Source: Anaerolineae bacterium | GTDB taxonomy: Bacteria > Chloroflexota > Anaerolineae > Aggregatilineales > Phototrophicaceae | Assembly (NCBI GenBank): GCA_022843745.1 | Contig: JALHNB010000007.1 | Location: 124,001 to 188,000, forward strand | DNA: 64,000 nt | Direction of reading: 5' to 3' | In this document: piece by piece, positions 1 through 64,000 of the stretch | Numbering within the stretch: the first letter of the stretch is position 1 | Layout: every line of letters begins with the position of its first letter | Made by a program: the position numbers and the translations under genes | Notes under the pieces: model-generated | Database searches by the model: none | What the model was told of the DNA's origin: nothing | The model's input: the letters and a program-made list of their open reading frames with translations, nothing else

Positions 1-1
1 T

Positions 2-70
2 ACCGATAACACCGTCTATATCGAGGCTGTCCCCGGCATTGGTTATGCCCTGATGCGCCGTAATCAATAG
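2..70 (+). CDS. C-terminal end of a probable OmpR/PhoB-family response regulator (5' part outside window)
   Basis: An open frame enters at the window edge and ends at a TAG at 68-70. The 22 visible residues include VYIEAVPGIGYALMRR, which resembles the last beta-hairpin and the conserved G-x-GY-x-L ending of the winged-helix DNA-binding domain of OmpR/PhoB-type regulators. Only this tail is visible, so the receiver domain and its partner kinase cannot be assessed. Direct repeats with an 11-bp period lie 25 bases downstream of its stop, which is the site geometry such regulators bind. Other proteins ending in a similar hairpin cannot be excluded. Confidence 0.5.
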   Translation, partial: TDNTVYIEAVPGIGYALMRRNQ

Positions 71-94
71 AAATAAAGTGTATAAAGGTCGATT

Positions 95-124
95 TTGTGA
101 CCGTCTTGTGACCACATCGTAACT
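95..124 (+). promoter_or_regulatory. Tandem 11-bp-period direct repeats upstream of the sulfate importer
   Basis: TTGTGACC occurs exactly at 95-102 and 106-113. A weaker copy, TCGTAACT, follows at 117-124, in the same 11-bp register. One-turn direct repeats are the usual binding geometry of OmpR/PhoB-type regulators, and the gene just upstream ends like one. It is an inference that the site controls the operon starting at 189. Confidence 0.45.
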
Positions 125-145
125 CCCCCTATCACCGCCCATCGC

Positions 146-151
146 TATACT
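146..151 (+). promoter_or_regulatory. Candidate -10 element (TATACT) for the sulfate importer operon
   Basis: TATACT lies 37 bases before the start codon at 189. The 17-bp upstream position holds no good -35 (CTCCCC-like), which would fit an activator-dependent promoter driven from the repeats at 95-124. This is inferred from sequence match only. Confidence 0.3.
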
Positions 152-188
152 GCGCTCCTATGTAGAGTCATTAACAGGAGCAAATATA

Positions 189-1244
189 ATGAAGAAATTT
201 AAATTATCGTCGGTTTTCTTGCTGCTGATCCTGCTTTCGAGCTTCGGATTTGTCCAGGCGCAGGAAGGCCCGATCATTCTGACACTGGCGGGTTACGCTG
301 TCCCGCGTGAAGCATATGGCAAAATTATCCCACTATTTCAGGCATATTGGGCAGACCAGCATGACGGCCAGCAGGTGATTTTTCAGGAATCGTATCTGGC
401 TTCAGGCGCACAGTCCCGTGCAGTTGCGGGTGGTTTTGAGGCCGATATTGTGGCGCTTTCCCAGGAACAGCATGTCACCCGTATTGCTGATGCCGGGTTG
501 ATTACTCATGATTGGCAAGCCAATGGTTACAACGGCATGGTTTCAACCTCTCTGGCGGTGATTGTCGTGCGTCCTGGTAATCCAAAGGCGATCAATAACT
601 GGATTGATCTGGCGAAACCCGGTGTGGAAGTGATTACGCCTGACCCCGCGACCAGCGGCGGTGCACAGTGGAACGTGATGGGTGCCTACGGTGCGGCCTA
701 TCGCGGTCATGTTGAAGGTTATGAGGCTGGGGCAGAGGGCGCTCTACAATTTATCACTGACGTATTCACCAATGTCAGCGTGATGGATGCGGATGGTCGC
801 GAAAGTTTCCTCACCTTTGAACGTGGTATTGGCGACGCAGCAATTACCTATGAAAACGAATATTATGCTGGGTTATCAGCAGGTGGCGAGTTCGAGGTTG
901 TTTATCCAACATCAACCATTCTGATCGAAAATCCGATTGCACTGGTCGATGTTTATGTCGATAAACACGGTACCCGTGAAGCAGCAGAAGCATTCCTTGA
1001 GTTTGTCTATACACCAGAAGCGCAGGCCGCTTTTGCCGAAAGTGGTTTCCGTCCGCCTGTAGAGACTGCCGTCGAAGGCGCCGAAGCGACACCCGAACCT
1101 GCCGTTCTGGACGAGACACGCTACCCGACGATTGAAGATCAATTCACCATCGCCGATTTTGGTGGTTGGGCAGAAGTCGTCCCCAGTATTTTCGGTGAAG
1201 AAGGTGTGTTCACCAAAATGATTGCCGAGGTAAAAGGACAGTAA
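189..1244 (+). CDS. Sulfate/thiosulfate ABC transporter, periplasmic binding protein
   Basis: This 351-residue protein captures sulfate or thiosulfate outside the membrane and delivers it to the permeases encoded next. A signal peptide covers residues 1-24 (hydrophobic core LLLILLSS, cleavage near VQA). The mature part has the Sbp/CysP signatures VPREAYGKI, PDPATSGGAQWN and, near the end, FGGWAEV. Before the FGGWA segment there is an extra acidic, Pro/Ala-rich stretch (about residues 290-305, VEGAEATPEP) that I would not expect in enterobacterial homologues. An AGGAG-like ribosome site (ACAGGAGC) precedes the ATG. It is the first gene of a tightly packed four-gene importer operon, all on the plus strand. 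Assignment to the sulfate family is firm; sulfate versus thiosulfate preference cannot be read from sequence. Confidence 0.93.
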   Translation: MKKFKLSSVFLLLILLSSFGFVQAQEGPIILTLAGYAVPREAYGKIIPLFQAYWADQHDGQQVIFQESYLASGAQSRAVAGGFEADIVALSQEQHVTRIADAGLITHDWQANGYNGMVSTSLAVIVVRPGNPKAINNWIDLAKPGVEVITPDPATSGGAQWNVMGAYGAAYRGHVEGYEAGAEGALQFITDVFTNVSVMDADGRESFLTFERGIGDAAITYENEYYAGLSAGGEFEVVYPTSTILIENPIALVDVYVDKHGTREAAEAFLEFVYTPEAQAAFAESGFRPPVETAVEGAEATPEPAVLDETRYPTIEDQFTIADFGGWAEVVPSIFGEEGVFTKMIAEVKGQ

Positions 1245-1248
1245 GATT

Positions 1249-2091
1249 ATGCAACTGGCTTTTCCCGCAAAAGCCGCTGCCCGCCCTCATTTGCCATTTG
1301 GTGAATGGGGGCTGCGTGCTGCGGCGATAACGTATCTGATTGTGCTGATTGCGATCCCGGTGATCGTCATCAATATCGAAGGGCTGCGCGGCGGCCTTGA
1401 TCTTTTTTGGACGGATATTACCCGTCCGGCGGCTTTGAGCGCGTTGTGGTTAAGCATCTGGACAGCCGGGGTGATGGCTGTCGTCAATACGATCATGGGT
1501 ACACTGACAGCTTATGTGCTGGTGTTTTATAAATTCCCTGGCAAGCGGCTGCTGGACTCGGTGATTGACCTTCCATTTGCCATTCCGACGCTGGTTACAG
1601 GCGTTATGTTGGTGCTGCTCTATGGTCCACAGACACTTATAGGTGGATTTCTTGACCAACAATTGGGAATTCGCGTTTTGTTCGCGCCGCCGGGAATCAT
1701 CCTGGCGCTGCTGTTTCTGGGCTACCCCTTTGTGATTCGCGCGGTGCAGCCTGTTCTGGCAGGGTTGGATGCGAATCAGCAGGAAGCGGCATTTACGCTC
1801 GGTGCGTCGAGTTGGGTGACATTTCGGCGGGTGGTACTGCCAGCGATTTTTCCGGCGATGATTACGGGTGGACTGCTGGGTTTTGCCCGTGCGCTGGGTG
1901 AATTTGGCTCGATTGTGATCGTCTCCGGCAATATCCCCATGCGCTCACAAACGGCTGCCGTCTACATTTTCGGACAGGTGGAAGGTGGCAATATGGCCGC
2001 AGCCAGCAGTGTATCGGTTATACTGCTGCTGGTTTCACTGGTGGTGACGCTGGGTGTCGATTTCATTTACAGGAGAAAGTCGTATGCGTGA
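1249..2091 (+). CDS. cysT: Sulfate ABC transporter permease, CysT type
   Basis: This 280-residue integral membrane subunit forms half of the sulfate channel. It has about six hydrophobic segments, and the cytoplasmic EAA loop that contacts the ATPase reads QQEAAFTLGASSWVTFRRVV followed by LPAIFPA. The ending ALGEFGSIVIVSGNIP is characteristic of CysT. The start lies 4 bases after the binding-protein stop, with AAAGGACAG as ribosome site. The 3' end overlaps the next permease by 8 bases, suggesting translational coupling. CysT (rather than CysW) is assigned from gene order and the GNIPMRSQTAA segment. Confidence 0.93.
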   Translation: MQLAFPAKAAARPHLPFGEWGLRAAAITYLIVLIAIPVIVINIEGLRGGLDLFWTDITRPAALSALWLSIWTAGVMAVVNTIMGTLTAYVLVFYKFPGKRLLDSVIDLPFAIPTLVTGVMLVLLYGPQTLIGGFLDQQLGIRVLFAPPGIILALLFLGYPFVIRAVQPVLAGLDANQQEAAFTLGASSWVTFRRVVLPAIFPAMITGGLLGFARALGEFGSIVIVSGNIPMRSQTAAVYIFGQVEGGNMAAASSVSVILLLVSLVVTLGVDFIYRRKSYA

Positions 2092-2914
2092 GAAACCTGT
2101 ACGCACATTCTGGCCCTGGTTGCTCATTGCAGTGGTCGTTGTCTACGCGGGCTTGCTTTTGCTTGCGCCGTTAGTAGCGGTCATCAGCGGCGCGTTTGAA
2201 GATGGTATTCAACCTGTGTTAGAGGCGATCACCGCGGCGGAAGCGCTGCTTTCGTTACGCCTGACATTTTTCCTGGCGATCACCGCTTCAGTGATTAACG
2301 CGATTTTGGGGCTTATCGTTGCCTGGGTACTGGTACGTCATCGTTTCCCGGGCAAGTGGTTTTTTAATGCACTGGTTGATCTGCCCTTCGTCGTTTCGCC
2401 TGTCATCGTCGGCTACGTGATGATCGTGCTGTTCGGGCGGACAGGTTGGTTACAGAATTTCCCGATACAATTGGCATTTTCACTACCGGGTATGCTGGTC
2501 GTAACGGTGTTTGTTTCGCTGCCATTCGTGATTCGTGAGGTCATGCCCGTGTTGGCCTCGCTGACACGAGAACAAGAAGAGGCTGCTTTTACGTTGGGCG
2601 CATCATCCTGGATGACTTTTTATCGGATTGTGTTCCCCGCAATTCGGCACGGCATTATTTATGGTATTGTGCTGACATTGGCACGGGCGTTGGGTGAATT
2701 TGGCGCGGTGGCGGTGATTGGCGGCGGTGTACAGGGTGTGACCGAAACGGCAACGATTTACATTTATCGTTCGCTGCATGATCGTAATGACATTGGCGCA
2801 TACAGCATGGCGATTACGCTTGGCGTGATCTCTGTGGGCATTCTGGTCGTTATGAACTGGCTGCGGCGTGATCCAAGTGAGAAAGGTAGTCAGCATGTCG
2901 ATCCTACTGAATAA
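2084..2914 (+). CDS. cysW: Sulfate ABC transporter permease, CysW type
   Basis: This 276-residue membrane subunit pairs with CysT. The ATG at 2084 is chosen because it follows AGGAGA at 2071-2076; the frame also opens further upstream. The EAA motif is EEAAFTLGASSWMTFYRIVF, and ALGEFGAVAVIGGGVQG near the end is typical of CysW. It overlaps cysT by 8 bases and the ATPase gene by 20 bases, so the three are co-translated. About six membrane spans are visible, starting with WPWLLIAVVVVYAGLLLLAP. Confidence 0.92.
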   Translation: MREKPVRTFWPWLLIAVVVVYAGLLLLAPLVAVISGAFEDGIQPVLEAITAAEALLSLRLTFFLAITASVINAILGLIVAWVLVRHRFPGKWFFNALVDLPFVVSPVIVGYVMIVLFGRTGWLQNFPIQLAFSLPGMLVVTVFVSLPFVIREVMPVLASLTREQEEAAFTLGASSWMTFYRIVFPAIRHGIIYGIVLTLARALGEFGAVAVIGGGVQGVTETATIYIYRSLHDRNDIGAYSMAITLGVISVGILVVMNWLRRDPSEKGSQHVDPTE

Positions 2915-3956
2915 AGTCTCGAAAAAGTATGGCGCTCAGAATATCGTTCGCGAGTTTTCTCTGGAAATCGAGTCCGGGGAATTATTCGTATTACTAGGCC
3001 CAAGCGGGAGTGGCAAAAGTACGCTGCTGCGGATGATTGCTGGCCTAACGCCGCAGGATACGGGCGAAATATATCTGAATGACCGTAATGTGACGGCATT
3101 ATCGCCACAAAAACGCGGTATTGGTTTTGTGTTCCAGAATTATTCACTTTTCCAGCACATGACGGCAGCGCAAAATATCGCCTTTGGGCTGGAGATTCTG
3201 CGTGTGCCGAAAGCTGAACGCGACGAACGGGTTCATGAACTGCTTGGATTGATTGGCATGGCGGATTTGGGAAACCGGATGCCGTCGCAGCTTTCCGGCG
3301 GTCAGCAGCAGCGTGTGGCTGTGGCACGAGCGTTGGCGCAGCGCCCTGAAGTGCTGCTTCTTGATGAGCCTTTTGGTGCGCTGGATGTGAAAATTCGTGC
3401 GCAGCTACGCCAGAATTTGCGCGACATTCAACAGCGGTTGAATGTGACGGCGATTCTGGTCACGCACGATCAGGACGAAGCATTTGAACTGGCAGATCGT
3501 ATTGGCGTTATCGACGGTGGCGAACTGCTCGAAGTCGGAACACCGTACCAACTCTATCGCAAGCCGCAGCATCGTTTCACGGCGACTTTTCTGGGCAGTG
3601 TGAATCTGTTGGCCGCAGAGCGCAATGGGACGACGATCCATCTGGGCGATAAACGATTACCCGCGCCACCGCAGACCGATCATTTGGCCGGGCAAAGCGT
3701 GGAGATGATGCTCCGCCCTGAATCGGTAGAGATCGCGCTGACTCCAGAGAACTTAGAAGGCCATTTGCTCGGAAGTGGGATTGTCGAAAGTATCGCCTTT
3801 GCGGGTGTATTGGAGCGCGTTGCGATTCGCGTGCAGGATTGGGAACAGACGGTTCATGCGCTGGTAAACCCGGACAAGGCGCGTGAACTTAATATTCGGC
3901 CAGGGGATCATGTTTATGTGGGAGTGCGTGATTTTCATCTGCTGCCATTGAACTAA
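2895..3956 (+). CDS. cysA: Sulfate ABC transporter ATP-binding protein
   Basis: This 353-residue ATPase powers the importer. It shows Walker A (GPSGSGKST, about 35-43), the signature LSGGQQQR, Walker B with VLLLDEPFGALD, and the switch histidine in ILVTHDQDEA. After about residue 235 comes the TOBE-like regulatory domain, ending in VYVGVRDFHLLPLN. The ATG at 2895 is preferred because it gives the usual family N-terminus (MSILLNKVSKKYG) and has GAAAGG upstream; a frame start at 2868 would lie deep inside cysW. The final codons are duplicated just downstream (see 3939-4006). The specificity call follows from the operon. Confidence 0.93.
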   Translation: MSILLNKVSKKYGAQNIVREFSLEIESGELFVLLGPSGSGKSTLLRMIAGLTPQDTGEIYLNDRNVTALSPQKRGIGFVFQNYSLFQHMTAAQNIAFGLEILRVPKAERDERVHELLGLIGMADLGNRMPSQLSGGQQQRVAVARALAQRPEVLLLDEPFGALDVKIRAQLRQNLRDIQQRLNVTAILVTHDQDEAFELADRIGVIDGGELLEVGTPYQLYRKPQHRFTATFLGSVNLLAAERNGTTIHLGDKRLPAPPQTDHLAGQSVEMMLRPESVEIALTPENLEGHLLGSGIVESIAFAGVLERVAIRVQDWEQTVHALVNPDKARELNIRPGDHVYVGVRDFHLLPLN

Positions 3957-4006
3957 GATGTATCCACTGCTGCCATTGAACTAATGAAAAAATAAATGTA
4001 TCCACT
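3939..4006 (+). repeat. Short direct duplication joining the cysA end and the next gene's start
   Basis: The last 18 bases of cysA including its TAA (3939-3956) recur exactly at 3967-3984. The first 11 bases of the next gene (ATGTATCCACT, 3996-4006) also occur at 3958-3968. The second copy reads as a nine-codon frame, MYPLLPLN plus stop, whose head matches the next gene and whose tail matches CysA. It looks like a slipped or recombined 28-bp duplication and is unlikely to be a gene. Confidence 0.8.
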
Positions 4007-4919
4007 CTTATCGCTATCACAAATCACGCTCAACTCCCAACTGGCGCGCCGTCTACCGCGCCGTTTGGCTTATTATCATCTGGCGCTGCCCATCGCCTAT
4101 GACGAAGATTTTATTGCCGTCGCGATGGCACACCCGGATAACCAGGCCGTTGTTAAAGTGCTGGAAGCGGTACTCGGCGCAGCAGTCACGCCTGTTCGCA
4201 GCGATGCCGAAGAAATCAAGCATTCGCTGGATTATGTCTGGCAGGAAGACGGCGAGGCAGGCACTTCAACGCTTATGTTCTGGACGGATAAGCCAGAGTG
4301 TGAAGCCAATATACGCGCTTATGCCGCCGAAATCGCCGTCGCGCTCTCGTTAAATTGTGAAGAATCCCAACCCGAATCAATGGCCGCGCTGCTTCAGCGT
4401 TCCCAGGAAGTGCGCCCTTCGTTAATCGTCTGCTGTGTGGCTGATTCGCAGCTTCTAGCACAGCTTGTCAATCGCTCAACGGCTTCAATTTTGTTGGTGC
4501 GGGAAGGGCAGGCGCTGCCGCGAAATATTTTGCACGTTCTGCGCGGTCATACCCCGGATCGCCGCGTACTGGATTGGGTGATTCCGATTGCCCATCATGA
4601 CAACGTGCCTGTAACGCTTTTGGCGGCGGCGACTCCATCTTATGGGCAGGGCAGCCCACTCCTGAGCGATTTTGCGAATCTGCTTTCCCCAAATCATTCC
4701 GCGCATCTCACCGAATATGGGCAGGTGTTAGCCAGCGTAAACGTGACCGGAAGGGTCAAAATCCGCCAGGGGATGCTGGAAGATGTGATCGTTAGCGAGC
4801 TTTCTGAGCGCAGCTATGATATGGTCGCGATTGCGGCGGAAGCCTATGGCGATTTCGTTTACCGCGTTTTGCAGCGCTTGAATGGCAACTCCTGCGCGTT
4901 CCTCGTCATAAAACCCTAA
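3996..4919 (+). CDS. T2SSE_N-like domain fused to two universal-stress-like domains
   Basis: This is a 307-residue cytoplasmic protein without signal peptide. Residues about 15-82 match the N-terminal domain of GspE/PilB-type ATPases (RRLPRRLAYYHLALPI, then VAMAHPDNQAVVKVL and a terminal EEIKHSLDYVW). No ATPase domain follows. Residues about 85-165 look like one Usp-type alpha/beta unit ending VNRSTASILLVREG. Residues about 170-307 look like a second (NVPVTLLAAAT, SYDMVAIAAEAYGDFVYRVL, NSCAFLVIKP). Usp proteins sense nucleotides or stress; related N-terminal domains in MshE bind cyclic-di-GMP. The start is 39 bases after cysA, so it may be co-transcribed. No ATP-binding G-x2-G-x9-G signature is evident. 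Domain calls are by eye. Confidence 0.62.
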   Translation: MYPLLSLSQITLNSQLARRLPRRLAYYHLALPIAYDEDFIAVAMAHPDNQAVVKVLEAVLGAAVTPVRSDAEEIKHSLDYVWQEDGEAGTSTLMFWTDKPECEANIRAYAAEIAVALSLNCEESQPESMAALLQRSQEVRPSLIVCCVADSQLLAQLVNRSTASILLVREGQALPRNILHVLRGHTPDRRVLDWVIPIAHHDNVPVTLLAAATPSYGQGSPLLSDFANLLSPNHSAHLTEYGQVLASVNVTGRVKIRQGMLEDVIVSELSERSYDMVAIAAEAYGDFVYRVLQRLNGNSCAFLVIKP

Positions 4920-4920
4920 A

Positions 4921-4988
4921 TTTAGCAATTAGCTGTTCGCGATTAGTCTTTAGCTAAAGACTATGGACTGACGACTAACGACTGATCT
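4921..4988. repeat. TTAGC-rich intergenic array
   Basis: Immediately after the stop at 4919 the sequence runs through repeated TTAGC/GACTAA/GACTGA words (TTTAGCAATTAGCTG, TTAGTCTTTAGCTAAAGACT, GACGACTAACGACTGA). It contains a short palindrome, AGTCTTTAGCTAAAGACT. Similar arrays lie at 24184, 32599 and 32734. Confidence 0.6.
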
Positions 4989-5086
4989 ATGACCTGATCG
5001 TTGATTTGGCGTACCCTATCCGTCAAGTTTCCTGCGCGGAAGGTCATTTATAATGATTTCAGCGATACGTCCCAGGGAGTTTGAAC

Positions 5087-5800
5087 ATGCTGAAACGAAT
5101 TCTTTTATGCAGCTTATTTTTGCTTTTGATTGCGTCTGGTGTTCACGCACAGGAACAAATCGACGAAATTTATGGGCTTGTAACGGTTGATCTGGCTGAA
5201 GTGCGTGTTGGGCCAGATTTCGCTTACGAGTCGATTGGGCAGTTACCGCGCGATGCGTCGGTTGTCGTCTTGGGGCGGGCGGGCGATTTTTTCGAGCGCT
5301 GGGATGGTCGCCAGTGGTTGCAGATTGATTTTGGTCAGTCACCGGCCTGGGTCTATGCGCGTTTGCTGCGCACCAGCGTCGCTTTTAACTCGATTTTCCC
5401 AACCGGACGACTGCTCCCGCGCGATGCCAATGGGCGTGTGCCGGATGTTTTTGATCTGTCGTCGTATGTCTGCTCACAGTGGAACGGCGACTATACGCGC
5501 TCCGGCGATTTTTTGGCAGGGGATACCCAGTTGGTCGTGACTTTTCCGACATTAACGGGGGCGAATGTTTACAGTGTGATCGTCATCTCGCCGACGGGTG
5601 TGCGCCGCGCTTTCGACAGCACTATTGGGACAGCCAATATTATCCTTGATGATTTGCCGTATGAGCCGGGGACATATACGTGGCGGGTCGCGCCGTATTG
5701 GACGAGTGCCGATAGCCGTTCAAATTGGCAGCAGGTGTGCTTGCTACAGACAGGTGGCACGTTTGAGAAGCCGGACACAAATCCGCGACATCGAAATTAG
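5087..5800 (+). CDS. Secreted protein with an N-terminal SH3b domain
   Basis: This is a 237-residue exported protein. A signal peptide spans about residues 1-22 (LLCSLFLLLIASGVHAQ). Residues about 30-95 form an SH3b-like domain (VDLAEVRVGPDFAYESIGQL, then a WLQIDFG strand and WVYARLL), the type that often binds cell-wall material or other envelope ligands. The rest (about 100-237) has beta-rich segments with WRVAPYW and two Cys (YVCSQWNG, QQVCLLQ) that could pair; I do not recognise it. The ATG at 5087 has AGGGAG 8 bases upstream. The gene stands alone between a TTAGC array and a large palindrome. Confidence 0.75.
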   Translation: MLKRILLCSLFLLLIASGVHAQEQIDEIYGLVTVDLAEVRVGPDFAYESIGQLPRDASVVVLGRAGDFFERWDGRQWLQIDFGQSPAWVYARLLRTSVAFNSIFPTGRLLPRDANGRVPDVFDLSSYVCSQWNGDYTRSGDFLAGDTQLVVTFPTLTGANVYSVIVISPTGVRRAFDSTIGTANIILDDLPYEPGTYTWRVAPYWTSADSRSNWQQVCLLQTGGTFEKPDTNPRHRN

Positions 5801-5852
5801 CGAGATCCGGATTGGGGTGATGCGGGGAATAACCATGCAGTTTTGATGTATC

Positions 5853-6040
5853 AGGGCGCACGGCTGTGGTAGCACCGCAAAATAGTGTGGTCATGCGTCA
5901 ACCTCACCCCAACCCCTCTCCAATGCTTTGGAGAGGGGCTTTCCAGACCTGTTGCGAGCTTTTGTGAACCGTTTAAAAAGTCGTAACAGGGTTAGAAAAC
6001 GTTACCACGCTATCATGTGGTGCTACCTGTGCGCCCCTAC
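5853..6040. repeat. Large nested palindromic element between convergent genes
   Basis: The left arm (about 5853-5893, with GGGCGCAC and GGTAGCACC) is complementary to the right arm (about 6001-6040, with GGTGCTACC and GTGCGCCCC), allowing a small bulge. A perfect 11-bp hairpin sits inside at 5913-5938. The right edge ends CCCCTAC, shared with other intergenic palindromes here. It fills nearly all of the gap between the stops at 5800 (+) and 6063 (-). A MITE-like or REP-like origin is an inference. Confidence 0.7.
5913..5938. terminator. Perfect 11-bp hairpin, possible bidirectional terminator
   Basis: CCCCTCTCCAA and TTGGAGAGGGG form an 11-bp stem with a 4-base TGCT loop. It lies between two convergent transcription units. 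No U-tract follows on either strand, so termination activity is uncertain; it may only be the core of the surrounding repeat. Confidence 0.4.
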
Positions 6041-6062
6041 AGTAAATGCAAAATCCTGAATG

Positions 6063-7073
6063 TTATCGACGTGCCTGGACGACATCTTCCTCTAAAAGAT
6101 CGACCAGATCGAGCGTGGCGTTGAAAATCACGCGGGCGTTGATCGCGCCGTCACGTGCTTCGATCACCATTTGAGGCGGAGTCACGCCGCAATTTTCAAA
6201 AGGAACGAGTGCATCGTTGAGATAGTCCACTGCTGTTCCCAAACGGGGCGCGTATCTCTGCAATTCTGGCAGTTCGCGCACATCCTGAGCTGTGTAGGGA
6301 TATTTTGCAACCGCTTCAGGCGCATCACAAGGCATGACTTCACCCCGGAAAACCGCCCACCAGAAAATCTCCAGATTATAAGCGAGTTCGCGACGCGCCA
6401 GGATAAATTCGCGCAGGCGGTCAATTTGCGCTTGCTGGATTTCGACGGGAATCACGACAACGCGAAGTGTTTCCAGCGGTGGCAAGCCTGCTGCTTCGGG
6501 AATTTCCAGCACATATGGAACACGGCGAACGGCGGCTCCAGATATCCAGCCGTCAAAGCCCAGATAATTGATGTGCAGCCATGTGCCATCCTGATTGCGT
6601 TCCAGCACCGGGATGGTGATAAGGGGCGGGATGTTGCGGATAAATGTGCCGCTACGCGAAGGGCGATCTCGCAGGGATGCGCCCTGGAGTGTGGTCACGC
6701 CGAACTCCGGCCTGTAGGTCAGCGGTGTTGGCCCGATCACGCCCGTGACGAAATCGCCCAATGGCAAATCCTCGACCTGAAAATCCCATTCGATGACCTT
6801 GCCGAAAATCCAGCCGAGATTCGTTAGTCGTCCCAGGCGGCGCACTTCGAACCACGAGCCGTCCAGATTGCGGCTGACGACCTGTAGGAGATCACCACGA
6901 AAGACTGACGCAACGGGCTGCGATTCTACCGACGGCGCACCACGCACATTCGCGCTTTCCGCCCGGACGCGCACATTGAAATCGCTGCTGTTTTCCTGCG
7001 CAAAAGCCACGCCAGAAAATACGAAAAGAATCAGAACATAGATTAATCCGAATCGACTTATGATTTTTCTCAT
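6063..7073 (-). CDS. Secreted protein with two SH3b-like domains (last gene of the secreted operon)
   Basis: This 336-residue exported protein has a signal peptide ending near FSGVAFAQ (about residue 26). SH3b-like domain 1 lies at about 32-95 (AESANVRGAPSVESQPVASV, WFEVRRLG, LGWIFGKVIEW). Domain 2 lies at about 115-185 (QGASLRDRPSRSGTFIRNIP, WLHINYLGFDGWISGAAV). A helical C-terminal part (about 200-336) contains MPCDAPEAVAKYP and a second Cys in FENCGVTPP, and is unrecognised. The ATG at 7073 overlaps the upstream stop as ATGA; a frame start 15 bases further out is less likely. The upstream gene encodes a solute-binding protein, suggesting co-translated, co-exported products. Confidence 0.75.
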   Translation of the reverse strand: MRKIISRFGLIYVLILFVFSGVAFAQENSSDFNVRVRAESANVRGAPSVESQPVASVFRGDLLQVVSRNLDGSWFEVRRLGRLTNLGWIFGKVIEWDFQVEDLPLGDFVTGVIGPTPLTYRPEFGVTTLQGASLRDRPSRSGTFIRNIPPLITIPVLERNQDGTWLHINYLGFDGWISGAAVRRVPYVLEIPEAAGLPPLETLRVVVIPVEIQQAQIDRLREFILARRELAYNLEIFWWAVFRGEVMPCDAPEAVAKYPYTAQDVRELPELQRYAPRLGTAVDYLNDALVPFENCGVTPPQMVIEARDGAINARVIFNATLDLVDLLEEDVVQARR

Positions 7074-8830
7074 TTGACCACAATCCAATCTCGGATATTC
7101 CAGAACGGCCTGCCGGGTCGCGGGTCGAAGCCGAGGACACCGCCATCGGCCACGAACATGTCATTAGCGCTGTAAAGCCAGATATAAGGCTGATCTTCCT
7201 GCAAAATCGTCTGAATTTCGTGGTAAATTTCCGCACGTGCGGCGGTATCGCAGCCCGGTAGAGTACGAGCCTGTTCCATCAATGTTTCGACGGTTTCATT
7301 AGTATACGAACCTGTATTATCGCTGAGGCCGATGATGTCGCCCGTGCGCGTAAAAATATTCGTTTGATCGGGATCATCTGTATAGGGCTGTGTCCAACCG
7401 CCGAGATAAGCGTCGTAGCGCTGTTGACGAGCCTCGCTGAGTACCGAATTATCATCCATCACGTTCAGATTGATATAGACCCCAAGTGGTCGAAGCTGGC
7501 GGGCAATAACATCGGCTGCCAGCACACGGCCTTGCCCATCCATAACCATCAGATTGATATAGAGTTGAGTATCCTGCTTCGCGTACAGGCAGCCCCGGCA
7601 CTCACGCACACCGTCGCGATTCACATCTTTCCAGCCGGATTCTTCGAGCAGTCGTTCCGCTGTACGTGGGTCATAGCCAACAGGTTGCAAATCGGGATTG
7701 AACGCCCAGCTTTGCGACGGTTGATTGGCTGCCAGCGGGGTGCCATATCCAAGCAATGCGACCTCGATGAGCTGATCGACATCAATCGCCATCTGAAGCG
7801 CTCGGCGCACACGCGGATCGCCAAAAAGGGGGTGATGGCCTTGATCGACCCATTCGCCATCTTCATCATAAGCGTTTTTCGGCTCAAGCGGGTCAGCCGT
7901 ATTGAATGCGATAAAATTCCAGACGGTGCCGGGATATTCAGCGATTTGCACATCCTCGGCATTTTTCAAATCATCGCGATTTTCATAAGGTGGGTTGATG
8001 AGGATATTGGTGCCGCTTGCCAGGAAATACTGCACCGCGCTCATGCCGGGGGGCAAATCCGTATAGATGAATGCTTGTGCGCCATCTTCCGCGATGAGGC
8101 GGATGTCCTGCATGGGGCGAACTTCATCAAAGTCGAATAATCCGGCGGTGGGGAAGGGTTCATTATTGAATGCGTGGCTGCTTATCACGCCAAATTTTTG
8201 CTGCGGATAGGCTTCCAGCCAGTCTACATAGGGGCGCGGCTCGTCGTCCTGTGCGCCAAAACTGTCTACGAAAGCGTCAAAATCGGGATCGAAAATGCGT
8301 GATGGCAAAATCGGGAAATTGGCGCGGTTTAATGTCTGGCAGCCGGGCATGTTAAAAGCAAAAGCAATCGTTGTGTCGTCAATAACCTGTGCGCCGGAAA
8401 TCCGGGAATTGATGTGGTTGTGAAACGATGAACTGACCCAATCGCTGGTGATCGCCAGATACGTGTAAAAAACATCATAGGCGGTGATCGGTACGCCATC
8501 GCTCCAGGTGAGATCATCGCGCAGTCGGAAAGTCTGAATCGTGCCTTGTGGCGATCCCGGCTCCAAGACCAGCCCATTATTTTCGGGTGCCGCACCTACG
8601 ATGACTCCATTGGCGGGGTCAACGGCGAAAAGCATCGGAAACAGCAAATCGACCAGGCGCTGGCAGTCGGGGTTATCGCACAGCAGGGGATTAAGCGCAC
8701 CGATTCCAGACGTGCCGCGCGGGTTGGCCTGGGTGATGACGCCGCTGCCATCCTGTGAGGCAGCCGGAACGACCAGCAATACCCCACAGGCCACGAGGAT
8801 CGTCATCACAGCCAAAATTTTTCGAAGCAT
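7070..8830 (-). CDS. Extracellular solute-binding protein, family 5 (peptide/nickel type), without transporter genes
   Basis: This 586-residue protein has a signal peptide (VACGVLLVVPAASQ, about 12-25). It carries SBP_bac_5 hallmarks: FRLRDDLTWSDGVPITAYDV, FGDPRVRRALQMAIDVDQLI, AERLLEESGWKDVNRDG and a terminal GFDPRPGRPFWNIRDW. Such proteins usually deliver oligopeptides to Dpp/Opp permeases, but no permease or ATPase is in this operon. Near the usual GDGxRE stretch it carries a C-x2-C (RECRGCLYA). A long central segment (about 190-290) separates the two lobes. It lies in the middle of an operon of secreted TPR and SH3b proteins and is coupled to the following gene by an ATGA overlap. Ligand unknown. 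Confidence 0.85.
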   Translation of the reverse strand: MLRKILAVMTILVACGVLLVVPAASQDGSGVITQANPRGTSGIGALNPLLCDNPDCQRLVDLLFPMLFAVDPANGVIVGAAPENNGLVLEPGSPQGTIQTFRLRDDLTWSDGVPITAYDVFYTYLAITSDWVSSSFHNHINSRISGAQVIDDTTIAFAFNMPGCQTLNRANFPILPSRIFDPDFDAFVDSFGAQDDEPRPYVDWLEAYPQQKFGVISSHAFNNEPFPTAGLFDFDEVRPMQDIRLIAEDGAQAFIYTDLPPGMSAVQYFLASGTNILINPPYENRDDLKNAEDVQIAEYPGTVWNFIAFNTADPLEPKNAYDEDGEWVDQGHHPLFGDPRVRRALQMAIDVDQLIEVALLGYGTPLAANQPSQSWAFNPDLQPVGYDPRTAERLLEESGWKDVNRDGVRECRGCLYAKQDTQLYINLMVMDGQGRVLAADVIARQLRPLGVYINLNVMDDNSVLSEARQQRYDAYLGGWTQPYTDDPDQTNIFTRTGDIIGLSDNTGSYTNETVETLMEQARTLPGCDTAARAEIYHEIQTILQEDQPYIWLYSANDMFVADGGVLGFDPRPGRPFWNIRDWIVVK

Positions 8831-8850
8831 CCGTCATTTGCCTTTCTGCT

Positions 8851-9567
8851 TCAGCGTGCCGGGGTCAGCAGCGGTAGCCACACGGAAAAGTCGCCATTGC
8901 GCAGGCTGTCGTCCACCGCTTGCAGCACTTCATTGGGTGTACCAGCAGGCAGGCGGGCATTGTGACCGTTAATGCCCATGAAATTTTGGTAGCTTTGGGC
9001 TGCCAATGCCGAATAGACTGCACCCAATGATGCGTGAGGCATGGCATAGATCGGGTCGAGCGTGATGGCCTGCTGGAAATCGGCAATTGCCAGATCGTAA
9101 TTTTGCTCGGCAGCATGGACGACACCACGATTGTTATAGGCGACGGCGTTATCCGGGTCGAGCGCGATCACAAGTTCGAAATCGCCAATCGCCAGGCCGA
9201 AATTGCCCAATCGCGTATAAAGTGTGCCACGATTGTTGTAGGCGGCGATCAGTGTTTCGTCCAGTTCCAGCGCACGATCATAATCTGCCAGCGCGTTTTC
9301 GCTGTCAGAGAGCGCGGCGTAGGCATAGCCCCGGCTGGCATAGACCGAGGCAAAATCTGGCTCGATTTCCAATGCGCAGCTATAGGCTCTCACCGCCTCG
9401 GCGTAATTGCCGCCTTCAAAATAAACATCGCCTTGCCCGATATAGTACGTCGGCGCGGCATTTTCGATCAGCGGGTCATCGCATTCCAGTTCAGTCTGCG
9501 CGGTCAGCCTACCAGAGAGCATCACGAGCAGACTAATCGCCAGAATTAGCCGATAAATCTTACTCAT
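8851..9567 (-). CDS. Secreted TPR-repeat protein
   Basis: This 238-residue exported protein has a signal peptide (LILAISLLVMLSGRLTAQ). About four to five tetratricopeptide units follow from residue 33: GQGDVYFEGGNYAEAVRAY, SRGYAYAALSDSENALADYD, NNRGTLYTRLGNFGLAIGDF, NNRGVVHAAEQNYDLAIADF, then ASLGAVYSALAAQSYQ. TPRs form protein-binding superhelices; here the array faces the outside of the cytoplasmic membrane. Cys28/Cys43-type residues near the start (LECDD, YSCALEIE) could form a disulfide. The ATG overlaps the stop of the upstream TPR gene as ATGA, and 20 bases separate it from the next gene. Partner unknown. Confidence 0.8.
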   Translation of the reverse strand: MSKIYRLILAISLLVMLSGRLTAQTELECDDPLIENAAPTYYIGQGDVYFEGGNYAEAVRAYSCALEIEPDFASVYASRGYAYAALSDSENALADYDRALELDETLIAAYNNRGTLYTRLGNFGLAIGDFELVIALDPDNAVAYNNRGVVHAAEQNYDLAIADFQQAITLDPIYAMPHASLGAVYSALAAQSYQNFMGINGHNARLPAGTPNEVLQAVDDSLRNGDFSVWLPLLTPAR

Positions 9568-10406
9568 GGTTGATCTTCTTGTTCACCAACGGGCGAGAAA
9601 TCGGCGGTCAGCAGCCACGTCCCATCGTCCAGCCGAGTCTCGAATGTGAAGCGCGATTCCAATGCACCCGCTGCACTCTGGATACGCTGGTCAGCCGAGC
9701 CACGTGCGAGGAACAGGTATTTTTGATAATTTTCCAGCGCCCGCGACGAATAGACGATGCCGATCAGCGCATAGGCACGTGCATCGATGCGATCATACTC
9801 AATTTCTTCTGCGTCGCTGGGGCGTTCGGGGTCGGTCAACTGTTCGTAAACGGTTTCGATGCCGGAACGCTCAATCGCATCTTGCAGCATCGTGAGGGCG
9901 TTGTCCCAATCGCCTTGTACCGCGTAGAGGATGCTGCGATTGTTGTATCCTGCCATGTAGTCAGGATCGAGTTCCAGCACCTTGTCGAAATCGGCAGCGG
10001 CTTCTTCGTATTCCTGAAGCGCGGTGTAGAGGATGCCGCGATTGTTGAAAGCAGGCAGCAGATCGGGCGAAAGTTCGATGGCGCTGGTGTAGTCCTCAAT
10101 CGCTTTTTCATAATCACGATAGCGCGTGTAGATAATGGCGCGTGACATATAAGCGGGCATATAGTCCGGCTGAATCACGCGGATAATGCAGGTAAAGCTG
10201 AATTCGGCGGCGGCAAGCTGCTCGGATGACATATAAGCCAACCCTTCGCCCATGTAATAGCTGGTGCGAATGTCGGTGGATTGATCTTCAAAAATCGGGC
10301 ATTCCGGCAGCGGTTCGGGTGTCTCGGTTTGCTCCTGCGCCAGCGCTGGGAACGCCGAAAACAAAAGTATCATGAGCATAAAAATAACCAGTAAGCGTTT
10401 TTTCAT
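9564..10406 (-). CDS. Secreted TPR-repeat protein (paralogue of the adjacent gene)
   Basis: This 280-residue protein has a signal peptide ending at FSAFPALAQ (about residue 23). TPR units appear at about 50-165: GEGLAYMSSEQLAAAEFSF, SRAIIYTRYRDYEKAIEDY, NNRGILYTALQEYEEAAADF, NNRSILYAVQGDWDNALTML. As in the neighbour, a Cys pair sits early (PECPIF and FTCIIRV), and there is a C-terminal extension ending SPVGEQEDQP with a beta-strand-like segment (FTFETRLDDGTWLLTADFSP). Order and length suggest a tandem duplication followed by divergence. A good GGAG site precedes the ATG, 12 bases after the previous stop. Confidence 0.8.
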   Translation of the reverse strand: MKKRLLVIFMLMILLFSAFPALAQEQTETPEPLPECPIFEDQSTDIRTSYYMGEGLAYMSSEQLAAAEFSFTCIIRVIQPDYMPAYMSRAIIYTRYRDYEKAIEDYTSAIELSPDLLPAFNNRGILYTALQEYEEAAADFDKVLELDPDYMAGYNNRSILYAVQGDWDNALTMLQDAIERSGIETVYEQLTDPERPSDAEEIEYDRIDARAYALIGIVYSSRALENYQKYLFLARGSADQRIQSAAGALESRFTFETRLDDGTWLLTADFSPVGEQEDQP

Positions 10407-10418
10407 GATGAATTCTCC

Positions 10419-11411
10419 TTATTGATCTTGGGTAGATGTATCCAGCAGCGGATTGCGCCGTCGAAGGGGTTCGATGAGCGATCCAGCCAGAATCAAATTT
10501 CGTTCAGCATTATCAATTTCAGCTAAAGCGGCATCTATTGTCCCTCTTGCGAGAATATCGTCGCTGCCGCAGGCATCTTCAAATGAGGAAATCGCGGTGT
10601 TGATGGACGTGATCGCGTTGTCTAGCGCCAGCACCGCCGGGACAAAGTTCGGCTCTTTTTGCGCGTCGGTATCGGTGATGATACGCCGAACGAACAGGGG
10701 GATCGGTGTGCAGCTTACGCGATCTCCCACGCTCAAACGCTGCCAGACGCTTGAAATTTGCGCAAAACTACCGATGCTCTGGGCGATATTACGCTCAAGC
10801 TGCGATACCAGCCGCCCATAGGGATAGAGATAGGCGATGTCCAAAAGGCGGCGGTACGTGCCGTCGATGACGCGGATATTCCACGAGCCGACCCAATATA
10901 GCTGACCCTGATAGACGATCTGAAAATCAAAGTAGCCTGTGCCGCCCAGCCGCCCCGTTAACTCGACTTCTGTTCCGGCGGGGAGTGTGCCGACCTGATC
11001 TTCCGGCGTGACCTGGGTGCGATAAATGGGCGTTTCGCGGGTTGTCCTGCCCAGTGCGCCTGCCCGCCTGATAAATGGAGTCGGGTTGATGCCGTCTACG
11101 GGCAGGGTAATCACGTCGCCACTCCATACCAGCAAAATCGCCGCGACCCAGCCATATTGCCCTTCGTGATAGACCTGTATCCATCGGGTATCGGATGTGC
11201 GACCAACCGCCGGAAGGGTGACGACAGGCGCGAGGACGGTCAGGCGGGGAAAGCCTGTCCCCGGCCCGGTGCGCAGAGAGCTAAAATCCTGGGTGGTGAC
11301 ATACACATCAGTGACTATGGCTGGCTCAGGGTCGTCAATTTCGGCCTCCTGCGCGGAAGCAGCGGAGAACGAGAGCAGCAGCGCTAAAATGAGGATGATT
11401 TTTTTCATCAT
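10419..11411 (-). CDS. Secreted protein with two SH3b-like domains
   Basis: This is a 330-residue exported protein (signal peptide LILALLLSFSAASAQ, about 5-20). SH3b-like domain 1 lies at about 33-95 (QDFSSLRTGPGTGFPRLTVL, WIQVYHEGQYGWVAAILLVW). Domain 2 lies at about 118-185 (TRETPIYRTQVTPEDQVGTL, YQGQLYWVGSWNIRVID). The C-terminal half (190-330) is predicted helical with two Cys (VSCTPIPLF, EDACGSDDI). Its layout matches the 336-residue protein at the other end of the operon (two SH3b-like domains, then a helical region with two Cys), so the two bracket the TPR and binding-protein genes. It starts with ATGATG, the first ATG overlapping the stop of the giant gene. Confidence 0.77.
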   Translation of the reverse strand: MMKKIILILALLLSFSAASAQEAEIDDPEPAIVTDVYVTTQDFSSLRTGPGTGFPRLTVLAPVVTLPAVGRTSDTRWIQVYHEGQYGWVAAILLVWSGDVITLPVDGINPTPFIRRAGALGRTTRETPIYRTQVTPEDQVGTLPAGTEVELTGRLGGTGYFDFQIVYQGQLYWVGSWNIRVIDGTYRRLLDIAYLYPYGRLVSQLERNIAQSIGSFAQISSVWQRLSVGDRVSCTPIPLFVRRIITDTDAQKEPNFVPAVLALDNAITSINTAISSFEDACGSDDILARGTIDAALAEIDNAERNLILAGSLIEPLRRRNPLLDTSTQDQ

Positions 11412-14400
11412 TCTGCGTCCTCCGTCCAGGCTGCGATGGTGCTGACTTCTGCGTTGAGAACCGTCACGCTGCCCGTTAAGGTGTCCAGGATGACGGTGCG
11501 TGGGTCGCGCAGTTGATATTGAGTTTCCAACGGTATCGGCGTTGGAACCACGGTGGGCGCGTTGGGCGTGACGGGTGTTGGGAAAACATCGCCTTCGAAT
11601 GGAAGCTGGATTCGGAAGGCCAGATAACGGCTGTCCGGCGACCAGGTTAGCGGTGTGCCAGAATAATCCGTCAGCCCGGTTTCAGGGATGCAGTAGCGGC
11701 GGGTCAGCCCAGTTTCGCGATCCCAAATGCTGATTTTCGGCACACGCTGGCGGGCTTCAAGCCGTTTCTGAACCTCTTCCTGATCGGGCAGTGTGTACCA
11801 ATCGACTCTATAGCGGAAGTCGCGCGACCAATATCCAGTGGGAAGTTCGCCGAGGATACGATGCTGGCGGGTGCTGGCATCGAAAATAAACCAATCCTGT
11901 TCGCCGGGTATGCGATAGTAGAGTGCGCGCCCCAGCGGATCCCACTGATAATTTTCGAGGCCGCCGTTATCCACGCGGGCGAAATAAGCCGCCTCGCCCG
12001 TTTCACGATCATAGATGTAATATTTTGAGCCGCTGCCACTGCCGCTGTTGTAGGGCGTACTGACTAACGCTAATGTCCCGACGGTGGGCTGCACAGCCAG
12101 CACGTTGGTTGATAGATCGTTGACAATAATCCCTTCCGGCTGTTCGAATGGATCGGTCAGGAAACCAGATGCCGGGTCAAAACGTCGTGTCAATGTAATC
12201 GCGCCGTTGTATTTTTCAGGAATATAGCCCTGATAGCGATATTCCAGGGTATGTGACCCGACCCACGAGATCGAACCCGGCCATTCGGAAGCTTCTGCCG
12301 CCCGGTAAAGAATGGTTGGATTCGTGCCGTCCGGGCGCAAAACGGTGAGATTGTCGTCCTGTTGGATCATCCAGTCGCGGTCTGGCGAGAATTCGCAGCC
12401 GCCCAGTACGCAAAGCGGGATAGATTCATCAGGATAGAGATGTCCGGTTTCAGGTTCGAGTACCCAGACATCATCGCTGCGACCCACAGGCGGGACAAAT
12501 AAGCGTCCTCGTGCGTCATAGTCTGGTGGTGGCGCGGAAATATCATAGAGTGTTTCGGCGGGACAAAATTCTTCGACTTCGCCATGATTTACCTGATCGA
12601 CTGTCGCTTCAGCGAGCGGCGGTGGCGTTGGGGTAATCGTGGGGGTCAGAGTGGGGCGGGGCTGACCGACATAGTCAAATGATTCCGTCGCGGTAGGCAG
12701 CAAGCCGATGCTGCGGGCTTCACTGGATTGACGGGTAACGACAGCCGCCACTTCGTCCGCGACCAGCGCATCGTAGGGTTTGGTCAGGCGGAAAATCCGA
12801 ATAAAGCCTGACGCGTCGTTGACTGCCAACCGCGTACCGTCGGGACTGAGCGCGGCATTATTTGGAAAATAACCTTCCTCATTACTAAATAAATTGATAA
12901 TCAATTGCGTATCGCGCCGGGTGTCAGGAATTGGCGGGATATAGCTGCCGACGAAGCGTTCGCTGGTCGCGATATTGATGGTCATGACCGAGAGGATAGG
13001 CTGTTGTCCGCGATCTGTCGTTTCCGGCCCGGCAGCGACAGGTGTCGAGGTCGGCGGCACAAGTTGGTTGATGTCCACTGTCGGCGTTGGTCGAATCTGC
13101 GACACGGAACTGATAAGTCCCTCGCAGAGCAGGTTGCCGAGTTCTTCGCGCTGCTCTTCAGTTAGATCAACGGTTATTTCGCGCCACAGGGCAGCATAAT
13201 CCAGCGATTCGCGTGAAAAAGTGGCGGTGAGGCAGGTCGGAATGCCAACAATCGCGATTGGAAGCGGCGTAGCGTTGGCCTGATAAAAGAAACGGGCTGT
13301 TGGGGTTAGCGCGGGAATGAGATCATCGGCATTGGATGGCAGCGATTCACACAGACGCTGCGTTAATCGTCCCAACTGGTCGGCACGCATCCGAAGATTA
13401 AACTGCTCCCACAGGCCAACCCACTGCCGCCAATTTTCAGGATAGGTGTTGACCAGACATGATGGCAAACCGGAAGGGGAATACTCAATTCCATAAATGC
13501 GTTCAGGCTGTGTTCCGACATTCAGATTGCTGGTGCTGACAAAAATCGTCTCACTATCCAGCCACCCATACTGGCGACCATCTGGCTGCGGCAGATCATC
13601 GCCGGCGATCAAAAACAGCTTGCCACGTTCGATGTTGTAGACGGCGATCTCGTTGCCGGGATAATGTTGGCTGAATGGGTCGGCGGAATAGATGACGAAG
13701 TAATTTTGCCAATCGTCGCTGGGGATAATCGACTCAATCGAACGCCCTGGCAAATAGGGAATCGTGATGCTCTGGCGCTCGTTCTGGCCGACCTTGACGA
13801 TCTCCATCACTTCGCCATCAATCGTACCGTAGCGGGTCAGATAGCGATCCGCGTCCGGCGACTGTTGGAGTACGTTGCCTTGCAGGATGACCCGTTCACG
13901 CTGGATGATCTCGCCTGTTTCTGTGTCCCAGACGCGCCAGTCATCGCCGTTGAGCGTCACGATCCGGCGGTTGTCCTGCGTGAAATAAAATTGCTGGAAG
14001 CCGGACGTGTAATTGATGTCTTCGAGAATCACCTCGCCCGTGTTCGCGTCAAAACGCTGAAAATCGGTGATGATTTCCGTGCCTGTCGCGTTATAAGCCA
14101 GAATATGACTGCCGCCGCTATCTGGTTCAGATGGAAAATAGGTCTGTTCCAGGCCGCCTGTCTCCAGATTGTAAACTTCAATCGGCTGCAAGCCAGAAGC
14201 GCGGCGTACCATCAAATGTTTGTTGTCGGGGTGCAGCACCATTTGCTGAACATCCTGCGGACGCACAAATTCGATCACGCCGGAGGCCGAGGATTCGTTA
14301 AAGGTGTAGACCAGCAAGCCCATCTGGTCGGGGGTGACGGTGAGTGGCTGAAGGATGTCGAGCAGAATCACGGTAAGTGGTTGGTAATTGTGCTGCGCGC

Positions 14401-15343
14401 GGTAATCCTCACCGAAAAGCAGCCGTAAAAATGAGTTTTCGTTCTGGCTGTTGGGTTCGCCGATGATACGTGCCAGCTTGCTGAATTGCAGGCCGTTCAT
14501 GTCGCGGATATTGCCATACGCAAGGCCGCTGCCAACCGGGATGCTAAATTGGCTGCCATTATCGGTATCAAGCTGTACCAGTCGCCCGCCCAATGACGGA
14601 TCGACGTACATAAAATCATCGCGCAGACTGTTCCACACGTAAATGGGATCGACTTCGATACGGGACGATTCGATTTCGGTGACGACAGGCAAATCCATAT
14701 TTCTGCCGTCGATGACTTGTAAACGCGCGGGGATTCCGGCGATGAAATTGCGGTTGGGGCCAAGTACGAGGCCGTTGCGGAAATTGAAGAAAGCGTAAGC
14801 GTTCGCCTGATTGGGCAGGGTGGTCGGCGCTTCTTCGCGCGTGGCGAGTAAATCCCATACCCAGGGGATGATGCTGGTGTCGTTTTCGCTGCGGCGCGTG
14901 GCAGCCGGGGCAGGCACTACGGTATCGAGCAGGAGCAAGCCATCGTCAGGCGAAAAATGCAGCGGGCCAGTGACGAGATTCGCACCATCCGGCGAAAAAT
15001 CGGCGCTGAGAGTACCTGTTTGTGTATCCCATAACTCTATCCGTTTATCAATTGCCAGCGCCAGATAGCGTCCATCGTGGCTGAATTTATAGGCGTTGTA
15101 CGCGCCACTTTCGTAGAGAATGTGCTGCGTTTCATAGGTCGCTGCGTCTACAAGCAGCAGCCGACCTGCCAAATCGACCTGCACGAAGCGGTCAAAATTG
15201 GGGTCATATTGAATGCCCTGCGGACGGAGTCGCCCGATCTGGCGAATTTCAGTAAATAATTCTTCGCTTGGCACATTTTGCGCCAAACCAATGCCGACGA
15301 GCGAAAAAATAAGCAGCGCCGCAAAAAAGGCTATTCGTCTCAT
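11408..15343 (-). CDS. Giant secreted beta-propeller protein, first gene of the secreted operon
   Basis: This is a 1,311-residue exported protein. The ATG at 15343 follows GGAG and gives a clear signal peptide (MRRIAFFAALLIFSLVGIGL, cut near AQ at 22); the 30 codons open upstream are not expected to be used. Residues about 30-620 are WD40/propeller-like blades (FSHDGRYLALAIDKRIELWD, WRVWDTETGEII). Residues 629-743 hold two copies of a 40-residue Cys-flanked helical module. Pro/Thr-rich linkers follow at 751-772 and 895-915 (TLTPTITPTPPPLAEAT). Between them is a short blade segment (LSPDGTRLAVNDASGFIRIF). A second propeller-like region (about 930-1300) includes EFSPDRDWMIQQDD and WSPDSRYLAFRI. 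No catalytic motif is evident. It may be a scaffold or sensor; no function is assigned. Confidence 0.75.
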   Translation of the reverse strand: MRRIAFFAALLIFSLVGIGLAQNVPSEELFTEIRQIGRLRPQGIQYDPNFDRFVQVDLAGRLLLVDAATYETQHILYESGAYNAYKFSHDGRYLALAIDKRIELWDTQTGTLSADFSPDGANLVTGPLHFSPDDGLLLLDTVVPAPAATRRSENDTSIIPWVWDLLATREEAPTTLPNQANAYAFFNFRNGLVLGPNRNFIAGIPARLQVIDGRNMDLPVVTEIESSRIEVDPIYVWNSLRDDFMYVDPSLGGRLVQLDTDNGSQFSIPVGSGLAYGNIRDMNGLQFSKLARIIGEPNSQNENSFLRLLFGEDYRAQHNYQPLTVILLDILQPLTVTPDQMGLLVYTFNESSASGVIEFVRPQDVQQMVLHPDNKHLMVRRASGLQPIEVYNLETGGLEQTYFPSEPDSGGSHILAYNATGTEIITDFQRFDANTGEVILEDINYTSGFQQFYFTQDNRRIVTLNGDDWRVWDTETGEIIQRERVILQGNVLQQSPDADRYLTRYGTIDGEVMEIVKVGQNERQSITIPYLPGRSIESIIPSDDWQNYFVIYSADPFSQHYPGNEIAVYNIERGKLFLIAGDDLPQPDGRQYGWLDSETIFVSTSNLNVGTQPERIYGIEYSPSGLPSCLVNTYPENWRQWVGLWEQFNLRMRADQLGRLTQRLCESLPSNADDLIPALTPTARFFYQANATPLPIAIVGIPTCLTATFSRESLDYAALWREITVDLTEEQREELGNLLCEGLISSVSQIRPTPTVDINQLVPPTSTPVAAGPETTDRGQQPILSVMTINIATSERFVGSYIPPIPDTRRDTQLIINLFSNEEGYFPNNAALSPDGTRLAVNDASGFIRIFRLTKPYDALVADEVAAVVTRQSSEARSIGLLPTATESFDYVGQPRPTLTPTITPTPPPLAEATVDQVNHGEVEEFCPAETLYDISAPPPDYDARGRLFVPPVGRSDDVWVLEPETGHLYPDESIPLCVLGGCEFSPDRDWMIQQDDNLTVLRPDGTNPTILYRAAEASEWPGSISWVGSHTLEYRYQGYIPEKYNGAITLTRRFDPASGFLTDPFEQPEGIIVNDLSTNVLAVQPTVGTLALVSTPYNSGSGSGSKYYIYDRETGEAAYFARVDNGGLENYQWDPLGRALYYRIPGEQDWFIFDASTRQHRILGELPTGYWSRDFRYRVDWYTLPDQEEVQKRLEARQRVPKISIWDRETGLTRRYCIPETGLTDYSGTPLTWSPDSRYLAFRIQLPFEGDVFPTPVTPNAPTVVPTPIPLETQYQLRDPRTVILDTLTGSVTVLNAEVSTIAAWTEDAE

Positions 15344-15504
15344 AAAATTGCTCCGCTTTTGACACGGGGTTCTTAATTGATTATAAGATGAAGATGAGAA
15401 TTTCATCTCATCGAACAAGACAACGATTTCCATACGCTCGCCATACGCTGGATGAAGGCCATGTTATATTTCTTACAGGCACATATAAATACCGGGGAAA
15501 CGCG
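15344..15504. promoter_or_regulatory. Divergent promoter region between the secreted operon and the next SH3b gene
   Basis: This 161-bp gap lies between two divergent start codons, so promoters for both must lie here or nearby. It holds the inverted repeat AGATGA (15392-15397) / TCATCT (15403-15408) with a 5-base spacer, plus a direct AGATGA copy just upstream. No convincing -35/-10 pair is visible. A shared operator is a possibility only. Confidence 0.35.
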
Positions 15505-17166
15505 ATGAACAAGCTATTTTTTGGGATGCTGTTATCTTTATTTTTTGTCTTTCCGGCGCAGGCTCAAGAACCGATTTGCCCCGCGAAAATTTTGCTTTCG
15601 TTATCGCGTTCCGGTTCAGCTTGCTTTGGCCTGGAACGTAACGAAGCCTGCTATGGCAACGGGGCGGTTGAAAGCGCGTTTCAGGGCGAATCAGACGCGG
15701 TATTTACCAAACCCGGTGATATTGTCGAGGCGGACACACTGCAATCCGTTCATGTTACGCCGCTGGAGAATGATATTTCGATTGCTTCCCTCTATATCCA
15801 GGCCAGCCTGACGGATAATGAAGAACGCAGTGTCACGCTGCTATTGTTAGGGGATACCGCAGTACAAAATAATGTGCCGCCGCTGCCGGAAATTGTCATT
15901 ACGGCTACCGGGGCGCTGAATATCCGCCACACGCCGGAAATTAACGGCGAAATTGTCGAACGACTGGCGATCAACAAAACCGTGATCGCCAATGGTCGCA
16001 CTGAGGAAGGTGACTGGCTGAGAGTCAAAATTCCGAATAGCAATAATCTCGGCTGGATTGGTGCGGATGTTGGTCGCGCGGATGGTGATTTGCGGACTCT
16101 GAGTGTCGTCGGCATTGATACGCCTGTGTATCGAGCATTTCAGGTTTTTACACTGAAAACGGTTGAAAATCTGCTGTGTGATGGTGCGCTCAACAGCGGC
16201 CTGCTGCTGCAAACGCCGAATACCTTCACCTATGTCGATTTGATCGTGAATGGCATCCAGATGCGACTGGCAGCAACAGCTTTTTTGCAAGCGCAGCCTG
16301 GGGAGAATTTGACCATTCATGTGCTGCAAGGGCAAGCAGAGTTGACTGTAAACGGCGAAACGCAGATGATTCCAGCGGGTGCGCAAGCTTCAGTTTCTAT
16401 TAATGAAGATGGCATGGCGACAGATGCGCCTTCACCCGCCGAACCCTATGATCTGGTTGCTTTGCGCGGCCTGCCACTCAACAGCCTGCCGACTCGCCTC
16501 ACGCTGATTGACCCGCTGACACCGGAGGGGATTGAGGCCGCAATTGCGCAACTGGCAGTCGTTGAAGTCACCGAAACACCGGAAGTGATACCTGTTGTCG
16601 ATACCAGTTGCAGGCGGAGGACGATTCGCTCGACGACGTTATGGGCAGGGCCGGGTTTATTTTATGATGCCGTCAACAATATCCCCGCCGAGACATCCGT
16701 CCGGCCTGTTTTTCAAACGACTGACGCTGATCAGGATGTCTGGTGGCAGTTGACCAATAGCAATTGGATTCAGTCCAGTGACGTGGCGCAAACGGGTGAA
16801 TGTGACCCGATTCCTGTCACAAACGCGATCCCCGCGCCCCCTAACAATATACTTTCGCTGGAAACCTGTGCGAGTCGTAACGGGCCGCTTCGTGCCGGAC
16901 AGCAAGTGAGCATCGAATTTATCCCGCCGCCCTGGAACAGTGAAGGTGAAGCCTATCAAGCCACAAGAACCGATCCGGGCAGCATCACCGTAGGGCAGGA
17001 GCGTTTGTACGTTTATGTGGATGACCCTGTTCGCTTAGGCATGGTTGATGACCGCTATTTACGCAGATTTTCGGCGCATTGGGTGGCGGTAGCAGGCAGC
17101 TATCGGATCGAAGGGAAGTGGTTATCCTATCTCCCGACGTGTACGATTACCGTTCCGGTGGGATGA
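15505..17166 (+). CDS. Secreted protein with FecR-like and two SH3b-like domains
   Basis: This 553-residue protein starts at the ATG at 15505, which has GGGGAAA upstream and a proper signal peptide (FFGMLLSLFFVFPAQAQ); the upstream-extended frame lacks these. Residues about 25-120 carry four Cys and are unrecognised. An SH3b-like domain lies at about 135-195 (ATGALNIRHTPEINGEIVER, WLRVKIPNSNNLGWIGADVG). A FecR-like stretch lies at about 265-300 (LTIHVLQGQAELTVNGETQM, then IPAGAQASVSI). A second SH3b-like domain lies at about 370-430 (TLWAGPGLFYDAVNNIPAET, WWQLTNSNWIQSSDV). The C-terminal beta-rich part (about 455-553) ends in YLPTCTITVPVG. It is divergent from the all-secreted operon and similar in style. 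Confidence 0.72.
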   Translation: MNKLFFGMLLSLFFVFPAQAQEPICPAKILLSLSRSGSACFGLERNEACYGNGAVESAFQGESDAVFTKPGDIVEADTLQSVHVTPLENDISIASLYIQASLTDNEERSVTLLLLGDTAVQNNVPPLPEIVITATGALNIRHTPEINGEIVERLAINKTVIANGRTEEGDWLRVKIPNSNNLGWIGADVGRADGDLRTLSVVGIDTPVYRAFQVFTLKTVENLLCDGALNSGLLLQTPNTFTYVDLIVNGIQMRLAATAFLQAQPGENLTIHVLQGQAELTVNGETQMIPAGAQASVSINEDGMATDAPSPAEPYDLVALRGLPLNSLPTRLTLIDPLTPEGIEAAIAQLAVVEVTETPEVIPVVDTSCRRRTIRSTTLWAGPGLFYDAVNNIPAETSVRPVFQTTDADQDVWWQLTNSNWIQSSDVAQTGECDPIPVTNAIPAPPNNILSLETCASRNGPLRAGQQVSIEFIPPPWNSEGEAYQATRTDPGSITVGQERLYVYVDDPVRLGMVDDRYLRRFSAHWVAVAGSYRIEGKWLSYLPTCTITVPVG

Positions 17167-17292
17167 CGGCGCGGCAGTCGGTTCGTTGATGTTCTGATAA
17201 TTTTGATCAGCGCGACAGCCGTTGATTGGCATTGGTTGATTTTCACAGAAATTTATCATTTTTGTTGAGATGCGGCCTTTGAACTGTCGCGT

Positions 17293-17298
17293 TATAAT
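17293..17298 (+). promoter_or_regulatory. Candidate -10 (TATAAT) for the first peptide-importer operon
   Basis: TATAAT lies 41 bases before the ATG at 17340. TTGAAC at 17279 is too close (8-bp spacer) and TTGAGA at 17265 too far (22-bp spacer) for a standard -35, so only the -10 match supports it. The rest of the 173-bp gap shows nothing else recognisable. Confidence 0.3.
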
Positions 17299-17339
17299 TT
17301 AGCCATCCTAAATATATTCCGCTGCATAAGGAGTCTGGA

Positions 17340-18905
17340 ATGAGGCGAGTCCGAGTTTTATTTTTAATCGCGTTAATGCTTGCTGCTGTCTTATCAATGA
17401 TGCCTGTCCAAGCACAGGACGACAATATTCTGCGTATTGTCACCAACAGTGAAGTTCGCACCCTTGACCCGCATATTGCCTACGAATTTGATACATGGCC
17501 TGCGGTGTCCCTGTTTTATCGCGGCCTGATTACGCTGGACGATAACAGTGCGCCACAGCCTGCATTGGCCGAGTCGTGGGTCGTGAGCGAGGATGGCTTG
17601 ACCTACACCTTCACGCTGCGCGAGGGTATTAAGTTCTCGAATGGTCGTGACATCACCGCCGATGACGTGAAATACAGTTTTGAACGTCTGCTGAACCCGG
17701 AAACGGCTTCTCCTACCGCTTATATGTTCGCTGCGGTGACAGGCGCAGAAGCTCGTCAGAACGGCGAAGCGGATTCGGTGAGTGGTATTACCGTTATTGA
17801 TCCAAAAACGGTTGAATTTAAACTCGACTACCCAGTGTCGTCCTTGATGCTGCGTTTTGCGTTAGCGCCGGGGATGATTATCGCGAGTGAAGGTGTGGAA
17901 GCAGCGGAAAATTTTGGTCGCCAGCCGTTGGGCGCGGGGCCATTCATTTTTGAGTCGTGGGAAAGCGGTATCCGCATGACGGGAACGCGCAACCCGTATT
18001 ATTTCAAAGAAGGTCTGCCGAATTTCGACGGTTTTGAACTATCTATCGGGGTTGAGCCGTCAATCGGCATCCTGCGTATCCAAAGCGGCGAGGCCGATGT
18101 TTCGCTGGATTTCGTGCCGAATTCCGATTTCGCGCTTATCAATGTTGACCCGGTGTTGTCCGAACGCTTACTGCCACTGGCGGCCTTCCCGAATATCGAC
18201 TACATCATTTTCAACACGAATATTGAGCCGTTCAGTGACCTGCGTGTGCGTCAGGCCATGAACATGGCAATTGACCGCAGTTTTCTGGTGCAGTTGATGA
18301 ATAATCGTTCCGTCCAAGCGGCTGGCCCGATCCCACCGAGCGTTCTGGGCGATAACAAAGATTTGGTGCCGCAGGCTTATGACCCCGAAGGCGCAAAAGC
18401 ACTTCTGGCTGAAGCAGGCTATCCAGATGGATTCACAACAGAAATGCTCGTCACAACCGATCCGACGCAGCTTTCACTAGCGCAGGCTGCCGTCGCAGAT
18501 TTGGCCGCAATCGGGATACAGGTGACGTTGACATCGTTGGAGAGCGCACAATTTGTCGATTTGCTCGTCAACCAACCGGATGTTGTGCAGTTGGTGATGA
18601 CCGAATGGTATCTGGATTATGCTGACCCTTCGAATATGTACGAACCTTTGCTGCAATGCGGTGGCTCGTATAACTGGGGAAGCTATTGCAACGAAGAACT
18701 CGATGCGTATTTTGAGGAAATCAATCTGCTGCCGCCAGGAGATGAGCGCTGGGCTGCTTTCGGGGAACTCGAAAAGAGGTTGAGCGAACTGCTGCCCAAC
18801 ATCTTCCTGGAACACCGCGTCAATTATTATTTCGTCAGTGAGCGACTGTCGATCGAATCCGATCCCGCGCTGCTGTTGAGATTTGACACGGCCAGCCTGA
18901 AATAG
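17340..18905 (+). CDS. ABC transporter substrate-binding protein, family 5 (peptide type)
   Basis: This 521-residue exported binding protein has a signal peptide (LIALMLAAVLSMMPVQAQ). Family-5 signatures are RTLDPHIAYEFDTWPAVSLF, FTLREGIKFSNGRDITADDV, DLRVRQAMNMAIDRSFLVQL, and DPEGAKALLAEAGYPDGFTT. AAGGAG at 17328-17333 is a strong ribosome site. It is the first gene of a run with two permeases and a proline iminopeptidase, so it probably binds short peptides that the peptidase later cleaves. No dipeptide-ATPase genes follow; those must be supplied from elsewhere. Exact ligand unknown. Confidence 0.9.
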   Translation: MRRVRVLFLIALMLAAVLSMMPVQAQDDNILRIVTNSEVRTLDPHIAYEFDTWPAVSLFYRGLITLDDNSAPQPALAESWVVSEDGLTYTFTLREGIKFSNGRDITADDVKYSFERLLNPETASPTAYMFAAVTGAEARQNGEADSVSGITVIDPKTVEFKLDYPVSSLMLRFALAPGMIIASEGVEAAENFGRQPLGAGPFIFESWESGIRMTGTRNPYYFKEGLPNFDGFELSIGVEPSIGILRIQSGEADVSLDFVPNSDFALINVDPVLSERLLPLAAFPNIDYIIFNTNIEPFSDLRVRQAMNMAIDRSFLVQLMNNRSVQAAGPIPPSVLGDNKDLVPQAYDPEGAKALLAEAGYPDGFTTEMLVTTDPTQLSLAQAAVADLAAIGIQVTLTSLESAQFVDLLVNQPDVVQLVMTEWYLDYADPSNMYEPLLQCGGSYNWGSYCNEELDAYFEEINLLPPGDERWAAFGELEKRLSELLPNIFLEHRVNYYFVSERLSIESDPALLLRFDTASLK

Positions 18906-18915
18906 AGTCACACTT

Positions 18916-19842
18916 ATGATCGGCTATCTGATCCGGCGGTTGGTCGGAGCAGCAGGCGTGATTTTTGGCGTTGCCACGATCACGTTTATCATGGTTTTTC
19001 TGATGCCAGGGGACGCGGCTCGAATGTATGCCGGGCCGCGCGCTCCTGAAGAAACGGTTGAACGCATCCGGGAGCTTTGGGGTCTCAATGACCCTCTCCC
19101 GGTGCAGTATGTTCGTTACCTGGGGCGTGCTGTGCAGGGTGATCTGGGCAACTCGACACGCGACAGTCGCCCAGTGCTGCAAGCGATTTTCGAGCGCTTG
19201 CCCGCGACTCTGCAATTAGCGTTTTCGGGACTGCTGGTTGAGTTGTTGATTGGCGTTCCGCTGGGCATTCTCGCAGCACTTCGTCCTGGCTCATGGGCAG
19301 ATGGATTGACGACATTTTTGTCGCTGATCGGGATTTCGATTCCGCCGTTCGCATTGGGTTTGGTCGCGCTGTATCTTTTTGGCTTTCTCATCCCGATATT
19401 TCCACTGGGTGGTTATGGAACGGTACTGCACCTGATACTCCCTGCGCTGGTACTCGGCTTCGGCGGGTCAGCATTTTATTCGCGCGTCCTGCGCAACAGC
19501 ATCCTGGACGTAATGGGCGACGATTATATCCGCACGGCGAAGGCCAAAGGGGTATCGCCGCGCTGGGTGCTGCTTCGACACATCTTGCGTAACGCGCTTC
19601 TCCCTGTGGTAACACTGGCTGGGCTTGATCTGGCGCTGCTTCTGGGTGGCGTTGTGGTTATCGAAGCGGTATTTGGCTGGCCGGGGATCGGCTTGCAGGC
19701 GTGGACGGCGATCCGTAACCAGGATACGCCGATTATCATGGGAACGGTACTTTTTGCCTCGATTGCTGTGGTCTTTATGAATATGCTGGTTGATCTGCTG
19801 TACATCACGCTGGATCCGCGCGTCCGGCTCACGAAGGGGTAA
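18916..19842 (+). CDS. Peptide ABC transporter permease, DppB type
   Basis: This is a 308-residue inner-membrane subunit with the typical DppB start MIGYLIRRLVGAAGVIFGVA. A periplasmic loop with LNDPLPVQYVRYLGRAVQGD follows, then five further spans. The EAA-type loop is DDYIRTAKAKGVSPRWVLLR followed by HILRNALLPV. The ending DLLYITLDPRVRL is family-typical. It sits 10 bases after the binding-protein gene and 7 bases before the next permease, so it is in one operon. Unlike the second DppB in this window, its first periplasmic loop has no insertion. Confidence 0.92.
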   Translation: MIGYLIRRLVGAAGVIFGVATITFIMVFLMPGDAARMYAGPRAPEETVERIRELWGLNDPLPVQYVRYLGRAVQGDLGNSTRDSRPVLQAIFERLPATLQLAFSGLLVELLIGVPLGILAALRPGSWADGLTTFLSLIGISIPPFALGLVALYLFGFLIPIFPLGGYGTVLHLILPALVLGFGGSAFYSRVLRNSILDVMGDDYIRTAKAKGVSPRWVLLRHILRNALLPVVTLAGLDLALLLGGVVVIEAVFGWPGIGLQAWTAIRNQDTPIIMGTVLFASIAVVFMNMLVDLLYITLDPRVRLTKG

Positions 19843-19849
19843 TTTCAGC

Positions 19850-20725
19850 TTGGTTGAACTGCAAAAGAAGCAAAATCGCGGCTTCTGGACACGGCTGTGG
19901 CGGCTGCCACGTGCATGGGTCGGCGGTGCGTTGATTCTGCTGGTCGGGATTGGCGCATTATTGGCACCTGTTCTCGCGCCCGATGATCCGCTGCAACAAT
20001 TTCGTGATGGTTTATCCGATGTCGGCACACCGCTGCCGCCGAATGGTCGATTCTTGCTTGGCACGGATCACTTAGGCCGTGACATCTGGAGTCGGACGCT
20101 GTATGGTGCGCAAATTTCGTTGTTTGTGAGCCTCGTCGCCAACATCACGGCATCCGTTTTCGGGACGCTGGTTGGGATGCTGGCAGGGTATTATTCCGGT
20201 ATTATTGATACGATCCTGATGCGAGTCACCGATGTGCTGCTGGCGTTCCCGGCGATTTTATTGGCGCTTGGTTTAGCCGCAGTGCTGCGACCCAGTGTGT
20301 CAGTAGTCGTCGTGATTTTGACGGTGATTACATGGCCTGCATTAGCACGTCTGGTACGCAGTCAGGTTTTGATTGTGCGCGAAAGGGCATTTATCGAAAG
20401 TGCCCGCGCATCTGGTGCACAAGACGGCTATATTATGTTCTGGCACATCCTGCCGCATACGATCACCGTGACGATTGTCTGGGTGACCCTGAGTTTTGCC
20501 AGTACCGTGCTGGTCGAGTCGTCGCTGAGTTTTCTGGGCGTGGGCGTACCGCTGCCGACATCGACCTGGGGTAATATGATCGCCGAGGGGCAGAGTCGCT
20601 ATCGAATCGCGCCCTGGATGATTTTCGTGCCGACTGTCGCCATCATTATTACAACGCTGGGTTTCAATCTGCTGGGGGATGCGGTACGTGATGCGATTGA
20701 CCCGCGCACATCGCTGCAAAAATAG
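19850..20725 (+). CDS. Peptide ABC transporter permease, DppC type
   Basis: This 291-residue membrane partner of the DppB-type subunit has a soluble N-terminus, then WVGGALILLVGIGALLAPVL, the marker FLLGTDHLGRDIWSRTLYGA, and the EAA loop ERAFIESARASGAQDGYIMF. The ending LGDAVRDAIDPRT is diagnostic. I chose the TTG at 19850 (LVELQKKQ) because AAGGGG lies about 11 bases upstream and the start falls just after the DppB stop. The next in-frame ATG upstream, at 19790, would overlap DppB by 53 bases. The start is therefore moderately certain, the function highly so. Confidence 0.9.
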   Translation: MVELQKKQNRGFWTRLWRLPRAWVGGALILLVGIGALLAPVLAPDDPLQQFRDGLSDVGTPLPPNGRFLLGTDHLGRDIWSRTLYGAQISLFVSLVANITASVFGTLVGMLAGYYSGIIDTILMRVTDVLLAFPAILLALGLAAVLRPSVSVVVVILTVITWPALARLVRSQVLIVRERAFIESARASGAQDGYIMFWHILPHTITVTIVWVTLSFASTVLVESSLSFLGVGVPLPTSTWGNMIAEGQSRYRIAPWMIFVPTVAIIITTLGFNLLGDAVRDAIDPRTSLQK

Positions 20726-20737
20726 GAGAGACAATTC

Positions 20738-21640
20738 ATGAGCGCTGTTCAAGAAGGATATATCCCGTTCAAAGGCTATCAAACGTGGTATCGGATTGTT
20801 GGTGAGAAAGAAGAACCCGGCAAACTACCGCTTTTATGTTTACATGGTGGCCCCGGTGCAGCGCACGATTATCTGGAATCGTTGGACGCGATGGCTGATA
20901 GCGGACGACGCGTGATTTTTTACGATCAATTGGGCTGTGGAAACTCGAATACACCCAGTAACCAGTCGATGTGGACTGTTGACCTGTATATTGAAGAGAT
21001 TAATGTCGTGCGGGAAGCGCTTGGCCTGGAAACGATTCACCTGCTGGGGCAATCGTGGGGAGGGATGCTGGCGATGGAATATATGCTGACTCAGCCTAAA
21101 GGGGTTGCCAGCCTGACAATTGCCAGTTCGCCAGCTAGTATGATTCAATGGGTCGCTGAGGCCAATCGCCTGCGCGATGAATTGCCGCCAGATGTTCAAG
21201 CGATGCTGCTCAAACATGAGAGCGCTGGCACGACCACCAGCAAGGAATATAAAGACGCGATGATGGTTTTTTATAAACGTCATGTCTGTCGCACTGACCC
21301 TACGCCGGAATTCGTGCAGCGCACATATGATAAAACCGATCAATATCCCGAAGTTTATAACACAATGAACGGGCCGAGCGAATTTCATGTGATTGGTACG
21401 CTGAAAAATTGGGATATTATCCCGCGATTGGGCGAGATTCGTGCGCCGACGATGGTGACTTCCGGGCGATATGACGAGGCAACCCCGCTGATCGCGGAGA
21501 CCATTCGCAGCGGCATTCCCGGCGCAGAGTGGGTGCTTTTCGAGAACAGTTCGCATATGGCACACGCCGAAGAACCTGAACGCTACATGCAGGTGCTTGA
21601 CGGGTTCTTGAGCCGAATTGAGGCAGAGCGTAATTCGTGA
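20738..21640 (+). CDS. Proline iminopeptidase-like serine peptidase (S33)
   Basis: This is a 300-residue alpha/beta-hydrolase, cytoplasmic by absence of a signal peptide. The oxyanion-hole motif HGGPG lies at about 36-40 and the nucleophile elbow GQSWGG gives Ser106. The acid is probably Asp246 (SGRYDEATP) and the base His273 (ENSSHMAH). Family members remove N-terminal proline or hydrophobic residues from short peptides. The gene is 12 bases downstream of the peptide permeases with GGAGAG as ribosome site, so import and hydrolysis appear to be co-expressed. Related tricorn-interacting factor F1-type peptidases share these motifs and cannot be separated by sequence alone. Confidence 0.87.
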   Translation: MSAVQEGYIPFKGYQTWYRIVGEKEEPGKLPLLCLHGGPGAAHDYLESLDAMADSGRRVIFYDQLGCGNSNTPSNQSMWTVDLYIEEINVVREALGLETIHLLGQSWGGMLAMEYMLTQPKGVASLTIASSPASMIQWVAEANRLRDELPPDVQAMLLKHESAGTTTSKEYKDAMMVFYKRHVCRTDPTPEFVQRTYDKTDQYPEVYNTMNGPSEFHVIGTLKNWDIIPRLGEIRAPTMVTSGRYDEATPLIAETIRSGIPGAEWVLFENSSHMAHAEEPERYMQVLDGFLSRIEAERNS

Positions 21641-21653
21641 TTCTGTCGCGCTA

Positions 21654-21704
21654 CGCCCCTACAGTACAACTTTTAATCTCGTAGGGGCGCAAGGCCTTGC
21701 GCCC
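21654..21704. repeat. CCCCTAC-edged palindromic element
   Basis: CGCCCCTAC (21654-21662) is inverted as GTAGGGGCG (21681-21689). The latter merges into a perfect 20-bp palindrome, GGGCGCAAGGCCTTGCGCCC (21685-21704). It lies in the 98-bp gap between the peptidase and amidase genes. Confidence 0.75.
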
Positions 21705-21738
21705 TTATTGACACGTTATTTTTATGGAGAATTGAAAA

Positions 21739-22614
21739 ATGGCCGACACCTATTTTTTGAAAAAAGAGCAGTGTGCGTTTGCATTTGAGCGAACAACACC
21801 GCCAGTTTTAGAAATCGACTCCGGCGCGACGGTGACATTTGAAACGGGCGATGCCGCCTATGAACGGTTGTCGAATGGTGAAGCGGTTGAGGCAATCGGG
21901 CTGGAAAATTTTAATGCTGTAACCGGGCCAGTGTATGTGCGCGGTGCGGAACCCGGCGATTCGCTCAAAATCGAGGTTCTCGATGTTCAGGTGCGGCGGG
22001 CGTGGTCGGTATGGCTGCCGAATTTTGGCGGACTGGGCAAACAAACTGACTCGGTGCGTGTCAAGCAAATTTCGCTTGAAAATGGCAAAGCCAAAATTTC
22101 AGATCGCGTGAGTGCGCCGATTCAGCCGATGATCGGGTGTATCGGCGTTGCACCTGCCGAGGGTAAAAGCTCGACATTTATGCCTGCTTATCCCTGGGGC
22201 GGGAATATGGACTTGCGCGAAATGTCCCCAGGCGCGACACTCTATCTCCCTGTGCAAGTTCCGGGTGCGCTGCTGGCGATGGGCGACCTGCACGCAGCGA
22301 TGGGCGTGGCCGAGCCGACATGGGTCAGCCTGGAAGCGGCAGGGCAGGCAACACTGCGCATTAGCCTCGAAAAAGGGCTGAAGCTCAATTATCCGCGTTT
22401 GCGAGTGGCGGACAGCACTCTTTGCCTGGGTATGAGCGATACGCTGGAAAAAGCCTATCAGATCGCACTCGATGAAGCTTTCGCGCTGCTGGTGGATGGT
22501 CAGGGACTCGACCCATTTGAGGCTTACGCCTATGCCAGTGCGCGTGTTGATATGCGGCTGGGCGGCCCGGCGACCTCGATTGTGATCGCCGTTGTACCGG
22601 ATTTTGAAGGATAA
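21739..22614 (+). CDS. Acetamidase/formamidase family amidohydrolase
   Basis: This 291-residue soluble enzyme is of the FmdA/AmdA family, which hydrolyses short-chain amides to ammonia and the acid. Family features seen are ATVTFETGDA near the start, GPVYVRGAEPGDSLKIEVLD, QPMIGCIGVAPAEG, MDLREMSPGATLYLPVQVPG, GDLHAAMGVAEPTW and a C-terminal VDMRLGGPATSIVIAVVPD. GGAGA precedes the ATG. It is followed after 9 bases by a glutamine-synthetase-like gene, so a shared nitrogen-compound pathway is likely. The physiological amide cannot be read from sequence. Confidence 0.85.
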   Translation: MADTYFLKKEQCAFAFERTTPPVLEIDSGATVTFETGDAAYERLSNGEAVEAIGLENFNAVTGPVYVRGAEPGDSLKIEVLDVQVRRAWSVWLPNFGGLGKQTDSVRVKQISLENGKAKISDRVSAPIQPMIGCIGVAPAEGKSSTFMPAYPWGGNMDLREMSPGATLYLPVQVPGALLAMGDLHAAMGVAEPTWVSLEAAGQATLRISLEKGLKLNYPRLRVADSTLCLGMSDTLEKAYQIALDEAFALLVDGQGLDPFEAYAYASARVDMRLGGPATSIVIAVVPDFEG

Positions 22615-22623
22615 AGGTTAATT

Positions 22624-24009
22624 ATGGCGAATGAACGTGGCATGTTGACGCTGGAGCAGTTGCAGCTAAAAATCGATTCCGGCGAAATCGAAACGGTGGT
22701 AGCCGTTTTTTCAGATTTATATGGGCGTTTGATGGGCAAGCGGTTGGATGCTGAATATTTTATGGAGCATACTGCCGAATCGGGAATGCACGCCTGTGAT
22801 TACTTGCTCACTGTCGATATGCCGATGGAACCGATCCCTGGTTATAAATATGCCAGTTGGGAACTCGGCTATGGTGATTTTAACTGTGTTCCTGATTTAG
22901 CTACCTTGCGCATGGCGACCTGGTTGGACAAATCAGCGCTCGTGATTTGCACACCATATGATGAAAAAACGAACGCACCTGTCTCCGTTGCGCCGCGCAG
23001 TATCCTCGCCAAACAAGTCGCTGCCGCCGCTGAAATGGGATTTTTGGCGAATGGATCGTCGGAGTTGGAATACTACATCTTTAACGAGACTTACGGCAGC
23101 GCCCGCGAGAAAAATTTCGCTAATCTCAAGCATTTTGGCTCGTACATCGAGGATTATCACATTTTACAGGGGACACGCGAGGAAGTTCTTAACGCCGCTG
23201 CCCGCAAGCATCTCTCCCACAGCGGCATTCCGGTGGAATCCAGCAAGGGCGAGTGGGGGCCGGGGCAGCACGAACTTAATATTCGCTATGCCGATGTGCT
23301 GACGATGGCGGATCGCCACACGATTTACAAGCAGTGTTTCAAAGACCTCGCGCATGAATTGGGGTTGTCGGTCAGCTTTATGGCGAAGTTTGATGAGAAA
23401 TTGGCCGGGTCAAGCGGGCATCTTCACTTGAGCTTGTGGGATGCAGCAGGCGAATCGAATCTTTTTGCTGGAGATGAAACAATTGGTCCCGTACACGGAT
23501 CGAAAAATTTTCGCTGGTTTTTGGGTGGCTGGATCGCTCATGCGCATGAAGTCATGCCGTTCTACGCGCCGACGATCAATTCGTATAAGCGCTATCAGGC
23601 GGGTTCATGGGCACCGACTAGCCTCGCGTGGAGTTTTGACAATCGCACTGCCGGATTCCGCGTGGTCGGTCACGGCTCGTCGCTGCGCATCGAATCGCGC
23701 ATTCCCGGCGCGGACATCAATCCCTATCTGGCGTTCGCGGCGGCGTTGGCCTCCGGCCTGGATGGGATTCGCAATCAAATTGAGCCGCCGGAAATCTTTA
23801 CGGGCGATGTGTACTCAGCAGCGAATCTGCCGCAAGTGCCGCGCACATTGCGCGATGCCATTATCGCCTATGAAAAGAGTGTCTTTGCTCGTGAGGCATT
23901 TGGCGACGCGGTTTTTGAGCATTATCTGCACTTCTTCAAAACTGAGCAGGCCGCTTTTGACCGCGCTGTAACGACGTGGGAACGCGAACGTTATTTTGAG
24001 CAGATTTGA
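22624..24009 (+). CDS. Glutamine synthetase family protein (GlnA3/gamma-glutamyl-amine ligase-like)
   Basis: This 461-residue ATP-dependent ligase is of the glutamine synthetase superfamily. The N-terminal beta-grasp region reads VVAVFSDLYGRLMGKRLDAE. The catalytic part has GSSELEYYIF, GEWGPGQHELNIRYAD, AGSSGHLHLSLWD, NSYKRYQAGSWAP and IESRIPGADINPYLAFAA, covering the expected metal-binding Glu/His and substrate Arg positions. The adenylylation-tyrosine loop of true GlnA is not recognised. With an amidase, an SDR and an aldehyde dehydrogenase nearby, it more probably glutamylates an amine (as in PuuA or GlnA3/GlnA4) than makes bulk glutamine. That substrate assignment is an inference. Confidence 0.83.
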   Translation: MANERGMLTLEQLQLKIDSGEIETVVAVFSDLYGRLMGKRLDAEYFMEHTAESGMHACDYLLTVDMPMEPIPGYKYASWELGYGDFNCVPDLATLRMATWLDKSALVICTPYDEKTNAPVSVAPRSILAKQVAAAAEMGFLANGSSELEYYIFNETYGSAREKNFANLKHFGSYIEDYHILQGTREEVLNAAARKHLSHSGIPVESSKGEWGPGQHELNIRYADVLTMADRHTIYKQCFKDLAHELGLSVSFMAKFDEKLAGSSGHLHLSLWDAAGESNLFAGDETIGPVHGSKNFRWFLGGWIAHAHEVMPFYAPTINSYKRYQAGSWAPTSLAWSFDNRTAGFRVVGHGSSLRIESRIPGADINPYLAFAAALASGLDGIRNQIEPPEIFTGDVYSAANLPQVPRTLRDAIIAYEKSVFAREAFGDAVFEHYLHFFKTEQAAFDRAVTTWERERYFEQI

Positions 24010-24051
24010 GAATAACTGTTAAGTGGGTTATCAGAAGGAATTGACTTTGCA

Positions 24052-24075
24052 GGGCGCAATATATTGCGCCCCTAC
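24052..24075. repeat. CCCCTAC-edged 20-bp palindrome
   Basis: GGGCGCAATATATTGCGCCC (24052-24071) is a perfect palindrome followed directly by CTAC. It shares its GGGCGCAA edge and CCCCTAC tail with other elements in the window. Confidence 0.75.
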
Positions 24076-24124
24076 GGTGAAAATACTGCTGCATAACTCG
24101 GTTTGATAAAATGACCTGATACCA

Positions 24125-24148
24125 GGGTTCAGCACGCTGAACCCCTAC
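24125..24148. repeat. CCCCTAC-edged hairpin element
   Basis: GGGTTCAGC (24125-24133) and GCTGAACCC (24136-24144) form a perfect 9-bp stem with a 2-base spacer, followed by CTAC. It is the second such element in the same 227-bp gap. Confidence 0.7.
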
Positions 24149-24183
24149 GATGGGATTGCTAGATAATTTGTATTTGAGTTTCA

Positions 24184-24223
24184 TCTAATGGCTAAAAGCT
24201 AATGACTAAAAGCTATTAGCTTT
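24184..24223. repeat. TTAGC/GCTAA-rich intergenic array
   Basis: Successive words CTAATGGCTAAAAG, CTAATGACTAAAAG and CTATTAGCTTT run up to the ribosome site of the next gene. The composition matches the arrays at 4921, 32599 and 32734. Confidence 0.6.
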
Positions 24224-24236
24224 ACGAGGAGGATGT

Positions 24237-25010
24237 ATGCGTTTACAAGATAAAGTTGCATTGATTACCGGCGCGAGCAGCGGTATCGGACGGGAAACCG
24301 CGCTGCTTTTTGCTGCCGAGGGAGCATCCATTGTGGTCGTTGATGTCAACGACGCGGCTGGCAAAGAAACCGTTGAGATGATTAAGGCACAGGGCGGCAA
24401 AGCAGTTTACGCTCATGCTGATGTTTCGAAAGCGGCAGACTGCGAAAATATGGTCAATGTCGCCGAGAAGGAATTTGGCAAGCTGAACGTGATGTTCAAT
24501 AACGCCGGAATTATGCACGGCGATGACGACAATGCCATGACCACCGAAGAATCGGTTTGGGATTTGACGATGGCAATTAACCTGAAGGGCGTTTTCCTGG
24601 GCTGCAAATATGGCATTCCGGCCTTACAACGTGCGGGTGGTGGCTCGATTATTAATACCGCGTCGTTTGTGGCGGTGATGGGCGCGGCCACGCCACAGAT
24701 CGCTTATACGGCCAGCAAGGGCGGTGTTCTGGCGATGACTCGCGAGTTGGCGATTATTCATGCGCGGCAAAATATCCGCGTGAATGCGATTTGCCCCGGC
24801 CCGCTGCGTACCGAACTGCTGATGAAGTTTCTCAACACCGAGGCGAAAAAGCAGCGGCGCATGGTTCATATCCCAGTTGGGCGTTTTGGCGAGGCGAAAG
24901 AAATCGCTTATGCCGCGCTTTATCTGGCTTCGGATGAATCATCGTTCGTCACCGGGACGGATTTTATGGTTGATGGTGGCATTTCTGCTGCTTACGTAAC
25001 GCCGGAATAA
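24237..25010 (+). CDS. Short-chain dehydrogenase/reductase
   Basis: This is a 257-residue classical SDR. The cofactor motif TGASSGIG lies at 11-18, with Asp at about 37 after the second strand (VVVDV), suggesting NAD. The NNAG motif is at about 88-91, and the catalytic set is Ser143, Tyr157, Lys161 (AYTASKG). The C-terminal segment FVTGTDFMVDGGI is typical. A strong GAGGAGG ribosome site precedes the ATG. It is followed 33 bases later by an aldehyde dehydrogenase, so an alcohol-to-aldehyde-to-acid pair is plausible. Substrate unknown. Confidence 0.9.
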   Translation: MRLQDKVALITGASSGIGRETALLFAAEGASIVVVDVNDAAGKETVEMIKAQGGKAVYAHADVSKAADCENMVNVAEKEFGKLNVMFNNAGIMHGDDDNAMTTEESVWDLTMAINLKGVFLGCKYGIPALQRAGGGSIINTASFVAVMGAATPQIAYTASKGGVLAMTRELAIIHARQNIRVNAICPGPLRTELLMKFLNTEAKKQRRMVHIPVGRFGEAKEIAYAALYLASDESSFVTGTDFMVDGGISAAYVTPE

Positions 25011-25043
25011 GAATTGGGTAGCGATATAGGGATAAGTAAGAAC

Positions 25044-26504
25044 ATGGTTGCAAAAGATACTCCATTTGAAGGTTTGGCGATTGGTGGTCAGCGCGTGGCT
25101 GGCTCGGACGGACGCACCGCGCCAACCTATAATCCGGCGACAGGTGAAGTCATCGCGCAGGTCGCCCAGGCCAATGCTGCCGATGTCGATCAAGCCGTCA
25201 AAACTGCACACGCGCGTTTCACCGAAGGTCGCTGGAAACAGATACGCACCCGCGAACGCGGCCAGATTTTGCAGCGGATCGCCAATCTGATTCGCGAACG
25301 GGTCGAGTTTTTGGCGCAGATTGAATCGCGCGATGGTGGCAAGCCGATCAGCGCGGCGAGGGGCGAGATCGGTGCAGTTGCCAACACATTTGAATATTAT
25401 GCCGGGGCGGTGAACAAAGTTCATGGTCAGACGATTCCGGTCAATGCCAATGGTACAGCGCTCACATTCCGCGAACCATTGGGCGTTTGTGCGCTCATTG
25501 TTCCCTGGAATTTCCCGCTGGTGATCGCAGGCTGGAAAATTGCCCCGGCATTGGCGATGGGCAACACCGTTGTCGTTAAGCCTGCGAGCGCCACACCGTT
25601 GAGCGCCCTGGCGTTAGCTGATCTCGTGCTTGAAGCGGGGCTGCCAGAGGGCGTGTTGAATGTCATTACCGGATCGGGCAGCGTTGCAGGTTCGGCGTTG
25701 GTTACGCATCCGCTGGTGCGCAAGATTTCATTCACTGGCTCAACCGAAATCGGCGTTGGCGTGATGAAACAGGCCGCTGAAGGAATCAAGCGTGTTTCGC
25801 TGGAACTTGGCGGCAAATCGGCCAATATCGTTTTTGGCGATGCTAACCTTGATGTGTGTATCGAATCGTCGATTTTCGCGGTTTATGACAACGCCGGACA
25901 GGACTGCTGCTCGCGCAGCCGGATTCTAGTCGAGCGCCCGGTTTATGACGAATTTGTCGAGCGTTTTACAGCGCGTACCAAAACGCTAAAAGTGGGTGAT
26001 CCCACCGACGAAAGTACGGAGATGGGGCCGTTGATTACCCCGCAGCATCTTGAATCGGTAGCAAATTACATCCGGATTGGCGATTCCGAAGGCGCGGTGC
26101 GCTTGTGCGGCGGCGAAAAGCCGACAGCCGAATCGCTGTCGAATGGTAATTATCTGACTCCAGCGGTCTACGTGGACGTGAGCAGCGGAATGCGGATCAT
26201 GCAGGAAGAAGTCTTTGGCCCGGTAGTCGGTATCATGCCGTTCGATACAGAAGCCGAAGCGGTAAAATTTGCCAATGACAGCCCGTATGGACTTTCAGGT
26301 TCGCTTTGGACGCGCGATATTGGTCGGGCGCTGCGGGTGGCGAGGTCTGTCGAAACCGGCATGATGTCGGTCAACAGCAGCAGCAGCGTCCATATCGAAG
26401 CGCCGTTTGGCGGGATGAAGCAGAGTGGGATTGGGCGCGAACAGGGCATGGCCGCGCTCGATCACTATAGTGAATATAAGTCGGTGTTTATCGCCGCCGA
26501 TTAA
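25044..26504 (+). CDS. NAD(P)-dependent aldehyde dehydrogenase
   Basis: This is a 486-residue ALDH-superfamily enzyme. The ATG at 25044 is taken over the earlier TTG (25014) because AGGGAT lies upstream and the length then fits the family. It shows VPWNFPLVIAGWKIAPALAM, SFTGSTEIG in the cofactor site, the general-base segment VSLELGGKSANIVF, and the nucleophile in NAGQDCCSRSRILV (first Cys of the CC aligns with the catalytic one; the preceding residue is Asp rather than Cys). MQEEVFGPV is also present. It probably oxidises the aldehyde generated by the SDR or an amine catabolic step; betaine- or gamma-aminobutyraldehyde-like substrates are possible but unproven. Confidence 0.9.
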   Translation: MVAKDTPFEGLAIGGQRVAGSDGRTAPTYNPATGEVIAQVAQANAADVDQAVKTAHARFTEGRWKQIRTRERGQILQRIANLIRERVEFLAQIESRDGGKPISAARGEIGAVANTFEYYAGAVNKVHGQTIPVNANGTALTFREPLGVCALIVPWNFPLVIAGWKIAPALAMGNTVVVKPASATPLSALALADLVLEAGLPEGVLNVITGSGSVAGSALVTHPLVRKISFTGSTEIGVGVMKQAAEGIKRVSLELGGKSANIVFGDANLDVCIESSIFAVYDNAGQDCCSRSRILVERPVYDEFVERFTARTKTLKVGDPTDESTEMGPLITPQHLESVANYIRIGDSEGAVRLCGGEKPTAESLSNGNYLTPAVYVDVSSGMRIMQEEVFGPVVGIMPFDTEAEAVKFANDSPYGLSGSLWTRDIGRALRVARSVETGMMSVNSSSSVHIEAPFGGMKQSGIGREQGMAALDHYSEYKSVFIAAD

Positions 26505-26512
26505 TGGCTGTT

Positions 26513-26536
26513 GTAGGGGCGAGGTACGCCTCGCCC
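26513..26536. repeat. GTAGGGG-edged hairpin element
   Basis: GTA precedes GGGGCGAGG; GGGCGAGG (26517-26524) pairs with CCTCGCCC (26529-26536) across TACG. The GTAGGGG edge is the inverse of the CCCCTAC edge of sister elements. It lies in the 58-bp gap between aldehyde dehydrogenase and halogenase-like genes. Confidence 0.65.
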
Positions 26537-26562
26537 TTTCAATACGGCAAAGAGGAATAATT

Positions 26563-28227
26563 ATGACTCATTACGATGTGGTGATTGCGGGTGGCGGTCC
26601 GGCGGGCAGCACGGTTGCTTCCCTGGTCAAAAAATATGCGCCGCACCTGCGTGTTCTGGTGCTGGAAAAGGCAATTTTTCCGCGTCACCACATCGGTGAG
26701 TCCATGCTGGCAGGAGCAACGCCCATTCTGCGTGAAACAGGCGCGTATGATGCTGTCGATAAACACGGCTTTATCGAAAAGCTGGGCGCGAGTTTCGTTT
26801 GGGGCAAGCAGCGCGAACCCTGGGGTTTTGAATTTAATCAGCTTATCTCGCAGTTGGCCGCGCAGGGACGCACGGTGTCGGATACGTTCGTCAAAGCGTG
26901 GCAGGTGCGTCGCGACGAATACGATCACATTTTGCTGAAACATGCCGCTGAGATGGGCGCGGAAGTGCGCGAGGGTGCGCATGTTCACAAGCCGATCATT
27001 GATAATGGACGTGTTGTGGGTGTCGAATTCAGTGATGACGGCGGGCGGCAGACGATTGAGAGCAGCCTGCTGATGGACTGCACCGGGCAGGATTCGCTGT
27101 TGGGGCGGGCATTTGACTTGCGCGACTATGACGAGAATATGAATAATTATGCGCTCTACGGCTATTGGAAGGGCGCAAAATGGCGATTCGAATACGTCGG
27201 GCATCCTGAACTTTCGCGTATTTTTATCGCGACGACACCACGTGGCTGGATATGGTACATTCCGGTCAGCCCTGATGTAATGAGCATCGGCTTTGTGACG
27301 CATCGTAGTGTTTTGAAAGACATGGACGAAGGGCCGGAGGAACTATACCTCGAAGAAATCCGCAATTGCCCCGAAATTTATGGTTTGCTGGACAAGGCTG
27401 AACTTTTTCGCTATTTCCCCGATCAAAAACGAGACGTGGTTTCGATTCAGGACTGGTCGTATACCAGCCGCCAGATGGCCGGGGCGGGTTGGGCGATGTG
27501 TGGCGATGCAGCCGGATTTGTTGATCCGATTCTGTCCTCCGGAGCGATGCTGGCGCAGGAACTCGGTCAAAAAGCGGCTTACACGATCAATTCTGTTTTT
27601 CGCTCTGGCGATGATGCTCAAATTACCAGTTATTGGGATTTTTACCAGGACACCTATCGGACGAATTTGCAGGCATATCGTGATATGGCCGCGTTCTGGT
27701 ACAGCAATAATTTTACGATGGAAACCTGGTGGTGGCAGGCGCGGCGCACTCTTCACGCAGATGAAAATCGGCTGAATTTGTCCGATGGGGAAGCCTTCAC
27801 GCGGGTGGCAAGCGGATATGCGAACCGCACCGAGTCCTTGAGCTTGTTCGGCAGTTATCCGATCCACGAAGCGCAAAAATTGGTTGATGGCTTATTCGGC
27901 ACAGCCGTTTCGGATGCCGATGCGAACGCCAAATACGCCGGACGTAAGCTGAATCTGCACTCCTCGGCACGTATGGGCAGCGGTATGTATTATTTCCAGG
28001 GAATGATTCGTAACACACGGCGCGTTATCATGCCCGGTACGCCGCGTTATCTCGATCTGCATCCGGGCGAAGAAATTCTGATGCGTCTGGTGGATGGTGA
28101 ACATACGCTGGATGACTTGAACAACGCCGCGAATGAGATGCTGGGTATGAGAGCGCGAATGCCTGTCCGCACGGGCAGCGAATTGGTCGTGCAGCTCGAC
28201 GAAATCGGTGCGCTCGTCACTACATAA
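26563..28227 (+). CDS. FAD-dependent oxidoreductase, flavin-dependent halogenase-like
   Basis: This is a 554-residue flavoprotein. The ATG at 26563 follows AGAGGAA; the 46 codons open upstream lie inside the previous gene and repeat. It carries the FAD motif GGGPAGST (10-17) and halogenase-type GWIWYIP (228-234, matching W-x-W-x-I-P). Lys73 in EKLGASFVWG is a candidate catalytic lysine, and CGDAAGFVDPILSSGAMLAQ lies at about 313-332. These fit the halogenase/epoxidase branch rather than geranylgeranyl reductases, although the families grade into each other. A roughly 120-residue C-terminal extension ends in a possible small helical domain (EEILMRLVDGEHTLDDLNNA). No NRPS/PKS gene is near, so a small-molecule or lipid substrate is more likely. 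Confidence 0.78.
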   Translation: MTHYDVVIAGGGPAGSTVASLVKKYAPHLRVLVLEKAIFPRHHIGESMLAGATPILRETGAYDAVDKHGFIEKLGASFVWGKQREPWGFEFNQLISQLAAQGRTVSDTFVKAWQVRRDEYDHILLKHAAEMGAEVREGAHVHKPIIDNGRVVGVEFSDDGGRQTIESSLLMDCTGQDSLLGRAFDLRDYDENMNNYALYGYWKGAKWRFEYVGHPELSRIFIATTPRGWIWYIPVSPDVMSIGFVTHRSVLKDMDEGPEELYLEEIRNCPEIYGLLDKAELFRYFPDQKRDVVSIQDWSYTSRQMAGAGWAMCGDAAGFVDPILSSGAMLAQELGQKAAYTINSVFRSGDDAQITSYWDFYQDTYRTNLQAYRDMAAFWYSNNFTMETWWWQARRTLHADENRLNLSDGEAFTRVASGYANRTESLSLFGSYPIHEAQKLVDGLFGTAVSDADANAKYAGRKLNLHSSARMGSGMYYFQGMIRNTRRVIMPGTPRYLDLHPGEEILMRLVDGEHTLDDLNNAANEMLGMRARMPVRTGSELVVQLDEIGALVTT

Positions 28228-28239
28228 AGGAATTGCGCA

Positions 28240-29253
28240 ATGAAGATTTTGATTATTGGCGGAACGGGTCTGATTAGCACGTCGATCACCGGCGAACTGG
28301 TGTCACGCAGACATGATATGACTCATTATAATCGTGGCAAAAGCGCGGTTCGCTATCGAGGTACCGTCAATAACATCATCGGAGATCGCAACGATTTCGC
28401 AAATTTTGAGCGACAGATGACTGAGGCAGGGACGTTCGATTGCGTCATTGACATGATCGGCTTCACGCCACCACAGGCCGAGAGCGCTGTGCGCATATTT
28501 AAAGGACGCACCAGTCAGTATATTTTTTGCAGCACCGTCGATGTGTATCAGAAACCTGCTAATCGTTACCCGATTCTCGAAAATGAACCGCGCGTTCTGC
28601 GGGATGATTACGGCGGCAACAAAACCCGCTGTGAGAATACCTTTTTCGAAGCTCACCAGCGTGGCGACCTGAATGTGACGATTATCCGTCCGGCGATGAC
28701 CTACGGCGAAGGCGGCTCAGTCGTTGAGCTAACAGGTTGGGGTACGAAATATATTGACCGGATGCGCAAGAGCAAGCCGATTATCGTGCATGGTGACGGC
28801 AGTTCGCTGTGGGGCGCGTGTCACATTGACGATGCCGCGCGTGCCTTTGCCGGGGCGGTTGGAAACCCGGCAACGTCCGGCAAGGCCTATCACGTCACCG
28901 GCGAAGAATGGCTGACCTGGGATCAATATTATCATGGGTTGGCGCAGGCTGCTGGCGCTCCTGAACCGCGATTTGTCCATATTCCGACGGATGTTCTGGC
29001 GCGGATCGATTCTAACAAGATGAATGTGGTCGTGACAAATTTCCAGGGCAACAATATTTTTGACAACAGCGCTGCACATACTGACCTGGGCTTCAAATAT
29101 CGAATTCCCTGGGTTGAAGGCGCACGCCGCACGATTGCATGGTTAGATGCACACAACAAGATTCAAAACAGCGACGATGACCTGTTTGATGACCGCGTGA
29201 TCGCCGCCTGGGAACGACTTGGCACGGCTATGCAGCAGGAATTGAGCAGTTAG
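28240..29253 (+). CDS. NAD-dependent epimerase/dehydratase family protein
   Basis: This is a 337-residue extended-SDR fold. The nucleotide loop is GGTGLISTS (8-16), a variant of GGTGFIG. The Y-x3-K pair appears as DYGGNKTRCE, and HGDGSSLWGACHIDDAARAF is the usual substrate-side segment. It follows the halogenase-like gene by 12 bases with AAAGGAA, so it is probably the last gene of that run. Its stop overlaps the convergent PQQ-type dehydrogenase by 4 bases. Sugar-nucleotide epimerase or reductase activity is possible; the substrate is not evident. Confidence 0.83.
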   Translation: MKILIIGGTGLISTSITGELVSRRHDMTHYNRGKSAVRYRGTVNNIIGDRNDFANFERQMTEAGTFDCVIDMIGFTPPQAESAVRIFKGRTSQYIFCSTVDVYQKPANRYPILENEPRVLRDDYGGNKTRCENTFFEAHQRGDLNVTIIRPAMTYGEGGSVVELTGWGTKYIDRMRKSKPIIVHGDGSSLWGACHIDDAARAFAGAVGNPATSGKAYHVTGEEWLTWDQYYHGLAQAAGAPEPRFVHIPTDVLARIDSNKMNVVVTNFQGNNIFDNSAAHTDLGFKYRIPWVEGARRTIAWLDAHNKIQNSDDDLFDDRVIAAWERLGTAMQQELSS

Positions 29254-30401
29254 GGTGCTGCCTCCAGGCGGTGAACGATGCCCTTATAATCCAGGGAATA
29301 AAGCTCACCGTTCACATCTTCGCCAAATGACGTGATGACCTGATCGGAATCAATGAATAAACTGGTTAGCCACACGCCGGATTCATGACGAATCATCGAC
29401 CACATTTTCCCCGTGCAGTAATCCCCAAAAAAGTAGACTCCCTGCAATTCTGGAAGCGCCGCGCCGCGATAGACATAGCCGCCTGTAACCGCACAACCTT
29501 CCGCATGGGGATATTCAAAAATGGGCATTGTGACTTCGCCGCTGGTCGGCTGATCTTTGAATGGGTGCGTACCCTGGTATACACTCCAACCATAATTTTC
29601 ACCGCCCTTACTATTCGCTGGTTGAAAATCGACTTCTTCCCAATCCCACTGACCGACATCGCCGATATACAGGTCGCCAGTGGCACGATCAAAGCTCATA
29701 CGCCAGGGGTTACGAACGCCAACGGCCCAGATTTCCGGTAAATAATCGGCGTTGCCAATAAATGGATTTGTGTCTGGTACGGTGTACGTCTCGGCGTTCA
29801 CGTCGATTCGCAGGATTTTGCTTAAAAACGTGTCCGTTTTCTGACCATTATTGGACGGATCTTCCAGCGAACCGCCATCGCCAAACCCGATATACAGATA
29901 GCCATCTGGCCCAAAGCCGATATAGCCGCCGTTGTGATCGGCAAAGGGTTGATCGACGGTCAGAAGCGTCGTGGCGCTGTCGAGATCAGCCAGATTGGGG
30001 TCATCCGCTGCCACATGGTAGCGGGCGATCACACTGTCGCCGTTAATATCTGTATAGCTGACGAAAAGGAGGCCATTTTCGGCGTAATCCGGGTGAAAAG
30101 CAAAGGTGAGTAAACCGCGCTCCGTATAACCACCCTCGAAAACGTCGTCGGAGAGCAAATTTGAGATGTCTAAAAATGGATCCGGCAGGACTTCGCCATT
30201 TTCGATTATCCAGATTAACCCGCCTTGTTCGCCAACAAATAGGCGCTCATCACCAGCATGAGTCAGAAAAATCGGGCTGTCGAAATCGCTGGCAACTTCG
30301 ACCCATTGGTAACGATTAGGATCGGGTATGTCCTGCGATTGCACGGTGATGCCGAGCAGCAAAAAGCTGAATGTGACCAATACAAGAAACCATCGAGGCA
30401 T
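29250..30401 (-). CDS. Secreted PQQ-dependent aldose/soluble glucose dehydrogenase-like protein
   Basis: This 383-residue exported six-bladed propeller has a signal peptide (FLVLVTFSFLLLGITVQSQ). Family marks are FAFHPDYAENGLLFVSYTD, QPFADHNGGYIGFGPDGYL followed by YIGFGDGGS, VGVRNPWRMSFDRATGDLYI, GDVGQWDWEEVDF and GGENYGWSVYQG. These match the soluble glucose dehydrogenase/HHIP-like group, which uses PQQ with calcium to oxidise sugars. No PQQ synthesis genes are in the window. It is transcribed alone, divergently from the FGE-like lipoprotein and convergent with the epimerase. Confidence 0.85.
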   Translation of the reverse strand: MPRWFLVLVTFSFLLLGITVQSQDIPDPNRYQWVEVASDFDSPIFLTHAGDERLFVGEQGGLIWIIENGEVLPDPFLDISNLLSDDVFEGGYTERGLLTFAFHPDYAENGLLFVSYTDINGDSVIARYHVAADDPNLADLDSATTLLTVDQPFADHNGGYIGFGPDGYLYIGFGDGGSLEDPSNNGQKTDTFLSKILRIDVNAETYTVPDTNPFIGNADYLPEIWAVGVRNPWRMSFDRATGDLYIGDVGQWDWEEVDFQPANSKGGENYGWSVYQGTHPFKDQPTSGEVTMPIFEYPHAEGCAVTGGYVYRGAALPELQGVYFFGDYCTGKMWSMIRHESGVWLTSLFIDSDQVITSFGEDVNGELYSLDYKGIVHRLEAAP

Positions 30402-30499
30402 GATATGATTTCGTTTCTACAAAGGTGTTCGATTATGCACAATCGCGGTATTATAGCGATTTGCGCAATTTTGAACAATTTGAGAAAGCTCAAATAGCC

Positions 30500-31264
30500 G
30501 TGACGAAAATCCTGTTTTTTTTATTCCTTATGGCATTAGGTGCCTGTGCCACCCAAAGTGCGACCACGCCGACATCGATTCCCACGCCGACTCAGGTCGC
30601 GAAAAATGCCGATTGGGTGCCTGTTGAAAGCGAATTTGATGCCGTGATGATGGTGCAGGTGCCAGCGGGCTGCTTTATGATGGGCAACGAAGAGGGCAGG
30701 CGAGATGAGAAGCCTGTGACACAAATCTGCTTTGAAGCGCCCTATTGGATTGACCGCTACGAAGTTACGAACAAGCAGTATGGCGAAGCGGGTAATTTCC
30801 CTGGCGATAATCGACCTCGCGAAAATCTGACCTGGAACGAGGCGCGTGATTTTTGCGTCAAACGGGGCGCACGACTGCCTACCGAGGCGGAGTGGGAGTA
30901 TGCGGCACGTGGGCCGGATAGCCTGATGTACCCCTGGGGCAATGAACTCGTTGACGACAATCTGGTGTTTGATCGCAACTCTAATAATGAAACGGCTGAC
31001 GTAGGTAGCAAGCCAGCGGGCATTTCCTGGGTCGGCGCGTATGATATGTCCGGCAATGTGTGGGAATGGGTGAACAGCCTTTACGAGCGTTACCCTTATG
31101 ATGCCGCCGATGGTCGCGAAAACGCAGACAGCACCGAGCAGCGGGTCTATCGCGGTGGGGTAGGCAGCTACATTGATTTTGCCGCCAGCAGCGCCATTCG
31201 TTTCCGGGCTGATCCTGAAAAACGTGATTGGTTCATTGGCTTTCGCTGCGCACGCTCGGATTAA
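30500..31264 (+). CDS. Lipoprotein with formylglycine-generating enzyme (SUMF1/FGE) domain
   Basis: The GTG at 30500 gives a 254-residue lipoprotein with a short signal and lipobox MALGAC. An earlier ATG (30425) adds 25 non-signal residues and is disfavoured, though the ribosome site (GAGAAAG) is weak. A Thr/Pro linker follows, then the FGE-sulfatase fold from about residue 50: MVQVPAGCFMMGNEEGR, YWIDRYEVTNKQY, RLPTEAEWEYAARG, YPWGNE, DMSGNVWEWVNSLY, and FIGFRCARSD. True FGEs use a copper-binding Cys pair; I do not see it clearly, so a non-catalytic or otherwise modified role is possible. No sulfatase gene is nearby. It runs 15 bases before the SGNH gene. Confidence 0.82.
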   Translation: MTKILFFLFLMALGACATQSATTPTSIPTPTQVAKNADWVPVESEFDAVMMVQVPAGCFMMGNEEGRRDEKPVTQICFEAPYWIDRYEVTNKQYGEAGNFPGDNRPRENLTWNEARDFCVKRGARLPTEAEWEYAARGPDSLMYPWGNELVDDNLVFDRNSNNETADVGSKPAGISWVGAYDMSGNVWEWVNSLYERYPYDAADGRENADSTEQRVYRGGVGSYIDFAASSAIRFRADPEKRDWFIGFRCARSD

Positions 31265-31279
31265 GGTAAGGATTTTTCG

Positions 31280-32602
31280 ATGAATAGTCGCGTTTTAGGT
31301 GGATTTTGGGTGCTGCTGGTTGTAGGCGCGACCATCGCAGGTTTGCAAGCAATCTCGCCCGAAAACCCCTTGATTATCCCGGCACTGATCGTGATGTGGG
31401 TTATCACCATCATTAGCTTGCTGCCATTCCCGTTGAAGAAAGCGGTTGGTGCGCCTATACGTTGGCTGCGCGAACATCCGATTCTCTATTGGTTTCTGAT
31501 TCTATTCTACATCTGCCTGTCTTTAGGCTACTGGGTCAGCCAATATCAGCCGACGAACGGACGGGCGCTGAAACCTGTCGAATTTTTCTACCTGCTGGCA
31601 ATTTCTTGGTTTCTGATTTATCTGCTGGCCTATGATGCCGATGCGCCGCAGCTTCGAGCGATGGGCGCAAAATTGGGCCAAAGCCGCTTGTCGGGTGTGC
31701 TAGTGATGCTAACGACGATAGTATTCATTTTTATCGCCGCTGAAACCTGGATGCGGATTTATTACATCACCACCGACGGTTACGGCTTCACGGCGATGAA
31801 TTACTGGTGGTATCAGAATTTCGGCTTGGGACACAATAATTCGCTGGGCTATCGCGATTATGAGCCGAAACCGGATGCGCCTGGGCTGATTCGGGTTGCT
31901 GTAGTCGGGGATTCGTTCGCGATGGGACATGGCGTTAATAATATTGACGACACGTTTCCGCAAATTATGGAGCGCGAGCTTGGCGATGGCTATGATGTCA
32001 ATCTGGTGGCACAGTCGGGTTGGGATAGCGATGTCGAGCGAGATCGACTGGATAGTTATCCGCTGCGCCCCAATATCGTCGTGCTGTCGTATTACCTCAA
32101 CGATATTGACTATCTGCTGCAAACGCCGGAACTTAGCCCGGATGCAATTTTTGATTTTCCTCAAGACCCGACTTTGTATTGGTTCGTGTTGAATTTTTTC
32201 GTGCCAAATTACGTATACTACAATGTTGCGCAATTTACATCGCCGCTGAAGCGAGAAAATTTCACCAACCGGCTGATTGATGCGCATATGGACGACAATC
32301 TCTGGAATCAGCAGGTGGACAAGCTGAACCAATTTGTCGATTGGACTGTCGATCATGACACGCGGCTGATTATCCTCTTGTGGCCGCAGATCGCCGCCGT
32401 TGCGGATTCTGCTCCGGCAGTGCAGCGCGTCAAAGATTTTTTCGAGTCGCGTGATGTTCAGGTCGTGAATATGAGCGATGTGCTGCTCGACAAAAACCCA
32501 TACGATATGATCGTAAACCGCTTCGATTCACATCCTGGCGTTCCTGCACATCATCTCGCCGCCGAGCAATTGTACGCGGCGATTATAGAAGAAAGTCCTT
32601 AG
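31280..32602 (+). CDS. Membrane protein with C-terminal SGNH hydrolase domain
   Basis: In this 440-residue protein, about five hydrophobic spans cover residues 5-165 (FWVLLVVGATIAGLQAI, ALIVMWVITIISLLP, YWFLILFYICLSLGYWV, FFYLLAISWFLIYLLAY, VLVMLTTIVFIFIAAE). A GDSL/SGNH domain follows: block I VAVVGDSFAMGHGV, block III-like SYYLNDIDYL, and block V RFDSHPGVPAHHLAAEQ with the Asp-x-His pair. Such proteins add or remove acyl groups on envelope glycans. It neighbours the glycan cluster, but the strand reverses right after it. Its TAG stop lies in a TTAGC array. Confidence 0.8.
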   Translation: MNSRVLGGFWVLLVVGATIAGLQAISPENPLIIPALIVMWVITIISLLPFPLKKAVGAPIRWLREHPILYWFLILFYICLSLGYWVSQYQPTNGRALKPVEFFYLLAISWFLIYLLAYDADAPQLRAMGAKLGQSRLSGVLVMLTTIVFIFIAAETWMRIYYITTDGYGFTAMNYWWYQNFGLGHNNSLGYRDYEPKPDAPGLIRVAVVGDSFAMGHGVNNIDDTFPQIMERELGDGYDVNLVAQSGWDSDVERDRLDSYPLRPNIVVLSYYLNDIDYLLQTPELSPDAIFDFPQDPTLYWFVLNFFVPNYVYYNVAQFTSPLKRENFTNRLIDAHMDDNLWNQQVDKLNQFVDWTVDHDTRLIILLWPQIAAVADSAPAVQRVKDFFESRDVQVVNMSDVLLDKNPYDMIVNRFDSHPGVPAHHLAAEQLYAAIIEESP

Positions 32603-32640
32603 CTTTTAGTCACTAGCGGTTAGCCTTATCAGCTAAGAAG
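32599..32640. repeat. TTAGC-rich array containing the upstream stop codon
   Basis: CTTAGCTTTTAGTCACTAGC, GGTTAGCC and CAGCTAAG follow one another. The TAG at 32600-32602 ending the SGNH gene is part of the first unit. Confidence 0.6.
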
Positions 32641-32683
32641 CGATTTATTTCTACGGGAAATTGAGAGAGTTTCGATAGAGGAC

Positions 32684-32703
32684 GGGTCTCAGACCCCCCC
32701 TAC
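32684..32703. repeat. Short CCCCTAC-edged inverted repeat
   Basis: GGGTCT and AGACCC (32684-32696) form a small inverted repeat, followed by CCCCTAC. It is a minimal member of the palindrome family. Confidence 0.55.
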
Positions 32704-32733
32704 AATGCCCATACTTGGATAATCTACTTGGTA

Positions 32734-32765
32734 GTGGCTAACAACTAACTGCTAACTGCTAATCG
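32734..32765. repeat. GCTAAC-rich array providing a stop codon
   Basis: TGGCTAACAACTAACTGC and TAACTGCTAATCGC repeat a 7-bp CTAACTG-like word. On the minus strand it encodes the last residues (LAVSS) and TAG stop of the first GT-C-like gene. Confidence 0.6.
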
Positions 32766-34940
32766 CTCAAACCGAATCCAATCGACCATGAGTGCGAGTT
32801 TGCGCAGATCGCCGCCCTGGTTAACCTCGTTTGGCACGACCCAGCCATCATAATCGAGCGTCAAATTGAGATGTTTGCCGTCGCCGACAATCTCTGCTGG
32901 GAGCGTGAAGGTGAATGTTTGCAGCGAGTCTGTCGCGACAGATACAGCCGAATCCAGAGCCGTATCGTTGACCAAGACTCGCAGAGTGCGTGATTCGTGG
33001 AATGCCTGTGCGGAGAGTGAAATTTCATATTCGCCCGGTGGCAGGTCGAAATAAGTCTGTGTTTGTAGATATTCGCCGTTCCAGCGCACGGTGATTCCGG
33101 CGATATTTTCCGGCCCGTGCCAGCCCCAGCCGATAAACTTTTCGTCACCTATGCTGCCAATGTCGATCTGATATCTGCCGGGTTCGATCTCCGGCGGGAT
33201 ATTCGCTGGACAACCATCGGGATGCCATGCCGTGCGGTAGGCTACAGCATCACCTTCTACGTAAACCGGACAGAGCAAATCCGGCAGCGTATTGAAATAG
33301 CCGATAATTTCCTGATTCGTCGGGCCGACGCGCCCGATATAATCCTGATGAATCACAATATAGCCAATCGGCCACTCAAAAACGCGCTCCCGAAGCTGGT
33401 TTTCGACGACCTCCGGCTCTAAATAACGGCGCTGACCGAGCCACGCCAGCATCGGATCGTCGTAGAGCCAATACCAGAAATTCGCGAGTGGCGCACGGGC
33501 AATCGAGCCATTCAACATGCGCTTGCCGTGAGTTATGCCGTAAAACTGCGTCTCCATCGGGCGAAACTCACCGACCCACGCTTCACCAGAGCCGCCCGCG
33601 ACAGGCACTTCGAGGACGGCGTAATCATCGTAAGGTTCGCCGCGTTCTTCATCCATTTTGGCGTAAAAATCGTAGGGCTGCGTCACGCGCTGAATCGGCA
33701 TCGGCGCGAACAACTGCGCTTCGACCACAACCGCCAAAATCACAATGGTGCTGATCGCGATTTTCAAGCCGCGTGAGCGCGTCAACAGCGGCCCCCATGT
33801 TCGCCCGACGAAAATCATCGCTGGCAAAATCAGCAGGCCGCCGAAACGTGACGGTACCCGAAACATGCCGTTGAGCAGGTTGAACATCGCGGTAAAGGGC
33901 ATCCAGATTTCACTGCCTGCGATCAAAATACTGCCGCCTGGGGAAAGAATCAGCGGCACAATCACCAACGCCAGCCAGAACCAGCGGCGTGAATCGCGGA
34001 CGCGGCGGCGCAATATTGTCACGCTGGCGATTAATGTGAGTAGGGTGACGGGCAGGACGAACCAGCCGAGTGTCACTTTGCGATCATAGGTGGCGAAACG
34101 CGAAAAATAGCCTTCGGGAAATGGGATACCTTGCGCATCCTGAAGCGGCTGTGGCGAGAGGCCAGAACGATCAAATGTCAGAATATACGACAGTGGGCCG
34201 ACGAACCATAAAAGCACGACCATAAGCAGGATCGCCAGAATGCCAAATGCGACCAGACGTGCGCGATACGACCATGAGTGTGCTTCGAACAGAGTAAGCA
34301 GGGCATACGGCACGAGCAAAAACACACAAAACAGCAAAAATGTGTAATCGGTCATCATCATGCCGTAGAGCGCGAGTCCTTGAATGACCGCCCACATCAG
34401 GGCCTTTTTCGGCTGACCGATATGTCGCGCGATTTGCCCCCAGATCAAAATCTGGACAGGCAGCCAGAACATGCTGAGGTAGTTGACATTGGTCAGCATG
34501 GCGCTGAGAAGCATGGCGGGGGTGAGCATATAAGCGGCTGCCCCGGCCAGCGATAAGCCGTCAGGCACACTCTCGCGCCGCAAGAGCAGCCATGCCGTAT
34601 AGCCCGTCAGAGCCATCGCGGTGACAAAAATGACGTTCATGGCGACCAACGTGCCGGCTATTGGTTCGATCAGCGCCCACAGCGGATACCAGAATGGAGT
34701 GAGCGTGTGATAGGCAAGGTTCGTCGTCGCGGGAAATAGGACAAAATTGGTTTCGTAGAGATTGAGGCCGGGAGTTGTTAAAGCATGGCGAATCCACCAG
34801 AAATTCCAGTTAAAGTGATAATAATCGGTTGTCCAGTAGCCGCCTGTATGAGTCGCGGTGTGGAGCAGCGGCCAGTATAGGGCGAGGATGCTTAAAAACA
34901 GGAAAAAGCCGAGGGCGACAGGATGGCGTTTGAATTGCAT
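32745..34940 (-). CDS. GT-C-like polytopic membrane protein with C-terminal beta-sandwich domain (paralogue 1)
   Basis: This is a 731-residue protein. The first span is followed by an extracytoplasmic loop with TTDYYHFNWNFWWIRHALTT and ETNFVLFP. Around ten further spans run to about residue 420. Acidic residues in the first loop are typical of GT-C glycosyltransferases that use polyprenyl-phosphate sugars. A soluble region (430-590, with AWLGQRRYLEPEVVENQLRE and WHPDGCPANIPPE) leads to a 130-residue beta-sandwich (WGWHGPENIAGITVRWNGEY, FDLPPGEYEISLSAQAFHES, LALMVDWIRFERL), possibly carbohydrate-binding. It is last in a three-paralogue minus-strand operon, 2 bases after the stop of paralogue 2. 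Its C-terminus falls in a GCTAAC array. Donor and acceptor unknown. Confidence 0.7.
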   Translation of the reverse strand: MQFKRHPVALGFFLFLSILALYWPLLHTATHTGGYWTTDYYHFNWNFWWIRHALTTPGLNLYETNFVLFPATTNLAYHTLTPFWYPLWALIEPIAGTLVAMNVIFVTAMALTGYTAWLLLRRESVPDGLSLAGAAAYMLTPAMLLSAMLTNVNYLSMFWLPVQILIWGQIARHIGQPKKALMWAVIQGLALYGMMMTDYTFLLFCVFLLVPYALLTLFEAHSWSYRARLVAFGILAILLMVVLLWFVGPLSYILTFDRSGLSPQPLQDAQGIPFPEGYFSRFATYDRKVTLGWFVLPVTLLTLIASVTILRRRVRDSRRWFWLALVIVPLILSPGGSILIAGSEIWMPFTAMFNLLNGMFRVPSRFGGLLILPAMIFVGRTWGPLLTRSRGLKIAISTIVILAVVVEAQLFAPMPIQRVTQPYDFYAKMDEERGEPYDDYAVLEVPVAGGSGEAWVGEFRPMETQFYGITHGKRMLNGSIARAPLANFWYWLYDDPMLAWLGQRRYLEPEVVENQLRERVFEWPIGYIVIHQDYIGRVGPTNQEIIGYFNTLPDLLCPVYVEGDAVAYRTAWHPDGCPANIPPEIEPGRYQIDIGSIGDEKFIGWGWHGPENIAGITVRWNGEYLQTQTYFDLPPGEYEISLSAQAFHESRTLRVLVNDTALDSAVSVATDSLQTFTFTLPAEIVGDGKHLNLTLDYDGWVVPNEVNQGGDLRKLALMVDWIRFERLAVSS

Positions 34941-34942
34941 CG

Positions 34943-37171
34943 CTAATCACCCAGCCGTCTGAACTGAATCCAATCGACGGCGATGGCGAGTTTGCGCTCG
35001 TCTTCGCTCTGGCCGACCTCTTTAGGGATGATGATGTCGTCGTAATTCAGTGTGAGCCTGAGATTTTTGCCATCGCCGACGAGTTCAGATGGAAGCGGAT
35101 AAGTGTACGTTTGGAGCGTGTCGGTTGTGACAGATTGTGTCTCGCCGATTGGCGTGTCGTTCAGCAGCAGACTCAATTCGCGCGTTTCCCAGAAAGCCTG
35201 CGCTGAGAGCGAGACTTCGTATTCACCCGGTGGCAGATCGACGTAAACCTGTGTCTGTGGGTATTCGCCCGTCCAGCGCAGAGTCAGGCCAGAAACGTCT
35301 TCCTGCCAATGCCAGCCCCAGCCGATAAATTTTTCGTCGCCGGATGTGCCGATGTCAATTCTGTAGGTATGAGGTTCCGTTTCAGGTGGGATTCGTGCCG
35401 GACAGCCGTCGGGATGCCATGTTGTGCGGTAAACAAGGGCATCGCGCTCGATCCACATTGGACACACAAGGTCGGGCAATGAATTCAGGTAGCCGATAAT
35501 TTCTTGCAGCGTAGGGCCATTTTTCCAAATGTAATCGCTGTGAATCACGATGTAACCAATCGGCCATTCGGCGATGCGTTCGCGCAACTGTTCCTCGACG
35601 ACATCAGGCTCGATAAAGCGGCGCTGACCCAACCACGCCAACATGGGATCGTCATAGCGCATGCCCCAAAAATGGGCGAAATTCACGCGCGAGATATGCC
35701 CATTGACCATGCGCTTGTGATGGGTGATGCCGTAATACATCATAGCCGCGTATTTTTGCTCACCGACAATGCCTTCGCCACTGCTTGCGCCTGTTGGTAC
35801 TTCGACCACGACATAATCATACGGCTCTTTCCCCATCTCCTCGTAGAAATGGTAAGGCTGTGGCTTTGGCTGAATAACTACCGATTCTAACACCCGTGAG
35901 TCGGCGAGAACGATGAACATAAACGCGGCTGGAAAGGCGATTTTGAGCCGGGAATGTCGTTTCAGAATAGGTGTGAGCGTCATCATGCCGAACAGTACGC
36001 CGGGGATAACGAAAACGGGCATAAAGCGCTCAGGATAGCGGAACTGACCGCCGAGAAGCTGGTGAAGAAAAATATAGGGCAGCGTGATTTGGGTTTCGCC
36101 GATGTTGATGAACGCGCCCGGTGATAGGATCAGCGGCAGCGGGACAAGCGTCAGCCAGAACCAGCGCATGGGCAGCGAGGATTTTTCGCGTTTGCGCAGC
36201 CACCCATTGATAATCAGCACGATGACCATGAACGGGATGTAGACTGTGCCTAACGGAACGCCTTCTTCAACGGGTGTATTGCGGATGAAATCCCAGGGAA
36301 ACTGGATGCGAACCGCGCGGTCAACGGGTGTAGCCGCCAGCCCGGAGCGATCAAATTTTAAGAGGTCAGGCAGCGGGCCGATAAACCAGAGCAAAACCAA
36401 CCCTATAGCAAGAGCAAGCACTCCGAGAGCCGCCAACCGCGCACGTCCGGCCCAGGTTGGCGTTCGCCAGAGGGTAAGCAGGCCGTAGGGGACGATCAAA
36501 AATGCTAAAAACAGCGGGTATTGAATATCAGTCAGCACCATCGCCCAGAACGCAACGCCAAACAAAATCGTCCAGAACAGGGGTCGTTGTAGCAATGTTT
36601 TGCCGGGTTTTTGATTGCTTCGCGCGATCTCACCCCAGGTCAGCAGCATGAGGGGCAACCAGAACCATCCCATAATGTTGACAGTTGTCCAGTAGGTGGC
36701 GCTGAACATGAGGCGTGAAAGTTCGAGCATCGTGCCGCCCACCAGCGCCAACCCATAGGAAACGCCTTCGCGCCGCAGCAGCATAAAAAATGTGCAGCCT
36801 GTCAGCGTGAATGCCACGACAAAAACCGCTGTCATGCCCGCGATTGTCCCGAAAAGCGGCTCGACCAGCGCCCAGACCGGATACCAGAACACCGTCAGCG
36901 TGTGATAACTCAGGTTCGAGGTGAAGGGAGCCATGATGTAGTTGGTTTCATAGACATTGAGGCCGGGGGTTGTCAGGGCATGGCGTACCCACCAGTAATT
37001 CCAGTGAAACTGAAAATAGTCGGTAACTTGCGATCCTGTAATCGACGTATCCATATTAAAAATCGGCAGATAGAGCGCTAAAAAGGCGATGAGCGCGAAA
37101 AAGATCACGATCACCAATGCACGCCCGATGAGCGTTGAAGGTTTTTGGCTGACAGTTTGAATCATGCGCAT
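34943..37171 (-). CDS. GT-C-like polytopic membrane protein with C-terminal beta-sandwich domain (paralogue 2)
   Basis: This is a 742-residue protein with the same architecture as its neighbours. The conserved first loop is VTDYFQFHWNYWWVRHALTT, with ETNYIMAP after it. There is a multi-span core, then YDDPMLAWLGQRRFIEPDVV, WHPDGCPARIPPE, and a terminal beta-sandwich with WGWHWQEDVSGLTLRWTGEY and YVDLPPGEYEVSLSAQAF. The ATG at 37171 overlaps the upstream stop as TAATG and is preferred to the 81-codon upstream extension, which is out-of-character sequence read inside paralogue 3. Identity in the loop and in the C-terminal domain with the other two is high, showing tandem duplication. Confidence 0.7.
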   Translation of the reverse strand: MRMIQTVSQKPSTLIGRALVIVIFFALIAFLALYLPIFNMDTSITGSQVTDYFQFHWNYWWVRHALTTPGLNVYETNYIMAPFTSNLSYHTLTVFWYPVWALVEPLFGTIAGMTAVFVVAFTLTGCTFFMLLRREGVSYGLALVGGTMLELSRLMFSATYWTTVNIMGWFWLPLMLLTWGEIARSNQKPGKTLLQRPLFWTILFGVAFWAMVLTDIQYPLFLAFLIVPYGLLTLWRTPTWAGRARLAALGVLALAIGLVLLWFIGPLPDLLKFDRSGLAATPVDRAVRIQFPWDFIRNTPVEEGVPLGTVYIPFMVIVLIINGWLRKREKSSLPMRWFWLTLVPLPLILSPGAFINIGETQITLPYIFLHQLLGGQFRYPERFMPVFVIPGVLFGMMTLTPILKRHSRLKIAFPAAFMFIVLADSRVLESVVIQPKPQPYHFYEEMGKEPYDYVVVEVPTGASSGEGIVGEQKYAAMMYYGITHHKRMVNGHISRVNFAHFWGMRYDDPMLAWLGQRRFIEPDVVEEQLRERIAEWPIGYIVIHSDYIWKNGPTLQEIIGYLNSLPDLVCPMWIERDALVYRTTWHPDGCPARIPPETEPHTYRIDIGTSGDEKFIGWGWHWQEDVSGLTLRWTGEYPQTQVYVDLPPGEYEVSLSAQAFWETRELSLLLNDTPIGETQSVTTDTLQTYTYPLPSELVGDGKNLRLTLNYDDIIIPKEVGQSEDERKLAIAVDWIQFRRLGD

Positions 37172-39348
37172 TATCTCGGTGTGAAACGTATCCAATCGAC
37201 GGCGATTGCTAGTTTGCGCGGGTCGGCGCTCTGGCCTATTTCGTTGGGGACAATCACGTTGTCGTAATCCAGCGTTACGGTGATATGCTGACCGTCGCCA
37301 ACAGCCGCTTCTGGAATATTGAAGGTGTAAGTTTGCAGAGAATCGACAGAAACCGTCGCTGTTTCGTCCAGCGGCGTATCGTTGACCAGAATGCTCAGTT
37401 CGCGCGATTCCCAAAAAGCTTGTGCTGAAATTTCAAGTTGATATTCGCCGGGGGGTAGATCGACGTAAATTTTCGTTTGCGGATATTCGCCTGTCCAGCG
37501 CAAATTCAGACCAGAAACATCTTCCGGCCAATGCCAGCCCCAGCCGATATAGCGCACATCGTCTGCCGCGCCGATGTCAATCTGATATGCGCCGGATTCG
37601 GTCTGCGGTGGGATGCGCGGCGGGCAGCCATCGGGATGCCAGGTCGTGCGGAAGACGACGGCATCATGCTCGACAAACATGGGACAGAGCAAGTCCGGCA
37701 GGGCATTAAAATAGCCGATAATTTCCTGATTGGTCGAACCGTTGCGCCCAATCTGATCCTGATGGATGACGATGTATCCGACAGGCCATTCCGAAATCAT
37801 CTGGCGCAGCTTAGGCTCGACCAAATCCGGCTCAAGCAAACGGCGCTGACCGAGCCAACTCAGCAGCGGGTCATCGGTGCGCAGCGGCCAGAAATTTTCC
37901 GTCGGTGTGCGCGAGATGAAGCCGTTGACCATACGCTTCTGATGAGTCATGCCGTAGAACTGATAGGTGATGACGTGGGGATCGCCAATCAAAACCTCGC
38001 CTGTCCCTACGCCCGTCGGCACTTCGACCACCACATAATCGTCGTAGGGTTCGCCGCGCTCCTCGCCCATCGTTTCGTAAAAATTATACGGATAGAGGAT
38101 CGGGTCAATCGGCGCGGTTTCGAACATGCGAACATCCAGCCCTAACAGCAAAAAGGCCGCAATGAGGACACCATAACGCTGTGCGCGTGGCAAAATCGGT
38201 GTCCAGGTTTTGGCGACGAAAATCAAGGCAGCAACGATAAAAATGGGCGCGAGTCGCCAGGGCATCCGAAACATGCCGTTGGTGAGCGTATGGAGCAGGC
38301 GAAAGGGCATCGGGATGCTCATGCCAAACAGCGTAATATTCGGCCCCATCGACAGGATCAGCGGTGGCAGCATCAGCACGAACCACAGCCAGCGATCCGA
38401 CGGCATGCGGCGGCGCAGGCGCGAGAGTGCGACGATCAGCGAAATAATCGTGACGATGGTGACGAATCCGCCGAGCGTCGGTGTGTTCCAGTTCCACCAA
38501 ACGTCATACATCGACAGATAGCCGCCGGGGAAGGGTACGCCGGGGCGATCCTCAACGCCGCCGGGTGCGAGTGTACCCGTGAAGCTACGCATATATGGCA
38601 GCGGCCCAGCGAACCATAATAACGCGAAGGCAATCGCTAAGGTTAACAGTCCGGCGAAAATGATCGGGAGGCGCTTTTTCGCTCGCCAGAAGGTATAGAG
38701 GGCATACGGAGCAAGTAAAAACGCCACGAAAATCGGAAATTGCAGATCGGTTAAGCCCAACCCCCACAGCGCGAAGCCCTGCGCCACTGACCAGAAAACG
38801 GCCAGTCGGATTTTGCCCGCTTCGACAGACGAGACGATCTGTTTCCATAGAAGCAAATGCGCCGGAAGCCAGAACCAATCGCCGAGATTGATGTGTGTGT
38901 TGTAGTAAAAATAACGGGAGACAGGCGAAATTTGCAGCGCCAGCCCGCCAATAAGCGCGATTCCCGGTGATGCACCTTCGCTGCGGAGGAAGACGAACAG
39001 CAGGTAGCCGTTGAGGAAGCACATCAGGAAAATAATCACGTTCATCGCCGTGAACGTACCTGCCAGCGGCTCGACCAGCGCCCAAACCGGATACCAGAAT
39101 GCCGTCAACGCATGATAGCCCAGGTTATTCATGTGCGGGAACATCACGTAATTGGTTTCAAAAACATTCAGGCCGGGTGTGGTCAGCGCATGGCGAATCC
39201 ACCACATATTCCAGTGATAATCGAAATAGTCATATCCGGTGACATGTGTGCCATTGGTAAACCACAGAATATAGAGGATGATAAAGGCCATCAGCGCGTA
39301 GAAAATGATGGCTGCGGATTGCAGACGAAGTTGTTTGGGCATTATCAA
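37171..39348 (-). CDS. GT-C-like polytopic membrane protein with C-terminal beta-sandwich domain (paralogue 3, first in operon)
   Basis: This is a 725-residue protein. The first loop is GYDYFDYHWNMWWIRHALTT with ETNYVMFP. The membrane core includes LALWGLGLTDLQFPIFVAFL-like helices. The soluble part has LLSWLGQRRLLEPDLVEPKL and WHPDGCPPRIPPQTE. The C-terminal beta-sandwich has WGWHWPEDVSGLNLRWTGEY and YVDLPPGEYQLEISAQAF. All three paralogues keep the VAIxDWIxF-like ending (LAIAVDWIRFTPR here). It lies upstream of and divergent from a small secreted Cys protein. It may be a glycosyltransferase of the YfhO/GT-C style or another lipid-sugar enzyme; no single conserved catalytic motif beyond the first-loop acidic/aromatic cluster can be named. 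Confidence 0.68.
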   Translation of the reverse strand: MIMPKQLRLQSAAIIFYALMAFIILYILWFTNGTHVTGYDYFDYHWNMWWIRHALTTPGLNVFETNYVMFPHMNNLGYHALTAFWYPVWALVEPLAGTFTAMNVIIFLMCFLNGYLLFVFLRSEGASPGIALIGGLALQISPVSRYFYYNTHINLGDWFWLPAHLLLWKQIVSSVEAGKIRLAVFWSVAQGFALWGLGLTDLQFPIFVAFLLAPYALYTFWRAKKRLPIIFAGLLTLAIAFALLWFAGPLPYMRSFTGTLAPGGVEDRPGVPFPGGYLSMYDVWWNWNTPTLGGFVTIVTIISLIVALSRLRRRMPSDRWLWFVLMLPPLILSMGPNITLFGMSIPMPFRLLHTLTNGMFRMPWRLAPIFIVAALIFVAKTWTPILPRAQRYGVLIAAFLLLGLDVRMFETAPIDPILYPYNFYETMGEERGEPYDDYVVVEVPTGVGTGEVLIGDPHVITYQFYGMTHQKRMVNGFISRTPTENFWPLRTDDPLLSWLGQRRLLEPDLVEPKLRQMISEWPVGYIVIHQDQIGRNGSTNQEIIGYFNALPDLLCPMFVEHDAVVFRTTWHPDGCPPRIPPQTESGAYQIDIGAADDVRYIGWGWHWPEDVSGLNLRWTGEYPQTKIYVDLPPGEYQLEISAQAFWESRELSILVNDTPLDETATVSVDSLQTYTFNIPEAAVGDGQHITVTLDYDNVIVPNEIGQSADPRKLAIAVDWIRFTPR

Positions 39349-39443
39349 CTCAGATAACGTGAGAAAACTACGGTAGCCAAATTACGTTTTCCCCCATAAA
39401 ATTGGGCGCTGTATTTGTACCGCTTGGAGAGGAAAAAGACAAA

Positions 39444-39962
39444 ATGCTGTATCGTAAATTCATCGCTACTCTGATCGTCGCTATTATGGGGGCAACCCTG
39501 CTCATTCTGGCGCTGCCGACTGGTGTCGCCAATGCCTGCCTGCCCTGCAACTGCAAAACTCACCGCACTGTGAACTGCTTTGGCCGTTATGGTGTGTATA
39601 TCCTGCAAAACGGTGATAGCTGCGCGATTCGCGTTCTGGATATTGATGACGATGGTCGTTCTTCGCGCGCCTTTGACCTGTCGGCAAAAGAACTCGCCGA
39701 ACTGCCGGAAACGCCCGAAGAAAACATGCTGGTTGACGAATATTATGAGATCGCGTTCTACAAGCTGACGACTGGCGAATATCAGGTCAATTCCGGCCCT
39801 GATGCCGAGGGTAAAGTCTTTGTCCTCAATTTTACGGGCTGCCCAGCCACGAATGTCTATGAAAGCACATTTATTACAGGTGGGCCAGTGACTCAATTGA
39901 CGAATGATGCCCAACCAGCGCCCGAAGCCCAACCAGCGGCTGAAGAAGCGGCGGCTCAATAG
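39444..39962 (+). CDS. Small secreted Cys-containing protein, function unknown
   Basis: This 172-residue protein starts at the ATG at 39444, with GGAGAGGAAA upstream. A signal peptide covers about residues 1-30 (LIVAIMGATLLILALPTGVA). The mature N-terminus is Cys-rich (NACLPCNCKTHRTVNCFG), followed by a beta-rich stretch (VYILQNGDSCAIRVLDIDDD, YYEIAFYKLTTGEYQVN) and one further Cys (FTGCPATNVYES). It ends in a low-complexity Ala/Gln/Pro/Glu tail (AQPAPEAQPAAEEAAAQ). I do not recognise the family. The convergent epimerase overlaps its last codons by 7 bases. A minus-strand frame across the same interval has no signal or motif and is rejected. Confidence 0.65.
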   Translation: MLYRKFIATLIVAIMGATLLILALPTGVANACLPCNCKTHRTVNCFGRYGVYILQNGDSCAIRVLDIDDDGRSSRAFDLSAKELAELPETPEENMLVDEYYEIAFYKLTTGEYQVNSGPDAEGKVFVLNFTGCPATNVYESTFITGGPVTQLTNDAQPAPEAQPAAEEAAAQ

Positions 39963-40915
39963 CGGTTTAACCCACGCGCCCATTCAATCGTCTCGCGCAT
40001 CCCGTGCTGCCATGCGACCTGCGGCGACCAGCCTAAAAGTGCTTTTGCACGGCTGATGTCGGCAGCGGAGATACGCATGTCGCCGGGCTGCGCGGGATGA
40101 TAGTTTACCGGGTACGTTTCGCGCGTGTAACCGAATGATTCTAATACAGCATCGCAGAGCAGATTGACGCTCAGCGAATGGCCTGTCCCCAGATTGACGA
40201 CTTGCCCATAGCTGGCAGGTTGGTCAATCGCATCTACCCAGGCACGTGCGATGTCCGAGATATGCACAAAATCGCGCGATTGCTCGCCATCGGAATGAAT
40301 GTTGATTGGTTCGCCGCGCAGGACATTGCCGATAAAAATCGCGAATACGCCCTGATAGGCATTCGTCAGGCTTTGGCGGATGCCGTACACGTTGAACATC
40401 CGCATGGACGTGACGTGAAAATCGAACCCCAAATCTTTGCGCAGCGCTGTCGCATGGACGTAGCGTTCTGCGGCATATTTGGTGATCGCGTAATATGAAA
40501 TCGGGGCAGGGGGCGTATCTTCCGGCGTTGGGACAACCGGATTATTGCCGTAAATCGTCATTGAACTGGCGAAAATCAGGCGCGGGATTCGATATTTGAT
40601 ACACTGCTGCAAGATGTTGATCGTGCCAAGCGTATTGACGTTCAAATCAGCAGCGGGGTCTTGAAACGAGAGCCGGATGGATGCTTGCCCAGCGATATGC
40701 AGCACGGCATCAATTCCGCGCTCAAAAATGGGCGTTAAATCGGCTTCATTTCGCACATCACCCATGATAAATTCGGCGTTTGGATTGAGGTTATCCCGTG
40801 TGCCTGTTGTCAGGTTATCTAAAACGATGGGTATATCACCTCGCGCAAGCAGTAAATCGACAATATGGCTGCCGATGAAGCCAGCTCCGCCTGTAACCAG
40901 AATCCGCTTTTTCAA
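39956..40915 (-). CDS. NAD-dependent sugar-nucleotide epimerase (UDP-glucose 4-epimerase-like)
   Basis: This 319-residue extended SDR has GGAGFIGSHIVDLLLARGD at the N-terminus, SSMTIYGNNP for the catalytic Ser/Thr, and YYAITKYAAE with the Tyr-Lys pair. Further marks are MRMFNVYGIRQ, FVHISDIARAWV and the domain-closing VNLGTGHSLSV. It probably interconverts UDP-glucose/galactose-type donors for the glycan cluster; a dehydratase or reductase is less likely. It starts with TTG, overlapping the TGA of the GT2 gene as TTGA, so the two are translationally coupled. A strong ATG alternative is absent. Confidence 0.87.
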   Translation of the reverse strand: MKKRILVTGGAGFIGSHIVDLLLARGDIPIVLDNLTTGTRDNLNPNAEFIMGDVRNEADLTPIFERGIDAVLHIAGQASIRLSFQDPAADLNVNTLGTINILQQCIKYRIPRLIFASSMTIYGNNPVVPTPEDTPPAPISYYAITKYAAERYVHATALRKDLGFDFHVTSMRMFNVYGIRQSLTNAYQGVFAIFIGNVLRGEPINIHSDGEQSRDFVHISDIARAWVDAIDQPASYGQVVNLGTGHSLSVNLLCDAVLESFGYTRETYPVNYHPAQPGDMRISAADISRAKALLGWSPQVAWQHGMRETIEWARGLNRY

Positions 40916-41709
40916 TTTGTGTCGCTCGGAATATCAGGTTCGCTCACAGGCTTCCAGGGTTTAAAAACAGTGCTGTCGGTGCGGTAAGTATCATGTTTGA
41001 CCAGCAGCCACTCGAACCAGACGATCAGCAGGGTATAGAGATAACGGCTGCCTTGTTCTTTCAGCTTGAGCGCAGAGACACCAATATCGCGGTTGCGCCA
41101 TGTGATCGGGATGGTCTTATAGGAATAGCCACGCACCATCGCCTTCAGCGGAATCTCGATTGTCAGATTGAAGTGCGGGGATACCAGCGGACGACAGCCT
41201 TCGATTACGTTGGCGCGATAACCCTTAAAAGCGTTGGTTGTGTCGTTGTAGGGTATATTGAACATCAAACGGATGACGAAATTCGCCAGTCGGTTAATAC
41301 CCAGCTTGAATTTGGGGTAGTCGTAGACTTTTGAGCCGCGCATGAAGCGTGAACCAAAGGCGCAGTCGGCCTCGTCGCGCAGGATATAGTAGTATTTTTC
41401 CACGTCCTGGGGCGAATCCGACGCATCCGCCATGTAGATCATCACCGCGTCACCCGTGAAATGATTCAGGCCAAATGTCACCGCCCGGCCAAAGCCGTTG
41501 CGTCCGGTATTGCGCACCACGCGGATACGCTCATCCTTGACGTGTTCTGCCCAGACCAACTCGTAAGTACGGTCTGTACTGCCGTCATCGACCACCAGGA
41601 TTTCGAGGTTGGTGATGCCCACGCTATCCAGATAATCGCGTAAGGCGACAACCGTTTTTTCGACATTGCCTTCTTCGTTACGCGCCGGGATGACCAGTGA
41701 AAGTTTCAT
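40912..41709 (-). CDS. Family 2 glycosyltransferase, dolichyl/polyprenyl-phosphate mannosyltransferase-like
   Basis: This is a 265-residue GT-A fold enzyme without C-terminal membrane spans. N-terminal LSLVIPARNEEGNVEKTVVA and ILVVDDGSTDRTYELV hold the nucleotide site. The usual DxD region reads MIYMADASDSPQDVEKYY, an altered form of DADLQDPPE. FGSRFMRGSKVYDYP and RGYSYKTIPITWRNRDIGVS follow in DPM1-like order. Such enzymes transfer a sugar from a nucleotide to polyprenyl phosphate on the cytoplasmic face, which would supply lipid-linked sugar to the nearby GT-C-like proteins. It is coupled to the downstream epimerase by a stop/start overlap. Confidence 0.85.
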   Translation of the reverse strand: MKLSLVIPARNEEGNVEKTVVALRDYLDSVGITNLEILVVDDGSTDRTYELVWAEHVKDERIRVVRNTGRNGFGRAVTFGLNHFTGDAVMIYMADASDSPQDVEKYYYILRDEADCAFGSRFMRGSKVYDYPKFKLGINRLANFVIRLMFNIPYNDTTNAFKGYRANVIEGCRPLVSPHFNLTIEIPLKAMVRGYSYKTIPITWRNRDIGVSALKLKEQGSRYLYTLLIVWFEWLLVKHDTYRTDSTVFKPWKPVSEPDIPSDTN

Positions 41710-41750
41710 ATTATCCCTTAGATCGCTATTTATAGACTGATGGGTTGCGC

Positions 41751-42824
41751 CTATTTATAGACCGATTCGAGCAGTCGCTGCCGCCAGCTTGTGACGATTT
41801 CGTCAAAAATGTCGTCCAGCGTTTTGGTGATGCCCCATCCCGGCAGGCTGCGTTGGAGGTTCGATAAATCCGAGATATAGCAGATATGGTCGCCTACACG
41901 CGCCTCGTCCACGTAATGATAGCGCATCGGCTTGCCGGTAAGCTGGGATACACGGTCAAACGCTTCGAGAATCGAGATCGAGTTGTCGCGCCCGCCGCCG
42001 AGATTGAACACCGCGCCGGACTGCGGATTTTCGTAAAACATCTCGATGCAGCGTGCCACATCATAGGCATGAATATTATCGCGCACCTGCTTGCCTTTGT
42101 ATCCGTAGATAGTGTACTCGCGTTCCTCGACGTTGCAGCGGATAAGATAACTCAGAAAGCCGTGTAATTCCACACCGGAATGATTTGGCCCGGTGAGGCA
42201 GCCGCCGCGCAGACAGCAGGTACGCATCCCAAAATAGCGCCCATACTCCTGCACCATCACATCAGCGGCAGTCTTGGAAACACCAAACAGCGAGTGTTTG
42301 GATTGGTCGATGCTGAATGATTCGTCAATGCCATTGGCATAAGCAGGGTCGGCATAATCCCAGCGCGTGTCTTTTTCGACGAGGGAGATGCTGTTCGGCC
42401 TGTCGCCATAAACTTTGTTGGTGGACATCTGCACAAACACCGCTTGGGGGGCGTGTTGGCGTGTCGCTTCAAGGAGGTTGAGTGTGCCGCCCGCGTTCAC
42501 ATCAAAATCGTCAAATGGGCGTTTGGCAGCAAGATCATGGCTGGGCTGTGCCGCCGCGTGAACGATCAAATCCGGCTCGACCTGCTGGACGAAGTTCATC
42601 ACGCCGCTGCGATCCCGAATATCGAGTTCGTGATGCGTGAAATTTCTGCAGAGCGTTTCCAGACGATGCTGATTCCAGCGGGTATCGCCTTTTTCGCCAA
42701 AAAAATCGCGGCGCATATTGTTATCCGCGCCGAAAACCTGCCAGCCCAAGTGATTGAAGTAGGCCACGACTTCCGAGCCGATTAACCCATTTGAACCTGT
42801 GACGATGACTTTTTTCACAATCAT
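41751..42824 (-). CDS. CDP-paratose 2-epimerase-like NAD-dependent epimerase
   Basis: This 357-residue extended SDR starts at [20 protein letters not shown]; the 63 codons open upstream overlap the next gene and are not used. Diagnostic stretches are [57 protein letters not shown], and [20 protein letters not shown]. They match the CDP-tyvelose/paratose epimerase group and a related bacterial subgroup. At the catalytic position the usual Tyr-x3-Lys reads Phe-Gly-Val-Ser-Lys (LFGVSK). It probably makes or modifies a deoxysugar for the surface glycan. It lies 41 bases upstream of the GT2 gene on the same strand. Confidence 0.83.
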
Positions 42825-42885
42825 CCCATCTCTAAAATTTAACAAGGCATTATGATAGCGCAAAAGTTTGAAAAAGTGATGGGTT

Positions 42886-43389
42886 TCACAGACCTTGATT
42901 CTGGAGAATGGCCTCGATTTGCTGTTTAATGCTGTTCTCGCCATTTCCATCGTTGTCGATAATGAGATGGTCAATACGCGGTGGTTCAAAAATTGTGGAC
43001 ATTTTTCGCGCATAATCCATATCGAGCATCTGGTGGCTGCGATGGGCTAATCGTGTTTCGCGAACGTTGGTATCGGCTTCGACAAGGATGAACTGTGCTT
43101 CGGGGAAATGTTCCCGCACCCGCAGGCGATATTTTTCCTTGATAAAGGTTTGGGCGACGACCAGCCGGGGGTGAATTGGCTTGAGTTGGTAGATACTTTG
43201 GATGATCTGGTCAAAAAACGCATCACGCATGGCATCGTTGATTGGCTTTTGCGTCGCAATCGCGATTTTCATCTCGTCGGTCAGATCATCATCGCCATCG
43301 TGAACAAAAAATCCGAATTCATTAAAAACTCTGGCAACATAGCTTTTGCCTGCACCCGGCAGACCGAAAGTGATGAACAACGTCGTCAT
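42886..43389 (-). CDS. P-loop AAA/kinase-like ATP-binding protein
   Basis: This is a 167-residue single-domain P-loop NTPase. Walker A is GLPGAGKSY (about 9-17); the LID and base-binding segments resemble small-molecule kinases ([30 protein letters not shown]). Gluconokinase/zeta-toxin-like or shikimate kinase-like activity is possible; the substrate cannot be named. It is upstream of the paratose-epimerase-like gene on the same strand with a 61-bp gap, and is divergent from the polyol dehydrogenase. It may phosphorylate a sugar for the glycan cluster (inference). Confidence 0.72.
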
Positions 43390-43487
43390 ATATGGATTGT
43401 CCCCGCAAGTGGTTTGTGGCGAAACGTGTTGTAGTTGCTATTATGGAGATGAATGCTTGAAATGGATAGACGAAAGCGTAAATAAAA

Positions 43488-44528
43488 ATGGAAGCTTTGG
43501 TTTTAGAACGTGTTGGTCAGTTGTCATTACGTGACATTCCAGTGTATGAAAATTTAGGCGAATATGATGTGCGGATCGCGCTGCATACCGTCGGCGTTTG
43601 CGGCAGCGATGTGCATTATTATCAGCATGGGCGCATCGGCCAATTTATCGTGCGTGAGCCGATGATTCTGGGGCATGAAGCGTCTGGGCGGGTGATTGAA
43701 ATCGGCTCGTCAGTGACGACGCTCAAAGTTGGAGATCGGGTTTGCATGGAGCCGGGAATTCCTGACCCGAACAGCAAGGCGACCCGGCTCGGTATTTATA
43801 ACCTTGATCCTGCGGTGCGCTTCTGGGCGACCCCGCCGATACATGGTGTCCTGCGGCCTACGGTGGTGCATCCAGAGGCGTTTACTTTCAAGCTGCCGGA
43901 CACGGTGAGCTTTGCGGAAGGGGCGATGGTCGAGCCGCTGGCTGTCGGGATGCACGCGGCGAATAAAGCACAAATCAAGCCGGGGGATGTGGCAGTCGTG
44001 ATGGGCGCGGGGCCGATTGGCATGGTTACAGCTTTAGCGGCGCTGGCTGGGGGATGCAGCCAGGTGATTATGACCGATGTGCAGCAGCCCAAACTCGATC
44101 TTGCCGCTTCACTGGGGCCAATTTTGCCTGTGAACGTCGCTAATGAAAAATTGGTTGATGTTGTCGCAAAAGTGACGGATGGCTGGGGCGTGGATATTGT
44201 TTTTGAGGCCAGCGGTAATGCAAAGGCGGCAGCCAGTGTTTTTGAGGTACTCAGTCCGGCTGGTCGCGTGGTTTACGTTGGAATGCCGGGTGAACCGATT
44301 GCCTATGATGTCGTCGCGGCCCAGGTTAAGGAAGCCCGCATTGAACATGTTTTCCGCTATGCGCATGTTTATCCCAAAGCTTTAGCGCTCATGGGGAGTG
44401 GACGTTTAAACGTCAGGCCGCTGATTACCGATACATTCCCATTCAAGGACAGCATAACGGCGTTCACTTTTGCCAGTAAAATGCCACCCTCGTCGGTGAA
44501 GGTGCAGATCGCGCTGGCGAATTTCTGA
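43488..44528 (+). CDS. Zinc-dependent polyol (sorbitol/xylitol-like) dehydrogenase
   Basis: This is a 346-residue medium-chain dehydrogenase. Catalytic zinc ligands are expected at Cys in [13 protein letters not shown], His-Glu in LGHEASGRV, and Glu in EPLAVGMHA. The Rossmann motif is [10 protein letters not shown], with Asp in MTDVQQPKL implying NAD. The lobe that normally carries four structural-zinc cysteines reads [20 protein letters not shown], with none of them present, as in some eukaryotic sorbitol dehydrogenases. [11 protein letters not shown] next to it is typical of the sorbitol/xylitol group. Monocistronic; the ribosome site is weak. Confidence 0.88.
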
Positions 44529-44544
44529 TAGATATTCGGAGTAG

Positions 44545-44568
44545 TGGGGCGGCACGGATGTCGCCCCA
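44545..44568. repeat. GTAG/CCCC-type hairpin after the polyol dehydrogenase
   Basis: TGGGGCG (44545-44551) pairs with CGCCCCA (44562-44568), preceded by GTAG. It is a 7-bp stem with a 10-base loop, 17 bases after the stop at 44528, between convergent genes, so it could also act in termination. Confidence 0.55.
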
Positions 44569-44595
44569 TAATCCCTAAGAACCTATTTGTAGGCT

Positions 44596-46563
44596 TTATT
44601 TTTCGCCTAATACATAGCGATTCATCCACTCCAGAAGTGCCTCGTTATGCGCACGGCGCACAGGCAGCGCACCCCCTATACTGCCTGCGTGTGGGCTTTC
44701 CGGCAGACGCAGCATTTCGACGATGCAGCCATTGTCTTTCAGAACGGTGAAAAATTGTTCGGATTGCTCGGCTGGGCAGCGCCAATCGTGTTCGCCCTGA
44801 ATGAGCAGCGTTGGGGTTGTACAAAGGTGCGCCCTAGTGATGGGCGAGAGGCGGGCATAAAGCTCTGGCTTTTCGTGCGGTTTGCCGCGCATCATGTCTT
44901 TTATAAGCGTACCAATATCGCTAATGCCATAGAGAGTCAGAAAATTTGTGACAGGATTTTCAGGGACAGCTGCTTTAAAGCGCTGGGTCTTGCCGATGAT
45001 ATTGCACGTGCCAAATCCGCCTGCGGAAAGTCCACATACGCCGAGTCGATCCGGGTCGGTAATGCCTTTGGCGATGACGTAATCAATGCCTGCCATGTGA
45101 TCGTCGTAGTCCAGGTTGCCCCAGCCTTCGCTGATTGCCGTCGCGAACTCGTCGCCGTAGCCGGTTGAGCCGCGATAATTGATAAACAAGACTGCGTAAC
45201 CTGCGCCAGCCAGCATCTGAAAGTCAAACGAGTAAATATTGCCAAACGCGCCGTGCGGGCCGCCGTGAATGTAGAGAACGGTTGGATAGGGTGCTTCACC
45301 TACCGTAGGCTTCATAATCCAGCCTTCAATTTCGACACCATCCAGGCTTTTGAAATGAAGATTTTCGACGGATGGCTGCGCAATTTCCCCCAGGAAGTCG
45401 GTATTAAATGTCGTAAGCGCCTTTTCGTTCGCGCCTTCGATGTCTGCTATATAGAGATTTGTGGGGTCTTGCAGCGTGCTGACACTGTACAATAAATGTC
45501 GTTCCGCCTTGTCAATCCCTTGCAGATGAATAGCGCGTTCACCAGCCAAAACTGCTTCCCAATTTTCGTCGCCTGTCAGCGCGATCCGGTAAACGCTCAC
45601 ATTCCCGCTTTCCTGAACCGGAGCGTAGGCGCTTTTGCCATCTTCGGTGAGGTACAGCGCCGACGAAAAGAATGCGCCTACAGGCATGTCGTCCTGCAAG
45701 CCGCCGCCAACGCCAACTTTTAATCCCGCAGTACGACATTCAGTAGTGCTGCCGTTCAGGTCAGTAATCCACAAGTCGGATTTCGCGCCGGGGAGCGCAT
45801 CAGCCGTCGTGCCGATAAACGCAATGTGTTGGCTGTCCGGCAGCCATGCGCCTGTACCAGCGAATCCCCAGTCCCAAACGATGTCCTGTACTTTGCCATC
45901 CAGATCGACCACGCGCAGCCCCGGCATCCAGCGAATCGTATCAATGGGAAAATTGACGGTGTAGAGAATTTTCTGCCCATCGGGCGACCATTTCGGCCCG
46001 CTGTTCATCGTGCGGTCAGAAGTCAACTGCTTGACTTCGCCACTGTCTACGTCGATTACGTAAATATCCTGAACGACATCATCGAGATAGCCCATGTTGT
46101 CGAAGCGATAGGGGTGACGATCCACGCGATAGGGTTTTTTCGGATCGCGGGGTTCGCGGTCAAGTGTCGCCGTGAAAGCGATCTGTTTGCCATCTGGCGA
46201 CCATTCCGGCCCACTGCCGACACCTTGCTTGAGTTTGGTCAGCGCCTGTGCTTCACCACCGTCTACCGAGATCAGATAAATCTGGGGTTTTTCCCCACGT
46301 GCCGACATAAATGCGATTTGTTTGCCATCCGGCGACCACTGGGGACTCGAATCGGAAGTCAGGCCGGAGGTCAGTTGGCGTGTTTCCCCGGTCTCTGTTG
46401 TCATCAGCCAGAGCGCAATATGTTCTTTTTCTTCGTCTTTATCGCCATCAATGTGCGAAACGGAATAGACGATTTTTGAGCCATCGGGTGAAAATCGAGC
46501 GTCATGGATAAATTTCAACTTGAACAGATCGTCAATATGGACGGGGCGTTTATCAGCAGACAT
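44596..46563 (-). CDS. S9 family prolyl-oligopeptidase-type peptidase
   Basis: This is a 655-residue cytoplasmic protein. Residues about 15-385 form a WD40-like propeller of repeated SPDGxxIxF/Y blades (FSPDGSKIVYSVSHIDGD, WSPDGKQIAFMSARGEKP, WSPDGKQIAFTATLD, WSPDGQKILYTVNFP). A hydrolase domain follows with LYIHGGPHGAFG and nucleophile GLSAGG (Ser513), acid in GEHDWRCP (Asp593), and base in ESPHAGSIGG (His625). Acylaminoacyl-peptidase/dipeptidyl-peptidase members release short residues from oligopeptides. The gene is 19 bases after the DppC-type permease on the same strand and is preceded by AAAGGAA, so it is the terminal gene of a peptide-import operon. Confidence 0.92.
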   Translation of the reverse strand: MSADKRPVHIDDLFKLKFIHDARFSPDGSKIVYSVSHIDGDKDEEKEHIALWLMTTETGETRQLTSGLTSDSSPQWSPDGKQIAFMSARGEKPQIYLISVDGGEAQALTKLKQGVGSGPEWSPDGKQIAFTATLDREPRDPKKPYRVDRHPYRFDNMGYLDDVVQDIYVIDVDSGEVKQLTSDRTMNSGPKWSPDGQKILYTVNFPIDTIRWMPGLRVVDLDGKVQDIVWDWGFAGTGAWLPDSQHIAFIGTTADALPGAKSDLWITDLNGSTTECRTAGLKVGVGGGLQDDMPVGAFFSSALYLTEDGKSAYAPVQESGNVSVYRIALTGDENWEAVLAGERAIHLQGIDKAERHLLYSVSTLQDPTNLYIADIEGANEKALTTFNTDFLGEIAQPSVENLHFKSLDGVEIEGWIMKPTVGEAPYPTVLYIHGGPHGAFGNIYSFDFQMLAGAGYAVLFINYRGSTGYGDEFATAISEGWGNLDYDDHMAGIDYVIAKGITDPDRLGVCGLSAGGFGTCNIIGKTQRFKAAVPENPVTNFLTLYGISDIGTLIKDMMRGKPHEKPELYARLSPITRAHLCTTPTLLIQGEHDWRCPAEQSEQFFTVLKDNGCIVEMLRLPESPHAGSIGGALPVRRAHNEALLEWMNRYVLGEK

Positions 46564-46582
46564 TCAAATATTCCTTTATAGG

Positions 46583-47503
46583 TTATGATTTTCGCGATGT
46601 GCGCGGGTCGAGTGCATCCCGCAGGCCATCGCCGACGATATAGAAACAGAGAACGGTGAAAGTGATGAGGATTCCCGGCCAGACGATCAGGTGAACGCCT
46701 TTAACCAGGAAGGTTCGGGCATCGGTGAGCATATTGCCCCAGGAGGGTGTTGGTGCTTGTACCCCCAGGCCGAGGAAACTCAGACCGGATTCGATCAGGA
46801 TGAGCGTGCCAGCATCAATCGTCAAGGATACGATAATCAGCGACAGCACGTTCGGGAAAAGATGTGAGGCGATAATGTGCCAATGGCCTGCGCCCATCGC
46901 GCGGACAGCCGTAATAAAATCACGCTCTTTCAGCGAAAGTACCTCAGCGCGAACCAGTCTGCATGTCGTAATCCAGCCGAAAGCCGCCAGCAGAACCACC
47001 AGCGTCACGGGTGATGGCGACCAGATGGCCGCCGCTAAAATGAGCAAAAAGATAGCCGGAATGGACGAGAGTGTATTAATGAACCAGCTTATGATGTCGT
47101 CGATCAAGCCGCCAAAATATCCGGCGATCAATCCAAATGTCACGCCAATAGCGATACCCGCCACACTGCCAAAGTAAGCGATTGCCAGCGAAACGCGCCC
47201 GCCATAGAGCAGACGAACAAACTGGTCACGCCCGACCTGATCGGTTCCCAGTATATGGCCTTTTTCGCCCGGTAGAAGAAAGCGATCCAGTGCATTAGTA
47301 CGCTCTGAGTCTACCTGAAGCACATTTTCCACGATTGGTGGCGAGATGACGCACACGAGCGTCATGATAACAAGAATGGAAATCGCCGCGATGGTCAGCC
47401 GGTCACGGAGGACACCCCGAAGTGCCGATTGCCAAAATGAAGGCGAACGCTTTTTGGTTTCTAGCTGGGTAACGAGTATGGGGGCTACTTTGACATTTGC
47501 CAT
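46583..47503 (-). CDS. Peptide ABC transporter permease, DppC type
   Basis: This 306-residue membrane subunit has a hydrophobic first span LTIAAISILVIMTLVCVISP. The marker stretch is ILGTDQVGRDQFVRLLYGGR, the EAA loop is ERDFITAVRAMGAGHWHIIA, and the C-terminus is VGDGLRDALDPRTSRKS. The periplasmic segment is longer than in the first DppC of this window. It is transcribed from the DppB gene (9-base gap) with AAAGGTC before the ATG. No dipeptide-ATPase gene accompanies it. Confidence 0.92.
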   Translation of the reverse strand: MANVKVAPILVTQLETKKRSPSFWQSALRGVLRDRLTIAAISILVIMTLVCVISPPIVENVLQVDSERTNALDRFLLPGEKGHILGTDQVGRDQFVRLLYGGRVSLAIAYFGSVAGIAIGVTFGLIAGYFGGLIDDIISWFINTLSSIPAIFLLILAAAIWSPSPVTLVVLLAAFGWITTCRLVRAEVLSLKERDFITAVRAMGAGHWHIIASHLFPNVLSLIIVSLTIDAGTLILIESGLSFLGLGVQAPTPSWGNMLTDARTFLVKGVHLIVWPGILITFTVLCFYIVGDGLRDALDPRTSRKS

Positions 47504-47512
47504 GTTTGACCT

Positions 47513-48541
47513 TTAATTAAATCGGATGCGTGGATCCAGCAGCCCGTATAGCGTATCGGAGAGAAGGACACCCAGGATATACATGAGTGCGCCGATCACT
47601 ACACTGCCCATGATGATCGGGTAATCGCGTTGAAACACGGCATCAATCACCAATCGCCCCATGCCCGGCCAGCTAAAGACCTGCTCGATAATAACCGCGC
47701 CGCCGAGGAGTGAACCGAGCGTCGGGCCGAGAAACGTGGCCGCCGGGATCAGTGCATTGGGGATAATGTGACCCCAACGAACGCGGCGCATCGGCAGTCC
47801 TTTTGCATTAGCTGTGCGGACATAATCCTGCCCCATGACCTCAAGCACCTGCGCACGTGTGAAGCGCGAAATACCAGCGATGATGCCGAGAGAAAGCACG
47901 ATGACAGGCATAATCATGTAGGGGATAGTGTCAAATATCGTGATCGTTGCGCTGTTTTTAGTGATATCAAACATGCCGCTCATGGGAAGTACGCGCAGAT
48001 TCACGCTGAAAACGATGATGAGCAGAAGCGCGAGCCAGAAGCTTGGTACGGCATTGCCGAGAACCGATAATACACGCGATAATTGGTCGATCCAGCTTCG
48101 ATGATAGACGGCTGAAAGCAATCCTATTGGAATACCCAGACCGTAGCCAACGAGGATGGCAGCAATGCCAAGTTGCAGCGTTGGTCCTACACGCTGAAGG
48201 ATGAGTTCCAGGACGGAGGATTTATATTTGATCGACTGCCCCAGATCGCCACGCAGAAAACCCTGGCGCTTGCCCCACATATCACCTGTGCCATCCCCAT
48301 TCACGTCGATATTGACCCAATCATTGCCGATCAGCCAATAGAGGTACTGCATCAATGGCGGTTGATCGAGGCCAAGTTGTCGGCGCAGCATCATGGTTGT
48401 TTCGGGGTCGGAGTCCGGGTTAAAGGTGATGAGCGAGATGGGGTCGCCGGGGGTTGCCATCATGAGAAGGAAGGAGATCAGGGTGACACCAAAAATTGTT
48501 GGCACTGCCTGAACGAGTCGTCTTAGCAGGTAACGCCCCAT
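47513..48541 (-). CDS. Peptide ABC transporter permease, DppB type, with EF-hand-like loop insertion
   Basis: This is a 342-residue membrane subunit: MGRYLLRRLVQAVPTIFGVT start, six spans, EAA loop QDYVRTANAKGLPMRRVRWG, and DTLYGLLDPRIRFN end. The first periplasmic loop holds about 22 extra residues containing NIDVNGDGTGDMWGKRQG, a D-x-N-x-D-G calcium-loop-like stretch, before the usual RGDLGQSIKY. The other DppB in this window (18916) lacks it. The gene follows the binding protein after an 83-bp gap that contains a palindromic repeat, and has GAGGAAC before the ATG. Confidence 0.92.
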   Translation of the reverse strand: MGRYLLRRLVQAVPTIFGVTLISFLLMMATPGDPISLITFNPDSDPETTMMLRRQLGLDQPPLMQYLYWLIGNDWVNIDVNGDGTGDMWGKRQGFLRGDLGQSIKYKSSVLELILQRVGPTLQLGIAAILVGYGLGIPIGLLSAVYHRSWIDQLSRVLSVLGNAVPSFWLALLLIIVFSVNLRVLPMSGMFDITKNSATITIFDTIPYMIMPVIVLSLGIIAGISRFTRAQVLEVMGQDYVRTANAKGLPMRRVRWGHIIPNALIPAATFLGPTLGSLLGGAVIIEQVFSWPGMGRLVIDAVFQRDYPIIMGSVVIGALMYILGVLLSDTLYGLLDPRIRFN

Positions 48542-48578
48542 AATGTTCCTCTATGAAAACCATAACGATAAATCAGAA

Positions 48579-48603
48579 AGGGGCAGATCATAGACCCGCC
48601 CCT
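48579..48603. repeat. CCCCTA-edged inverted repeat inside a transporter operon
   Basis: AGGGGC (48579-48584) and GCCCCT (48598-48603) are inverted around 13 bases. It sits in the 83-bp gap between binding-protein and permease genes, where it could make a transcript-processing or attenuation hairpin. It is a weaker member of the palindrome family. Confidence 0.5.
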
Positions 48604-48624
48604 ATCAATCAGATCAGGTACGAA

Positions 48625-50280
48625 TTAGCCGCCAAACCCTAATTCTGAGATCGTGAATTGTGTAGTCCACCAGGGGCCGGGGTCAAAACCTGTGACACGT
48701 TTGTTCATGACCTCAACCGTTGCTGGCGAAATCGTGAAGTCGATTGCCACATCTTCCAGTTGGATGCGCTGGATTTCACCGTAAATCTGGGCGCGTTCTT
48801 CAGGCGAGCAGCCGACCAGTGCGCGACCCTGGCGATAAAGCTCATCCAGTTCGGGATTCACGTAGGAAGTAAGGTTGAATCCTGTACCCGGCTGGTCGCC
48901 GATACTCAGTAGCAGCGGCTCAGTTGAGGTTGGGTCAGGCGGTGAACCACCACCCCAGCTTACGATTGAAGCGTCAAATTTCTGTGCCAGCAGTACATCG
49001 TTGAGATAAGCGCCCCATTCCAGCGAGGTCACAGTTACTTCCATACCAAGCTGGCTAAGCTGGTCTTGCGCGACCAGGGCAGTGGTTTCGAAATAATTGG
49101 TGACGGGACTGTAGACGATATCAAACTTGAAGGGAATGCCATCCTTCTCACGAATGCCATCACCATCGGTATCGATCCATCCTGCTTCGTCGAGCAGAGC
49201 CTTTGCGCCTTCAGGATCATAAGCAGGTGGGGTCAGTTCCTTGTTAAATGCCCATTCCATCCAGGGTACAACTGAGCCGACCAGCCGACCACCGCCGCCT
49301 TCGCCCAGAGTCGCCAGGATAGCGTCTTTGTCATAACCCATTTGTACCGCGCGGCGCACAAGAACATCGCTGAAGATCGGATGCGGTGTCTGCTCTACCA
49401 GATTGCCGTCTGCGTCATAGGCAGGCTGTGGATTTGTAGGGTCAGCCCAGTTCATAAAGAACAGGCCAACGCTGTCGGCATAAACCGTTTCGGAATTGAA
49501 GTTATCACGCGGCTGGAACTGTTCGAAAAGGTCGCCTTCCATATAATTCCAGTCAATTTCGCCCGCCAGCAATGACTGATTGGCAATGGCATTATCGGTC
49601 ATCACGCGCCAAATGACGGTCTTAATTGCTGGTTCGCCGCCCCAATAAGTCGGGTTAGCGGTCAGTCTTTGGAATTGGTCAGGTACGATTTCTTCCAGGA
49701 TGTACGGGCCACCGCTGATGTCAGAAAACTGATTGAGTGGGTTGGTTGTCACATCGCTGAAATCTGCCGCGAAGCGATGGGCAGGCATCCAGGGAATTGC
49801 CAGGAAATCCTGCATCACCGCGCAGTTGATGTCGTTGAGAACCACTTCATAGGTCTTTTCATCAACAATATTGACCGCTGCGAAACTGGTGGTGTTGGAT
49901 TTGCGGGGCGAACCTACAATATCGGAAGCAGCGGCATCGTAGGTAAACTTCACATCGTTCGATGTAATCGGCGTACCATCACTCCAATTCGCATCGTCAC
50001 GAATCGTAAAGGTATATGTCAATCCATCTTCCGAAATCGTCCAGGAAGTAAGGCCAGGCTCTGGCAGACCGGAGTCGCGACCAACTGAGAAGGGAATGGG
50101 CCAGATCATTGAGACGAGATTAAATGATCCACCATCCGTCCACATAATTGGATTGAGTGTGGACATATTGCCGATGCTGCGCATGACAAGCGTGCCTTCG
50201 GTACTTTGCGCCGCGACACTACCCACGAGTGGCAGTACCATCAGCCCTAATAAAAGTGCCAGAACAATAAATCGTTTCAT
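48625..50280 (-). CDS. ABC transporter substrate-binding protein, family 5 (peptide type)
   Basis: This 551-residue protein starts at the ATG at 50280, with AAGGAAGAG upstream and the signal peptide KRFIVLALLLGLMVLPLVGS ending at VAAQ. The longer frame has no signal and is rejected. Family-5 markers are TFTIRDDANWSDGTPITSND, ILEEIVPDQFQRLTANPTYW, FSDVLVRRAVQMGYDKDAIL and DPEGAKALLDEAGWIDTDGD. It delivers peptide-like solutes to the DppB/DppC-type subunits that follow, and the S9 peptidase ends the operon. A single Cys pair (DINCAVMQD, LVGCSPEER) is present. Confidence 0.9.
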   Translation of the reverse strand: MKRFIVLALLLGLMVLPLVGSVAAQSTEGTLVMRSIGNMSTLNPIMWTDGGSFNLVSMIWPIPFSVGRDSGLPEPGLTSWTISEDGLTYTFTIRDDANWSDGTPITSNDVKFTYDAAASDIVGSPRKSNTTSFAAVNIVDEKTYEVVLNDINCAVMQDFLAIPWMPAHRFAADFSDVTTNPLNQFSDISGGPYILEEIVPDQFQRLTANPTYWGGEPAIKTVIWRVMTDNAIANQSLLAGEIDWNYMEGDLFEQFQPRDNFNSETVYADSVGLFFMNWADPTNPQPAYDADGNLVEQTPHPIFSDVLVRRAVQMGYDKDAILATLGEGGGGRLVGSVVPWMEWAFNKELTPPAYDPEGAKALLDEAGWIDTDGDGIREKDGIPFKFDIVYSPVTNYFETTALVAQDQLSQLGMEVTVTSLEWGAYLNDVLLAQKFDASIVSWGGGSPPDPTSTEPLLLSIGDQPGTGFNLTSYVNPELDELYRQGRALVGCSPEERAQIYGEIQRIQLEDVAIDFTISPATVEVMNKRVTGFDPGPWWTTQFTISELGFGG

Positions 50281-50460
50281 GTCTCTTCCTTTTGCAAAAA
50301 CCATTTCGATACACTGGTGTATTTTGATGCCTGTGAATATAACAAGCATTACTAGATATTTACAACAAACTGGCTGAAAAGGTTGACATTTTCACCAATT
50401 CAAAGCGTTATCGAACCCATGCGAATTGCGATTAACCTCGTTATAATCGTCACAAAACGA

Positions 50461-50540
50461 AAAAGTACACATAACAAATATAAAAGTACACATAACAACT
50501 AGTAACGAATAGAAAATACATCTGACAAAAGGAAAAAGTA
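50461..50540 (+). promoter_or_regulatory. Tandem AAAAGTACACATAACAA repeats before two SDR genes
   Basis: AAAAGTACACATAACAA occurs exactly at 50461-50477 and 50482-50498 (21-bp period). A degraded copy follows at about 50512-50529 and a fragment, AAAAAGTACA, at 50533-50542 over the ribosome site. A TATAAT lies just upstream at 50442-50447. The two-turn spacing suggests an operator array for a repressor acting downstream of the -10. No regulator gene is adjacent. Confidence 0.5.
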
Positions 50541-50543
50541 CAA

Positions 50544-51326
50544 ATGGCAGAACGGTTTAAAAATAAAGTTGTGATTGTGACTGGCGCGGGTAAAGGGATG
50601 GGACATGCCAGCGCTGTGGCTTTTGCGGCAGAGGGTGGCAGTGTCGCCGTTGCCGAAATTGACGAGGCCGCCGGAAATGATACGGTCAACGAAATCAAGG
50701 CAAATGGCGGGAAGGCGATTTTTGTCAAGACCGATGTCGCCCAGAGAGCAGATGTGCAGCATTTAGTCGAAGAAACGGTGAAGGCATTTGGCGGGGTGGA
50801 TGTGCTGCATAATAACGCAGGGGTGATCCGATATGGCACCGTTGTCGATATGTCGGAAGAAGACTGGGACTGGATGATGAGCATTAACCTGCGTGCCTCA
50901 TTTTTAACCTGTAAATATGTCATCCCGGAAATGCGCAAGCGCGGCGGCGGGGCGATTGTCAATACGGCCTCGGTGCAGGCATTCGCGACACAGCGCACGG
51001 TTGCGGCATATTCGGCGACAAAAGGCGCAATTGTGGCCTTTACGAAAACGGTTGCACTCGATCATGCGCCCGAAAACATCCGCTGCAACTGTATCGCGCC
51101 GGGGTCGATTGATACACCGCTGCTGCGTTTTGCCGCCGATGTTTTTGAACCGGAAAATCCGTCAGGCGCGATTGAAAGCTGGGGTAAAGTTCATCCGTTA
51201 GGGCGTGTTGGGACATCGGAAGAAGTCGCTAAACTCGTCCTGTTTCTCGCCAGTGATGATGCTTCTTTCTGCACAGGCGGCTGTTATAATGTGGACGGCG
51301 GTTTATTAGCGGGTCTGCCACTGTAA
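50544..51326 (+). CDS. Short-chain dehydrogenase/reductase
   Basis: This is a 260-residue classical SDR with TGAGKGMG (13-20), Asp40 after the second strand indicating NAD, NNAG at about 90-93, and the catalytic Ser143, Tyr156, Lys160 (AYSATKG). The ending SFCTGGCYNVDGGLL is typical of the glucose/3-oxoacyl-type group. AAAGG precedes the ATG. It is followed by a second SDR after 36 bases. The promoter region carries tandem operator-like repeats, suggesting inducible expression. Substrate unknown; it differs clearly from the SDRs at 24237 and 51363. Confidence 0.9.
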   Translation: MAERFKNKVVIVTGAGKGMGHASAVAFAAEGGSVAVAEIDEAAGNDTVNEIKANGGKAIFVKTDVAQRADVQHLVEETVKAFGGVDVLHNNAGVIRYGTVVDMSEEDWDWMMSINLRASFLTCKYVIPEMRKRGGGAIVNTASVQAFATQRTVAAYSATKGAIVAFTKTVALDHAPENIRCNCIAPGSIDTPLLRFAADVFEPENPSGAIESWGKVHPLGRVGTSEEVAKLVLFLASDDASFCTGGCYNVDGGLLAGLPL

Positions 51327-51362
51327 AGAGACGCGACACACAGGGACCATAGAGACACGAGC

Positions 51363-52145
51363 ATGAGTTTTGACGGAAAAGTCGCGATTATTACGGGTGG
51401 CGCACGAGGGATCGGCGAGGCGTGTGCGTGGGCTTTTCTGGAACAGGGTGTGGATGTGATGCTGGCGGACATCAACCCTGAACGCGCCGAGACCACCGCG
51501 CAGAGAATGAGCGAAAAATATCCGCAGCGCAGAGTGCGTGTTTTTCAGGTGAATACCAAACATCAGGCCGAATGTTTCTCGATGGCAGATTTTGCTGTAC
51601 GCGAATTGGGGCGCATCGACATATTGGTCAATTCGGCGGGCATTACCAGCCAGCAGCCCTCGCTGGACGTGACCGAAGATGATTGGAATAACCTGATCGG
51701 GGTCAATCTTAGTGGTGTGTTTTTTTGTGCGCAGGCGGTGGGCCGCGCCATGTCCGCAGGGCAGCACGGCGGCGTAATTATCAGTATCAGCTCGATTGCT
51801 GCCGAGGCTGCGCTCCCCAGACGGGCTTCGTATAATGCCGCCAAAGCCGCGATTAACTCACTGACGAAAACGCTGGCTGTCGAATGGGCATCGTTCGGCA
51901 TCCGCGTGAACGCCGTCGCGCCGACCTGGGTGGCTACTGAACTTACGGTTGCTGCTGTTGAGCGAGGCGTTGTTTCGCTGGAAAAGCTGACTGGCGCGAT
52001 CCCGCTGGGGCGCTTGGCGGAGGTCGAAGATGTTGCTAATGCTGCTGTCTTTTTAGCTTCCGATCAGGCCAGCATGATTACCGGACAAACGTTGTATGTC
52101 GATGGCGGCTTTATCGCAGGCGCTCCTGATGCCGCTATCCGCTAA
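51363..52145 (+). CDS. Short-chain dehydrogenase/reductase
   Basis: This is a 260-residue classical SDR: TGGARGIG (11-18), Asp36 after VMLA (NAD-type), NSAG at 90-93, and catalytic Ser143, Tyr157, Lys161 (SYNAAKAA). The C-terminus SMITGQTLYVDGGF is standard. It probably shares an operon and perhaps a pathway with the SDR upstream, for example two oxidations of a sugar acid or polyol (inference). The ribosome site is weak (GAGACACGAG). Confidence 0.9.
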   Translation: MSFDGKVAIITGGARGIGEACAWAFLEQGVDVMLADINPERAETTAQRMSEKYPQRRVRVFQVNTKHQAECFSMADFAVRELGRIDILVNSAGITSQQPSLDVTEDDWNNLIGVNLSGVFFCAQAVGRAMSAGQHGGVIISISSIAAEAALPRRASYNAAKAAINSLTKTLAVEWASFGIRVNAVAPTWVATELTVAAVERGVVSLEKLTGAIPLGRLAEVEDVANAAVFLASDQASMITGQTLYVDGGFIAGAPDAAIR

Positions 52146-52176
52146 GTAGAATCATGTTGGTTTTTTGGGGTCTCCG

Positions 52177-52200
52177 GGCAGGTGTCAGACCTGCCTCTAC
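52177..52200. repeat. CTAC-edged hairpin element
   Basis: GGCAGGT (52177-52183) and ACCTGCC (52189-52195) form a perfect 7-bp stem with a 5-base loop, followed by TCTAC. It lies in the 195-bp gap before the P-type ATPase. The rest of the gap holds only a short ATACGTAT palindrome and the ribosome site. Confidence 0.55.
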
Positions 52201-52340
52201 AGAAAAACATCCTGGAAAATTTCTGAGGTCGCCCTGGCTGATTCCTCCGGCGCGAAACTCTTGCGCATCCTATACGTATGGTGGAGTGTTCGTTCAGATT
52301 AATAATTTCAATAGTCTATTTTGAGAAGGGGGTCTTCTCG

Positions 52341-54914
52341 ATGAAACCAATCGAAGCATCAGCGCATACCCCAATTGATTTCCAGCAGCACGTCAAATAT
52401 GACGACGGGATGCAGATTACTGGCCTGACAGCAAGCGAAGTGAACTCTCGCCGCCAGAATGGTCAGGGTAATAACGTCAAAATCGAAACCAGCCGTTCGT
52501 ATAAAGACATTATCGTCAATAACGTTTTTAACGTTATCAATATCATCCTGTTCGCCATTGGCGCGGTGATGATCGCCATCGAACGTGTCAGCGACGCTGT
52601 TACCAGCGTGGGGCTTATTGTTCTGAATGTAATTATTGGTGTATTTCAGGAAATTCGCGCCAAACGTCAGCTTGATCGAATCGCCTTACTGACGCGCCCT
52701 AAAGTGAACGTTATCCGGGACTCACATGAGCAGATTATTGACCCATCCGAACTGGTAGTTGGAGATGTGATTGTTGTCCGCGCCGGGGATCAGTTTGTCG
52801 TGGACGGTATTGTGGTTGGCAGCGGCAAAATTGATGTGGATGAATCGCTGCTCACGGGTGAATCCGATTTGATTCCAAAGACAGAGGGCGATGAACTGCT
52901 ATCGGGCAGTTTTTGTGTCACTGGAACGGCAATGTACGAGGCCACGCGCGTGGGCAACGAAAGTTTCGCCAATAATCTGACGGTGAATGCACGGCAGTTC
53001 CAGATCGCCTATACACCGTTGCAGCGAGAGATCAATTTTGTGCTGCGGCTTCTCATGCTGCTGGCATGTTTTATTGGCTTTCTTGTCCTGATTGGCACGA
53101 TTCTTTCTGAAGTGCCATTTATGCGGCAGGTGCAGATCGCAGCTGTGATTACCGGTTTAGTGCCTAACGGTCTGTTTTTTATGGTCGTCCTAGCCTATGC
53201 GATGGGTGCGCAGCGGATTGTTCAGTGGGGTGCGCTGGTTCAGCAATCGAATGCCGTCGAATCTTTAAGCAATGTGACGGTACTTTGTATGGATAAAACT
53301 GGTACATTGACGGCTAACCACATCAATTATCAGGAAGTCTATCCGGTCAATATTGAGAAGGCTGACCTTGAGAGACTGTTGGGCGACTTCGCTTATAGTG
53401 CATCCGATAACAACAAAACAGGCGAGGCGCTAGCGGCAAGTTTGAAAGGCACAAAGCGACCTTTCGCAGATGAAGTGCCGTTCTCATCCGCGCGTAAGTG
53501 GAGTGCGCTGGCTTTTAGCCAACCGGAATTGCGAGGTGCTTATGTCCTCGGCGCGTTGGAAATGCTGGAAAGCCATCTGTCGATGGACGAAAGTACGCAT
53601 GAACATCTCAGGAAATGCTCAGATGAAGGACTGCGCGTTCTCGTCTGTGCTTATAATCCCGATGTTATCACATTGCATAACGACAAAGGTGAACCCACGC
53701 TCCCGGATTTGCAGTTGCTTGGCCTCGTTGTTTTTAGTGATGAGCTGCGCCCACATCTGAAAGAAACGATGGCTGAGTTTGTCACCAACGGTATTCAGTT
53801 AAAAGTGATCTCCGGTGATAACCCACAGACAGTTGTGGCATTGGCGAGGCAAGCTGGTGTGCCAGGCGATTTGAAATTTGTTTCCGGGCCGGAATTGGCG
53901 CAGATGAGCGATGTTGAGTTTAAGCATGCCGCCAACGAGACGACCATTTTTGGCCGCATCACTCCCAGCCAAAAAGAAGCGCTGGTTGAGGCGCTGCGCG
54001 AACAGGGGGAATATGTTGCCATGATCGGTGATGGCGTCAATGATGTCCTGTCACTGAAGAAAGCGGATATGAGTATCGCGATGGAAAGCGGTAGTTCGGC
54101 GACACGCGCCGTTGCGGACATGATTCTGCTGGGCGATTCGTTTGAGGCTTTGCCACCCGCCTTTACCGAGGGTCAGCGTATCATCAATGGCATGAAAGAC
54201 ATTTTGCGCCTGTTTTTGACGCGCGTGGTCTATTCAGCCCTACTGATTATTGCGGTAGCGATCATTGGTCTTGGTTTTCCGTTTCTGCCCACCCAAACGG
54301 CACTGCTCTCTTTCCTGACAGTTGGGCTGCCGACACTGGCGTTGGCGGTATGGGCGCGTCCTGGCCCGCTGCCGCGCCGGAGCATTTTGCGGGAAATCGT
54401 GCATTTCGTCATCCCCGCCGCTTCATCGATCTTCTTATTTGGCTTACTCATCTACATCGTTGCTTTTTTCCTAAGCGCGGCAGAACTCATCGATTTTAAT
54501 GTCACACCCGCCGCGATTGAAAGTTTTGAGCGTTATTCCGACATTGACTACGACATTTCGACCAAAGATGCCTTCATTCTGGAAGTGTCGCAGCTTATCG
54601 CGCAGACATCGCTTACCGCTTTCATCGTCTTTTCAGGAGTGATTTTGTTGATTTTCGTCGAGCCTCCAATCGAATGGTTTGTTGGCGGCGATGAACTCAG
54701 CGGGGATTGGCGACCTACGATTATCGCAGGGGTGATGATGGCGGGTTTTGTCATTACCGCGCTTTATGAGCCGCTGCGTCAGTTCTTTGGCCTGATCGCG
54801 CTGCCGTTTCCAGTTTATTTGCTGATTGGGGTTGCGACTCTGATGTGGATGTTTGTTCTGCGTCGTATCTGGCGCAATCGCTGGTTGGAGCGTTTCCTCG
54901 AAATTGATTTATAG
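52341..54914 (+). CDS. P-type cation-transporting ATPase, CtpE-like
   Basis: This is an 857-residue membrane pump. The ATG at 52341 has AAGGGGG 9 bases upstream; the 21 codons before it lack support. N-terminal ITGLTASEVNSRR and FQEIRAKRQLD resemble actinobacterial CtpE. Visible marks are TGES (172-175), the phosphorylated Asp in DKTGTLT (Asp318), GDGVNDVLSLKKADMSIAME in the hinge, and about ten spans. In the fourth span the ion-site motif is VPNGL rather than the PEGL of classical calcium pumps. The best guess is calcium or another divalent cation export/uptake as in CtpE, uncertain. Single gene with a strong downstream hairpin. Confidence 0.9.
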   Translation: MKPIEASAHTPIDFQQHVKYDDGMQITGLTASEVNSRRQNGQGNNVKIETSRSYKDIIVNNVFNVINIILFAIGAVMIAIERVSDAVTSVGLIVLNVIIGVFQEIRAKRQLDRIALLTRPKVNVIRDSHEQIIDPSELVVGDVIVVRAGDQFVVDGIVVGSGKIDVDESLLTGESDLIPKTEGDELLSGSFCVTGTAMYEATRVGNESFANNLTVNARQFQIAYTPLQREINFVLRLLMLLACFIGFLVLIGTILSEVPFMRQVQIAAVITGLVPNGLFFMVVLAYAMGAQRIVQWGALVQQSNAVESLSNVTVLCMDKTGTLTANHINYQEVYPVNIEKADLERLLGDFAYSASDNNKTGEALAASLKGTKRPFADEVPFSSARKWSALAFSQPELRGAYVLGALEMLESHLSMDESTHEHLRKCSDEGLRVLVCAYNPDVITLHNDKGEPTLPDLQLLGLVVFSDELRPHLKETMAEFVTNGIQLKVISGDNPQTVVALARQAGVPGDLKFVSGPELAQMSDVEFKHAANETTIFGRITPSQKEALVEALREQGEYVAMIGDGVNDVLSLKKADMSIAMESGSSATRAVADMILLGDSFEALPPAFTEGQRIINGMKDILRLFLTRVVYSALLIIAVAIIGLGFPFLPTQTALLSFLTVGLPTLALAVWARPGPLPRRSILREIVHFVIPAASSIFLFGLLIYIVAFFLSAAELIDFNVTPAAIESFERYSDIDYDISTKDAFILEVSQLIAQTSLTAFIVFSGVILLIFVEPPIEWFVGGDELSGDWRPTIIAGVMMAGFVITALYEPLRQFFGLIALPFPVYLLIGVATLMWMFVLRRIWRNRWLERFLEIDL

Positions 54915-54917
54915 CGC

Positions 54918-54952
54918 TTTCGTAGGGATGTGTAATTCGCATCCCTACGAAA
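54918..54952. terminator. 13-bp hairpin between convergent genes (also a palindrome-family member)
   Basis: TTTCGTAGGGATG (54918-54930) pairs perfectly with CATCCCTACGAAA (54940-54952) with a 9-base loop. It starts 4 bases after the ATPase stop and precedes the convergent mscL end. On the minus strand the stem ends in A/T-rich bases. It shares the GTAGGG/CCCTAC edges of the intergenic palindromes. Confidence 0.65.
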
Positions 54953-54973
54953 ATCCCCCCATTGATCGGCAGT

Positions 54974-55429
54974 CTATTTTTTCTGCGTTTCCAGGACATT
55001 TGCCAAACGATCCAGCGTGGCAATGAGTTTTTCCTGGGGATCGGGCTTCGGCGGTTCCGGGGCTTTGGCTTCTTCAACCCTGCGCAGTCTCGACATGCGA
55101 TTTACGGCTTTGATGAGGAAGAATACAGCTAAAGCGACGATTATGAAGTTAATGATCAGCGTGATAAACAGACCATAATTAATCGTGACCGCACCCGCTG
55201 CCTGCGCATCGGCAAGGGATGCGTATGGTCCGGCTTGGGCAGCACCGTCCTTCAATAGGATATATAAATTGGAAAAATCGACGTTGCCGAGGATAAATCC
55301 AATGGGCGGCATAATGATATCTTTGACCAGCGAATTGACAATGTTACCGAACGCGGCACCAATGATAATACCAACCGCCAGGTCTAGAACGTTGCCTCGC
55401 AAAATAAATTCCCGAAATTCTTTAATCAT
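54974..55429 (-). CDS. mscL: Large-conductance mechanosensitive channel MscL
   Basis: This 151-residue protein starts at the ATG at 55429 (GGGAGAG upstream); the frame's earlier ATG adds nine unneeded residues. The signature N-terminal amphipathic helix and first span read MIKEFREFILRGNVLDLAVG followed by IIIGAAFGNIVNSLVKDIIM. A second span, FIIVALAVFFLIKAVNRM, and a charged C-terminal helix with Pro/Lys (EAKAPEPPKPDPQEKL) follow. It acts as a tension-gated emergency release channel. It is convergent with the P-type ATPase. Confidence 0.95.
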   Translation of the reverse strand: MIKEFREFILRGNVLDLAVGIIIGAAFGNIVNSLVKDIIMPPIGFILGNVDFSNLYILLKDGAAQAGPYASLADAQAAGAVTINYGLFITLIINFIIVALAVFFLIKAVNRMSRLRRVEEAKAPEPPKPDPQEKLIATLDRLANVLETQKK

Positions 55430-55518
55430 CTTTCTCTCCCTAAAAGTGGTGAACACAAAATAGCTGATCCAGCTAAAAGATAACGCCTACAATAATATCT
55501 GCAAATGAGAGAAAATCC

Positions 55519-55884
55519 CTAGACCCAGCGGTGAATAGTTGCCAAAAATGCCGACACGTCGAATGGCTTGCCAATGATCTTTTCAATACCTATCGACGTT
55601 CTTTGCTGGATTTTGTCAAAATCGTGGGCAGCAGTCATAAATAAAAAGGGAATGGCGCTGGTACGGCTGTCTTTTTTGAGTATTTCGAAAATAGTATAGC
55701 CGCTGATTTGGGGCAGGTTGATGTCACACAGAATCAGGTCTGGCTGCGCTTCTGTTGTTAACTGAATGCCTGTAGTTGCATTTCGCGTGGCGATGACATT
55801 CAAGCCCTCAAATTTAAGAAGCTCTTCGATGACGGATAACAACACTTCATCGTCTTCAATAATCAAAACGGTCTTTAAGGACAT
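55519..55884 (-). CDS. Stand-alone receiver-domain response regulator
   Basis: This is a 121-residue CheY-like protein with the acidic pair Glu10-Asp11-Asp12, phosphoacceptor Asp54 (LILCDINLP), a Thr in FMTAA, and Lys in IIGKPF. There is no output domain. It could be a phosphate sink or a bridging regulator for the NarL-type system just upstream (118-bp gap). Its partner is not certain. Confidence 0.85.
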   Translation of the reverse strand: MSLKTVLIIEDDEVLLSVIEELLKFEGLNVIATRNATTGIQLTTEAQPDLILCDINLPQISGYTIFEILKKDSRTSAIPFLFMTAAHDFDKIQQRTSIGIEKIIGKPFDVSAFLATIHRWV

Positions 55885-56002
55885 TATTATTCACCATAGC
55901 CATCTATCTCACCTTGAGTCCAGATTAGAATAAAATGCCGCGCTGCGCATCTGACATCAGGAGAGTTATGGCTAGTCTCTTTTGATAAGATAGGTGGATA
56001 GG

Positions 56003-56647
56003 TCACTTGACCAGTTTGTGTTGATGAGCAATTGTAACGGCTTCTGTTCGGCTGTTGGCGCCCAGCTTTCCCAGGATACTGCTCACATGAAATTTTATAG
56101 TCGAACGGCTGATGGTTAAACGTCCAGCAATATCACCGTTGCTCAGACCCTCAATCAACAGTGCTAATACCTCTAATTCGCGTTCACTCAGATTAAAACT
56201 CTGGGGCGGGCGTTCGGTTTTAGCCTGGATCAACAGGCGCGTTGCGTCCGGCGCTAAAACAGGTGTGCCGCCGTGTACCGCCCGAATGGTGTTCACCAGA
56301 TCGGCAGCAGATACATCCTTAAAAAGATAGCCGGTTGCGCCCGCGCTCAAGGCGGCTTGGACAAGCTGTTTGTCGTTGCTGAAGCTGGTGAGCGCAATAA
56401 CCTGTGTGTTGGGGTGCCGTTCACGGATCACGCGGGTGGCTTCCACACCACTCAACTGGGGCATCATCATGTCCATAAGGATGATGTCCGGTTGCAATTC
56501 GGCGCAGCGCTGAATCGCCTCCTGACCGTTGCTGGCTTCGCCCACCATTTCGAGATCGGGGTAGGCTTTTAGAACAGTTGCGAATCCCTGCCGTACTACC
56601 ATATGGTCGTCCACAGCCATGACTCGGATTAGCGGTTGCTCACTCAT
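56003..56647 (-). CDS. NarL/LuxR-family response regulator
   Basis: In this 214-residue regulator the receiver has Asp13-Asp14 and Asp59 (LMDMMMPQ). The DNA-binding domain at about 149-211 has LSERELEVLALLIEGLSNGD and ISRSTIKFHVSSILGKLGA. The ATG at 56647 overlaps the sensor-kinase stop by 8 bases, so the two are coupled. It probably binds promoters when phosphorylated by that kinase; targets unknown, possibly the divergent dehydrogenase operon. Confidence 0.92.
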   Translation of the reverse strand: MSEQPLIRVMAVDDHMVVRQGFATVLKAYPDLEMVGEASNGQEAIQRCAELQPDIILMDMMMPQLSGVEATRVIRERHPNTQVIALTSFSNDKQLVQAALSAGATGYLFKDVSAADLVNTIRAVHGGTPVLAPDATRLLIQAKTERPPQSFNLSERELEVLALLIEGLSNGDIAGRLTISRSTIKFHVSSILGKLGANSRTEAVTIAHQHKLVK

Positions 56648-58202
56648 CGTTATTGCTCTCATTCCATGAGGTCATAATTATTGTGCCCTGGTTCATTGTG
56701 CTGGTAACTTCCAGGGCAATATCGGCATTGATAGCACGTTCACGCATAATGCGAATGCCCATATGGTCTGCGGGGATATGCTCCGGATTGAAGCCGCGCC
56801 CGTTATCCTGAATGCTCAACAGGACACCACCTGACCACCAATTGAGTGTAACCTCAATTTTGCTGGCGTGAGCATGTTTAATGATATTATTCAAAGATTC
56901 CTGCGCAATTCGGTAAAAATCGACTTTAACATTCGACTTCAGCGCACGTTCCACACCATTAATATTCAAAATAATTGCCCCATCAGTGCGGGTTCGAAAA
57001 CCATTGACCAGATGAGTCAATAATACGCTTAAATCGGTCTCTGTAAGCGCATTTGGTCGCAATTCCACGAGCAGTGTTCGCATTTCAGCCAACGCGCCCT
57101 TTGTCAATTTGGCGAGTTGTGCGAGTCCATGCTGGACTTCTTCGGGCTTTCGCTCAAAAAACAAGGGAAGCGTTTCAGCGATTACATTGGCAGAAAAAAG
57201 CGTTTGGCTAACGGCATCGTGAAGGTCACGCGCGAGCCGTTGTCGCTCTTCTGCTGCTGCTAATGCCTGAGCTTGTTCAAAGACCTGAGCATTTTTGATC
57301 GCAATTGCAGCCTGATCCGCGAAGGCTTTGAGAGGGCTGCTATGTTCTGTGGTAAAAAAGCCCGGTTTGGTGCTGTCCACGTTGATGAAGCCGATAACTT
57401 CACCTTCCAGGATGATCGGTGCGCCAATATAAGACACTGGGGCATACGAAATCTGGAGCGCTACCCACTGCTCGAACTGTTGAGTATTGGTAATAACGAT
57501 GGGCTGCTGGGTGGTGACGATCTGCTGAAAGCTGGGTGTAGTGCTTACCTGAAATGGGGTTTCATAGAGTTGAGCTTCGATTTCTGATGTATACCCCTGA
57601 CAACCTACAACCTGCGCAAAGCCGTTTTTGATGAGCATGATATTCGCAAAGTCGTGCGGGATAACATTGCTGATATTTATGAGGATGCGTTTCAACACTT
57701 CGTCAAATTTGAGAGTGCTGTTCAGCGCAGCGGCAGAGTCGAGGAGCGCTTCGGCCAGCGCTCGCTGATGCTGCTCGGCTTCGAGGGCATGTTGAAGCTC
57801 TCGCAAATTGCGTGAACGTTCGATGGCATAACGAATGATACGTTCCAACGTGCCTGGCCGGATTTCCAGCTTGTCAATGTAATCGACTGCGCCAGCCTGG
57901 AGCGCTTGCATGGCGATTTTGCGATCATTATGACCGGTGAGCAAGATGAGAGGAATTTTGCATCCTGCATCAACAAGTTCCTGGATTAAGTCCAGGCCTG
58001 TGCGTGTTTCGCCCAGATCGTGATCGACCAGGCAAATATGATAGGCATGTGTTGTAATTTTTTCCTGGGCATCGTCCAAAGTTTTTGCCCACTCGACCCG
58101 GAATTCCGATTGGGATGCTTCGAGAAAATCGCTCACCATCATAAATTGGCTTTTGCTATCATCGACCAGTAATATTTCTATTGCTTCAATTCCACTCATC
58201 AT
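56640..58202 (-). CDS. Hybrid sensor histidine kinase: receiver-GAF-HisKA_3-HATPase
   Basis: This is a 520-residue protein without membrane spans. The ATG at 58202 is taken because GAGGA lies about 11 bases upstream; an earlier ATG exists. An N-terminal receiver (Asp14-Asp15, phosphoacceptor Asp60 in CLVDHDLGE) is followed by a helix. A GAF domain follows at about 155-300 (YAPVSYIGAPIILEGEVIGF, INVDSTKPGFFTTEHSS). The dimerisation motif is RQRLARDLHDAVSQ (His328), and the ATPase has NNIIKHAHAS and QDNGRGF. Such NarL-type kinases respond to a cytoplasmic small molecule or redox cue. The receiver at the N-terminus suggests it receives phosphate from another kinase. It is coupled to the NarL regulator. 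Confidence 0.9.
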   Translation of the reverse strand: MMSGIEAIEILLVDDSKSQFMMVSDFLEASQSEFRVEWAKTLDDAQEKITTHAYHICLVDHDLGETRTGLDLIQELVDAGCKIPLILLTGHNDRKIAMQALQAGAVDYIDKLEIRPGTLERIIRYAIERSRNLRELQHALEAEQHQRALAEALLDSAAALNSTLKFDEVLKRILINISNVIPHDFANIMLIKNGFAQVVGCQGYTSEIEAQLYETPFQVSTTPSFQQIVTTQQPIVITNTQQFEQWVALQISYAPVSYIGAPIILEGEVIGFINVDSTKPGFFTTEHSSPLKAFADQAAIAIKNAQVFEQAQALAAAEERQRLARDLHDAVSQTLFSANVIAETLPLFFERKPEEVQHGLAQLAKLTKGALAEMRTLLVELRPNALTETDLSVLLTHLVNGFRTRTDGAIILNINGVERALKSNVKVDFYRIAQESLNNIIKHAHASKIEVTLNWWSGGVLLSIQDNGRGFNPEHIPADHMGIRIMRERAINADIALEVTSTMNQGTIIMTSWNESNNDE

Positions 58203-58290
58203 ACGTTGAGCAATCCTCTCATGCGTCGGGCAATCCATTCAGCTTAACGCAACTAAGCTATTCTAGTTTAACATTCTCTCGTAAAAATTG

Positions 58291-58317
58291 TTGACGCTGA
58301 CCTTAATGGAATATAAT
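58291..58317 (+). promoter_or_regulatory. Candidate promoter of the E2-E1 operon
   Basis: TTGACG (58291-58296) and TATAAT (58312-58317) are separated by 15 bases; TTGTTG at 58288 would give 18. The -10 is inside the first operator-like repeat, so binding there would block RNA polymerase. It is close to the standard consensus but not proven. Confidence 0.45.
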
Positions 58318-58364
58318 CGTATTCGTCATAAACAATACTGGAATATGATCGTGTTCACCATAAA
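58307..58364 (+). promoter_or_regulatory. Two near-identical operator-like sites upstream of the E2-E1 operon
   Basis: Repeat 1 (58307-58332) and repeat 2 (58339-58364) match at 22 of 26 positions with a 32-bp period (three turns). Each contains an imperfect inverted repeat, GAATATAATCGTATTC or GAATATGATCGTGTTC. The first overlaps the -10. They look like paired repressor sites; the protein is unidentified. Confidence 0.6.
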
Positions 58365-58387
58365 TAGCAGATGAGGCTCTAAAAGCA

Positions 58388-59710
58388 ATGGCTGTCGCAG
58401 TTGTTATGCCTAAACAGGGACAAAGTGTGGAAAGCTGCATTATCGCAAGCTGGAAAAAGCAGCCGGGTGATACTGTTGCCGAGGGCGAGACCTTGTGTGA
58501 AGTCGAGACCGATAAAGCGCTCCTTGAAGTTGAAAGCCAGGCGGCAGGGATTTTGCTCGAACACTTTTTTCGCATCGGTGATGATGTTCCCGTGCTGACA
58601 CCGATAGCGGCGATTGGTCAGCCCGGAGACGATATTGCATCGCTACGTCCATATGGGACACAGAATCATCAGAATCAGCCCGAAACGAAGATCGCTGATA
58701 CCCAGCCTGTCCAATCTGAGATACCCGTTATTCACGATGCGCCGATTGCGATTTCCCCACGTGCGCGAAATCTGGCAGAACTCAAGCAAATCGACGTGTC
58801 TATTATCAATGGCAGTGGGCCGGAAGGTCGCATTATCGAGCGTGATGTGTTGAACGCGGCGGCGACGAAACCGCGTATCACACCTCTGGCGCAGTCGATG
58901 GTGAAAAGCGGCGATTTTATGCTGCCGGAAGAAGGCAGGAGTGATGTAAGTGGGCGCATAACAGCCAAAGACCTTGATCCAGTGGATTCAAAACCGCAAC
59001 CCTCTAAAACAACCGACGATATAACCGTGATTCCGTTGAAGGGAACTCGGAAAATTATCGCATCGCGGATGCTGGCTTCGCTGCAAACGACGGCGCAGTT
59101 GACGCTCAATATCACTGCTGATGCCCGTGCATTGCTGGCCTATCGCAAGCGTTGTAAGGCGAGCCCCGATTCGCTGGGGCTGCAAAACGTGACGATTAAC
59201 GATTTTGTGATGTACGCGGTTTCGCGGACGCTGCCACAGTTTGCCGATCTCAACGCGCTTTTTGTGGATGAGACGATTTATCAGCATCAACGAGTTCACC
59301 TGGGATTTGCCGTCGATACGCCGCGCGGATTGGTCGTGCCTGCAATCCGCAATGCCGATACCTTGAGCTTGAAAGCGCTTTCCGCTGAAGCCGGACGGTT
59401 GGCGGATGCCTGCATTGAGGGTCGAGTCCAGCCGGACGAACTCAACGGTGGCACGTTTACGGTGAGCAACCTCGGTAGTTTTGGGATTGAGAGTTTCACG
59501 CCCGTTTTGAATCCTCCACAGGTTGCTATTCTCGGCGTGGGCAATATCAACCTCAAGCCTGTTGAAGTTGACGGCGCGGTGGCATTTATCCCGCATATCG
59601 GCCTGTCGCTGACCATCAATCATCAGGTCGTGGATGGTGCGCCTGCCGCGCGTTTTCTGCAAGCACTCACTCACAATCTTGCAGAGTTTGAACTGCTGCT
59701 TGCCCTGTAA
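58388..59710 (+). CDS. 2-oxoacid dehydrogenase complex E2 (dihydrolipoyl acyltransferase)
   Basis: This is a 440-residue E2. The lipoyl domain is at 1-80, with the lipoylated Lys43 in [12 protein letters not shown]. The E3/E1-binding domain is at about 120-160 ([32 protein letters not shown]). A second, more degenerate binding-domain-like stretch ([23 protein letters not shown]) lies at about 162-198. The catalytic domain is at about 215-440, with [20 protein letters not shown] and the active-site His-Asp in [16 protein letters not shown]. It transfers an acyl group from the E1-lipoyl intermediate to CoA. The E1 gene follows after 14 bases. No E3 gene is in the window. Confidence 0.92.
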
Positions 59711-59724
59711 CGAAGGACAAAATA

Positions 59725-62175
59725 ATGCCCAAGTCTATTATGATCGACCCGTCCGAAGTGCGTATGCGAACGGTCATCGCCAGCCCTGAAATTCCCATCA
59801 ACGCTTATCAATCCGACCCGGCAGCCGAAGCCGAAAAGTATGGCTCGAAAAATCTCATGCTTATGTATCGCGATATGGTCGTGATTCGCGAATTTGAGAC
59901 GATGCTGGATAAGCTGAAACGCGACGGGTCATACGAAAATATCGCCTACAACCACAAAGGCCCGGCTCATCTTTCTATCGGGCAGGAGGCAACGGTTGTC
60001 GGTCAGGCCTATCACCTCGGCGCAGAGGATTTTATTTTCGGGTCGCATCGCAGTCACGGCGAAGTGCTGGCAAAAAGCCTCGTCTGCATCGAAAAATTCA
60101 GCGACGATCAACTGCTGGACGTGATGGAAAATTATATGGGCGGGGCGGCGCTGCGTGTCGTCGAGCAATTTACGCAGGGCAGCGTTAAGGATTTGGCGAT
60201 TAATTACATCTTATACGGTATGTTGGCGGAAATTTTTGGGCGTGAAAATGGTTTTAACAAGGGCATGGGCGGCTCGATGCACGTCTTTTTCCCGCCATTT
60301 GGGGTGATGCCCAATAATGCCATCGTCGGCGGCTCGGCGGACATCGCGACAGGCGCGGCCTTATTCAAACGTGTCAATCGCAAGCCGGGAATCTGTATCG
60401 CGAATATCGGCGATGCGTCGATGGGCTGCGGCCCGGTCTGGGAAGCGATGATGTTCGCGTCGATGGATCAATATCTGACGCTTTGGGATGTGGGCGGGAG
60501 GCCGCCGATTCTTTTCAATTTTATGAACAACTTTTACGGTATGGGTGGTCAGACATTGGGTGAGACGATGGGTTTTGGCGTTCTTGCCCGTGTCGGCGTG
60601 GGCGTGAATCCTGACGCGATGCACGCTGAGCGCGTCGATGGCTACAATCCACTGGCTGTGGCAGACGCGATCGAGCGCAAAAAACAGATTTTGCTGGAAG
60701 GGCGTGGCCCGGTTCTGCTGGATACCGTGACGTATCGTTTCTCCGGTCACTCACCTTCGGATGCGTCATCGTATCGGGATCGCTCCGAGATTGATCTGTG
60801 GCGCGAACAGGATGCACTTATCAGTTTTGGCGAGTATCTAAAAATCAATAATCATGCGGATGAAGCCATGTTAGAAAACTGCCATGCCGATATTGTCGAA
60901 CGGCTGGTCAAAATCTTGAACGCGGCGATTTCGTTGGAGATTTCCCCGCGTGTCAATACCACTATCGACTCGATTGGCGGGATGATGTTTTCGAATAATT
61001 TTGAAGATCGCAAGGCGGAAGAAACTTCCGAAGTTTTACAAATAAAGGAAGAGAGTCGCCTGAGCGTTACCCAGGCAAAATATCGCTTTGGGTTGGAAAA
61101 TGGACAGCCATTGCCAAAACTCAAGACACTCACCTATGCCGAAGCGATCTTTGAGGCGATGATTCACCGTTTTTACGAAGACCCGACGATGATCGCTTAT
61201 GGCGAGGAGAATCGCGATTGGGGCGGGGCATTTGGGGCGTATCGCGGCCTGACCGAAGCGCTGCCGTATCATCGTCTGTTTAATTCGCCGATTTCCGAAG
61301 GGGCGATTGTCGGGACGGCTGTTGGCTACGCCATGTGCGGCGGGCGTGTCGTGGTGGAATTGATGTACTGCGATTTTATGGGACGCGCGGGCGACGAAAT
61401 TTTTAACCAGATGGCGAAATGGCAGGCGATGTCAGCCAATGTGCTGCAAATGCCGCTGGTGCTGCGTGTGTCGGTGGGGTCGAAATATGGCGCACAGCAC
61501 TCGCAGGATTGGACATCGCTGGCGGCGCACATCCCCGGCCTGAAAGTCATGTTTCCGGCGACACCATATGACGCGAAGGGAATGCTCAATCTGGCGCTGC
61601 GCGGCACCGACCCGGTGATATTTTTTGAGAGCCAGCGGCTTTATCCTGAGCCGGAAATTCTGGTCGAATCCGGCGTTCCAACGGGCTATTATGAGGTCGT
61701 GATGGGCGAACCCGCTGTGCGCCGTGCTGGGAGTGACCTGACGATTGTGACGGTTGGCGCGACGCTTTATCGCGCACTGGATGCCGCGAAGGAACTCGAA
61801 AGCCGCTATAACTTCTCGACGGAAGTGATCGACGCACGGTTTATCAACCCGCTGAATTACGAAATCATCATTGAGTCGGTCAGGAAAACAGGGCGAGTTG
61901 TTTTGGCTTCGGATGCCTGTGAGCGCGGATCGTTTCTGCACACGATGGCCTCAAATATTTCGCAGCTTGCGTTTGACTTTCTCGATGCTCCCGTAGTTGT
62001 AATCGGGGCGCGTAACTGGATCACGCCTCCCGCAGAACTCGAAGAAGCCTTTTTCCCACAGAAAGAGTGGATTATTGATGCTATCCACGAGATGATTCTG
62101 CCACTGCCGGGGCACGAGCCGACGACGAAGCAGAATAAGGCTGAAATTCTCAGGCGCAACCGTCTCGGAATTTAA
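59725..62175 (+). CDS. 2-oxoacid dehydrogenase E1, fused alpha and beta subunits
   Basis: This is an 816-residue thiamine-diphosphate enzyme. The alpha half (1-about 440) has [33 protein letters not shown] and [20 protein letters not shown] (229-248), with the cofactor Asn in [11 protein letters not shown] (268-269). The beta half (about 470-816) has [60 protein letters not shown] and [17 protein letters not shown]. The alpha half is longer than usual: about 40 extra residues near 120-165 and a longer spacer in the TPP motif. The substrate (pyruvate, acetoin or branched-chain acid) cannot be settled. It has its own AAGGA site and forms an operon with E2. Confidence 0.88.
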
Positions 62176-62270
62176 GTTAGCGTGAATCGGCTCGCTGAGT
62201 GGGCTTTTTATTTGATAACTATTGACGATATACTCACTAGACTTTTCGCTGTTAGATGACAGGTCAAACC

Positions 62271-63449
62271 ATGAATGATTTTCGCTCCCAGGCGAACGCA
62301 CTACGCGACTCGATGATCGCCCGCCGCCGTGATTTTCATCAACACCCCGAATTATCGTTTCAGGAAGTTCGCACCGCTGGCATTGTGGCACAAACATTGT
62401 CCGAACTCGGACTCGAAGTGCGAACCGGAGTCGGCAAAACAGGCGTGATCGGCTTGCTGGAAGGGGATCACGAAGGCCCAACCGTACTGGTGCGCTGTGA
62501 CATGGATGCGCTGCCCGTTCAGGAAGAAAATGACGTTGAATATCGTTCGCAGACACCGCAAGTCATGCACGCCTGCGGTCATGATGGTCATACGGCGGTT
62601 GCGCTGGCGGTAGCGGAGATGCTCTCGCAGCACCGGGACAAGCTGGCGGGAAGCGTCAAATTTGTGTTCCAGCCTGCTGAGGAAATCGGCAAGGGCGCGA
62701 TGGCGATGATTGATGACGGCGCACTGATCGACCCTGTTCCGCAGGTCAGCCTGGGCTTGCACCTCTGGAATGAGCTTCCGGTTGGAAAAGTGGCTGTTGT
62801 GCCGGGGCCGCTGCTGGCAGGTGTCGGTATTTTTGATCTGATCGTGAAGGGGAAAGGTGGTCACGCGGCGATGCCCCAATACACAATTGACCCGGTGCTG
62901 ACCCTCGCTCACATCCTCACGACTCTGCAATCTGTCGTCAGCCGCAATGTCCCACCGATTGAGACGGCGGTCATTTCGGCAACAAAAATTCGCGCGGGTG
63001 ATGCCTATAACGTGATTCCGGAGCGCGTCGAATGCTCAGGAACGATTCGTACATTCAGAAATGAAATTTTCGATCTGGTTGTCGAGCGTTTTCACAAGAT
63101 TGTGGACGGGGTTGCGGCCTCAATGGGCTGCGAAGCTCAGCTGGTGATCCAATCCATGACACCTCCGGTCATTAATGATGTGGCGATTGCCCAGCGTATG
63201 AAAGCCGTGTTTGAAGAAGCTGCACCGGATTTCACTTATACCGACAATTTCAGGTCAATGGTCGGTGAGGATATGTCGTGTTTTCTGGATCGCATTCCCG
63301 GCCTGTTTTTAATGGTCGGCTCGGCGAATCATGAGCGCGGTCTGGATTACGCTCATCATCACCCGCGATTCGATTTTGATGAGGATTCGATGGTCATCGG
63401 TGCTGCGCTGCTGGCAACGGCGGCGGCGGAGTATGTGTTGCCGGAGTAA
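62271..63449 (+). CDS. M20 family metallo-amidohydrolase (hippurate/N-acyl-amino-acid hydrolase-like)
   Basis: In this 392-residue enzyme, ATG 62271 is preferred over 62256 because CAGGT precedes it. Metal-binding and catalytic motifs are VRCDMDALPVQEE, HACGHDGHTA, QPAEEIGKGAMAMIDDGALI, GKGGHAAMPQ in the lid domain and HHHPRFDFDED near the end. It hydrolyses N-acyl amino acids or similar amides in the cytoplasm. It follows E1 by 95 bases on the same strand and may share or follow its transcript. Confidence 0.88.
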   Translation: MNDFRSQANALRDSMIARRRDFHQHPELSFQEVRTAGIVAQTLSELGLEVRTGVGKTGVIGLLEGDHEGPTVLVRCDMDALPVQEENDVEYRSQTPQVMHACGHDGHTAVALAVAEMLSQHRDKLAGSVKFVFQPAEEIGKGAMAMIDDGALIDPVPQVSLGLHLWNELPVGKVAVVPGPLLAGVGIFDLIVKGKGGHAAMPQYTIDPVLTLAHILTTLQSVVSRNVPPIETAVISATKIRAGDAYNVIPERVECSGTIRTFRNEIFDLVVERFHKIVDGVAASMGCEAQLVIQSMTPPVINDVAIAQRMKAVFEEAAPDFTYTDNFRSMVGEDMSCFLDRIPGLFLMVGSANHERGLDYAHHHPRFDFDEDSMVIGAALLATAAAEYVLPE

Positions 63450-63489
63450 TTCAGAGGCAGGGCCTGTCTTTTTGATAAAGACCAAAAAA

Positions 63490-63514
63490 GGGCGAAGCAC
63501 CGCTTCGCCCCTAC
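63490..63514. repeat. CCCCTAC-edged hairpin between convergent genes
   Basis: GGGCGAAGC (63490-63498) and GCTTCGCCC (63502-63510) form a perfect 9-bp stem with loop ACC, followed by CTAC. It lies between the M20 gene and the convergent aminotransferase and could act as a terminator on either transcript. Confidence 0.7.
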
Positions 63515-63530
63515 AGAAGATGCTGGCTAT

Positions 63531-64000
63531 CTATTTCGCGGGGGCGGGCTGATGCTCGGCTAAAAATTGGCGAATGCCGACCAGCAGCGCATCAATGTCA
63601 CCATCATCGAGCGCACCGCCCATATGACCGATCCGCACCATACGTTCCCGGAAATGACCGAAGCCCAGTGAAATCTGAATGTTATGTTCTGTGGCGATGT
63701 ACTTGACCATTTCCGGTGCGTTGATACCGTCCGGGCAATAGGCTGTCGTCAATACAGGTGACATAATATCGGTGGGTACAAACAGAGAAAATCCCATCGC
63801 TTGCAATTCTTCACGCAGACGCTTTGCCATGCGTTCATAATTGAGGATTCGCGCTTCTAACCCATCGTTTAAGAGGGATTGGAGCGCAGCACGTAGCCCC
63901 ATGATGGTCGAACTGGGCATCGTGACGGGGTAGGGATGCCAGTTATTTGGCCCTTCCGCCGCCCGCTGCCAGCGTCGCAGATCGAGAAACCAGCTACGCG
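63531..64000 (-). CDS. Class V aminotransferase (alanine/serine-glyoxylate type), 3' part; runs off the window
   Basis: The reading frame continues without a stop to the window edge, so the 5' part is outside. The visible residues include WFLDLRRWQRAAEGPNNWHP followed by YPVTMPSSTIMGL, the segment shared by serine-glyoxylate and alanine-glyoxylate aminotransferases. The C-terminal domain (ERMAKRLREELQAMGFSLFV, HFRERMVRIGHMGGALDDGD) follows. The PLP lysine is upstream and not visible. The protein ends in a proline/alanine-rich tail. It is convergent with the M20 gene. Confidence 0.85.
   Translation of the reverse strand, partial: RSWFLDLRRWQRAAEGPNNWHPYPVTMPSSTIMGLRAALQSLLNDGLEARILNYERMAKRLREELQAMGFSLFVPTDIMSPVLTTAYCPDGINAPEMVKYIATEHNIQISLGFGHFRERMVRIGHMGGALDDGDIDALLVGIRQFLAEHQPAPAK

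Follow-up and report, generated by a model that had tools for sequence, protein, structure and literature searches.

A conserved cluster of exported propeller, TPR and SH3b proteins with solute-binding proteins of two unrelated folds in Anaerolineae

Solute-binding proteins are normally taken as parts of importers. The locus described here raises the question of what such a protein does when it is encoded among propeller, TPR and SH3b proteins with no permease in the cluster. It lies in a stretch of 64,000 nucleotides (hereafter the window) from the genome of an Anaerolineae bacterium (7.96 Mb, 117 contigs). Taken singly, the domains encoded are ordinary; their being conserved together, and the swap of one binding-protein fold for another among them, are not. 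A description of the cluster was not found in the open literature by a search that misses most subscription journals.

An operon of exported products and its flanking genes

The original prediction described six linked minus-strand genes running from 15343 to 6063, each with a signal peptide, encoding binding-type domains and no permease, ATPase or catalytic domain. The genes, overlaps and gaps all lie where it placed them. Its borders are too narrow, since a gene on either side also belongs. By gene conservation, the unit comprises eight genes; the two flanking ones run on the strand opposite to the operon:

5081 to 5800, plus strand: SH3F, convergent to the operon; predicted exported SH3b domain with a conserved Cys-containing beta-like domain (start codon, TTG at 5081, uncertain)
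6063 to 7073, minus strand: SH3B (SH3b-B), two SH3b domains and a helical C-terminal part
7070 to 8830, minus strand: SBP5, family-5 solute-binding protein without a permease, in its own clade relative to permease-linked relatives
8851 to 9567, minus strand: TPRB (TPR-B), TPR protein with an export leader, a TPRA paralogue at about 30% identity
9564 to 10406, minus strand: TPRA (TPR-A), TPR protein with an export leader
10419 to 11411, minus strand: SH3A (SH3b-A), a pair of SH3b domains behind a signal peptide, then a helical bundle at the C-terminus
11408 to 15343, minus strand: PROP, 1311-aa multi-propeller protein, predicted from its leader to be exported
15344 to 15504: intergenic region between the divergent genes PROP and 15505-17166, presumed promoter region
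15505 to 17166, plus strand: divergent SH3b protein, 553 aa, predicted exported; found only in clusters of the window's kind (type I)

Four-base ATGA overlaps join PROP to SH3A (11408/11411), TPRA to TPRB (9564/9567) and SBP5 to SH3B (7070/7073), and the remaining operon gaps measure 12 and 20 bases. PROP has an upstream in-frame ATG at 15433, yet its signal peptide begins at 15343. The N-terminus of every operon product is a hydrophobic leader, which in most cases has A-x-A or A directly before Q at its end, in agreement with the putative signal peptides. A lipobox was not found in most members of the cluster protein families and no membrane segment is consistent among them. Promoter and terminator scans gave nothing above shuffled background.

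Pfam bears out the absence of catalytic, permease and ATPase domains from the six operon products. It assigns SBP5 to SBP_bac_5 (E 6.5e-52), SH3A and SH3B to SH3_3 (2.2e-12 and 1.2e-12) and TPRA and TPRB to TPR_1 (1.1e-23 and 6.5e-35); WD40 matches of PROP are weak, under the curated cut-offs. NCBIfam gave no family for PROP, SH3F or the divergent protein. A FecR domain suspected by eye in the latter was found in none of ten members, and SH3F compared with PDB sequences gave only weak SH3 and designed-protein matches.

PROP has two all-beta parts (about 30-605 and about 785-1311), joined by a helical linker (about 628-742) in which Cys is conserved, and contains Pro/Thr-rich linkers. An AlphaFold model of residues 22-1221 (pLDDT 78, pTM 0.49) matches propellers (Z 16.3, 293 residues, 4.4 A); Foldseek also pairs it with double propellers, with E 1e-17 and low TM. 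The modelling supports a propeller fold: the N-terminal all-beta part is probably made of tandem WD40-type propellers, and the C-terminal part, which the matches barely cover, may be a further one. In the SH3A model (pLDDT 83), the two SH3b domains match SH3 domains with which muramidases, LytB and an endolysin bind the cell wall; the C-terminal part is a helical bundle in which two Cys (C234, C281) are conserved. This bundle resembles chemoreceptor sensor domains and LytSN, but we claim no homology, as Z scores of 8.5-9.6 are below the meaningful level for helical bundles. Profile comparison identifies SH3B as a remote SH3A paralogue (hhalign 99.4%).

Among other genes of the window, 3996-4919 (plus strand) encodes a protein with an MshEN domain (E 1.4e-9; members of this family are known to bind c-di-GMP) at its N-terminus and a weak C-terminal match to Usp (universal stress protein). 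Consecutive plus-strand genes at 17340-24009 encode an SBP5, two Opp-type permeases, an alpha/beta hydrolase, an acetamidase/formamidase-like and a glutamine-synthetase-like protein, which looks like a cassette that takes up an amide compound and breaks it down. One minus-strand run at 44596-50349 combines an SBP5 and two permeases with an S9 prolyl-oligopeptidase-type peptidase carrying a PD40 propeller, a likely cassette for peptide uptake and cleavage.

Conservation and distribution of the unit

Syntenic regions were fetched from relatives and then searched with profiles of the cluster proteins. The order PROP-SH3A-TPRA-TPRB-SBP5-SH3B, on one strand, recurs in 16 genomes including the window's own (PROP is cut by a contig end in some). 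This contradicts the possibility, raised in the original prediction as an argument against an assembly, that relatives keep the genes apart. Order, strand and four-base overlaps are retained while protein identity drops to 35-60%; the PROP-SH3A and SBP5-SH3B overlaps are the most widely kept, in most relatives. Such overlaps agree with coupled translation, and they do not prove that the products are made in equal amounts.

The flanking genes behave as parts of the same unit, being present beside nearly all copies of the six-gene order within contig reach. SH3F, the most conserved cluster gene (46-74% identity among relatives), is usually convergent and on the operon side opposite PROP, and the divergent SH3b gene is found in all type I clusters whose contig extends that far. 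Beyond these two no neighbour is kept among the syntenic regions, and the cluster flanks, as far as annotated, share neither a membrane protein nor a signalling partner.

SH3F was found in 33 of 154 genomes of one Anaerolineae order, in two families. Wider samples of 396 genomes of the class and 400 of the phylum gave it in its own family only, and PROP likewise; these searches scored two to six candidates per genome outside the order, from which rare distant members could escape. A contig scan with the SH3F alignment returned 37 loci, and one with the window SBP alone returned no relative. Named relatives are all metagenome-assembled Anaerolineae, including UBA6055 and an Aggregatilineales bacterium, and one contig set is labelled Bacteroidetes. 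The latter (JAPUDW010000248.1 and JAPUDW010000128.1; loci L100 and L109, genome G381) belongs to a cluster-bearing MAG titled 'Bacteroidetes bacterium', which the genome set places in the same family; the title is probably a mislabel.

The unit is patchy even inside genera. Among 61 family genomes, PROP and SH3F occur together in 18 of the 20 that have either, with one genome each having one alone (Fisher 3e-13, a value overstated by genome kinship). Likewise, SH3B has a strong match in 19 of 19 PROP genomes and occurs alone in one more (7e-15, again overstated by kinship). Within genera g13 and g17 the genes are lost together as a unit, the PROP, SH3A and SH3B trees broadly agree, and the genomes with two clusters (G000, which is the window's, G002, G030 and G047) carry two SH3F genes each. 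Gain and loss of the cluster as one unit would be the simplest reading of these patterns.

Binding proteins of two folds

The original prediction missed a paralogous cluster with a different binding protein. Twelve such clusters (type II) keep PROP, SH3A, SH3B and SH3F and are without SBP5, TPRA with TPRB, and the SH3b gene that is divergent in type I. They have instead a gene for a Peripla_BP_6 protein (BP6), divergent from PROP. Among binding proteins, SBP_bac_5 and Peripla_BP_6 belong to separate structural classes. One type II cluster lies in the window's own genome (G000:C55, L087), with a single longer TPR gene after SH3A. BP6 and PROP matches on one contig of G021 suggest a thirteenth. 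Nine of 61 genomes, all of them with PROP, have the cluster BP6 subfamily (E <= 1e-100), and the next best match is at 2e-13. Between SH3B and SH3F of the L087 cluster, 6924-7794 encodes a PIN-domain protein preceded by a small ORF, possibly a toxin-antitoxin pair.

Type II PROP (support 1.0) and type II SH3A (0.998) fall in clades from which type I is absent; these clades also contain sequences of a few clusters that have no binding protein close by. Two clusters without a nearby binding protein are L174 and L175 (G381b and G376a), which have PROP, SH3A, SH3F and SH3B and whose PROP sequences group together inside type II. Type I SH3B forms one clade (0.957); SH3F separates less cleanly. Given this separation of the two types, the exchange of binding-protein folds was probably an old event rather than a repeated one.

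No permease is present inside any cluster of either version, and neither is an ATPase-like ORF, those in the flanks not being conserved. Related family-5 loci outside the clusters have a permease adjacent in 27 of 28 cases, and a tree splits the cluster SBPs from these other SBPs with support 1.000. The cluster proteins are also more diverse and faster-diverging (mean identity 0.37 versus 0.44). They keep SDGxxxTAxDV, a Cys pair (C164, C527) and a C-terminal WN...W, whereas TNxGN (429-433) and Trp479, both Opp-type motifs of the permease-linked relatives, are eroded. The cluster binding protein appears to have left transport. The motif erosion may reflect a changed ligand, lost docking to a permease or lost ligand binding, and together with the faster divergence it means that ligand binding by SBP5 may be changed or lost. 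The nearest solved relatives in the PDB are AppA and other peptide or nickel SBPs; a non-peptide ligand or a structural role may be possible for SBP5.

The kept fold signature SDGxxxTAxDV and Cys pair would also suit an auxiliary importer receptor that feeds an Opp-type permease encoded elsewhere, the other genes of the cluster being wall accessories. Several SBP-permease cassettes of the genome could serve it, and binding proteins that share a permease are known, such as pneumococcal AmiA, AliA and AliB with one permease (PMC6290326, PMC5736914). We nevertheless consider this unlikely: a shared permease gives no reason why the SBP gene should be so strictly linked to those for the propeller, TPR and SH3b proteins, the Peripla_BP_6 substitute would require another, Liv-type permease, and the cluster SBPs form a separate, faster-evolving clade.

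A proposed wall-held assembly and its relation to known systems

We propose, with a probability of about 0.55, that the eight genes encode a wall-held extracytoplasmic assembly in which an exchangeable solute-binding protein is the ligand receptor. SH3A, SH3B, SH3F and the divergent SH3b protein would hold the assembly at the peptidoglycan, and PROP and the TPR proteins would form its scaffold. At the cell surface, the binding protein, having no permease, would take hold of a small ligand, to be sensed there or concentrated for a transporter or enzyme encoded elsewhere. The gene set, its export signals, order and co-occurrence, the absence of a permease and the replacement of the binding-protein fold are observed; the physical complex, the wall binding, the ligand capture and the downstream output we infer. 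Against the proposal stand the eroded motifs of the cluster SBPs, the clusters with no binding protein nearby (G376a, G381b) and flanks that share no membrane or signalling partner. SH3b proteins are very common across these genomes, so that having the domain says little by itself about function. The substitution of an unrelated fold in the sister cluster strengthens the idea of a permease-less receptor. The sensing or capture assembly of the original prediction thereby gains on its receptor side, while the SH3b fold is the one argument for the envelope anchoring that it also proposed.

A structural or wall-remodelling assembly would use the same parts differently, the SBP being a scaffold without ligand binding in a filament, sheath or aggregate architecture. 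SH3b domains, TPRs and propellers are scaffold folds, the pocket-region motifs of the cluster SBPs are eroded and variable, and the wider group includes filamentous floc and granule formers (PMC10746286). For a pure scaffold, however, recruiting a second, unrelated family that shares ligand binding would be an odd coincidence, and no hydrolase or other enzyme was found among the cluster genes; we regard this reading as rather improbable. That independent exported proteins are neighbours by chance or history with no joint function is very improbable, as the conserved order in two families largely refutes it: exported domains of all these kinds are common in the genomes, but their order is kept at 35-60% identity, and joint loss in g13 and g17, matching copy numbers and agreeing trees also stand against it.

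The cluster could be, as a more tentative claim that we think somewhat more likely wrong than right, an undescribed type of cell-surface receptor machine of Aggregatilineales-like Chloroflexi, with a propeller/TPR/SH3b scaffold held at the wall into which two unrelated SBP folds have been plugged for capture or sensing without a transporter of their own. This would mean that abundant Chloroflexota, most of them uncultured, have a surface-receptor scaffold of general use, and that some SBPs in these genomes should for this reason not carry a transporter annotation. Type I and type II would then be a natural experiment, with a defined protein set, for locating the docking surface.

The cluster resembles several known systems in part. 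SBP5 clearly belongs to SBP_bac_5, as in Opp/Dpp-type ABC importers, which combine such a protein with OppB/OppC permeases and ATPases. The cluster differs in having no linked permease pair or ATPases in any genome, and its SBP forms a clade apart and is encoded next to propeller, TPR and SH3b proteins. In three-component sensing (XylFII-LytS, CuaD-CuaSR) an SBP likewise encoded outside an import operon docks on a sensor kinase. There the kinase adjoins the SBP, whereas the eight genes here include no kinase, chemoreceptor or regulator and all their products are predicted to be exported; the match of the SH3A bundle to LytSN (5xsd_L, Z 8.5) may be meaningless for a helical bundle. The SH3b fold seen in the models is shared with wall-binding muramidases, endolysins and LytB, but the cluster proteins are without a hydrolase or peptidase domain and join SH3b to helical bundles or a beta domain. 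Finally, AliA/AliB of pneumococcus and OppA1-5 of Borrelia are also SBP5 proteins encoded apart from a permease. Those are free-standing genes, whereas the cluster SBP is one of eight genes conserved as a unit, and a non-homologous protein takes its place in the sister version.

Follow-up and report, generated by a model that had tools for sequence, protein, structure and literature searches.

The window considered here, the whole 64,000-nucleotide stretch of a contig from an Anaerolineae bacterium, contains three tandem paralogous genes on the minus strand, here called A, B and C, and a set of neighbouring genes (Table 1). The paralogues are transcribed in the order C, B, A. The stop codon of C overlaps the start codon of B in the sequence TAATG, and B is separated from A by 2 bases. 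The coordinates thus bear out the open reading frames and junctions given by an earlier sequence-only reading, which listed paralogues of 731, 742 and 725 residues. Gene C may start from ATG at position 39342 (723 residues) or from TTG at 39348 (725 residues); the ATG is the likelier start. The proteins have pairwise identity of 50-52% over about 725 residues, that is, over the whole length. As that reading had noticed, all three carry an almost identical loop (WNFWWIRHALTTPGLN, WNYWWVRHALTTPGLN, WNMWWIRHALTTPGLN) and the marks WGWH and VDWI-F. When the genome was searched with the DNA pattern of the loop, only A, B, C and a fourth copy on a different contig (G000:C59) were found, with 0 matches to the reversed pattern used as a control, and the protein search of the same genome gave the identical set of four. 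Neither Pfam nor NCBIfam has a model that matches A, B or C. No relative of the family was observed in plasmid and viral collections, and hence there is no sign of mobile or viral origin.

Table 1. Paralogues A, B and C and the genes around them (positions in the window)
Feature	Position	Strand	Remarks
GSDH (glucose/sorbosone dehydrogenase) domain protein	29250..30401	-	recurs in cluster
FGE-sulfatase-domain protein	30425..31264	+	recurs in cluster
Membrane protein with SGNH/GDSL-like domain	31280..32602	+	conserved in cluster
GT-C paralogue A	32745..34940	-	731 aa
GT-C paralogue B	34943..37171	-	742 aa, from ATG at 37171
GT-C paralogue C	37171..39342	-	723 aa; earliest transcribed of the three
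Small secreted cysteine-containing protein	39444..39962	+	172 aa; divergent from C; conserved beside GT-C genes elsewhere
Epim1, GalE-like SDR epimerase	39956..40915	-	matches GalE-like epimerases
GT2, polyprenyl-phosphate-sugar synthase (DPMS) type	40912..41709	-	265 aa
Epim2, SDR nearest CDP-tyvelose 2-epimerase	41751..43013	-	E 1.7e-37

The product of the GT2 gene resembles polyprenyl-phosphate-sugar synthases (E 2e-21 to PfDPMS, 5mlz, the dolichol-phosphate-mannose synthase of Pyrococcus). A first look at the same genome gave 33-35 GT2-like candidates. The true start of Epim2 is probably downstream of the listed ATG, as its domain begins at residue 68. No flippase was recognised beside the cluster; a genome search covering the GtrA type found a single such gene, on a different contig. 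The small cysteine-containing protein has no Pfam match. A minus-strand ORF of 212 residues at 39345-39983 was considered as an operon gene and rejected, since it lies antisense to the plus-strand gene of this small protein, which is conserved. Therefore the GT-C genes and the epimerase and GT2 genes do not form one continuous operon. The sequence-only reading placed the GT2 and two epimerases beside the paralogues; their adjacency holds and recurs in other genomes. On the other side of the paralogues, the GSDH, FGE-sulfatase and SGNH genes accompany the GT-C cluster in several genomes. The SGNH/GDSL-like protein is a possible glycan esterase or acyltransferase.

Members of this GT-C family are present in 56 of the 154 genomes of the order (E 1e-30), and a phylum-wide search of 301 genomes with E 1e-3 as threshold found relatives in 43, the source genome being counted. 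The named relatives are filed as Chloroflexota. Five distant relatives (L098-L102), when aligned, match the family over the whole length including the C-terminal module (hhalign 100%, E 1e-46). They share with it both this module and a D-x5-WN-WW loop, but are only 21% identical and are uncharacterised. One of them, encoded at 1871-4648 (minus strand) of L098, has an additional C-terminal ILEI domain beyond the sandwich and adjoins a gene that reads as an SDR polysaccharide-synthesis enzyme.

A profile of nine family members matched an alignment of four YfhO-type proteins from the same genome (hhalign 97.5%, E 5e-12, columns 52-388) and three PTPS_related proteins (93%), with 0.1-0.2% for the MFS and ABC permease controls. 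A single YfhO-type sequence gave just 46.8% (E 2e-4), and thus the YfhO link depends on the four-sequence alignment. In Pfam, the YfhO model (PF09586) scored one of the nine members at E 0.036, below its cut-off, and PTPS_related had very weak scores in single members of the alignment. A search of the genome with PF09586 gave matches elsewhere and none at A, B or C. Taken against the controls, the profile match identifies the family as a distant cousin of YfhO, short of the Pfam cut-off. The genome is rich in GT-C-like enzymes, and YfhO-type and PTPS_related proteins above the Pfam cut-offs are encoded on its contigs C4, C5, C33, C36, C45 and C56 (G000; L091-L097). The family has no PMT or PMT_2 match in Pfam up to E 1, and its profile matched neither a single PMT_2 protein nor a second GT-C-like single sequence. 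The PDB chains, searched with phmmer and with the profile, yielded no GT-C chain and chance rows such as Src and Cro. Thus the likeness to the GT53 enzymes AftD and Emb, which have no sequence match to A, B or C in Pfam or among PDB chains, is in fold only.

Structural models were built for A (AlphaFold2 from nine relatives, mean pLDDT 76.7, pTM 0.66) and C (AlphaFold, mean pLDDT 71.8). The best match of the A model is AftD (Z 20.0 over 452 residues), followed by yeast STT3 (Z about 18), Pmt4 (16.9), DPY19 (16.4), PglB (15.2) and ArnT (12.9), where helical models may reach Z about 13 or 14 with no clear relative. The C model matches AftD (Z 23.0 over 465 residues), STT3 (22.9), Pmt4 (20.5) and ArnT (17.6). 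Almost every top match of both models is a GT-C enzyme; this, together with the Z values, makes a chance match unlikely. The GT-C membrane fold suggested by the sequence-only reading is thus predicted by the models of two paralogues, and the non-GT-C fold that was to refute it did not appear.

In the model of A, a transmembrane region (residues 7-407, approximately) is followed by a mixed alpha/beta domain (about 415-580) and a C-terminal beta-sandwich (586-728). By our reading, the models of A and C contain about 11 membrane-length helices; these were preferred to a crude hydropathy scan with 8 segments per protein, which was set aside. Model confidence is low for the first external loop and for residues 448-492 (pLDDT block means about 40-62). 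The mixed domain contains Cys557 and Cys577, kept in all 60 sequences that have letters at these positions, and the two probably form an extracellular disulphide. Residues 586-728 of A match CBM35, CBM6 and CBM22 modules with Z about 12-13 and rmsd 2.5-3.7, and the C-terminal 140 or so residues of the C model match them with Z about 10, while no CBM model in Pfam matches A, B or C up to E 1. The C-terminal beta-sandwich noted from the sequence is found in the models, where it is predicted to be a CBM35/CBM6-like module of about 140 residues.

Conservation was assessed in 61 full-length relatives, including A, B and C of the window. Asp39, Trp45, Trp48 and Arg365 are unchanged in all 61, and position 198 is occupied by Asp in 59 and by Glu in two. 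A helix begins at residue 40 in the model of A, immediately after Asp39, and at residue 39 in the model of C, immediately after Asp38, in a loop modelled at pLDDT about 50. An acidic residue thus stands right before the helix of the first external loop, like Asp74 of MtPMT in the cited account (PMC12331936). The same account places another aspartate of MtPMT in the second loop and an Arg-x2-Tyr pair in the fifth, and states that activity requires Asp74, Asp176, Arg441 and Tyr444 (PMC12331936). By their conservation, Asp198 and Arg365 are likely to be the second acid and the phosphate-binding arginine. The DxD form of the GT-C motif was observed in none of the 61 sequences within a crude position window. 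The sequence-only reading could not tie the WN-WW-RHALTTPGLN loop to any characterised family. It is a local variant of the first external loop of GT-C enzymes, and distant relatives across the phylum share its looser form, D-x5-WN-WW.

An IQ-TREE phylogeny with 30 rows places A, B and C in separate groups with support of 100/99, 100/99 and 100/100, and each group includes members from other genera. The same grouping appears in a FastTree phylogeny with 61 rows (support 0.98, 1.00 and 0.93; groups of 8, 11 and 28 rows). Thus comparison with other genomes, proposed earlier as a check, keeps the paralogues apart across genera, and the triplet is old rather than a product of recent amplification: each paralogue belongs to an old lineage of its own, which has orthologues beyond the genus. 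Two or three of these lineages stand in tandem in other genomes too (L039, L166/L037, L168, L169, L170, L172-L175), and the order of the copies varies, being C-B-A in the window and C-A-B in L166/L037. An independent, lineage-specific triplet was found in L038, on the same contig as G364. Among sampled full-length copies, two or three lineages are present together in 12 of the 31 genomes with A/B/C-type genes. Specificity-determining columns were rejected as a guide to A, B and C, as in 12 sequences just 6 columns separate the groups cleanly, and the first external loop contains none of the 6.

Orthologues of GT2 (E up to 1e-60) are present in 25 of the 154 genomes of the order, and 24 of these also carry the GT-C family (Fisher 1.1e-11, not corrected for kinship; since the genomes are related, Fisher values overstate the evidence). 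The pairing is not obligatory, as 32 genomes have the family and no GT2, and one (G411) has GT2 and no family member. Among the sampled genomes, GT2 accompanies A/B/C-type genes in 22 of 31, and is found in none of the 10 with only other members. Broken down by lineage, GT2 is present in 7 of 8 genomes for A, in 9 of 10 for B and in 20 of 28 for C, where clade C was assigned from full-length genes only; four genomes with fragments (G387, G390, G401, G404) were entered without C in the first Fisher table.

The partners found near the GT-C genes recur in shuffled order in the 24 genomes examined. All seven (SGNH, small cysteine protein, Epim1, GT2, Epim2, FGE, GSDH) are present in G386 (L168), six of the seven in each of G398, G401, G384 and G387, and none in nine genomes; these counts are biased upwards, as seven of the 20 stretches in one batch were chosen for holding GT2. 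The small cysteine protein is encoded divergently upstream of 9 of the 26 C-type genes with sufficient flank (window excluded), and on the same strand beside one further C-type gene. Of 27 C-type genes, again excluding that of the window, 16 have no small protein in the searched flank, and one flank was too short. Somewhere in the examined stretches, the protein is present in 14 of the 24 genomes. The copy in the window has a Pro/Ala/Glu-rich tail, which is short or absent in two others compared. Clustered domains similar to the C-terminal part of the small protein occur inside larger frames in L112-L115 (G054, G049, G043, G059). In G036, a PMT_2 GT-C gene adjoins the C gene.

The cluster is best read as a system for glycosylation across the membrane, by which a surface glycan is built or decorated. 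With a probability of roughly 0.72, A, B and C are membrane GT-C glycosyltransferases, of a family that has no named model, which transfer the lipid-linked sugar made by GT2 to an acceptor glycan outside the membrane, with the same donor used for different positions or linkages. The two SDR enzymes would shape the nucleotide sugar used by GT2, which in turn would load polyprenyl phosphate at the inner face to give a polyprenyl-monophosphate sugar. A flippase encoded elsewhere would turn this lipid-sugar outwards. There A, B and C would move the sugar by means of Asp39 of the first external loop; Asp198 and Arg365 are the candidates for the second acid and the phosphate-binding arginine, and the CBM35/6-like domain would grip the acceptor glycan. 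The evidence for a lipid-phosphate sugar donor is indirect, from the adjacent and co-occurring DPMS-like GT2. As one donor synthase lies near three transferases, we suggest that one lipid-linked sugar probably serves several linkages, and that A, B and C most likely share this donor and differ in acceptor position or linkage.

An alternative, put forward in the sequence-only reading, is that the three paralogues transfer three different sugar units and so produce a defined repeat. The lineages are separate, well supported and kept in several genera, their joint presence in 12 of the 31 genomes suggests different jobs, and the genome has many more GT2-like candidates than the one considered here. 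However, the cluster itself contains a single polyprenyl-phosphate-sugar synthase, and the few columns that separate the groups lie outside the first external loop; a different sugar for each paralogue seems unlikely. A single donor, with linkages or acceptors that differ, is at least equally likely. It is similarly doubtful that A, B and C are PMT-type O-glycosyltransferases acting on secreted proteins, perhaps on the small cysteine protein. The best-matching structures include Pmt4 and Pmt1-2 (Z 16-20), and the secreted protein is divergent from a number of C-type genes, occurs in more than half of the examined genomes and bears in the window its Pro/Ala/Glu-rich tail. On the other hand, PMT and PMT_2 models do not match the family, the CBM-like domain points to a glycan acceptor, and the tail is not a regular property of the small proteins compared.

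Transfer of a whole glycan from lipid to protein, as by the oligosaccharyltransferases STT3, AglB and PglB, is suggested by scores close to those of AftD (Z 18 against 20 in A, and a tie in C, 22.9 against 23.0). But the STT3 signature WWD is present in only 4 of the 61 sequences and is not conserved, and the GT2 of the cluster is similar to a monophosphate-sugar synthase, not to a part of an oligosaccharide assembly line, which makes this function improbable. Finally, these proteins could be catalytically dead scaffolds or sensors of the envelope: the weak relatives YfhO and PTPS_related are described in Pfam merely as membrane proteins, and no member has a known function. This is hardly to be expected of proteins with Asp39 and Arg365 invariant and Asp198 nearly so, and with a donor-synthase-like gene travelling with the family.

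The preferred reading, of GT-C transferases fed by GT2, has parallels in known systems. GT-C enzymes with CBMs are already known, namely AftD, Emb and GT136 (PMC11127046, PMC7341804), and systems of a GT2, a flippase and a GT-C enzyme are established (PMC8035078). The GT136 enzyme ORF12 of Citrobacter youngae, as described in the cited text, similarly combines a GT-C core with a periplasmic CBM and uses a lipid-linked sugar donor with donor-synthesis genes adjoining, which in our case is predicted from the genes (PMC11127046). However, ORF12 transfers ribofuranose, and a different synthase makes its PRPP-derived donor; it is accompanied by a MATE flippase gene of its own and appears in that text as a single enzyme with no tandem set (PMC11127046). 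The mycobacterial GT53 enzymes AftD and EmbA/B/C (PDB 6w98 and others), which give the best structural match, also have a GT-C core with CBMs, and according to the cited text one glycan is the target of several paralogues that share one donor (PMC7341804), an arrangement that is only proposed here. In the same vein, several GT-C enzymes of mycobacterial arabinan are stated to use one lipid-linked arabinose (PMC11127046). The AftD and Emb proteins differ in being much longer and in using decaprenyl-phospho-arabinose, by that account (PMC7341804). Finally, the YfhO-CsbB-GtcA system has in common with the cluster the profile similarity of the transmembrane region, including an FR-P-R motif, and a GT2 partner that makes a lipid-linked sugar for an acceptor outside the membrane, as outlined in the cited text (PMC8035078) and predicted here. 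However, A, B and C are under the YfhO cut-off, their C-terminal module lies outside the similarity, and no flippase was recognised adjoining their cluster.

New here are the sequence family, for which no model exists, the tandem lineages within it and the cluster that these bacteria carry. Within a partial coverage of the literature, no paper was found that joins Chloroflexota, as phylum or class, with GT-C or polyprenyl glycosyltransferases, and the searched literature contains little on envelope glycan assembly in this phylum. Tentatively, the locus may represent the founding member of a new GT-C family, with three CBM-tailed transferases that share one lipid-linked sugar and attach it to a surface glycan of Chloroflexota or to the small cysteine protein; the sugar is possibly unusual, as the donor path includes a CDP-tyvelose-2-epimerase-like enzyme. 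The recurring cluster allows the donor synthase, the transferases and the possible modifiers to be studied together, and the recurrent tandem arrays form a natural set for the question of what sets the acceptor or linkage of GT-C paralogues apart.
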